IMG/VR virus record: IMGVR_UViG_3300005584_000023
Location: 1-31,248 of that record
Strand: one strand, 5' to 3'
Length of the DNA stretch: 31,248 nt
DNA from: a virus
The translations under genes and the position numbers were made by a program. This document shows, piece after piece, positions 1 to 31,248 of the stretch (positions within the stretch are counted from its first letter, which is position 1; each line of letters starts with the position of its first letter). The notes beneath the pieces are model-generated. The model searched no databases and was not told the DNA's origin. It worked only from the letters and a program-made list of their open reading frames with translations.

Positions 1-3000
1 CGTTTAAGTTCAGCCTGTTTTGCGGGATCAGTTTCCGTCTGCAATTGGGTTATTAAAGCAGGCAACGAAGATCGAGAACCAGAAGAGCTTACAGATGCAG
101 AAGTTGCAGACATTACGTTAAGCGGACCACCACCAGCCGAAGATGATCCATTAAGCCCATAAGAAACATTAGACGAAGTAGCAGGTGTTCCTCCGCCATT
201 AGCCAATTGTGCTAGGTTTTTTCCAATCGCAGTAGAGTATTTTGTTCCAGCCGTATTAAAGGCATCGCTACCTACTACGCCCGTGTTCAACCATTTAGAA
301 GCGCCACCTGCACCCTGATTATGCGCGTAGCCTAGAATCTCTAATTGTTTTTCAGGTGCAGCATTAGCGTATTTAGGATTTCTCATTAATTGCTTACGGT
401 TAGAATCTGTATAAGCCTCAAAGAACGTTTCTTGCATATCAGGATTTTTAAGAAATTCTTCGGTGGAAGGCGGACGAACACCTAGTTTACGTGCCGTTTC
501 ATTAATCTCGTCTCTACCCATTTGATAACGTCCAGCAAATCTACCACTGGAGCCACCCATAATATCATACTTGCCGTTTGATTCTATCTTAGCAATTGAT
601 TCCTTAAAAGTGTTGTATTGATCTCCCGAAATCTTCATATTGGAAGTTAACATACCAGAAGTAAAAGGCACTGATGGAGAACCTACGGAACTAGAAGACC
701 CACCACCACCACCACCAGAAGTAGACCCAGCCCCTGAAACTTGAACACCTCCACCAGCCCTACCATTTGATGATACCTGTGAGGGTACAGAAACTCCAGA
801 AGTTCTGACGTTTGCAGCATTAGAACTGCCACCACTATTGAAGTTATTATAATTATTACCACTAGCATAATCTCCCTCAACTATCGCTTCCCCTACTTGT
901 TTGCCCAGCTCTTTAGCGGCGCTTTCGCCTATTATTAAATTCATAGTTGCCGGTTGAATAGTTACCGTGCCATCATCGTTACCTCCTTTCTGTTGATAAG
1001 AACGGACACCTAGACCTTGAGGACCATCGACAAGAGGCATAATGGCTTCGCTGCTGCCCTTTTCAGACATGCTGAACGCAGCACCGTTGGCTGTAACGCC
1101 AACTGCACCCACACCAGAACCACCACCGACTACAATACCACCCTTTGATCTAGCTTCCAAATCAGGAGAACGACTCAAAGCCTCAAATATCATCTTGTTA
1201 CTGGCTTTAAGCCTGCCGAGAGTTTCTACGTACGCAGGATTGCTAGGATCAGATGGCGCAACACCATTTGCCAGCATCCATTCAACCGCATCACGCTTTT
1301 GATTAGGTGATGCTTGTCCTGACGTTAATTGTGCCCACGAACTTTCTTGCGTAAGGTTTAATTTGGCACCACGCAGTCCAGATAAATCAACAGGTGATGG
1401 CGCAGGCGTACTATTAATAAAAGATTTAATCTCTTCGGCCAACATAGCGGCTTCGGGTGGAATGTTCGCCTTTACGTTAGCTATCGGCGTGCCATTACTA
1501 AGCGAAGTCGCGTAATTATCAATGGCAGTAGTGGCACTTTCACCGATCTTATAGCCTACATCAGTAAATGTTGCCTGATTGGCTTTATTAGCAAGAAACT
1601 CCCTAGAACGAGGATTACGCATTGCACTGGCTAAATCAGCCGGTAATGCAGAGGCATCAACACGTTGATTGTCAGACCATCCTGTAGCCGTCAAACTTTG
1701 TGAATCAACCTTATTCATAACACTGCGCCGGACAAGATTAATGAACGGCACACTAGTACCAAGCTCTTCGGCTGAGACCGAATTGCCTGCCATTATACGA
1801 TGTGCTAGAATCTCAGCACGTTCATTGTTAGCAGGATTAAAGACTTTATCATAGCTACTTAAAACACCACGTTCTACAGTTCCATCCATAAATTTATTAG
1901 GTGTAACCGCTTGCATGGCTGCTGCACCTAATGAGGCAATAGAAGTTCCAACACCAATAGCAGCACCAACCCCGCGATCAAGTATAGTTGCTGATCCTGG
2001 CGCCATTCCTAGATTAGTTTCTGCAAGTGCAGCCCCCAATGCTGCATCTAATGGAACACCTGCACCAGCGCTTGCTACTTTTGTAACGCCACCTATAACT
2101 TTACCTGCTAACTTAACACCTGGAACATTGCCAATAGCCTCGGCAGTACGAGCTATAACTCCAGGACGTGATGCGGTATCCGCTGCACCGGCAGGAACAC
2201 TAGCTGCGGTATCCGCTGCACCGGCAGGAACACTAGCTGCACCGGCAGGAACACTAGCTGCAGCCGCTTTAGTTGTACTTGCTGCACTACCAACACCTGC
2301 CGCACTAGCGGCTGACGCTGCCGTGGTAGCTGCCATTTTCGCAGCATCAGAGAGCTTACTTACTAAACTATTGACGTTTTCTAAAGCTGTACTAATCTTA
2401 TTTCCAGCGGCATCACCAATATCACCAATAGCAGTGCCAATAGACTTGGCATGGTCAACAATGGAACCTGAGAACTTCAAAAATTCATCAGTGGCACCCG
2501 ACAACCCCGTTTTAACAGAGTCTTTCAGTGCGGCTACTTTAGAACTTATAGAGCTTGTCCATTCATCCATGGCATTTATAGCAGATGGAATAAGGCTCTT
2601 GATTTGATCGGGAAGTTTGCTTAGACGGCTGCTAACGTCATCGACAAATTCACCGATATGTGTGCCCGTTTTATTAAATGCATCACGAACCGGCTCTAGT
2701 CCTTGACTAATGCGATCTTTTAGCTTGTCTAATGACGTGCCTGCGTCATCAATGAACGTATTGACACGCTTAATAACATCGTCATAAGCGGTAGCCATAC
2801 CACCTTGCCAACGCTTTAGCGTTTCATCCAGTGCATTAGCACTGTTATCCCACATGCCGTTAAATTCAGTAAACTTCTTACTGAACCAATCGCTCAGGTT
2901 ACTCCAACGTGCTGCCAGGGCTTTTTCTGCATCATCAAAGAATCGCCCAATACCAGCGCCGCCTTCCATCATAGCGCCTAAAATACCACCAGTACCAGCG

Positions 3001-3971
3001 GCAATAGCAACTTTGCCTTTCTTTAGCAAAGCCATTAAACTGCCGCCAATGCCGCGCATCCATTTGCCTACTTTAGCCAATAATCCACCAGCTAAAGCAC
3101 CACCTAATAGATCACCGATACCACCAGAGTTCTTATCCTTAGAGGCTTTCTTTAATCCATCCAGACGTGCGAATAGACGCCGTTCAAAGCCGGTCCAGAA
3201 ATCCTGTTGCCATTCCTGATGTTCACTATCACGCTGCATCTGGCGTCTATTCAACGCCATAGATGCTCTATCGTTTGCCGTATTTGGGCGGTTATTGTTT
3301 GCTGCCTGATTAGGTCTAGCAGATGTGTTCGTGAAACTAGGCATATCACGCCCAGCAGAACTTACATTATTTGATCGTGTGGAATTGCGCTGATTGCGGC
3401 TTACAGAGCTTACAGCTTGCTGCAACATACTGTGAGCGTTATCATTGCCTGTGCGCCTGTTTTGTGCGCGTGGCATACTAAAGTTTATGCGTGACGGACC
3501 ACTACCTGTATTGATAGCAGCCCCACCACGCAGCAAAGGAATACGCCGGTTACTTGGTGCGTTATTAGCAAATGCCGTGATGTTTTCAGCAAATGCATTT
3601 TCAGCCTGCACACGACGTACACACAGTGCTACTAATGCCTTGTATTTAGCCTGCAAAGCGTCGATGTAGTCTTCTAAAACGCTGGTTAGACGGCCTTCTG
3701 CATTAAATTTCTTGGCTCGAACAAAGAAGCCTTTAGCCTGTTGGATAATGTTGTTGGTTTCATCAATCATCGGCCAGACTTCACGCGCACTTAATGAAGT
3801 CTGGCTATTTCTTGTGCCAATTCGGGCAGCTTCACGGCGTAGTTCTGTTGCACGTCTATTAAACGTGATAACAGCATTGCGCCGCATCCGCTCGCTTTCT
3901 GTAGTAGTGCGAAGCAGGTTACTATCTAATGCAGGTTCTGAATTTCTTTTTAATACATTTGCAGAAGGCAT
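1..3971 (-). CDS. Tail tape-measure protein with lysozyme/transglycosylase-like domain (3' end outside window)
   Basis: This frame has no stop from ATG 3971 to the window edge, giving at least 1,323 residues. It is the largest tail gene and follows the tube and chaperone-position genes, which is the usual place of the tape measure; that protein fills the tube and sets tail length. The N-terminal part is helical and polar, followed by Ala/Gly-rich stretches that could insert in membrane and by an Ala-rich tandem repeat (2173-2259). After a Gly/Ser linker with six consecutive glycines (about 699-719) comes a lysozyme-like domain at about 210-620. It contains IAKIESNGKYD with a candidate catalytic Glu near residue 1130 (codon 582-584), then a GRYQM segment and a YAHNQG segment, as in murein transglycosylase folds. 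Such domains help locally open the cell wall during DNA injection. A ribosome site reading AGGAG lies upstream of the ATG. The tape-measure role is inferred from size and position; the enzyme class from motifs. Confidence 0.85.
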   Translation of the reverse strand, partial: MPSANVLKRNSEPALDSNLLRTTTESERMRRNAVITFNRRATELRREAARIGTRNSQTSLSAREVWPMIDETNNIIQQAKGFFVRAKKFNAEGRLTSVLEDYIDALQAKYKALVALCVRRVQAENAFAENITAFANNAPSNRRIPLLRGGAAINTGSGPSRINFSMPRAQNRRTGNDNAHSMLQQAVSSVSRNQRNSTRSNNVSSAGRDMPSFTNTSARPNQAANNNRPNTANDRASMALNRRQMQRDSEHQEWQQDFWTGFERRLFARLDGLKKASKDKNSGGIGDLLGGALAGGLLAKVGKWMRGIGGSLMALLKKGKVAIAAGTGGILGAMMEGGAGIGRFFDDAEKALAARWSNLSDWFSKKFTEFNGMWDNSANALDETLKRWQGGMATAYDDVIKRVNTFIDDAGTSLDKLKDRISQGLEPVRDAFNKTGTHIGEFVDDVSSRLSKLPDQIKSLIPSAINAMDEWTSSISSKVAALKDSVKTGLSGATDEFLKFSGSIVDHAKSIGTAIGDIGDAAGNKISTALENVNSLVSKLSDAAKMAATTAASAASAAGVGSAASTTKAAAASVPAGAASVPAGAADTAASVPAGAADTASRPGVIARTAEAIGNVPGVKLAGKVIGGVTKVASAGAGVPLDAALGAALAETNLGMAPGSATILDRGVGAAIGVGTSIASLGAAAMQAVTPNKFMDGTVERGVLSSYDKVFNPANNERAEILAHRIMAGNSVSAEELGTSVPFINLVRRSVMNKVDSQSLTATGWSDNQRVDASALPADLASAMRNPRSREFLANKANQATFTDVGYKIGESATTAIDNYATSLSNGTPIANVKANIPPEAAMLAEEIKSFINSTPAPSPVDLSGLRGAKLNLTQESSWAQLTSGQASPNQKRDAVEWMLANGVAPSDPSNPAYVETLGRLKASNKMIFEALSRSPDLEARSKGGIVVGGGSGVGAVGVTANGAAFSMSEKGSSEAIMPLVDGPQGLGVRSYQQKGGNDDGTVTIQPATMNLIIGESAAKELGKQVGEAIVEGDYASGNNYNNFNSGGSSNAANVRTSGVSVPSQVSSNGRAGGGVQVSGAGSTSGGGGGGSSSSVGSPSVPFTSGMLTSNMKISGDQYNTFKESIAKIESNGKYDIMGGSSGRFAGRYQMGRDEINETARKLGVRPPSTEEFLKNPDMQETFFEAYTDSNRKQLMRNPKYANAAPEKQLEILGYAHNQGAGGASKWLNTGVVGSDAFNTAGTKYSTAIGKNLAQLANGGGTPATSSNVSYGLNGSSSAGGGPLNVMSATSASVSSSGSRSSLPALITQLQTETDPAKQAELK
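2173..2259 (-). repeat. In-frame tandem repeat in the tape-measure gene (33 bp x2 plus 21 bp)
   Basis: Two perfect 33-bp copies (2173-2205 and 2206-2238) are followed by a 21-bp partial copy (2239-2259). All units are multiples of three. In the minus frame they encode repeated ASVPAGA units, the longer copies with an added ADTA. The identity at DNA level suggests recent duplication by slippage. Confidence 0.9.
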
Positions 3972-3974
3972 AAA

Positions 3975-4265
3975 CTATCTCCTACGCTTCCAACGGATCG
4001 GACCAGCACTAGGGCGGGCGGCTTGTCGATTGGCAGTTGATTGTGCAGTTCGTTGATCTTGGGCCGCGCGTTTATTTCTAATCTCAGCATCACGTAAATC
4101 CTCGGCCAGTTTAACGCTATAATAAAGCAACTGGCTGATACGTGTTTCATCTGGAACAAAGCAATGAAAATGTGACATCAAATTGTAGCGACGTGCTTCT
4201 ATCAATTCTTCACTATAGGTTGGGAAAGAAATCGAGGACTCCAACGTTGAGTGTAATGGACTCAA
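3975..4265 (-). CDS. Small protein in tail-chaperone position, overlapping the preceding gene
   Basis: A 96-residue Arg/Ala-rich helical protein ends 4 nt before the tape-measure start. It overlaps the 3' end of the preceding gene by 53 nt in another frame. Many tailed phages carry two overlapping tail-assembly chaperone genes here (G/GT of lambda, similar pairs in Mu and P2), joined by programmed frameshifting; the position matches but I recognise no sequence similarity. The start is uncertain. TTG at 4265 has GAGG (4280-4283) 14 nt upstream, CTG at 4271 would have better spacing, and ATG at 4178 has no clear ribosome site. It could instead be translated only by frameshifting from the preceding gene. 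Confidence 0.65.
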   Translation of the reverse strand: MSPLHSTLESSISFPTYSEELIEARRYNLMSHFHCFVPDETRISQLLYYSVKLAEDLRDAEIRNKRAAQDQRTAQSTANRQAARPSAGPIRWKRRR

Positions 4266-4294
4266 TGTCAGGTAGTACCTCGCCTCCCTCAGTT
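4213..4294 (-). other. Two-frame overlap between tail-chaperone-position genes
   Basis: Here the 454-residue frame and the following 96-residue frame are both open; the second frame has its nearest upstream stop at 4293-4295. Moving from the first to the second needs a +1 (or -2) shift. A possible +1 site is CCC-A just before the tandem TAG TGA stops, where a proline tRNA could re-pair on CCA. This is a candidate only. Confidence 0.35.
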
Positions 4295-5577
4295 AAACTA
4301 TCACGTATTTCCTTGGCTTCCCGTGCTGCTTCATCCGCTTCTGCCATACGTGCTATATAGACACCAGAGTTTAACTCACGAATAGACTCAGCTTCCAGAC
4401 GCAAATAACTTTCTTGTTTTTCTAATGAATCCGCCCATTTATCTGGATCAAATTTAGCATCTGTTACATCAGCACGCTCTACAACACCAAAGTTTATCGC
4501 ACGCCTAAATTCATTCAACTGTTCAAGGATATCGACGCTATCAGCACCAAGCTCCATCATAGCGTCGATCTTATCTTGAATCTCTGTAGGTCCGCCGTCT
4601 TCACGCCCTATCCCACGAAAGAACTGAGCCCGTAATAGCAGATCAGTCTCTTCTTCGTCGAGATTTTCCGTCATAAAGACTTCCATCTCTCGAACTGTAG
4701 GGATACAAAAGCCCTTTGCGGTCCATTCAAGGTATTCTTCTTCACTGATAGTAGGCGTATCATACTTCAAGTTGGTATCAGTGATACGATAGTCATTGCG
4801 ATTGCCATATTTAGAGGTCCAAGACACTAAAAATGGCGTCGAAGTATACGAATTAAACCTATGCCAATAAAGCAGATAGAAGAAATCAGGCACGGCAAAG
4901 TCGCGAATATCAATGGCAGGGTCTAATGTCGCACCTACAGCATCAATAAATGCGGTAATGTTCTGTGTTTTCTGTGCCCGACTGATCTGCACCTGATCGG
5001 GTATGTTGATCTTTCGAACTTGCAGGTCTTTCCAGGGATAAAACACAAAGCCCGATAACAACGGCACACGCTCAAAATGGGCTGCACGGTTTATCTGCTT
5101 AGTGACAAATCTAGGCTTTCCTGTATATACTTGAGTGCTTTCATCAGCGTCCTTATCTTCATCCTTAGCCCGCTTTCTACGAGCCTCATACTGTGCTGGT
5201 TTAATAGGGGGTGGCGTTAATGAGCCACCAAGAGCGGCTTTATTGCTTAATTCTTCGGTAGGTGTGCGCTTGGGTTGTTTGTTGGGCGGTTCATCTTCAT
5301 ACGGAATATCGTCTGATACACGATCTGCTGGCAACTGAACAACGTGTTCATTTACATTGGGCGCTCGCCGTGGCGGCGGTTGTGGGGTATTACCTGAAAG
5401 CTCTTGGTTCTGCTTTAACAAGGCTTGCATTTCATCGTGTTGGGCTTGCAGACTAACAGGTTGACCTGTAGAGGCATCAACCCCACCCGTTTCAGTGCTT
5501 TTCTGCAAATCACCTAATGTACGTGTGCCAAGTGATCTGCTAGAGGGTGGGCGGATAATGCGTGTGCTATCACTCAT
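4213..5577 (-). CDS. Tail assembly/baseplate protein in chaperone position, function unproven
   Basis: A 454-residue protein between the tube-like initiator gene and the tape measure. The first ~150 residues are low-complexity, Pro/Gln/Lys-rich and probably disordered. From about residue 155 there is a compact domain containing FVFYPWKDLQVRKINIPDQ and a region rich in aromatic residues (about 225-270). The last ~100 residues are acidic and helical. Position suggests a tail assembly chaperone or a baseplate-hub assembly protein like those T4 makes in its baseplate genes. It is longer than a typical chaperone, so the assignment is tentative. The 3' end overlaps the next gene. Confidence 0.7.
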   Translation of the reverse strand: MSDSTRIIRPPSSRSLGTRTLGDLQKSTETGGVDASTGQPVSLQAQHDEMQALLKQNQELSGNTPQPPPRRAPNVNEHVVQLPADRVSDDIPYEDEPPNKQPKRTPTEELSNKAALGGSLTPPPIKPAQYEARRKRAKDEDKDADESTQVYTGKPRFVTKQINRAAHFERVPLLSGFVFYPWKDLQVRKINIPDQVQISRAQKTQNITAFIDAVGATLDPAIDIRDFAVPDFFYLLYWHRFNSYTSTPFLVSWTSKYGNRNDYRITDTNLKYDTPTISEEEYLEWTAKGFCIPTVREMEVFMTENLDEEETDLLLRAQFFRGIGREDGGPTEIQDKIDAMMELGADSVDILEQLNEFRRAINFGVVERADVTDAKFDPDKWADSLEKQESYLRLEAESIRELNSGVYIARMAEADEAAREAKEIRDSLTEGGEVLPDIESITLNVGVLDFFPNL

Positions 5578-5610
5578 GATTAAAACCTTTGTATTTGTTT
5601 TTCAGCGGTT

Positions 5611-6474
5611 TTAACGAAATAAACTACGAAATTCGGAGCCAAAATTCTGTCTTGCGCTGCCGCCAACTATTCCACCAAGCTCTGTTCCTAGAGTTCGTGG
5701 TAGATTAATCAAGCTGCGTGCGGCTCCGACCGTTTCTCGCACTGAGCCAAGACCTTCATCAACCAAAGAACGAACCTCTCTGATTGGCTGCAATACCTGG
5801 TTGACCGTGCCTCTAATGTTGTCAGCAACACCGCGTACGTTGCTAACGAATTGTCTAAATTGATTAAGTGGATTAGCCGCTCCACCTAGACCGTTCATAA
5901 TGGAAAAAGAAGTGCCTGCACCAACCTGGATAACATCTTCATCCACAGCAAAATCTGCTGTCACTGTAACAGGACTAGAACCATCGTAATTGTATGACAG
6001 TCCAGAGAACGTAGTAGGCCAGCAACCTAATGCACGACCTACCATAACGGGCGCTGTATTGGAAACATAGTCAAATGCAAATAGCGAAATGGGATGCTTG
6101 TAAATGGCAGGAATACCGTAGTTGTGTTCCTCATCTATAATGAGGTTTTCCCAGGAACGTAAATAACGCGTAACACCGTAGTTAATGTCTTCAAAAAACG
6201 TAATAGAGACGTTGGGAACAGACATAAAACGAGGGAAATTATGCCTTGCACCCGCTCTAAAACGTTGATCTGAGTCTATTTGCCGCACTGAAAACTCAAT
6301 ATTCTCCACCATACCAAAAGGTATAGTAGAGGTCCTAAGTAAACCCTGATATGGCACAGGAAATGAGGGTGTTCTAGTGCGAGGGATTAAATCAGGCAAA
6401 CGTACAACCCAGCGCCAAGAGGGTGCAGGTTCAGCCTTGCCACGCACTTGATTGAGATCAGGAATATAGGACAT
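5611..6474 (-). CDS. Second tail-tube-like protein, probable baseplate tube initiator
   Basis: A 287-residue protein following the tube gene. The first ~190 residues look like a tube fold: SVRQID and RHNFPRF segments, a FFEDINYGVTRYLRSWENL segment like the tube inner helix region, and a central LSYNYDG strand near the end of the domain. T4 gp54 and gp48 are tube-like proteins that cap the baseplate and nucleate tube polymerisation; this gene is likely their equivalent. The C-terminal ~90 residues are an amphipathic helical extension (repeated V-R-x-x-V patterns) absent from the tube protein, perhaps contacting the tape measure. ATG 6474 is chosen because AGGG lies about 10 nt upstream; a longer TTG start at 6498 has no ribosome site. 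Confidence 0.75.
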   Translation of the reverse strand: MSYIPDLNQVRGKAEPAPSWRWVVRLPDLIPRTRTPSFPVPYQGLLRTSTIPFGMVENIEFSVRQIDSDQRFRAGARHNFPRFMSVPNVSITFFEDINYGVTRYLRSWENLIIDEEHNYGIPAIYKHPISLFAFDYVSNTAPVMVGRALGCWPTTFSGLSYNYDGSSPVTVTADFAVDEDVIQVGAGTSFSIMNGLGGAANPLNQFRQFVSNVRGVADNIRGTVNQVLQPIREVRSLVDEGLGSVRETVGAARSLINLPRTLGTELGGIVGGSARQNFGSEFRSLFR

Positions 6475-6512
6475 TTTATATAGCCCTAAAAGCTTCAAAT
6501 AGAAGACATAAA

Positions 6513-6540
6513 TTAACCGGCCTAATTACAGGCCGGTTAA
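6513..6540 (-). terminator. Perfect 11-bp hairpin after the tube gene
   Basis: Stem TTAACCGGCCT/AGGCCGGTTAA with a 6-nt loop, 48 nt beyond the tube stop. On the minus strand it is followed by TTTATG rather than a long T run, so it may end transcription or protect the 3' end of tube mRNA. Confidence 0.6.
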
Positions 6541-6588
6541 TCATTCACCATCAGTGATAGATAACGTGCCTGCCACGGTCTCTATTGC

Positions 6589-7116
6589 TTATCGAATGGC
6601 GATATTACTCGGTTCATAATGGTCATATACAAAGCTCATGTTGACCAGATATGCCTGCGAGCTACTACCATCGTACTGAATAGAGGGCTTGCTTTGCGGT
6701 TGCAGACCGTAGAAGATCACTTCTTTAATAGCAAGGCCCGTGGTGTCATAGGTGATAAGACGCGGACCATCCAGAGCGTAAGAACGCTTGTATCCACCAG
6801 ACGTGCCTGAATTGGTGCCTGCGATAAACTCAAACCACGATTCAAACTGATTAGTGGTATCCATCGTGCGATCTTCAAGGTAGGCCACTGTAACCGTTCT
6901 TTCAAACGTACGACGACCACGAATATAGATCACATGACCATGCACAGGGACTTCAAAGGCTTCCTGTCCAGTGCCAGGATATTCAGCCTGTTGGCACTTA
7001 ACCACCATGTTACGGTCAGATGTTCCGCCTGGAATTGAGCCAAGAATAAACTCGAAGTCACTTGTAGTCATAATGTCGGGTAAGCCACGAACCCGGTCAA
7101 GAGAAATGCGAGGCAT
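6589..7116 (-). CDS. Tail tube protein
   Basis: A 175-residue protein directly downstream of the sheath gene, the standard sheath-tube order in myoviruses, and close in size to T4 gp19 (163 residues). It forms stacked hexameric rings through which DNA and tape measure pass. Visible features of the family are an N-terminal FEFILGSIPG strand, a central VHGHVIYIRGRRTFERTVTV beta region, a FESWFEFIAG helix and a C-terminal strand VNMSFVYDHYE. ATG 7116 has AGGAGA 6 nt upstream. A hairpin follows the gene, and a perfect palindrome separates it from the sheath gene, so the two may be expressed at different levels. Confidence 0.9.
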   Translation of the reverse strand: MPRISLDRVRGLPDIMTTSDFEFILGSIPGGTSDRNMVVKCQQAEYPGTGQEAFEVPVHGHVIYIRGRRTFERTVTVAYLEDRTMDTTNQFESWFEFIAGTNSGTSGGYKRSYALDGPRLITYDTTGLAIKEVIFYGLQPQSKPSIQYDGSSSQAYLVNMSFVYDHYEPSNIAIR

Positions 7117-7162
7117 ATAAGTTCTCCTATATCGATAGGACTTGTTAAATTAAAACCAACGT

Positions 7163-7190
7163 AGGCTGGGGTTTAATTAAACCCCAGCCT
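7163..7190 (-). terminator. Perfect 12-bp palindrome between sheath and tube genes
   Basis: AGGCTGGGGTTT and its exact complement flank an AATT loop, starting 5 nt after the sheath stop. The minus-strand T run (GGTTTTAATTT) begins only several bases after the stem, so it is a weak intrinsic terminator at best and may act as a 3' mRNA stabiliser or processing site. Confidence 0.6.
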
Positions 7191-7195
7191 TTGTA

Positions 7196-9493
7196 TTACT
7201 CTCCGTTGAGCAAGCCCACAATTTCAGAGAATGCCGCGCCTTGCTTGGTAATAACCGAGGTCAGTCGCACATACTTAACCGGCAACGTCGGCTCAAGAAT
7301 AAGATCAACATTCAATTGGCCGGAGTCTCTATGATACGGCTTATTGTTGTTGTCATCGGAAATAACCTCGAACCTACGCAGTCCACGAGCTTCCTTAATA
7401 GGCTGTAGGAAGTTTTCGCAAAGCCGCACAACCTGGAACTGAGTGTAAGGATCATGTGGCTCATACACTGTGTAATCCAGTGCATCAACCAAGCTTACCT
7501 CAATTGTGATAAGAAGACGACGCACAGAAATGTTCGACAAAGCGGAAGCTTTGCTTTGCAGCGTATCAGCACCCCAAATAACGTAACCCTTACCTGGCTT
7601 TTTGATAATCGGGTTAATCTGATTGGGAGAGATAAGCTGCAATTCGCCTTCGGTATATTCCTTACGCAGACCAATGATGTTCTTCATCAGACCACGATTA
7701 AGACCCGCTGGCGCAAACCATTCAGCCGCTACAGTATCATTGTAGGCAAATGTAGATGCAACGTAGCCTGACGGCGGAACATACATGGTGAGGTTGGTAA
7801 ATTCATCACGTATCTGCAAATCAGGCGTATAAATAGCCGCATATGTCGTGTTCAGATTAAGTGTATTGCGCCGATGACTATACGCATCCGCTGCACCCTG
7901 TTGCGCGGCTGGCATATCAAGAATGGCAAAGCAGTCATAACGATTTTCTGCAATAGAAACCATCTTGGTCTGCACAGCCACGTCATCATAACCGCAACCG
8001 ATCAGAATACGCACTGCATTCTTAGTACGATCTGCAAACGCATTCCAGCCAGTCATGATCTGCGAATTAAGCGGCACAACACCGTCATTACCACCCGCAA
8101 GCCACGTAATAGGTGTTGCACCCGCTGTAGAACTGGTTGGAAGTGTAGCCAAAATGCCCGCAGGATTGTTCAGGTTATAAACAACGCGAATAAGCGAGCT
8201 TCTCGTAGCACTGTTGTTAATGACTTCTTCTATAAACTGCTGACGACCAAAGCCATCAACCTGCTTATTGATAGAAACAACGTGCTTTTCCAGAGGCACT
8301 AACTGATTCGTGCGTTCATACACCCAAATTTCAAAGGTATCTTCCTTGGCAATACCTGTAAGCGTTTGTGTGTTGGTAACAGTCGGAATAGTAGCCGAAC
8401 CTGCTGTATTAATGATCTGCGGATCAATTAGATCAAAAATATCAGGCCCATCAACAGGCGCAACCAAGACAAGTTCTAAGTTATTAGCCTGCAAGAAAGC
8501 ATCCGACGTAGCGCCCATTGCAGTGATAAAGGCTGCACGAATATCAGCCATAGTCTGTGCGCCGGAAGTATTGTAAGCAACCGGACCAACCTGAACGCGG
8601 GTTCCCTGCAAATCAAGACCAGCCTGGAAAGCCTGATTGGCAACAGGCAAAGCAGAGAATGTAAGTTTACGGCGCTGCTTAACACCAATATCCAGATTAC
8701 GAATCTGAATGCCGATATCATTGGCCCAAGCACCGGGGTTTTCAGCGTACACATCAAACAATGCAGGACTGTCTTGGATAGAAACCGTCGCTTGCGATCC
8801 ACCCAGCGTAACAGTGACCGAAGAAATGGTCAGGTTAACACCTTCGGGAGACGTAATGCGGATGATACGGTCATCTGTCGCACTGGAACTGTTCTTTAGG
8901 ACAGTTGCCTTACCAAGAGACTTCTTTGCAGCGGTAAAGCCGGTTGCATAGGCTGCATTAATCTGATTGGTAATAGCATCGGCCAGCACTTGCATCGTAG
9001 CATCACTGCTAGTTGCGTACGTGGCAGAGAACGTAATAGGGTTGGTGCCATCCGTAATGGCAACCGCTACTTCGTTCAGAGATACCAATACAGCACTAAA
9101 CACTAGATGCTGATATTGAAATCCACCAGTGTTATAATCACCACCGCGACCCGAGGGGAATTGCGTAAACGAAGTGTTAACCGCAGAAGAACCTTCAAGG
9201 TCATTGGTAACAACAACGCCTGCGTGCTTCGCATCCTTAACAACGCGCTGAACCCACAACTGGCGACCAGTGGTAAGGAACGCTAAGCAACTATGGTGCC
9301 CATAACTCCAAGACGGATCGGGTTTACCGAACAGGTCCTGAAACTGATCTTTGCCACTAATAAAAGTGGTCTTCATAGGGCCACGTCGAGAAGCAAATAC
9401 CGCCGCACCAACCGATGTAGCAATCGCCTGGACGCGTTCAGAGAGATCAATCTCTCGCGGATAAACACCAGGAACTAAGTAAAACGCCGCCAT
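7196..9493 (-). CDS. Tail sheath protein
   Basis: A 765-residue contractile sheath protein, somewhat longer than T4 gp18 (659). The N-terminus YLVPGVYPREIDLS is the typical sheath opening, and the SRRGPMKTTFISGKDQFQDLFG segment matches the conserved early region. The C-terminal third holds the conserved core: a YVPPSGYVASTFAYND region and a GKGYVIWGADTLQ region, then VRRLLITIEVSL and a final mixed beta domain (last ~110 residues) that interlinks subunits in other sheaths. The central part (about residues 110-480) is a long set of beta-rich insertions that probably face outward. Start ATG 9493 has GAGGGAG about 8 nt upstream. It is the first of the sheath-tube-initiator series. Confidence 0.95.
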   Translation of the reverse strand: MAAFYLVPGVYPREIDLSERVQAIATSVGAAVFASRRGPMKTTFISGKDQFQDLFGKPDPSWSYGHHSCLAFLTTGRQLWVQRVVKDAKHAGVVVTNDLEGSSAVNTSFTQFPSGRGGDYNTGGFQYQHLVFSAVLVSLNEVAVAITDGTNPITFSATYATSSDATMQVLADAITNQINAAYATGFTAAKKSLGKATVLKNSSSATDDRIIRITSPEGVNLTISSVTVTLGGSQATVSIQDSPALFDVYAENPGAWANDIGIQIRNLDIGVKQRRKLTFSALPVANQAFQAGLDLQGTRVQVGPVAYNTSGAQTMADIRAAFITAMGATSDAFLQANNLELVLVAPVDGPDIFDLIDPQIINTAGSATIPTVTNTQTLTGIAKEDTFEIWVYERTNQLVPLEKHVVSINKQVDGFGRQQFIEEVINNSATRSSLIRVVYNLNNPAGILATLPTSSTAGATPITWLAGGNDGVVPLNSQIMTGWNAFADRTKNAVRILIGCGYDDVAVQTKMVSIAENRYDCFAILDMPAAQQGAADAYSHRRNTLNLNTTYAAIYTPDLQIRDEFTNLTMYVPPSGYVASTFAYNDTVAAEWFAPAGLNRGLMKNIIGLRKEYTEGELQLISPNQINPIIKKPGKGYVIWGADTLQSKASALSNISVRRLLITIEVSLVDALDYTVYEPHDPYTQFQVVRLCENFLQPIKEARGLRRFEVISDDNNNKPYHRDSGQLNVDLILEPTLPVKYVRLTSVITKQGAAFSEIVGLLNGE

Positions 9494-9545
9494 AATAAGG
9501 CTCCCTCGTCTAAATGTATTAACGCTACGTCAATTAAACATTGTA

Positions 9546-9737
9546 TCAATCAAAATTGCTAGATGCAGACTCCGTCGATTGAGTGCTGGCAGCGCCAATG
9601 TGACGAATGCCGGTTGGCAGGTTCCACAAGAACTTATCATCAACTTCACAGGTCAATCCAGGACCAAAATCCACGGAATCACCATCAGCCGCTCGTACAG
9701 TAATCTTGTTAGGCGTCATATTACGAAGAATAGCCAT
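9546..9737 (-). CDS. Small protein before the tail sheath, unknown
   Basis: A 63-residue protein beginning MAILRNMTPNKITVRAADGD, mostly beta strand with a Ser/Thr-rich end. ATG 9737 is preferred over an upstream TTG (9743) because AGGAG sits 8 nt before it, while the TTG would be almost on top of that site. It lies between two probable tail-completion proteins and the sheath, so it is probably a virion or tail-assembly component. I recognise no family. Confidence 0.7.
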   Translation of the reverse strand: MAILRNMTPNKITVRAADGDSVDFGPGLTCEVDDKFLWNLPTGIRHIGAASTQSTESASSNFD

Positions 9738-9752
9738 TATCAAAACTCCTAA

Positions 9753-10130
9753 TTAAGCCACAATAGCCTTAATTGTCACTGGATCGGTAATTCCTAGGTT
9801 TTTGACTTTAACCTCAGAAAAAACACCTGTTATCGTCATATGACGTTTAACAGGAATAACCAATGACGTTGTTACATTGGACACAGTGCAAGACAATGTA
9901 ACTTGAACTGGGGCCGACGACGTAATATGCAGAAACTCAACTACTGCGCCTAGTAAAATCTCAGATCTTGCATTGTTAGCACTGACATTGTTGGCAGCTA
10001 GTTCATGTGTATCATTGCTTATTTTAGCAACCGCTACAAGGTCAGTAGGGGCGTTCAATTCTTGTATATTACGTCGCGAAGATAATGTTGTAAGGGTTAC
10101 ACGTAATGATGTAAGGAGCGTGGCCTTCAT
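9753..10130 (-). CDS. Small beta-rich tail-region protein, unknown
   Basis: A 125-residue protein with alternating hydrophobic/polar residues typical of beta sandwich folds and no cysteine motif, enzyme motif or membrane segment. It is placed between the probable tail-completion protein (11-nt gap, tight coupling) and the 63-residue protein. By position it is likely a neck, tail-completion or decoration protein, but no sequence feature proves this. An AAAGG/AGGG purine stretch precedes ATG 10130. Confidence 0.75.
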   Translation of the reverse strand: MKATLLTSLRVTLTTLSSRRNIQELNAPTDLVAVAKISNDTHELAANNVSANNARSEILLGAVVEFLHITSSAPVQVTLSCTVSNVTTSLVIPVKRHMTITGVFSEVKVKNLGITDPVTIKAIVA

Positions 10131-10141
10131 AGCCCTAGCCT

Positions 10142-10834
10142 TTATTTCTGATATACTTTGCCACCTAAATTAGCTAAAGAACGCCCGCTTTCGTCCATCA
10201 CGACACTAGACAGGTTCAAATGAGTGCTGGATACAGACAGTTTTTTCGATGTGCTACCGTGATAGGTATCAATCGACATACTAAGTTCCATAACCATTGA
10301 TTCGCCAATCTCTTCAAATTCAAGGTCAGGGAAATTGATCTGTTGATCCATATTAACCTTGATATTGATTGTAGCCTGATCTTCGGCATCAATAACAAAA
10401 TCAAGGTAATGGTTTCTAGCAGCCAATAACCAATGCTGTGCCAGTGCTATGGTATCTGAGGCATCATCCGTTATGAACAACACTCTGAATGCGACAGTGG
10501 CAGGCATAAAGTTGTAGATAATCTCGGTCGTACTCTCTGGATCAACGTCAGATAGTATCTTAGGACCATACCTGCCACGTCTATGCAACACAAAAGGATT
10601 ATATCCTTGTGTATTGGTCTCCATTGTAGTCATGGTGTAGGCAAAGAATGGCTTTTTAATCTTGCGGTTCTGAGTAAACATAGCCCGGAAATGATTTGTG
10701 CCCCTTGTCTGCACAACGGGCACAATCTTGTCAGGGAAAAACCGCTTTAATTGCGATGCAACACCTGCTATGGAAGTGATAAAAATATCAGATAGTTTCT
10801 GATTATCCTTACGGTCTCCGTGAAATCCGCTCAT
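10142..10834 (-). CDS. Probable tail-completion / sheath-terminator protein
   Basis: A 230-residue protein in the position where T4 has gp15, the neck/tail sheath stabiliser (between head genes and sheath). Features: a helical start, an RGRYGPKILSDVDPESTTEI strand region, then a helix-rich core (TIALAQHWLLAARNHYLDF), and a beta-rich end containing LEFEEIGESMVMELSMSI. Tail terminators and sheath stabilisers share such a mixed fold, but I cannot see a diagnostic motif. Translation starts at ATG 10834 with no Shine-Dalgarno in the usual place; a possible pseudoknot occupies that position (10840-10868). Other structural roles such as head-tail connector are possible. Confidence 0.75.
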   Translation of the reverse strand: MSGFHGDRKDNQKLSDIFITSIAGVASQLKRFFPDKIVPVVQTRGTNHFRAMFTQNRKIKKPFFAYTMTTMETNTQGYNPFVLHRRGRYGPKILSDVDPESTTEIIYNFMPATVAFRVLFITDDASDTIALAQHWLLAARNHYLDFVIDAEDQATINIKVNMDQQINFPDLEFEEIGESMVMELSMSIDTYHGSTSKKLSVSSTHLNLSSVVMDESGRSLANLGGKVYQK

Positions 10835-10839
10835 GATGT

Positions 10840-10868
10840 GGAAACGCGGGCAAAGTTTCCCCGCCCGC
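10840..10868 (-). promoter_or_regulatory. Possible H-type mRNA pseudoknot at a ribosome-binding position
   Basis: On the minus strand the order is GCGGGC-GG-GGAAAC-TTT-GCCCGC-GTTTCC. GCGGGC pairs with GCCCGC and GGAAAC with GTTTCC, in interleaved order, so the two 6-bp stems can form together as a pseudoknot with loops of 2, 0 and 3 nt. It starts 11 nt after the preceding stop and ends 5 nt before ATG 10834. A GGGA sits directly on its 5' side, so folding could bring that sequence to a normal Shine-Dalgarno distance. Confidence 0.5.
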
Positions 10869-10879
10869 TCCCATAGTTG

Positions 10880-11707
10880 TTACGCAGCACGGCGTTTGGC
10901 AAGGATACGCCGACTATCCTTCAAAGACTCGTCAGTACCATCAATGCTAAGCTTATTGGCAAGTGCCCGCAGCTTGGCATCAACAGGGGTAGGCTTTTTA
11001 GACGACAGAGTTTGTCTTGAAGACGATGTTCCACCCATGGGCTTGGTATCATCAACAGAGATAGGCTCTTCGTCTGCTTCGTCGTTTTCTTCATCGTCAG
11101 GTACATCAAAATCAGGAATGTCTGCACTAGACGAATCAGTGTGATCGTCAACGTCGTCGTATTCTTCGCTATATTCCATTTCCGAAGCAATCGCATCAAT
11201 TGCTCCTTCCATATCAGAAGGCTGAACTTCTTCGTCCATGTCTTCTTCATCCGACGCATCATCCATATTCGCAGCGTCGAGTGCTTCTTGTGTATTGGCA
11301 TTCATTTCTTCGATACCGCCGATTAAATCGTCAGCATCATCCGCTTCCATGGCAGAAGCAAAAGACTTGAATGCAGAACGCCAATCGCCTGCCTTAGCTG
11401 CATCGTATGCAATAACCAGCATATCACCAGAAAGACTGTACGGTGCCTTTACGTTAGCAACGGTTTCTTCCGGCGCGGGTGCCGGGGCTACTTCACTATC
11501 AGTAGTTCCATTACCGTGCTTAAGAACCAATGCGCGCAGATCAGATTCAAGATCATCCAAATCTACATCAGGGTTTTGCTTACTAATTGCCTTATAGAGA
11601 GCCTCGGCACAAGAAGTTGCGGTCTCCCGCATAGCAGAAAACTTAAACTTCTGCTTAGGAGTAACCTTCTTCTTGCGAAAAGCCTCCACGGCTTTTGGTT
11701 TATTCAT
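10880..11707 (-). CDS. Acidic structural-region protein after the major capsid gene, unknown
   Basis: A 275-residue protein with a basic, lysine-rich start (residues 1-25), a helical part to ~150, then a very acidic region (about 145-215, many Asp/Glu with DEEDMDEE runs) and a basic C-terminus. Charge-patterned proteins of this kind are found among phage scaffolding, internal head and head-tail completion proteins. It lies directly after the major capsid gene, with a hairpin between. ATG 11707 has AGGAGA 5 nt upstream. I recognise no family; an internal head protein or second scaffold component is the leading guess. Confidence 0.8.
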   Translation of the reverse strand: MNKPKAVEAFRKKKVTPKQKFKFSAMRETATSCAEALYKAISKQNPDVDLDDLESDLRALVLKHGNGTTDSEVAPAPAPEETVANVKAPYSLSGDMLVIAYDAAKAGDWRSAFKSFASAMEADDADDLIGGIEEMNANTQEALDAANMDDASDEEDMDEEVQPSDMEGAIDAIASEMEYSEEYDDVDDHTDSSSADIPDFDVPDDEENDEADEEPISVDDTKPMGGTSSSRQTLSSKKPTPVDAKLRALANKLSIDGTDESLKDSRRILAKRRAA

Positions 11708-11739
11708 TGTACTCTCCTAACTAAGCAAATTTAACTCGC

Positions 11740-11770
11740 AGGCAGGCTGATTTAACTAATCAGCCTGCCT
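11740..11770 (-). terminator. Strong 13-bp hairpin after the major capsid gene
   Basis: AGGCAGGCTGATT and its exact complement flank a 5-nt loop, 7 nt after the capsid stop. On the minus strand it is followed by GCGAGTTAAATTTG, with no T tract, so mRNA 3' protection or processing fits at least as well as intrinsic termination. Confidence 0.6.
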
Positions 11771-11777
11771 GAGTTCG

Positions 11778-12884
11778 TCAAATACGCTTAGCTTTAATAA
11801 CCGACCGCGCGTTGGCGATCACCATGGAGAGGTCTTCAAACAAGAAGTGACCACGCGCCGGAATGCCATCCGAGAACTGGTTCACTTCATAAGACTGCAC
11901 CGGACCACGATCCGTATAACCGCCATGCATAGACGATTCACCGATCATGTAAGACTCACCGGCTTCAAGAACCTTAAGCTGTTCCTGACGGAAACCATCA
12001 GTCACAAACGTAAGGCCCAGCATATCGCCAAGCTCACCCGTGGTAACAATTTCATACTTGGTCATCGGATCGAACCAAGCAGAGAACTGCGTGTTGCCAG
12101 TGATATCATTCCAGAAATCAGCGGCCATCAGGTAATACACAGGCACGATGTTGAAGCGCGTAAGATCGGTACGCAGTTCCGTTAAGCTGGTAGGATTAAG
12201 ACCACCCGAAAGATACTTAAGCTGGTGATCGATTCCAACCGTGTTATCAGCAAGCAGCTTCCAATGACGATCTTCCGTCGTCATAATAGCTTCCTGAGCT
12301 TCCAGGAACTTCTCTTCCAGAATGTCCTGGCTGCCCTGGTTCATATCGCGATTGGTAACGCGAATGTTGGCCGACACGATAAACTCAGGCGGAAACAATT
12401 CAGAATCGCGTACATACTGCGGATGTATCATGGAAGCTGATGCCATCATAACAGCGGAGACGTTCTTCTTCCGCACCCGAATACGCGGAAAATTGCCCTG
12501 CTCAAGCGGATTCTTTTCCAGGAAGCGCCGCATAAAGCCTTCACGATCCGCAGACTCAGTAATCTGTCCTGCAATCGTGGAGCCAAGTGCTGCCCACTTA
12601 CCCGATGTGCGATCATTATACGCAGCAACGAGAAGTTCGCGGCGTTGCTTCGCAGCCATCGCTTTCGTCGGCACGTTGTCAGGCTGTGCGTCCGACATAT
12701 CGAGAGTACCATTGGCAGCCATGGTCATCAGATGACCAACGGTGCGGAAAAGGTCCTTCTTATCATAACCGGACAGATGACCATCACGACCCACGATACT
12801 ATCGCGAGTACCTGGAATACGCGCTTCCTTGCCCGGCGTCGGTGGGGCACCGTTACCACCCCTAAAAGTAAAAGACCGCTTCAT
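11778..12884 (-). CDS. Major capsid protein
   Basis: A 368-residue protein downstream of the protease and scaffold genes, in the usual order portal-protease-scaffold-capsid. It is predicted to have the HK97 fold and to form the icosahedral shell. The first ~60 residues (Gly/Pro/Arg-rich) may be a disordered or processed arm. Family-like features are the RRFLEKNPLEQGNFPRIRVR segment (N-arm/E-loop region), a central DRHWKLLADN helix, the YLMAADFWNDI segment, and the C-terminal P-domain end FEDLSMVIANARSVIK. ATG 12884 is chosen: GGAG is 7 nt upstream, whereas TTG 12890 would abut it. The gene lies between two hairpins (11740-11770 and 12929-12946), consistent with separately controlled high expression. 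Confidence 0.92.
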   Translation of the reverse strand: MKRSFTFRGGNGAPPTPGKEARIPGTRDSIVGRDGHLSGYDKKDLFRTVGHLMTMAANGTLDMSDAQPDNVPTKAMAAKQRRELLVAAYNDRTSGKWAALGSTIAGQITESADREGFMRRFLEKNPLEQGNFPRIRVRKKNVSAVMMASASMIHPQYVRDSELFPPEFIVSANIRVTNRDMNQGSQDILEEKFLEAQEAIMTTEDRHWKLLADNTVGIDHQLKYLSGGLNPTSLTELRTDLTRFNIVPVYYLMAADFWNDITGNTQFSAWFDPMTKYEIVTTGELGDMLGLTFVTDGFRQEQLKVLEAGESYMIGESSMHGGYTDRGPVQSYEVNQFSDGIPARGHFLFEDLSMVIANARSVIKAKRI

Positions 12885-12928
12885 TGTCAAACTCCGTAAA
12901 TACTAGATATAGGCTAAAAAGAAGTTGT

Positions 12929-12946
12929 TACTGGAATTTGCCAGTA
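12929..12946 (-). terminator. Hairpin immediately after the gene upstream of capsid
   Basis: TACTGG/CCAGTA with a 6-nt loop begins directly after the TGA stop. On the minus strand it is followed, after ACAACTTC, by a run of T, giving a weak terminator-like layout. Confidence 0.45.
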
Positions 12947-13669
12947 TCAATGATCGACGTAAAGACCCAGCCAAGGATCGCCAACCGACGGCGCACTAAC
13001 GACGTGTGCATAGCCGATAAGCGAACAACCAGTACCCGTTCCAACGCGACCGTTAGCAATGCCCTTAATAGCCTCACTATCCAGATCAACGTTTGCCCAA
13101 TTGACCGAAGCATCGAACTGGTCAGTATAGATGTAGCCACCCTGGATAATACCACCACGGCCAATAGCCGCATGAGTACGCTGACCAGGATACGCGTCAC
13201 CGATAAGAACCTGAGCTTCCGTAACCGTCAGTGCATGACGATAGACAACGAAGATGTCCTTATCTGCATGATCGGCGTGCAGAGTAACAGTCTTGTTGTC
13301 AGACTCAAGCTTGAACTGAACATTGCTGGGAGAGCTGCCTTGCGAAGCCAGCGACGTGCCTGCATAAGAAGTTCCGACAGCAACAAACATATCGGCAGCG
13401 GCAGAAGCTTCACGCGACAGTGTAACAGTTGGCGCACTAGCAGTGGAACGCAGAACTTCCGTGCGAGTAATAGTCGCCGGAGGACCAAAGCGCTCGCCCC
13501 AGGAAAAACCAAGGAACAGCGAATTGGCGGTCGCATTAGACGGGCGAATAAACTCCTTGCCGCCGCTAAGAACCATTTGAAGGCACAGACCTTCCTGGTC
13601 AATAGTGACCGTGGAAAGGATCGACCCTTCCCGCGTCTTCTCAATGCGAGTACGAGACATATCTAACAT
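12947..13669 (-). CDS. Probable capsid decoration or fibre-like head protein
   Basis: A 240-residue protein between the scaffold candidate and the major capsid gene. It is rich in Gly, Ser, Thr and Ala and in alternating beta-strand patterns, with an Ala/Ser-rich middle (about 75-115) resembling an immunoglobulin-like or decoration domain, then the segment YIYTDQFDASVNWANVDLD. Head decoration proteins are commonly encoded next to the capsid gene. No catalytic motif is seen. ATG 13669 has GGAGA 6 nt upstream. Decoration/cement protein is inferred from composition and position only. Confidence 0.8.
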   Translation of the reverse strand: MLDMSRTRIEKTREGSILSTVTIDQEGLCLQMVLSGGKEFIRPSNATANSLFLGFSWGERFGPPATITRTEVLRSTASAPTVTLSREASAAADMFVAVGTSYAGTSLASQGSSPSNVQFKLESDNKTVTLHADHADKDIFVVYRHALTVTEAQVLIGDAYPGQRTHAAIGRGGIIQGGYIYTDQFDASVNWANVDLDSEAIKGIANGRVGTGTGCSLIGYAHVVSAPSVGDPWLGLYVDH

Positions 13670-13687
13670 TCTAAATCTCCAAAGTTA

Positions 13688-13712
13688 ATTGGTATCAAAT
13701 AGACTTACCAAT
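13688..13712 (-). terminator. Weak hairpin after the scaffold candidate
   Basis: ATTGGTA/TACCAAT, a 7-bp AT-rich stem with an 11-nt loop, 18 nt beyond the stop. Listed because similar hairpins follow the neighbouring genes; on its own it is not strong evidence. Confidence 0.3.
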
Positions 13713-13730
13713 AGCAACACCGTAGACTAA

Positions 13731-15272
13731 TTAGCGCCATCTCTTTGTGTTAATGTCGCGAATTAAGCTTGCCATTTGCGGATCAGGACTACCAGAGGCA
13801 ACACCGGCATTAACAGCATGTTCCTTATCTGACTGCGCCATAAAAGGAATAACCGTAGTGGGAGGCTTATCTTCGTCGCCAGAAGCCTCAACAAAACGAT
13901 AAGACGCCTGACTTACCATCTTTCCTATTTCGTCTAGTACCTCCGGAGTCTTTTTAGTGAGTTCCACCGCCTTAGCTACGATTTCTCGCAGCAAGTCTTC
14001 GCCGTGTTCTGCCAAAACAGTATCCACGACCTTTTCCGGATTACGAACACGCAATTCGGAAAGCTTAGCAACAAGAGCGATACGCAGTGGATTATTAATC
14101 TCTGCGAAAACACCCTTATTAATACCAACAGCCGCAATGCCGATACACTGTTCAAGTGCTTCTGTAATGCTATTGCTGCGAGCATCCAGTGCGGCAGTGG
14201 CTTCATCAATCGCCTTGTTCATCTTATCTTCCGTAGCGTCATCCACGGAAACTTCGACATTAACAGGCTCGAAACCAAACGGCTGCACGTTCTCTTCGGT
14301 AATGCCGTTTTCGGTAGCAATTTGCAGCGTAGTAGCAAAATCTTCCGACGTAAAGATTTTCTTAATGCTGTCCGAAGCCCGATCAAGGGAAGCAGTAGCA
14401 ACATGCTGGTTATTGGCAAACATATACCAGCGAGTACCATCGCTAGACAGCAACAGGTCCACGTCTGCCGTTGTAGCTGCCTTCAAGACTTTATTAAAGA
14501 CAGAAACGGTAACAGCACCCTTTCTAGCACCCTTTCTAGCAGACTTTTTGCCCTGCTTCTTTACGCTCGCCATAGCAAGTTCTTCATCTTCTTCGGAAAC
14601 TTCCGGTGCGACTTCTGCATCAACGTCATCTTCAACGTCAACATCAGACGGATCGACTAAATCAACCGGATTAGGTTCATCAAGGGGTCCGGTATCTTCT
14701 TCGTCGCCCTCGGCTACAACAGAACTGGAATCATATTCCTCAGAATCATCATCATCTTCCTCTTCAAGATCGTCTTCCATAGACGTATCTTCTTCCTCAG
14801 AATCATCATCTTCCTCGGAAGAATCTTCTTCGCTATCGTCTTCTTCGTCGTCGCTTTCGGTACCATGAAACTCGTGATCGCCATCATCGTCCATTACTGC
14901 ACTGCCATCAAAGGCAAGCACAGTTGAACAAATCATGCAATGTCCAGACTGACCATGCATGGCCCGAGCGGTTCGCGCTACAGCGCGAACAGTAGAACCA
15001 CAAGTGCTGCAATTGGCAACCACAGGCATTTCCGACACTTCATCCTTAGTAAGAATGAGTTCGTTATCCTGCGCTGGCACACTATTATCAAGCAGTGTAG
15101 TATTCGAGCAAACCAGGCAACTTGGGACCTGTAAGCGGTTCATAACCAGACGCGTACCGCACTTGCACTTATGTGCTGCAAGCACCGTCTTCTTATTAAT
15201 GCTGCCTTCATGGTGAATGGCAAAGACAGGCATTTTAAGCCCCGCCATCACCCTATAAGTTCGCTTAATCAT
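13731..15272 (-). CDS. Scaffold/prohead core candidate with two zinc ribbons and hyperacidic region
   Basis: A 513-residue protein between the head protease and the capsid genes, the place of the scaffold (T4 gp22). The N-terminus carries two probable zinc ribbons: C36/C38 with C52/C55, and C88/C91 with C112/C115. Residues ~127-232 (DNA 14577-14894) are almost entirely Asp, Glu and Ser, followed by a Lys/Arg patch (~238-252). The rest (to 513) is helical and largely polar with a VDDATEDKMNKAIDEATAAL helix. A scaffold is usually acidic and helical and is degraded by the protease. The zinc ribbons are unusual for that role and could bind a partner or DNA. ATG 15272 has GGAGA 6 nt upstream. Confidence 0.8.
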   Translation of the reverse strand: MIKRTYRVMAGLKMPVFAIHHEGSINKKTVLAAHKCKCGTRLVMNRLQVPSCLVCSNTTLLDNSVPAQDNELILTKDEVSEMPVVANCSTCGSTVRAVARTARAMHGQSGHCMICSTVLAFDGSAVMDDDGDHEFHGTESDDEEDDSEEDSSEEDDDSEEEDTSMEDDLEEEDDDDSEEYDSSSVVAEGDEEDTGPLDEPNPVDLVDPSDVDVEDDVDAEVAPEVSEEDEELAMASVKKQGKKSARKGARKGAVTVSVFNKVLKAATTADVDLLLSSDGTRWYMFANNQHVATASLDRASDSIKKIFTSEDFATTLQIATENGITEENVQPFGFEPVNVEVSVDDATEDKMNKAIDEATAALDARSNSITEALEQCIGIAAVGINKGVFAEINNPLRIALVAKLSELRVRNPEKVVDTVLAEHGEDLLREIVAKAVELTKKTPEVLDEIGKMVSQASYRFVEASGDEDKPPTTVIPFMAQSDKEHAVNAGVASGSPDPQMASLIRDINTKRWR

Positions 15273-15317
15273 TTATATCTCCATAACAGTCGAAAGCTAA
15301 TGAAGCGTTCAAAATTA

Positions 15318-15336
15318 CCTGTCAAATTATGACAGG
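15318..15336 (-). terminator. Hairpin after the head protease gene
   Basis: CCTGTCA/TGACAGG with a 5-nt loop, 5 nt after the protease stop, followed on the minus strand by TAATTTTG. Of the hairpins here this one looks most like an intrinsic terminator, though short. Confidence 0.5.
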
Positions 15337-15341
15337 ACAGT

Positions 15342-16121
15342 TCAAGACTCCCATGTCATTATTTCATTAGTCACTGCCGATAGGTAAGCAGGCTGTTTTA
15401 CAGAGCTTAATTCAAATCCAATGACGTCACGGCCCTGTAAAAAGACTAATTGGTTTTTATCCGCCGTATCTTTCCTGATAGACATACGGGGTTGGGCTAA
15501 ACTAATATGCTCACAACCTGCTTTAGCACCATGATGGGCTTGGCAAAAAGAACAAGTGAAGTGCCCTGTCCACGCCCCCATGGAATATGCGTTACGCTCA
15601 CCTGTTAAAATCTGATTGGCTAAAACAGGATCGCGAGAACGATCAAATGCGGTTAAAAGAATAACCTTCCACAAATTACCACGACTGCGTTGCATGGGTC
15701 TAAAAGCAGAGGCTAGAATAATGCCTTTTGCTTTCGTATGATCTCTATTAACATGATCGATGTACGTAGGCTTGCCACGCCACGTCTGATAGGACAGTTG
15801 TCCAGCTTCCACATTAGCTTTAACAAGCTCTTGATATGGAAAGCCTACTCCATTCCTATTAGGCAGATCGGAAGGCATAATAATGACTGGAACAACTAGA
15901 TAGTCATTCATCTTTGCCGAGATATTATACTGTTCAGCAAAGAATGGCAGCCATTGTTGTGCATCAACCAATGTGCTTTTAGTCAGGTCCAATAGATTAT
16001 CACCAGAGGACAGACTCAGATTGTGCTTTTGCTTTTCAATAGAAAAACACTCAACAGGGATACCGTTGAGACTAGCATCAGCGTACACAGAGAAATTGCG
16101 ACCAAATGCGCCTTTTGACAT
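15342..16121 (-). CDS. Head maturation (prohead) serine protease
   Basis: A 259-residue protein located between portal and scaffold/capsid genes, as T4 gp21 is. Prohead proteases cleave scaffold and capsid N-termini before DNA packaging. Motifs: GKPTYIDHVNRDHTKAKGII with candidate catalytic His at 123, and AYSMGAWTGHF with candidate Ser at 180; the SMG segment is typical. It is followed by a cysteine cluster (C190, C193, H196/H197, C203, H205), seen in large-phage proteases as a zinc-binding insertion next to the serine. The N-terminal ~70 residues may be a pro-segment. The gene begins 11 nt after the portal stop with AAGGGA about 9 nt upstream. Identity is from motifs and position. Confidence 0.85.
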   Translation of the reverse strand: MSKGAFGRNFSVYADASLNGIPVECFSIEKQKHNLSLSSGDNLLDLTKSTLVDAQQWLPFFAEQYNISAKMNDYLVVPVIIMPSDLPNRNGVGFPYQELVKANVEAGQLSYQTWRGKPTYIDHVNRDHTKAKGIILASAFRPMQRSRGNLWKVILLTAFDRSRDPVLANQILTGERNAYSMGAWTGHFTCSFCQAHHGAKAGCEHISLAQPRMSIRKDTADKNQLVFLQGRDVIGFELSSVKQPAYLSAVTNEIMTWES

Positions 16122-16132
16122 CCCAATATCCC

Positions 16133-19100
16133 TTAACTATTAGTCTCTAAATTACCGAACATAGTCTTATTCAGCATAAAATGATAAGCACGCTGGCGTG
16201 CGCCACGCGCATTCAATTCTTTAGCATTATCTCGCTTGGCTAAATTAGCCAGAACTGGAGAAGCCTTCTTATTAGCGCGCTCTTCCATGACATTACGACC
16301 CTTTCTGGAAAGAACTTTCTGTGTATCAGGGTCTTTCATCTCTATGGATTCAAAGGAACGATTGCGGTTTCTTTGTGTACGTAGATAACCAGAGGTAGAA
16401 GCACCAGAGAAAAGCTGTGCGGCTTCTTCTTCGGGATTTTTCGGCAGTTTTTTCTTGTATGCGTCAACCAACTTACGCAGTTTAACGTCTTCATCCAACG
16501 ATTGCATAATATCAGTAATAGGTAATCCGCCTGCGGCTGCCCAAATACGCAATGGAATAGGCAGGCCACTACTTTGCTGTAGTTCACTTAACATGCTGAT
16601 ATAAGCAGAGTCCGCTTCGGGCTTTAATGCTTTATGCCAATGCATTTTAGGCATATGCAGTTTGGTGATATCAACCTCATTATCATCATTGCTGAGATTG
16701 ACAAAATTGGACGATCCAATAACAGCTTGGTATTTCATAACACCAGCTTTAGACATAATGCCCTGGATGCGACCGTCGTTGAACGAACCTTTGGTTTCGA
16801 TTTTCTTTTCGCGGATTTCAAAGCCGTTTTCCATAGCAATTAATGGGAACAAGCGTTGATAGAACACTTTACGTGTGATAAATTCACGAAACGCTCTGAT
16901 TTGCTCCAAGAATACAGATAGGCTTGTTTCCATATTATTGTAGGTATTATGTACGACCATTCCATTGGCAACGTAAGCGGGTTCATGGCCTTTTTGAATA
17001 GAAAGATCAAAAGTTGGTCTATTACCACCTTTAGAAATAGACTTTATAGGCACAAAACGATAGCCTAGGTCAAATAGTGTTACAAGCTTTTTCCATGCTT
17101 TGCGTGAAATAAGCTTCAAATCAACTAGGAATTTATCAAATAAGCCGCTGCCATACGCATCATACCCAAGTTGTTTGCGGCCATGACAGATGTTCTTAAA
17201 CCCACGCAAATGAATAACATCACCGTCGTCATCAGCAAAATCAATGCCATGACGGTCATGCTTTATTTTACGCCGGTTTAATAAATCTACTAGCCATTGA
17301 CACGGAATACCGTATTTACAACGACCTCGGCGTTCTGTGTTAGGGGCATATCGCTTACTAACCATGTATGGAGCGATTTTGTTCCATAACACATCAGCAT
17401 CTATACCACTAACTTGCACTCTGTTATTGTATTTATTTGATACAATCGTATGTGCTAATAGTAATGCCTGAAATTGCTCTAAAGTCCTATTACTTGCTGA
17501 TATTATCAATATGTTTTTGGCAATAGAACCGTCACCTTCAATATAAGCAGCCATGAAAGCAATTTGTGATTGTTCATCAGCTTGCATAATTGACCAAGGA
17601 ATAGTCTTATAATGTGAGGCTGTCTTTTCTTGATTCCCATCACAGTACATTCCGAGCGTATCCAGCCATTCGACCAGTGTCTTTGAACAAATAATAAGCT
17701 CGTAGCAGTTTTTATTTTGGTTAAAACTATATGGATAAGGAGACAGGTCTACCAATCTATTTGCTGCACCGTAGGTATTGAAAACTTTCCCAAGAGCAGA
17801 ACGCACTCTTTCAATAAAGGCTTCATCTGAATTACTAAAGCGGATTTGATAGCCTTTTCTGCTTATCGAACCTTCAGCCTGAATAGCGCCTAAGAAAAAT
17901 GCTAGACTGGGGGTCATGAACTTGGGCTTTTGCAAAATTTTACGTTGCCCGCCATGCAAAGCATCATCACTTGGATCAGGCAAATTTAACACCAAAGGAG
18001 TAGTACGTACCATACCTTTGGTATTTATGCATAGCAAATCACCGCGTTTTAGCGCGTCCATTCTCTCCCAATCAGTTTCACCATTGCTTGTATTAAATAC
18101 AAGCATTTGATGATTGTGGGTGGCTTGTGCAACATTACCAAGCCCTGTGGTGATTTTTATAGTGGGTTTTACGCCATTATAAAACCACTTAACAGCTTTT
18201 TCTACTCCATAACGTGACAAGACTTTGAACTTTGTGTCTTGCCAGCGTCCATTTTTAGGATCGCCTATAGGACCTATTTCAAGCAAACCTTTACTGGTTG
18301 GAACAATAGTGTTTCCAACCATGCAGGATTCCCCCGATAAAAAGCCATCAGAGATACCAAGGGCACGCATTTTCGCGCCAGAGGCGAAGTCATATATCTC
18401 ATCATATCGCCAAAAATCAGAACCTGATCTGATTTCACTTGTTTGAATACCAGGACGAGTAGCTACCACCGCGCCCGTAGGATCAACGTCCGCCTTAATG
18501 AACATATCGACAATGCTTGTCAATTCTTCATTATTAGGCTCCCATTCTTCATCACCTACGACTAGGTGCAGAATGGATTTTTGTCTACGGTATGACAGAT
18601 CAATGGTTCCACGCAGCAAAGCCTTTTCCCAAAGCCATATTGGAATAATGCGCCTATAATATGACATGCCTTTAGTTGTAGTCGCAAATGTGCGCCGTGC
18701 AACATAAAGCGTAAACTTCGGGTCGAGAGGAAATTTGCCTACTCTTATCATATCCTTCATATCGTCGCCATACTTAGCAAAGGCTTCTTTGATACGAGAA
18801 TCGGTTGAATTAAATAGTTTCTTTTGCGCCTCTGGTATTTGCACGTCAATAATCGGATCACGTCCATAAATAGGCAGTTCCGTTATAGTGCAGACATCAG
18901 CGTTCTGTGGCATAATAGACTTGACGCGCTTTTCAACGTCATCGAAATTCGCGTAGCCAATAAACATTCCGTCTACTTGATATTCTGTAGCCAACTCAGG
19001 CAATAGAGTTTTGACGTGAATCGCTTCCAATGATGAAGCAAACGTGCGTAACATGTTCTGATCTGGCAAGCCAGACAAAGTAAAATCAGAAAATGGTAAT

Positions 19101-19372
19101 TGCGCTTGCAAGTCTACCGCAGCACCCGCTATAGGATCGTGCAAATACATATCACGATATAGCCGACGCATAGCCAATTCGTTGTTTTCTGGTACAAATC
19201 CATCCAGAATAGGCTTTTCATACATTCCCGCTGTGGCTGCACCAGAACCATAACCACCAGATGACCCACCAGGAATAGCACCACCCGCTCCAGAAAAACC
19301 AGAGCGAGTTTGGATTTGTCTACCACCTTCTCGCGAAGCGAATACTCCGTACTTACCAGCTCCTTTAAGAAT
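16133..19372 (-). CDS. Portal protein, interrupted by an intein; apparent ATT start
   Basis: The portal is the dodecameric ring at the head vertex through which DNA is pumped. The gene lies downstream of terminase and upstream of the protease, as expected. Numbered from ATG 19225, it encodes 1,030 residues, of which 301-760 are an intein, leaving a 570-residue extein typical of large-phage portals. Extein features include YRRQKSILHLVVGD and the joined junction SDGFLSGES/TYNNMETSLS, which matches a conserved portal stem region. The ORF extends 49 codons further upstream, through a Gly/Ser-rich coding stretch, to ATT 19372. A perfect AGGAGG lies 5 nt before that ATT, and no ATG/GTG/TTG occurs between it and 19225. 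ATT is therefore the preferred start, giving 619 residues after splicing; ATG 19225 has no usable ribosome site. Confidence 0.9.
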   Translation of the reverse strand: MLKGAGKYGVFASREGGRQIQTRSGFSGAGGAIPGGSSGGYGSGAATAGMYEKPILDGFVPENNELAMRRLYRDMYLHDPIAGAAVDLQAQLPFSDFTLSGLPDQNMLRTFASSLEAIHVKTLLPELATEYQVDGMFIGYANFDDVEKRVKSIMPQNADVCTITELPIYGRDPIIDVQIPEAQKKLFNSTDSRIKEAFAKYGDDMKDMIRVGKFPLDPKFTLYVARRTFATTTKGMSYYRRIIPIWLWEKALLRGTIDLSYRRQKSILHLVVGDEEWEPNNEELTSIVDMFIKADVDPTGAVVATRPGIQTSEIRSGSDFWRYDEIYDFASGAKMRALGISDGFLSGESCMVGNTIVPTSKGLLEIGPIGDPKNGRWQDTKFKVLSRYGVEKAVKWFYNGVKPTIKITTGLGNVAQATHNHQMLVFNTSNGETDWERMDALKRGDLLCINTKGMVRTTPLVLNLPDPSDDALHGGQRKILQKPKFMTPSLAFFLGAIQAEGSISRKGYQIRFSNSDEAFIERVRSALGKVFNTYGAANRLVDLSPYPYSFNQNKNCYELIICSKTLVEWLDTLGMYCDGNQEKTASHYKTIPWSIMQADEQSQIAFMAAYIEGDGSIAKNILIISASNRTLEQFQALLLAHTIVSNKYNNRVQVSGIDADVLWNKIAPYMVSKRYAPNTERRGRCKYGIPCQWLVDLLNRRKIKHDRHGIDFADDDGDVIHLRGFKNICHGRKQLGYDAYGSGLFDKFLVDLKLISRKAWKKLVTLFDLGYRFVPIKSISKGGNRPTFDLSIQKGHEPAYVANGMVVHNTYNNMETSLSVFLEQIRAFREFITRKVFYQRLFPLIAMENGFEIREKKIETKGSFNDGRIQGIMSKAGVMKYQAVIGSSNFVNLSNDDNEVDITKLHMPKMHWHKALKPEADSAYISMLSELQQSSGLPIPLRIWAAAGGLPITDIMQSLDEDVKLRKLVDAYKKKLPKNPEEEAAQLFSGASTSGYLRTQRNRNRSFESIEMKDPDTQKVLSRKGRNVMEERANKKASPVLANLAKRDNAKELNARGARQRAYHFMLNKTMFGNLETNS
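16946..18325 (-). mobile_element. Intein with LAGLIDADG homing endonuclease inside the portal gene
   Basis: A 460-residue full-length intein spans residues 301-760 (ATG 19225 numbering). Splicing features: Cys301 after GES; block-B ATHNHQML with T369 and H372; C-terminal block ending MVVHN (H759-N760) and Thr761 as the first C-extein residue. Two dodecapeptide endonuclease motifs are intact, LGAIQAEGSI (E451) and AAYIEGDGSI (D565), so the element may still home. It splits the portal at a conserved stem site, a favoured place for inteins because loss disrupts an essential protein. Confidence 0.95.
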
Positions 19373-19377
19373 GGTAA

Positions 19378-19383
19378 CCTCCT
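19378..19383 (-). promoter_or_regulatory. AGGAGG ribosome site for the ATT-started portal gene
   Basis: A full-length Shine-Dalgarno lies 5 nt from ATT 19372. No ATG, GTG or TTG in any useful position follows it, so it points to the noncanonical start. An in-frame stop (TAA) lies just upstream of it. Confidence 0.7.
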
Positions 19384-19422
19384 GTTTCTGAAATTCTTAC
19401 GAAGGCTATCATTTTATTATCC

Positions 19423-19602
19423 TTAATCGCGCACAGGTAGAACTACGTTATTTCTCAGATCAACGAATACCGGAATTTCCCCGCAATAAGCTAGTTCCAT
19501 AAAATCATTGGAAACAGGAGAACGTGGCAAACTAGATTGGGAAATAGTTTCTATTTGATTTGTAGGTTTTTTGACCTTATCAAACAATGGATTGAACGGC
19601 AT
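19423..19602 (-). CDS. 59-residue protein between terminase and portal genes
   Basis: A short protein of polar composition (MPFNPLFDKVKK at the start) with one hydrophobic strand (IPVFVDLRNNVVL). ATG 19602 has GGAG about 9 nt upstream. It sits 36 nt after the terminase stop and 50 nt before the portal start. I recognise no family. A packaging or portal-associated accessory role is possible by position only. Confidence 0.7.
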   Translation of the reverse strand: MPFNPLFDKVKKPTNQIETISQSSLPRSPVSNDFMELAYCGEIPVFVDLRNNVVLPVRD

Positions 19603-19638
19603 TGTCTATTCTCCGTATATTATGGGCAAAATTAGACC

Positions 19639-22080
19639 CTATCGACCACCTCGTGAAAATACATTACCACCACTGCCACCGCTACTACCGCCTCCACCAT
19701 AGGAACCGACAGCTACTATATTGCTTCCAGACCTTGCTCCACCCATTCCTGATCCACCAGAACTATAAGAAACAACCACGCCTAAATCGCGATGTTTGTG
19801 TGTTCCAGTCTCTACCGTCATTAACTCTTGGATTTCTTCATCAGTTATCATGGCATGTCCAAGAGCTAATGCTCTGAACATATCGTCTGTATAACCGTAG
19901 CCTTTATCAACCTTTTTGCCCATTGAATCTTCAACAGTCAAAGACTGTATCATCATATGCGATACAGGGAAACCTTCCATACTAAATGGATAGTTTCTAG
20001 CAGCTACTTTGAAAGCCTCAGACAGTTTAAGCTCTCCGCGCGGTAATTCAATACGCTGATTGAAAATATCCTCGCGCAGTTCAAGCATATCGCGATAGGT
20101 GACAGAGTAAATGCTGGTAGAAATGCTCGTTTTATCCTCAATGTCTTGCAGCATCTTGACAGAGTTCCATCTATCAGCGCAGACATAAGTAATGTTCATC
20201 TTTTCAATCAACGGCATGATGATTTTATCATAAACCGATGTAAAGTTCACAGGCTCTCCCGACTTTGGGATAACCTCAATAAGAGCATCAACTATGCACT
20301 GGACATAATCACCTTTGTCTTCCAAATGTAGAACACACCCTGCAAAACTATCGTGTGTATGCCCTGCATCTAGTGCAAGCATTCTTGGCGGTGGGAATTT
20401 ATCGTTTACAATACGGCTTTTAACAACTACTTTAGCGCCTGTGGTTACAACACCGTGCGAAGATTTCATTTGCATCTGTGTTGTTCTTACTGCATTCTGG
20501 CGTCTCTTGTTAACGCAAGCCAGAATACTTTTACGATCATGGATAAAGGAATATGCAGAATCAGGTGGCTGTGCTAGAAAGTTGCGCTTGAAAAGGACAG
20601 GATCATTTTTAGCAGTCTGTTCTAAATCAACCGGCTTGATAGTGGGGTTCATATCAAACACAGTGTATCTAAACGAATATGTGTTGTTTGATCCCTCTGC
20701 CTCTTTAACCAGTCGCACCATCTTATCACGCGATGATGACGGCGAGGATATATTGCAGAACATAGGTGGTGGAATGTTGTAGTGACCTGCATCATACAAC
20801 TGTCTTACGGCCGCACGAACGGACAGAAAGCTATTCTCTAGGGCAGAATAGGTTTCATCAGGGTCGAGCTTAACAGATTCTTTTGCTTTGGTGAAAAACC
20901 AGCCCAATTCGTCAATGCCACCAAGGAAGGTGGTGCGACCACGCATGTTCTTTTTGTCAGGGCTGATAGCTGACACAACCATGCGGCGGTGTGAATACTT
21001 AAAGAACGTGCTTTTTAGATCGTAGAATTGCTCACCATATCGTTTGCCATGGTAATCTAGTAGCTTATGGTATTCTTGAAACCAAGGGCTACTGTGCAAT
21101 ATCTCAGATAGCGGATCAAAGATATTATCACGCACCTGAGAGGATGATGTAGCTGTGAACAATCCATAAAGGATTTCGTTAGGCATTAGGTTTAGAACAC
21201 GCACAGGATTTTGCAATTTAAGATAACGATGGATCACATAAGCGGCTATAAGAGTTACAGTTCGACTCTTACCACCACGCTGACCTGCAAGCCCTGCTAG
21301 TTCATTATATCGTTTGGTGCCGCGCTTCCAGGAATCCGCCCTGGTCTCACCACAAAACAGACATTTGCCATGTTCGTATAGTGTAACCTTTTCCAAAATC
21401 TGGTCATACGTGGCATCTGTAGGGATACAATGGGCATAATCAACATCTGTGCATTTTGGATTGGTGCAAAAATCGTTGAACAGGTTAATGCCGATTTCGA
21501 CCTGTTTTGCAAATGGTGTGTAATTGACGTATTGTGGTGACGTGCAAAACTCCATGAAGTTTGGAGCTTCTGGCATATCTCTATCATCAACACGCAAATC
21601 GATTTGCGCGCCATTAGGTGCGTTGGTTAGTGATGCTACAATCTTTTCAAGATCATAAAGGTCTGAGCCTTCATCACTAAACTCAGACACTTTCAAGACG
21701 CGCTTCTTGTTTGTTTTTAATACATCTTGCTTGATACGCTCAAAATCTTCTTGGGCGTTTCGAACAATCAGCTTCTTCTTGCTGCTTTTTACTCTAAGCA
21801 ACGCAGAACCCGGCTCTACAGTGTCTTCGGAAAAATCATCGAGAGACAAGATAGTGCTGGTGGCCTTGTATCGTCCGCATACATAGTCAAAGGCTTTGTC
21901 TGGATCGCTGCATTTAGTGAATCTCTTGCAGTTTAGACAGTTCTCACTTGGTTGACCCAAAACTATCTTTCTTCTAGGCAAAGCGATAGGGCTGACCTTT
22001 ACACTGCCTGTAGCTTTTTTCTTTTTACGGGATGTAGATACAGCGCTCTCTCGCGGAGAACTATCAGAAATGCGTGCCAT
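19639..22080 (-). CDS. terL: Terminase large subunit (ATPase-nuclease)
   Basis: An 813-residue DNA packaging motor, longer than T4 gp17 (610). It has an N-terminal ATPase with Walker A GLAGQRGGKS (Lys271) and Walker B FLGGIDELGW (D390-E391), and a C-terminal RNase-H-like nuclease with the acidic residues D571 (LALDAGH), D636 (CADRWNS) and D732/D733 (YTDDMFRAL). Two probable zinc-binding sites are unusual: C48, C51, C57, C68 near the start and C205, C210, C218, C240, C243 before the Walker A. The last ~40 residues are Gly/Ser-rich, mirroring the Gly/Ser-rich start of the portal. A 10-bp hairpin immediately before the start codon overlaps its AGGT ribosome site. No separate small terminase subunit was recognised. 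Confidence 0.95.
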   Translation of the reverse strand: MARISDSSPRESAVSTSRKKKKATGSVKVSPIALPRRKIVLGQPSENCLNCKRFTKCSDPDKAFDYVCGRYKATSTILSLDDFSEDTVEPGSALLRVKSSKKKLIVRNAQEDFERIKQDVLKTNKKRVLKVSEFSDEGSDLYDLEKIVASLTNAPNGAQIDLRVDDRDMPEAPNFMEFCTSPQYVNYTPFAKQVEIGINLFNDFCTNPKCTDVDYAHCIPTDATYDQILEKVTLYEHGKCLFCGETRADSWKRGTKRYNELAGLAGQRGGKSRTVTLIAAYVIHRYLKLQNPVRVLNLMPNEILYGLFTATSSSQVRDNIFDPLSEILHSSPWFQEYHKLLDYHGKRYGEQFYDLKSTFFKYSHRRMVVSAISPDKKNMRGRTTFLGGIDELGWFFTKAKESVKLDPDETYSALENSFLSVRAAVRQLYDAGHYNIPPPMFCNISSPSSSRDKMVRLVKEAEGSNNTYSFRYTVFDMNPTIKPVDLEQTAKNDPVLFKRNFLAQPPDSAYSFIHDRKSILACVNKRRQNAVRTTQMQMKSSHGVVTTGAKVVVKSRIVNDKFPPPRMLALDAGHTHDSFAGCVLHLEDKGDYVQCIVDALIEVIPKSGEPVNFTSVYDKIIMPLIEKMNITYVCADRWNSVKMLQDIEDKTSISTSIYSVTYRDMLELREDIFNQRIELPRGELKLSEAFKVAARNYPFSMEGFPVSHMMIQSLTVEDSMGKKVDKGYGYTDDMFRALALGHAMITDEEIQELMTVETGTHKHRDLGVVVSYSSGGSGMGGARSGSNIVAVGSYGGGGSSGGSGGNVFSRGGR

Positions 22081-22121
22081 TGAAAGACCTGGGCTTATTA
22101 CCCGCTAAATTAGGTCTTTCA
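22081..22121 (-). promoter_or_regulatory. Leader hairpin masking the terminase ribosome site
   Basis: TGAAAGACCT and its exact complement AGGTCTTTCA flank a 21-nt loop that contains a small GGG/CCC inner pairing. The 3' arm AGGTCTTTCA directly precedes ATG 22080 and contains the only Shine-Dalgarno, so the folded form should block initiation unless opened. Confidence 0.6.
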
Positions 22122-22136
22122 ACATATCGGGCACAT

Positions 22137-22610
22137 TTATGCTTCTTGCATTCTCCATAACCGTAGAGCTATGGAATTTGTTCTACTGCTAGATTCGTCA
22201 CGTATTTGCTTCATGTAGGGTATAATTGAAATTTCTTCCGGTGTTTTGGCGGACCAAAACGATACCCATATCCTATTCACTTCGCGGGGTTCAAACTTCA
22301 TCGTATAGTCTACGCTAAAGTCCTGCACGCTAGGTATAAGTGTTTTAGATGTAATGCGCCTTACGGTTTTATCATAGGTGTCTAGTATAACAAATTTATC
22401 CGCATCACTATCAACCCATTCTTGGATATAATTGTTATTAGTCTGACTGTACGGTAAGATCGCCTTATGGTGACAGATATCCTTACCTAAATCTTGAATC
22501 AGTTGAAGTTTATCTTCAACAAGACAACTGTGCCAGAAAACTGTCTTGTTATCGAATGTGTGGTTTTTGACACCTACAAAATGTATTACGTTTTGAATGT
22601 ATCGTGACAT
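22137..22610 (-). CDS. Hypothetical protein upstream of terminase
   Basis: A 157-residue protein with mixed helix/strand character and no motif I recognise. Hydrophobic strands (DKFVILDTYD, NRIWVSFWS) suggest a compact fold. It is the last gene of the accessory block and stops 57 nt before the terminase start, so the two genes are probably cotranscribed. The ribosome site is weak (AGG about 9 nt upstream). Confidence 0.75.
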   Translation of the reverse strand: MSRYIQNVIHFVGVKNHTFDNKTVFWHSCLVEDKLQLIQDLGKDICHHKAILPYSQTNNNYIQEWVDSDADKFVILDTYDKTVRRITSKTLIPSVQDFSVDYTMKFEPREVNRIWVSFWSAKTPEEISIIPYMKQIRDESSSRTNSIALRLWRMQEA

Positions 22611-22709
22611 TGCCGTGGCCTATGATATCAAATTAACTTGTAAGAGGATGTTCGTATACGTGATAGGTATAAACAGTCTCAATCACGGACTCGTTCAACC
22701 AACATAGTC

Positions 22710-23171
22710 TTAGTCCTCTTCCTTTTTCGTTGTTTTTCTGAACACAGAGCCGTCTGGTCGTGTTCCCATGGAACTGGGAGGCATAGTCAGTAGTTTTTCG
22801 TGCAATGCAATCTCTACCCCTGAAAGAGTTATTTCATCAAGATGCATATATACAGCAAGGCACATATGCAGATCGACTACTTCTTCCAGTGTAAGTGCAT
22901 GGCCTGATTTTGAAACTGTTGGCTTTTTATTTCTTTGTTTTATTAGTTCTTCATGAACTCTAGCGATAATAATATTGTCGTCGTTAATCCCTGCTGCCAG
23001 ACAAAGTTTAATTGATTCGTCTAGCACTCGCAGTGCGGCCGTTTGTTTGACTTGGGTTAGGGATACCGTTGATCCAGCGCCCGCCATACCGTTATGGGTA
23101 TAATATGTGAATTTGGAACCTATCCAAATTGTTTTAACCCATCTAACGACAGCCTGGTAGGTTCCATACAC
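22710..23171 (-). CDS. Hypothetical protein with GTG start
   Basis: A 153-residue protein, helical in the middle, with a Lys/Glu-rich tail. GTG 23171 is chosen since AAGGAA is about 7 nt upstream, in an 18-bp sequence duplicated before the neighbouring gene at 23318; internal ATG 23087 has no ribosome site. The helix-rich part (LHMCLAVYMHLDEITL) has no recognised motif. About 100 nt between its stop and the next gene hold no further ORF. Confidence 0.75.
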   Translation of the reverse strand: MYGTYQAVVRWVKTIWIGSKFTYYTHNGMAGAGSTVSLTQVKQTAALRVLDESIKLCLAAGINDDNIIIARVHEELIKQRNKKPTVSKSGHALTLEEVVDLHMCLAVYMHLDEITLSGVEIALHEKLLTMPPSSMGTRPDGSVFRKTTKKEED

Positions 23172-23174
23172 TAC

Positions 23175-23192
23175 TTTATTCCTTGTTGTTAA
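23175..23192 (-). repeat. Ribosome-site repeat, copy 1
   Basis: An 18-bp sequence identical to 23322-23339. It holds the AAGGAA Shine-Dalgarno used by the GTG at 23171. Confidence 0.85.
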
Positions 23193-23210
23193 CAGCTTAT
23201 CCAGTGTCGG

Positions 23211-23318
23211 TTAGATCAAAAGTAGGATTTTGATCTTGTATATGGTGACACCCACAACTGTCACAATCCAAACCGCAGTGATAAACACGATCAAGACAGC
23301 TATGGGATATACAGACAT
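23211..23318 (-). CDS. 35-residue single-pass membrane peptide
   Basis: ATG 23318 follows AAGGAA by about 7 nt, within the duplicated 18-bp sequence. The peptide begins MSVYPIAVLIVFITAVWIVT and is one continuous hydrophobic segment (residues ~5-26) with a short basic end (YKIKI), so the N-terminus is likely outside and the C-terminus in the cytoplasm. Small membrane peptides are common in phage accessory regions; its role is unknown. Confidence 0.7.
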   Translation of the reverse strand: MSVYPIAVLIVFITAVWIVTVVGVTIYKIKILLLI

Positions 23319-23321
23319 TAT

Positions 23322-23339
23322 TTTATTCCTTGTTGTTAA
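23322..23339 (-). repeat. Ribosome-site repeat, copy 2
   Basis: Second perfect copy of the 18-bp sequence (first at 23175-23192). It overlaps the stop of the zinc-ribbon gene and supplies the Shine-Dalgarno of the membrane-peptide gene. Confidence 0.85.
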
Positions 23340-23503
23340 TAGGACCAAAAGTCCTCTATTTCAAATCTGCACACTTTGCACTGTGCTTCTTTATGTTCAG
23401 AATCTATTGATACTAGCTCTACATCATTGGTAGAGCCGCAACGCACGCATTCAAGTTCAATTTTCTTCGGCTTAAATTGCCGATCTATTCTATCAAACCC
23501 CAC
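23336..23503 (-). CDS. 55-residue zinc-ribbon protein
   Basis: GTG 23503 follows GGAG by 8 nt. The product has two knuckles, C19-V-R-C22 and C42-K-V-C45, separated by 19 residues, the spacing of a single zinc ribbon. Such small phage proteins often bind nucleic acid or host RNA polymerase; no partner can be assigned. The coding region is tightly bounded by the neighbouring genes, and its TAA lies within the 18-bp repeat. Confidence 0.75.
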   Translation of the reverse strand: MGFDRIDRQFKPKKIELECVRCGSTNDVELVSIDSEHKEAQCKVCRFEIEDFWSY

Positions 23504-23526
23504 TGTTCACTCTCCGTTATTGAAAT

Positions 23527-23928
23527 CTATCTATAAGTGTTTGGATCAACAGGTCTATAAGGTGGATGATTAGCTGCTAAAAATTCTTTGCTTGCAGGGA
23601 TAGTAAGATAAGGACCGTCATCTGTAGTATACGATGACAAAGGCATAATACTTACAAGTATTAGATCATCACATACGGCACGGATTTCACTGCGCAGAAT
23701 TTCTACTTGCCTTAAAGACAAGGGCCACAAAAAGGGCACATCACTCTTTACTATTACTTGATCGTAAGGCCATCCCATACTACGTAGCATACCACTAGGA
23801 GCTACTTCACCATTGTATACTGTTGTAATGGCTAAACGTCGTACTGTACTTTCAAGAGGCTGTATATTTGTGCACATATTAAAAGTGGAGCCACTGTCCA
23901 CTCTTGCAAAATATTTTGGTTCAAGCAT
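23527..23928 (-). CDS. Hypothetical protein
   Basis: A 133-residue protein with several Pro-rich turns and no recognised motif. It is on the same strand and closely spaced with its neighbours in the accessory block. ATG 23928 has AAAGG about 8 nt upstream. Confidence 0.7.
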   Translation of the reverse strand: MLEPKYFARVDSGSTFNMCTNIQPLESTVRRLAITTVYNGEVAPSGMLRSMGWPYDQVIVKSDVPFLWPLSLRQVEILRSEIRAVCDDLILVSIMPLSSYTTDDGPYLTIPASKEFLAANHPPYRPVDPNTYR

Positions 23929-23956
23929 AGCAACACCTTTTAATTGAATAGTTGTA

Positions 23957-24184
23957 TTATTCTTTTACCCATTCACCCAATGTATTTTCTACAAAGCCTT
24001 CTTCCGTGTTCAAAGAAACAATCATCCTACGAATGAAATGGCCCATAGTTGGTAGGTCAGGAGTCAGTGCCCTACCGCGCATGATAAGCTTCCTGTTTTT
24101 ATCATGCACTTCAAAATCAGCCACATGGGTTTCAGACTGAGTGATAGAGAACGGTGCTTCGTAACCATCGTGGAACTGTGTCAT
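23957..24184 (-). CDS. Small hypothetical protein
   Basis: A 75-residue protein with mixed strand and helix and an acidic end. AAGGAA-like AGGAAC lies about 10 nt before ATG 24184. No family recognised; part of the accessory operon. Confidence 0.7.
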   Translation of the reverse strand: MTQFHDGYEAPFSITQSETHVADFEVHDKNRKLIMRGRALTPDLPTMGHFIRRMIVSLNTEEGFVENTLGEWVKE

Positions 24185-24224
24185 TGGTTTTGTTCCTAGT
24201 TATTTTGACCGACGTTTTAGGTTG

Positions 24225-24506
24225 TTAAATCCTCGGTTTGCCCCGAGGGCCTTGGTCTGGACCTAGAGTATCCAGTTTCCACTTAGTGGACATTTGACAA
24301 CGTATGATGTTGTACAAATACTCCATAATCAATTGATTAGATTGATATACAGCAAGAGTGATCGGATTGATGGTTATATCCTTCTCAAGTCTGCTATTCT
24401 TCTTTATAAGCTCATCGATTAACTTTTGCGCAAGGTCTTCGAGCTTGTAGCCATCAGGGTTATCCATACCCATTAGAATAGGCACTGGTGTTGGTTCATC
24501 TGACAT
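24225..24506 (-). CDS. Hypothetical protein
   Basis: A 93-residue helical protein starting MSDEPTPVPILMGMDNPDGY. ATG 24506 is preferred because it is preceded by a GAAAG stretch, while a longer start would overlap the preceding gene deeply. The basic C-terminus (GPRGKPRI) is a possible nucleic-acid contact. No family recognised. Confidence 0.7.
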   Translation of the reverse strand: MSDEPTPVPILMGMDNPDGYKLEDLAQKLIDELIKKNSRLEKDITINPITLAVYQSNQLIMEYLYNIIRCQMSTKWKLDTLGPDQGPRGKPRI

Positions 24507-24519
24507 TGTTATTATCTTT

Positions 24520-24786
24520 CTAAGAGGGCCGTCGCATTTTGCGTTCTGCACGCATTTCGGCGGCATACGTTTTAACGATCCATTCATTAAAATTGCGTAA
24601 ACGATTGAATGCACTAGTAAACTCAGATTTAGCTTTTTTGTATTCTGGAGAAGCTTTCACGCTGTCTGGCGTTAGTCCCATCTTACCTTTACCAACGCCA
24701 GATATAGCTTTCAATGCAGCGGTTTTATCTCGTACTAAAGCTTCCAATTTATCACGTTGAATTTTGGCGGTTGCATAATCGGTCAT
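24520..24786 (-). CDS. Small coiled, basic hypothetical protein
   Basis: An 88-residue lysine/arginine-rich helical protein with likely coiled segments (IQRDKLEALVRDKTAALKAI). ATG 24786 is chosen over GTG 24801; ribosome-site evidence is weak for both. It is followed by the next gene with a 13-nt gap. No family recognised. Confidence 0.7.
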   Translation of the reverse strand: MTDYATAKIQRDKLEALVRDKTAALKAISGVGKGKMGLTPDSVKASPEYKKAKSEFTSAFNRLRNFNEWIVKTYAAEMRAERKMRRPS

Positions 24787-24812
24787 AGGTGTTGATCTCA
24801 CATAATATCAGG

Positions 24813-25505
24813 TTAAACTAATCTTTTGAAATTCAGCAATTCCTCTTGGGTAGGTTCTCGATTTTCCTCTCCTACTGATACCATGGTGACGACCTTATCT
24901 TCGTAGGATTCACCGCCTAATGTTCCATCTGTTGACTCTGTATCCTCGTATCCACCACCATCCAGAGGCTCCAAAGGTTCTTCTGAACCGCTAAGCTGTT
25001 GGCTTGTGCCTTCCACATTGGCTGCGGTGCGGGCAACCTTACGTTCAATCAAACTTTCTAGGGCCAATTTCAAATGCATCAGCGCATTTGTAGTATATGT
25101 ATCCGGGTCGCGGCCACCCATGTAGGCAAGGTTATGTAGGCGTTGCCTAGCCAGTTCAATCAGGTCTTCGGTTTGAACACCATTGATTCCACGTTCCTTA
25201 ATAGGACCATCCTGGAATCTAATGAAAGCAACTATATCACGGCCTTCTACCGGAGATATGCCTATTGGAGCATCGGGTTTTTCTAGGACATAATCAGCGG
25301 CATTAAACCATTCTGCTAACGACGAACCGCCCTTTTCTTTAATAATATCGGATTCGTAGCTTGGTGTTACACCCCACAATCTACGAACAAGTTGCTTGTC
25401 TCCTTGACTCTCTAGTTTATGACTTTGATGCAAGGAAAGACGCATGACCTCCTTAGCTGCTGTGGGATCATTTGAATCTTTAAACTCAATTGTATTGTCT
25501 GTCAT
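24813..25505 (-). CDS. Acb2/Tad1 hairpin-like protein, possible anti-defence sponge
   Basis: A 230-residue protein. Residues ~95-168 (DNA about 25002-25223) contain FQDGPIKERGINGVQTEDLI, then a loop with a conserved NALMHLKLALESL helix and a closing VEGT. I recognise this pattern from the phage domain known as the Acb2/Tad1 hairpin. In Acb2 and Tad1 such proteins bind cyclic nucleotides made by CBASS or Thoeris immune systems and prevent effector activation. Here the domain is embedded in a longer protein: ~90 extra N-terminal residues and an acidic Gly/Ser/Glu tail (~168-215). AAGGAC lies upstream of ATG 25505. Function is inferred; other phage proteins carry this domain without tested anti-defence activity. 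Confidence 0.7.
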   Translation of the reverse strand: MTDNTIEFKDSNDPTAAKEVMRLSLHQSHKLESQGDKQLVRRLWGVTPSYESDIIKEKGGSSLAEWFNAADYVLEKPDAPIGISPVEGRDIVAFIRFQDGPIKERGINGVQTEDLIELARQRLHNLAYMGGRDPDTYTTNALMHLKLALESLIERKVARTAANVEGTSQQLSGSEEPLEPLDGGGYEDTESTDGTLGGESYEDKVVTMVSVGEENREPTQEELLNFKRLV

Positions 25506-25530
25506 TGGTATTGTCCTTTGTTAAGGATAA

Positions 25531-26052
25531 TTATTTGTTCTTGCCTATGCTTTTGCGCAGCTTTTTGCGTGCTTTAAGCATATCCTTTGCTTTGTTGATA
25601 GTAACCGGAATAAAACTCTTTCGGTTCTTCTCAACACTTTTCTTATCCGCTGCGTCTTCCTTTTCCTTCATGTGTTTAGTATACAAGGTTTCAGCCAGAC
25701 GGATTTCCTCTATTGTGACTTTATGCGCAAAATCTTCTAATTGAACATCATCACAATTCTTACCCTCCTCAAGCATAATATGGGAGGCGGCTTCTTGGGC
25801 GAATTGTGGAGAAGTGAAGGTGCCTTTTCTTACCCAAGAACTCCAAGTCGGCTTTTCATATTTCCTACCATCGGAATAGCGGTGAACATCTACAACGTAT
25901 TCAACAACAGGACGTATGCTAACAATTACGCCTGATGGCCTAGCAGGCGTTTGTGCCTCAACCTTTGTTGTTGCTTTGTTTGTAGATTTATCCAACTTCT
26001 TGCTCTTAATCTTGGTCTTGATTTTGCCGCTTAGAAATTTGAACTTGGGCAT
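25531..26052 (-). CDS. Lysine-rich hypothetical protein
   Basis: A 173-residue protein with strongly basic ends (KTKIKSKKLDKSTNKATTK at the start and KARKKLRKSIGKNK at the end), and a central domain with a VEYVVDVHRYSDGRKY strand region. The basic tails suggest nucleic-acid or nucleoid binding, but no motif is specific. GAGGAG lies about 8 nt before ATG 26052. Confidence 0.75.
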   Translation of the reverse strand: MPKFKFLSGKIKTKIKSKKLDKSTNKATTKVEAQTPARPSGVIVSIRPVVEYVVDVHRYSDGRKYEKPTWSSWVRKGTFTSPQFAQEAASHIMLEEGKNCDDVQLEDFAHKVTIEEIRLAETLYTKHMKEKEDAADKKSVEKNRKSFIPVTINKAKDMLKARKKLRKSIGKNK

Positions 26053-26082
26053 ATGATAATCTCCTCATCACAATCCATTTAC

Positions 26083-27324
26083 CTAATCAAATAGTTGGCG
26101 CATTTTTTCGGCTGGATGCTCTGTAACAATAGTATGAGCAAACCGAATGCGCGATTCTGCTATTTTGAAGTAGCCTTTGTCCAGTTCTATGCCCACGAAC
26201 CTGCATCCTTCCAACATAGCAGCTATGCCTGTTGATCCACTACCCATAAACGGGTCAAGTACTATTGTGTTGTAAGGAGCAACCAAGCGGATCAGATAGC
26301 GCATTAACCCAACAGGTTTAACCGTTGGATGATTATTTGTCGATAGATGATCTTCTCTTTGTTCACCTTCCCATTTCTTACGCATCATCAACGGCGTTGT
26401 GCTGTGGGTTGCGGATGTTCTTTTTATAGGAAGGCCCTCAGTGCCCCATTCACGCTCTGCTTGTGTTATTTTAGGTTGGTAGAAAAACCGACTTATTTCA
26501 TTAGCAGGGTTGCTGGCATTGAATATTTTACCCGATTCAGGGTCCATAATCAGATGGCTAGGAAATCTGCCGTCTTTGTTCAAAATGGGAATATTATCAT
26601 CAACGAATTGTTCGTTATTCAACGATTTGATAGGAATGATGCGTTTTCTTGATTGCTTCATGTCATGTGCGAATGCGTTAGACAGCGGTATGCGTGCGCC
26701 TTGAATATTCAAGGCACCGACGCCATACTTCATGACATTTTCTGTAATCGTTCCCTCAGTAGGCTTACGACACAAGGCTATAAGTTCAACACGAGGTAGA
26801 AGACTAGTACCCCAACCTGTCCATTTCTTCGCTAGATCAGTCTGCGGATGATTCCCGCCCATATGCACGTAGTGTTTTTTAATATCTACACCTAGCTTGC
26901 GATCTATGTACCTATCAATACGCATGTTCTTAGGGCTAGATATACCATATACCCATTGTATACAGTCATGCACCTGAAATCCTGCCATGCGGATTGCTAG
27001 TGTGCCGATATCATATGTTCTAGCACTAAAGAAGGCTAAGCACCACCCACCGGGTTTTAGAACGCGGTACGCTTCTTTCCAGAAGGAGGGTTGCGGTACG
27101 CTATTGTCCCAATCTTTCCCAAAGTATCCTTTAGTAGCCTTACCTTTGTAGTCTTTGCCTTTGGCCCAAGCCTTGAGCATAGCCGTTGCATCTGGTGGTA
27201 TAGAGGTAAGTCCGTAAGGAGGGTCTGAAATCAGAACATGGATGGATTTGTCCTTTCGTTTAGACAAAACCTCCATATTTTCAGATCGGTATAAAGTGTA
27301 AGGACCGTTTTTAATTCGTCGCAT
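26083..27324 (-). CDS. DNA N6-adenine/N4-cytosine methyltransferase, beta class
   Basis: A 413-residue enzyme with the catalytic DPPY at residues 34-37 and the S-adenosylmethionine-binding DPFMGSGSTGIA at 357-368, i.e. catalytic motif before the cofactor motif, as in beta-class enzymes (N6_N4 Mtase family). A NHPTVKPVGLMRYL segment precedes the cofactor motif, as usual in this class. No endonuclease gene is next to it, so it is probably an orphan that modifies phage DNA against host restriction or for regulation. The middle ~200 residues (150-340) are large and may hold target recognition. AGG lies about 9 nt before ATG 27324. Confidence 0.93.
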   Translation of the reverse strand: MRRIKNGPYTLYRSENMEVLSKRKDKSIHVLISDPPYGLTSIPPDATAMLKAWAKGKDYKGKATKGYFGKDWDNSVPQPSFWKEAYRVLKPGGWCLAFFSARTYDIGTLAIRMAGFQVHDCIQWVYGISSPKNMRIDRYIDRKLGVDIKKHYVHMGGNHPQTDLAKKWTGWGTSLLPRVELIALCRKPTEGTITENVMKYGVGALNIQGARIPLSNAFAHDMKQSRKRIIPIKSLNNEQFVDDNIPILNKDGRFPSHLIMDPESGKIFNASNPANEISRFFYQPKITQAEREWGTEGLPIKRTSATHSTTPLMMRKKWEGEQREDHLSTNNHPTVKPVGLMRYLIRLVAPYNTIVLDPFMGSGSTGIAAMLEGCRFVGIELDKGYFKIAESRIRFAHTIVTEHPAEKMRQLFD

Positions 27325-27333
27325 TATGGTGGC

Positions 27334-27588
27334 CTATATACGGATAGGAGCATCCGGCGTAGTGTAAGATAGCAGGTTTGCCGAATGTCCACCTGTTCTG
27401 TTCATACAGTCTAATGACTGATTAAGCCAAAGATCATATTTAGGCTTGGCGTAATTCAAAAGAAAAGTAATGTCTGCCACAGACACATTTACAAACTTTG
27501 GGAAAGTTTGAGTGGTGAAATGGTTTATCAGGCTATTAGTTAGTCTAGTTGCCAAGTCTCTATATATATCGTCGTCTGTCATAGCCAT
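27334..27588 (-). CDS. Small hypothetical protein before the methyltransferase
   Basis: An 84-residue helical protein beginning MAMTDDDIYRDLATRLTNSL. It ends 9 nt before the methyltransferase start and has a full AGGAGG site upstream of ATG 27588. No family recognised. It may be cotranslated with the methyltransferase. Confidence 0.75.
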   Translation of the reverse strand: MAMTDDDIYRDLATRLTNSLINHFTTQTFPKFVNVSVADITFLLNYAKPKYDLWLNQSLDCMNRTGGHSANLLSYTTPDAPIRI

Positions 27589-27601
27589 TGTAGCCTCCTG
27601 T

Positions 27602-27769
27602 TCAATAAGCTCTAAGGATAGAACCTAAAAGCTGTATAGCCCAACACAACAACACACCGTCACGTAGTATAACCATACATCTGATTAGGCTGTCTCGTTG
27701 CTTTTTCCTCTTAAAATTCTCTGCGCGTTTAAGCCATGCGTAATCTAAATCCGAATATTTGTAACTCAT
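27602..27769 (-). CDS. 55-residue basic small protein with a hydrophobic C-terminal half
   Basis: ATG 27769 immediately follows the previous stop (27770-27772), with AAAGAGAG upstream. The product starts MSYKYSDLDYAWLKRAENFK, has a KRKKQR patch and ends in a segment of hydrophobic residues (about 38-52: GVLLCWAIQLLGSIL) that could associate with membrane. It fills the gap between two genes exactly. Confidence 0.65.
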   Translation of the reverse strand: MSYKYSDLDYAWLKRAENFKRKKQRDSLIRCMVILRDGVLLCWAIQLLGSILRAY

Positions 27770-28327
27770 TTATCTCTCTTTATTAGGCATACCTGCTGAT
27801 GGAACTGTTACGTTAAGGGGTGTTCTAGGAACACTTACTTGCATAGGCTGTCGCTCAGATTTAATAGGAGCGCCGTCACGTAATGGAAATTCTCTAGCTA
27901 TAGCTCGCTTTACAATATCTTGCTTATAGGCTTTGCCAAGGGCTGCTTTTTGCACCAGCATCTCAGTTACGCGAATACGGAACATTTTGCCTATGATGTT
28001 ATTAGTTTCGGAAGTGTCTATGGAAACCTCCTCCATAGACAACCCATATCGTAAAATTTCATTTACTTCAATGACAGCATCAGCTACGCTCATATGTTCA
28101 ATCACAAGATTAAGCAGCATGTCTTTGTGCTTGTTACGCTGCTTAATCCAGGCATCGATATAGGGCTTATCGTTAAATTTGTCGTTGGCTTTTAACCAAG
28201 AATTAATCTGACTTCTGGTTTTCTCTTGTTGTTCTTTAACAGCGTTAATGGTGTCAGAGATTGAGTGCGCGTCATTTAATACGGATCGTCCTGGGAGGCG
28301 TGGTAGCCGCTTAATGGGCATTTTCAT
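27770..28327 (-). CDS. Hypothetical protein coupled to the replicative helicase
   Basis: A 185-residue protein whose ATG overlaps the helicase stop (ATGA), so translation is coupled. It is helical with a Pro-rich basic beginning and a flexible Pro-rich end. No family recognised; a replication-accessory role is suggested only by coupling. Confidence 0.8.
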   Translation of the reverse strand: MKMPIKRLPRLPGRSVLNDAHSISDTINAVKEQQEKTRSQINSWLKANDKFNDKPYIDAWIKQRNKHKDMLLNLVIEHMSVADAVIEVNEILRYGLSMEEVSIDTSETNNIIGKMFRIRVTEMLVQKAALGKAYKQDIVKRAIAREFPLRDGAPIKSERQPMQVSVPRTPLNVTVPSAGMPNKER

Positions 28328-29745
28328 GAAATATCATCCTCGTCTGCTTTGAAATACGAATCTTCGTCTTCCAATACCTTTTTCTTGAACTTTGTTACTT
28401 CTTTCTTATTGCCACCATTATAACTGCCCTTATTGGATTTGACGTTACCGCCCCTAATGTTGCTAATAGGTTCGGTAGTGTCTGGAATTTTGTAATCTTC
28501 TGGCACGTCTCTAACCGACATGACGTGATACTCTTCCAGCAAATCGAATGGAAAATCCTCTTGGTTACGGGCTTTTGGTTGTTGGATTCTAAGTATGTGG
28601 GTATCCTTAGACTTTTGATCTCTTACCCACAACCATGCATTGTCAGCATGTTCTTGAACGGTTTTGGAATAACGCAACACGCCATCGCTAGTTACCTGTG
28701 CCAACAAAACGACAATGCACTTGTTGTTGCGTGCAAATATCTTAGAGAATCGAGCCACGTTACCAAGCTGCTTCCATTGATCGTCGCCGCCAGTATCCTT
28801 CAACAAAGAAATATAATCGACAATAATTACATCATAACCAAATGATTTAAGCGAGAACAAAACTTCATCAATGCTCAAATCTTCTGTTGGCACCTTGATA
28901 ACTTCGGCACCGTCTTTTTTCTTTAGCTCTCTAACGCGATCCGCGTATGCACGAAGAACTTTCTTTCTTTCGTTGGGTGTCAAAGTGTCAGGGTTAATAA
29001 GCTTCTGTAGTTCTACTCTGGAATACGCAGACAGATTGCGGATCATAACCGCACTCTCATCCATTTCCAAACTTACTACGCAAACCCTTGCACCTTGATC
29101 GGCGAAGTTCCTAGACAACTGCAACGCAAGCGCTGTCTTACCGCCACCCGTTGTTGCACCTAAAACCATCAAAGAACCAAGGAAAATACCTCGGTTTCTA
29201 CGATCAAACGCTTTGAAACCTGTAGGAATAGCTGTTAAGGCTGTTCCTGCTAGGATAGATTTAACCAAGCTGACAGTGTTATTGCCCTGTCCGACTGTGA
29301 AGGATTTAATTACATCTATCTTAGATTTTACTTTGTGGGCTATTTCAGCTAGTTGTTCAGCCACCTTATCAGCGTCAACGGATTCTTGTTGCAGTGACTC
29401 ACCAGCCGCTTTCAATCCAGCGTAGATAGCCCTTAGTTTGCGATATTTTTCAAGGTTGACAAGGATGCGCTCACATCTTTTCTTAGTGGCCTTGGTTCTT
29501 TTCTTATATTCAGAAAGTGTGCTACGTGTAGATTCCGAAAGCGTAGGGTCATGTAATAGGTCATCCCATGACAATATTTCTGCTTTAGACCTAGCAACCT
29601 GCGATATACGGCGGAATGCTTCAATTGCAGGTTTAGTTGCAAAGTTCTCTACCTTTAATGACGCTAAAAGCCAATCACTACCGCTAGTCCCTGCGGTAAC
29701 AAGTTTTAATGTCTTCTTTTCTAAATCTCGGTCCACCAACCGCAT
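28324..29745 (-). CDS. DnaB-family replicative DNA helicase
   Basis: A 473-residue hexameric helicase of the DnaB/T4 gp41 type that unwinds DNA at the fork. The C-terminal RecA-like motor begins near residue 175: Walker A GATTGGGKTALAL (residues 196-208), SLEMDES with the catalytic Glu 227, Walker B YDVIIVDYISLL (D310), then VVLLAQVTSDG (motif H3 region, around 345-355). The N-terminal ~150 residues are helical and end in an acidic linker; the last ~60 residues are Gly/Asn/Lys-rich and probably disordered. GGAGG lies about 8 nt before ATG 29745, and the start codon overlaps the stop of the loader-like gene. Confidence 0.95.
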   Translation of the reverse strand: MRLVDRDLEKKTLKLVTAGTSGSDWLLASLKVENFATKPAIEAFRRISQVARSKAEILSWDDLLHDPTLSESTRSTLSEYKKRTKATKKRCERILVNLEKYRKLRAIYAGLKAAGESLQQESVDADKVAEQLAEIAHKVKSKIDVIKSFTVGQGNNTVSLVKSILAGTALTAIPTGFKAFDRRNRGIFLGSLMVLGATTGGGKTALALQLSRNFADQGARVCVVSLEMDESAVMIRNLSAYSRVELQKLINPDTLTPNERKKVLRAYADRVRELKKKDGAEVIKVPTEDLSIDEVLFSLKSFGYDVIIVDYISLLKDTGGDDQWKQLGNVARFSKIFARNNKCIVVLLAQVTSDGVLRYSKTVQEHADNAWLWVRDQKSKDTHILRIQQPKARNQEDFPFDLLEEYHVMSVRDVPEDYKIPDTTEPISNIRGGNVKSNKGSYNGGNKKEVTKFKKKVLEDEDSYFKADEDDIS

Positions 29746-30380
29746 TATCGGTCCTCCGACTTAAAACCGAAAAATAGAACACGGTTTACAGCCATATGTA
29801 ATACGTTAGAACAGAATGCTACAGGGTTGCTTCCTCCTACTACAATAACTCTAGGCACATGAGAATACCTAGTCAATAAGTCTCGTACTTTTTCAATTTT
29901 CATAGCCGTCGAATTGGCTGCTATGTTTGAAATAACAAGCAACGATGGTCTACCACCTATCCTCAAACCTATCGTCTCAGGATCACCATCACGCAATTCA
30001 TCTTTGGGAAAGCCATAGACTGTATGCCACAACGGCTTATGCGTCGTGTGTTCTGACTGACGCATTGCGGATACAAAAATCTGCAACGCCATCTGTAGTG
30101 CTACGTTGTCGTGTGCTTCACCACTGATACAAAACAAATAGTTCTTATCAAACGGTGCTTCTATGGTTCGTGTAAGAAACTGACTTTGTTTCTTGGTTGA
30201 TATAGAGTGCCCTACTTTTTTGTCTGGATCGTAGTCAATACGAGAGATCAGCAGTTCCCAAGATCGTGGAAACTGACCGTATGCAACCCCTTCTGGTACT
30301 CCACGAGAAGTCAGATATGGAACGTACTCAATAGGGACTAGGGTTTGCCTAGCTATGCCAATATTCTTAGGAGGTCTCAT
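29745..30380 (-). CDS. Degenerate DnaC/IstB-like AAA+ protein, possible helicase loader
   Basis: A 211-residue protein whose stop overlaps the helicase start (TAATG). The second half follows the DnaC/IstB layout: a strand-loop-helix where the P-loop should be (residues ~82-106, LFCISGEAHDNVALQMALQI), a Walker-B-like strand (SLLVISNI, ~146-153), a helix, a sensor-1-like strand (PRVIVVGGSN, ~176-185) and a closing VNRVLFFG with an arginine. But the GxxxxGKT loop has no Gly-Lys-Thr, and the Walker-B acids are replaced by Ser-Asn. It probably cannot bind ATP in the usual way. An ATP-independent helicase partner or loader is inferred. Confidence 0.75.
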   Translation of the reverse strand: MRPPKNIGIARQTLVPIEYVPYLTSRGVPEGVAYGQFPRSWELLISRIDYDPDKKVGHSISTKKQSQFLTRTIEAPFDKNYLFCISGEAHDNVALQMALQIFVSAMRQSEHTTHKPLWHTVYGFPKDELRDGDPETIGLRIGGRPSLLVISNIAANSTAMKIEKVRDLLTRYSHVPRVIVVGGSNPVAFCSNVLHMAVNRVLFFGFKSEDR

Positions 30381-30410
30381 GATCTGAATTTACCACATAG
30401 AAACAAGCTC

Positions 30411-30776
30411 TCAACCACGAAAGAAGAGAATACGAACTCTGTCTAAAATCAGTGATATTAATTCGGCTTTCGCAGAGGCAATGATTTCTTTTCTACGTTT
30501 AGCCGAGGGTGTGTAAGTATGGGTAACTATTGCTTTTTCGATTTCTTTGTCAATTGTCTTTTCAGATGAAATATCGGCATTTAATGGAAAAGTACCAATC
30601 AAGGGTCCACTACTCAGTTTAACAACAATCTTACCTACACAGATCACTTTGTAGGCGTAATTTTCTACGTCTAATTGCCTGTCTGAACTGTCTCTTTTAT
30701 GATAAAGGGTATCAACAATCTGTATATTCAAAGACTCGACCATTACAGAAACATCTAGTATCTGTGCCATAATCAC
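30411..30776 (-). CDS. Hypothetical protein overlapping the helicase gene
   Basis: A 121-residue protein. GTG 30776 overlaps the stop of the upstream helicase gene (GTGA) with GAGGAA 4 nt before it, so coupling is likely; ATG 30770 is an alternative. It has a beta-rich centre (ICVGKIVVKLSSGPLIG) and a helical basic end. No family recognised. Confidence 0.75.
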   Translation of the reverse strand: MIMAQILDVSVMVESLNIQIVDTLYHKRDSSDRQLDVENYAYKVICVGKIVVKLSSGPLIGTFPLNADISSEKTIDKEIEKAIVTHTYTPSAKRRKEIIASAKAELISLILDRVRILFFRG

Positions 30777-31248
30777 AACTTTCCTCTAATAGTTTCGGAG
30801 CCAGAGCCCCATTCAGACATTGCTTTTACAGAATCTTTCTTGAGATTAATTAACAGATACGCTTGTTTACGTGTGGCTTCTGAAACATCATACTTTTGTT
30901 TTATAACACCGTTAGCCCAAGTCGCCGCGAAACATCCAAGAGACAAGCCAAATCCATCGACCCACATACGTAAAATAGGCTTAGGCTTGCCTTCATACGC
31001 GGTGCATATACGTTGTGTCATCTGATAGAATTGCGGAGCGTTGTTTACCGGGAACTGCATATACATATGCGTCCACCGCATAACGTCGGTGCCCTCGGCA
31101 ACCTTCTTGCGTGTAGCTACAATGACGCGAGTATCAGTTCCAGCACGGGCAGCCTTTAGAGTAGCATCTTGTTCGCGTGCGCTCTGGCCTGGACTACCTA
31201 ACAGCTCTCTTGCTAGTTCGTGTGACCATTTTTCGTCACGTTTTTCAT
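30773..31248 (-). CDS. SF2 DNA/RNA helicase, C-terminal part (5' end outside window)
   Basis: The frame is open from the window edge. The 157 visible residues match the C-terminal RecA domain of SF2 helicases such as T4 UvsW: motif V TRVIVATRKKVAEGTD (about 31090-31140) and motif VI PQFYQMTQRICTAYEG (about 30989-31036). In motif VI the first Arg (QxxxR) is kept, but the second Arg of the usual QxxGRxxR is Thr. The end is a mixed helical tail. The ATPase domain and the start lie beyond position 31248. It heads the replication block and overlaps the next gene. Confidence 0.85.
   Translation of the reverse strand, partial: EKRDEKWSHELARELLGSPGQSAREQDATLKAARAGTDTRVIVATRKKVAEGTDVMRWTHMYMQFPVNNAPQFYQMTQRICTAYEGKPKPILRMWVDGFGLSLGCFAATWANGVIKQKYDVSEATRKQAYLLINLKKDSVKAMSEWGSGSETIRGKL

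What the first reader, a model, noticed from the sequence alone, without database searches (positions are those of the whole stretch)
16946..18325. Full-length homing intein inside the portal protein gene
Both splice ends (Cys; His-Asn/Thr), the THNH block-B motif and two intact LAGLIDADG motifs with their acidic residues are visible. Splicing would join SDGFLSGES to TYNNMET in a conserved portal stem segment. Inteins in phages are best known from terminase, polymerase and nucleotide-reductase genes; a portal insertion is less usual and could block head assembly if splicing fails.
Basis: partly seen in the sequence, partly recalled or inferred. Interest (0 to 1): 0.72.

Follow-up and report, generated by a model that had tools for sequence, protein, structure and literature searches.

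The report
Homing intein in phage portal gene
A large tailed phage's gene for the portal, the ring through which DNA enters the virus head, carries a 460-residue insert with all the marks of a self-splicing, self-copying element (an intein); the same short stretch of related portals turns out to be a landing zone hit by many different inteins, including back-to-back and split ones.

Summary
Confirmed. The minus-strand ORF 16133-19225 (1030 aa) is a jumbo-myovirus portal interrupted by a canonical class 1 intein, Cys301-Asn760 (16946-18325), with splice blocks A, B, F, G, +1 Thr and a two-motif LAGLIDADG endonuclease with both acidic residues. Eleven GenBank portals lack exactly these residues. 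The predicted structure (pLDDT 90.6) matches full-length inteins (TliVMA, Z about 30). Splicing and homing are inferred, not shown.

Portal inteins are not new: C1 mycobacteriophages carry them, but at two other sites. The wider result is that in this clade the portal is an intein hot spot: 21 inteins at ten positions, five of them within 11 residues of a highly conserved segment (FL^SGES^TY^N^NME^TSL). One contig has three inteins in one portal ORF, two abutting; two lineages have split inteins with a putative endonuclease gene between the halves; TerL and a nucleotidyltransferase gene near the portal carry relatives. The window shares its exact site only with one split intein. The 'stem' placement is unsupported; the site is the loop before a long helix. 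New member of a known kind, inside an apparently undescribed cluster.

The parts
16133..19225 (-). portal precursor ORF (N-extein + intein + C-extein), 1030 aa
   Evidence: (phrog_16240 E 2.9e-130)
18326..19225 (-). N-extein, portal residues 1-300 (ends SDGFLSGES)
16946..18325 (-). class 1 intein with LAGLIDADG endonuclease, 460 aa
18323..18325 (-). Cys1, N-terminal splice nucleophile (block A CMVGNTIVPTSKGLLEI begins here)
   Evidence: Cys in 25 of 25 aligned sequences
18110..18121 (-). block B TxxH (Thr69, His72)
   Evidence: Thr 24 of 25, His 25 of 25
17345..17923 (-). LAGLIDADG endonuclease domain, about residues 135-327 (range aligned to I-DmoI)
17864..17899 (-). LAGLIDADG motif 1, FFLGAIQAEGSI, catalytic Glu151
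   Evidence: Glu/Asp in 24 of 25
17522..17557 (-). LAGLIDADG motif 2, FMAAYIEGDGSI, catalytic Asp265
   Evidence: Asp in 25 of 25
16946..17011 (-). blocks F and G (FDLSI...YVANGMVVHN): Asp440, penultimate His459, terminal Asn460
16136..16945 (-). C-extein, 270 aa, begins with +1 Thr (TYNNMETSLSVF)
19639..22080 (-). large terminase subunit gene, upstream of the portal on the same strand, without intein here although relatives carry TerL inteins
15342..16121 (-). head maturation protease gene, directly downstream of the portal
   Evidence: phrog_18299 E 6.6e-71

Best explanation
The 460 residues are a mobile class 1 intein inserted between residues 300 and 301 of a 570-residue portal protein of a PaBG/Lu11/RHEph12-related jumbo myovirus. 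After translation the intein should excise itself by the standard route: Cys1 N-S acyl shift aided by block B Thr/His, transesterification to Thr+1, Asn460 cyclisation with His459, then an acyl shift that leaves SDGFLSGES-TYNNMET joined. At the DNA level its LAGLIDADG endonuclease should cut intein-free portal alleles at the joined site, so that recombinational repair copies the intein in. It is one of a family of related inteins that repeatedly invade the same conserved portal segment and packaging genes nearby. Shown: anatomy, fold, empty sites, family and site clustering. Inferred: splicing, cutting, homing.
For: Sequence: Intein_splicing and LAGLIDADG_3 above curated cut-offs; all class 1 residues present and conserved among 25 aligned family members (Cys1 25/25, Thr69 24/25, His72 25/25, Asp440 24/25, Asn460 25/25; Glu/Asp151 24/25; Asp265 25/25). 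Empty site: 11 homologous portals (PaBG, Lu11, RHEph12, NCTB and others, 30-38% identical) align across the junction with no insertion. Structure: AlphaFold2 pLDDT 90.6, pTM 0.90; Foldseek best TliVMA intein 7qss E 4.7e-23; VIA-align Z 31.5 to 7qsu, 28.5 to 2cw7, 21.6 to Mxe GyrA intein, 16.9 to I-DmoI on residues 135-327. Open frame with no stop. Mobility of the family: related inteins at ten portal sites, in TerL and in a nucleotidyltransferase gene; inteins at portal site 266 from three contigs form one supported clade (97/94), as expected for site-specific homing.
Against: No splicing or cleavage assay. The record is one 31,248-base viral contig and no close relative of this phage was found, so presence/absence polymorphism of this very allele is not seen; the nearest inteins are only 40-42% identical. 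Intein G+C (0.396) is only slightly below the extein (0.425), so composition gives no strong sign of recent transfer.
Confidence: 0.9

Rival explanations
1. It still splices but is no longer mobile: the endonuclease has lost activity or its target, and the intein persists only by vertical descent.
For: No empty or occupied alleles of close relatives were found; the window's branch is long (1.14 changes per column), so homing may be old.
Against: Both catalytic acidic residues and the full endonuclease fold are intact; decay would usually break this domain first.
Confidence: 0.2
2. The insert is a native portal domain or a Hint domain that does not splice (for instance a BIL-like or autoprocessing domain).
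For: Hint folds also occur in non-intein proteins (Hedgehog hit Z 19.9).
Against: Exact absence in homologues, C-terminal His-Asn followed by Thr, an endonuclease domain, and the same kind of insert at other sites of the same gene.
Confidence: 0.02
3. Splicing is conditional and works as a checkpoint: the portal becomes competent only when the intein leaves, timing head assembly.
For: Inteins occupy the portal repeatedly at a conserved loop that may line the DNA channel; two neighbouring packaging genes, portal and TerL, are both targets.
Against: Preference for conserved sites is fully expected of selfish homing; nothing here tests regulation; most portals of the clade lack any intein.
Confidence: 0.06

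Closest known systems
Portal (PORT) inteins of cluster C1 mycobacteriophages (Bixzunavirus; Kelley et al. 2016, PMC5050341)
   Same: Inteins in portal proteins; Alice gp83, an empty C1 portal, is a distant homologue of this portal family (E 4.5e-13).
   Different: They sit at two other places: Rahel between ...IRHW and CRLFY near the N-terminus, Colt between ...IKFS and TLNLR; the window is at SGES|TYNN. Earlier literature makes portal inteins known, not this allele.
TerL inteins of Lupandier/jumbo phages (PaBG paper, PMC7412058) and of Xanthomonas phages PhiXhv-12/16
   Same: Related intein; PhiXhv TerL inteins are the best GenBank match, 30% identity over all 460 residues, E 2e-47.
   Different: Different gene (near the portal) and different sites: YA|CVGQRAGKS, AGQR|SGKS, or the DAG motif. 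The window TerL is empty.
Inteins in a nucleotidyltransferase gene of other uncultured phages (L098, L100-L103, L111), next to the portal in L111
   Same: 38-41% identical to the window intein; grouped with it at 80/91 in one tree, not starred.
   Different: Inserted at REFTFN|TLMWR of another gene; in L111 the portal itself has no intein.
Split inteins with an endonuclease gene in between ('fractured genes', Dassa et al. 2009, known here from citing papers and memory; MIJ3 PolB, PMC6892783)
   Same: L032-L034 and L135 portals are split in this way, L033 at exactly the window site.
   Different: The window intein is contiguous, with an internal LAGLIDADG endonuclease.
Haloarchaeal MCM inteins at four close sites (PMC10643990)
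   Same: Several inteins competing for nearby sites in one essential protein.
   Different: Replicative helicase, not a virion protein; the portal cluster has five sites within 11 residues and one abutting pair.

Membership tests
Class 1 intein | Nucleophile (Cys/Ser/Thr) as first residue | tested here: met
   Cys1 at 18323-18325
Class 1 intein | Block B TxxH | tested here: met
   Thr69, His72
Class 1 intein | Block F Asp and block G His-Asn, then +1 Cys/Ser/Thr | tested here: met
   Asp440, His459, Asn460, Thr+1
Class 1 intein | Hint fold | tested here: met
   Z 21.6 to Mxe GyrA intein, 31.5 to TliVMA intein
Class 1 intein | Homologous host proteins without the insert align across the junction | tested here: met
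   11 portals
Class 1 intein | Autocatalytic splicing | not testable with these tools
   needs expression
LAGLIDADG homing endonuclease | Two motifs with acidic catalytic residues | tested here: met
   Glu151, Asp265; PF14528 in two stretches
LAGLIDADG homing endonuclease | LAGLIDADG fold | tested here: met
   I-DmoI Z 16.9 on residues 135-327
LAGLIDADG homing endonuclease | Cuts the intein-free allele | not testable with these tools
   needs a cleavage assay
Phage portal protein (PHROG 16240) | Sequence match of the host protein | tested here: met
   E 2.9e-130
Phage portal protein (PHROG 16240) | Portal fold | tested here: met
   tested on homologue L024, not on the joined extein: lambda portal Z 19.4, G20c E 5.1e-9
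C1 mycobacteriophage PORT intein alleles | Same insertion site | tested here: not met
   Colt and Rahel sites differ

The most novel reading that the evidence does not exclude
The loop before the long helix of the portal, likely the DNA-channel (tunnel-loop) region, is a shared target of several intein lineages whose homing sites overlap, ending in back-to-back inteins; and splicing there is conditional, so that intein removal gates when the portal can nucleate a head.
Probability: 0.07. Interest if true: 0.85.

Novelty: new member of a known kind. Interest (0 to 1): 0.52.

Why it matters
The window adds a new intein allele in an essential virion protein. More useful is the set it belongs to: ten insertion points in one phage portal family, one ORF with three inteins of which two abut with no extein residue between them, and portals split into two genes that would have to be joined by trans-splicing. 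These give natural material for testing how neighbouring inteins compete for target sites, in what order abutting inteins splice, and whether an obligatory splicing step limits assembly of a DNA-packaging ring. For annotation it warns that jumbo-phage portals and terminases can be mis-sized or appear broken because of inteins.

Tried and rejected
Single-sequence scan of viral contigs with the whole window ORF found nothing; profile scans were needed. Alice gp98 and gp89 were tried as the C1 portal and rejected; gp83 is the portal. Tunturi_5's long portal insert was checked as a possible intein; it is largely an Ala/Gly-rich stretch without intein motifs. A profile search of PDB sequences with the portal alignment gave only chance hits, so the portal fold rests on the homologue model. 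Cellular relatives: one genome-contig scan gave only weak matches (best 27% over part of the intein, no full-length match above 25%), none closer than the phage inteins. RNA introns or other Rfam families in the window: none. The methylase at 26083-27324, whose Pfam match is stretched, was read through and shows no intein blocks. Dassa 2009 and Novikova 2016 are not held, so earlier portal inteins there cannot be excluded. 'Portal intein' as a phrase is in no held paper. My first context script printed wrong frames for some loci; those lines were discarded and redone.

Full report
OBSERVATION. The minus-strand ORF 16133-19225 encodes 1030 residues with no internal stop. Residues 301-760 begin with Cys and end His-Asn, followed by Thr; the DNA coordinates are exactly 16946-18325. 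The excised stretch passes Pfam's curated cut-offs for Intein_splicing (39.8 bits against 35.8) and LAGLIDADG_3 (44.5 against 22.5). The host protein is a portal: phrog_16240, E 2.9e-130, in two stretches, the best one ending at the insert. Gene order along the minus strand is terminase large subunit (19639-22080), portal, head maturation protease (15342-16121), an ATPase-like protein, a virion structural protein and the major head protein: a normal head-packaging module. The record is a viral contig of 31,248 bases.

EMPTY SITE. Eleven GenBank portals that are 30-38% identical to it (PaBG, Lu11, RHEph12, NCTB, Dickeya JA33, Yoloswag, BcepSauron, HRDY3, GR7B, Afa-NA1, PhiXhv-16) align straight across the junction, for example FLSGEA-TYSN in PaBG against FLSGES|TYNN here. 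Twenty-nine intein-free IMG/VR portals were collected too.

FOLD AND ACTIVE SITES. An AlphaFold2 model of the intein from 25 aligned family members has mean pLDDT 90.6 and pTM 0.90. Its best solved matches are full-length inteins with endonuclease domain: TliVMA (Foldseek E 4.7e-23; Z 31.5 and 29.7), intein homing endonuclease II 2cw7 (Z 28.5), PhoVMA (Z 28.3), PI-PfuI (Z 23.4); mini-inteins follow at Z about 21, and I-DmoI at Z 16.9 on residues 135-327. Cys1, Thr69, His72, Asp440, His459, Asn460 and both endonuclease acids, Glu151 and Asp265, are present and are conserved in nearly all relatives. This is a class 1 intein by the definitions in PMC7765530. Splicing and cutting themselves were not tested.

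RELATIVES AND THE HOT SPOT. Scans of IMG/VR with portal and intein profiles brought in many portal genes with inteins. Excising them in a script and aligning the exteins places 21 inteins, split and mini ones counted, at ten positions of the window extein: 170, 186, 222, 224, 266, 296, 300, 302, 303 and 306 (printed values minus 57, because the script read 57 codons upstream of the start). Five lie within 11 residues, FL^SGES^TY^N^NME^TSL. Five of ten random sites falling in some window of 11 residues has probability 6e-5, or 4e-4 if sites are limited to positions where Ser/Thr/Cys is common; the second figure is the fairer one, and neither corrects for how the loci were found. The 26-residue stretch 285-310 is more conserved than 99.6% of such stretches. 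Insertion where the host protein cannot easily change is the usual habit of inteins (established knowledge). The window's exact position, 300|301, is otherwise occupied only by the split intein of L032-L034.

THREE UNUSUAL ARRANGEMENTS IN RELATIVES. First, L019 (IMGVR_UViG_3300005935_000023) has a single open frame, 5842-11949, 2036 aa, with three full-length inteins: one at site 296, then SGDATYN, then two inteins joined end to end (...GLVVHN|CQIGE...) at site 303. The three are 37-41% identical to each other, so this is not a recent tandem duplication, and the locus has no N. The third has a degenerate block G (YNSQCFQTHN). Misassembly is not excluded. Second, L032-L034 and L135 have portals cut into two genes: N-extein plus intein N-half, then a separate ORF (653 and about 464 aa; the first matches homing-endonuclease PHROGs, both match DUF7487), then intein C-half plus C-extein. 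This is the fractured-gene layout of split inteins. Third, L109 carries a 148-residue mini-intein and a full-length one in the same portal.

FAMILY. The best GenBank match of the window intein is in TerL of Xanthomonas phages PhiXhv-12/16 (30%, E 2e-47). Closer relatives (about 41%) are L019's third intein and inteins in a nucleotidyltransferase-like gene of other uncultured phages. Trees put the window with site-303 portal and nucleotidyltransferase inteins (93/95 for the larger group; no starred branch fixes its exact place). Inteins of site 266 from three contigs form one clade (97/94), which fits site-specific homing; sites 296 and 303 do not form single clades in these trees, so repeated invasions or site shifts are possible. 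End branches are long, so the deep branching is uncertain. Cellular relatives in one scan are far weaker.

WHERE IN THE PORTAL. A model of homologue L024 (mean pLDDT 66.9) has the portal fold (lambda Z 19.4, G20c Z 17.2). The insertion corresponds to the loop before the long helix 376-414. In HK97-type portals this is about where the tunnel loop lies (my knowledge, not tested).

KNOWN OR NEW. Six portal inteins of C1 mycobacteriophages were reported in PMC5050341. I located C1 examples in Rahel and Colt, at sites unlike the window's, in a portal that is a distant homologue. TerL inteins in the PaBG group are also published (PMC7412058). I found no held paper that describes inteins in this portal clade, a cluster of portal sites, or abutting inteins; the held library is incomplete. 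Close multiple sites with interference are known for haloarchaeal MCM (PMC10643990).

HOW COMMON. Of the 80 best portal loci, eight carry a portal insert (L018-L022, L032-L034); the ranking favoured intein carriers because the query held an intein, so 10% is an upper guide.

VERDICT. The window feature is a genuine, probably active intein: a new member of a known kind. The surrounding hot spot, seen only through related contigs, is what raises the interest.

Noticed in passing
L019:5842-11949 (IMGVR_UViG_3300005935_000023): One portal ORF of 2036 aa with three full-length inteins; the second and third abut with no extein residue between them, and the third has a degenerate block G (YNSQCFQTHN).
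   Followed up: partly
L033:5731-10107 (also L032, L034) and L135:3837-7662: Portal gene split into two ORFs by a split intein, with a separate putative endonuclease ORF (DUF7487; PHROG homing endonuclease for L033) between the halves.
   Followed up: partly
L098-L103, L111 (e.g. L111:3228-7109): Inteins 38-41% identical to the window's in a nucleotidyltransferase-like gene, inserted at REFTFN|TLMWR; in L111 this gene follows an intein-free portal.
   Followed up: partly
TerL genes of L003, L008, L011, L013, L028, L043, L108: TerL inteins at several sites: the Walker A region (AGQR|SGKS, YA|CVGQRAGKS) and the DAG motif; the window TerL is empty.
   Followed up: partly
L109:4335-4778: 148-residue mini-intein without endonuclease in the same portal gene as a full-length intein.
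   Followed up: partly
window 5611-7116: Two neighbouring genes (5611-6498 and 6589-7116, minus strand) both match the tail tube family phrog_45.
   Followed up: no
window 26083-27324: N4/N6 DNA methylase whose Pfam match is stretched by about 140 residues of non-matching sequence between motifs; no intein blocks seen.
   Followed up: partly
window 1-4200: Few long ORFs here, mostly on the plus strand, in contrast to the minus-strand structural block that follows.
   Followed up: no
L212, L214 (Mycobacterium phage Alice): Alice gp83 is a C1 portal homologous to this clade; gp90 shares phrog_2774 with the window's protease and gp92 shares phrog_2522 with its capsid, in line with a published C1-jumbo phage link.
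   Followed up: partly
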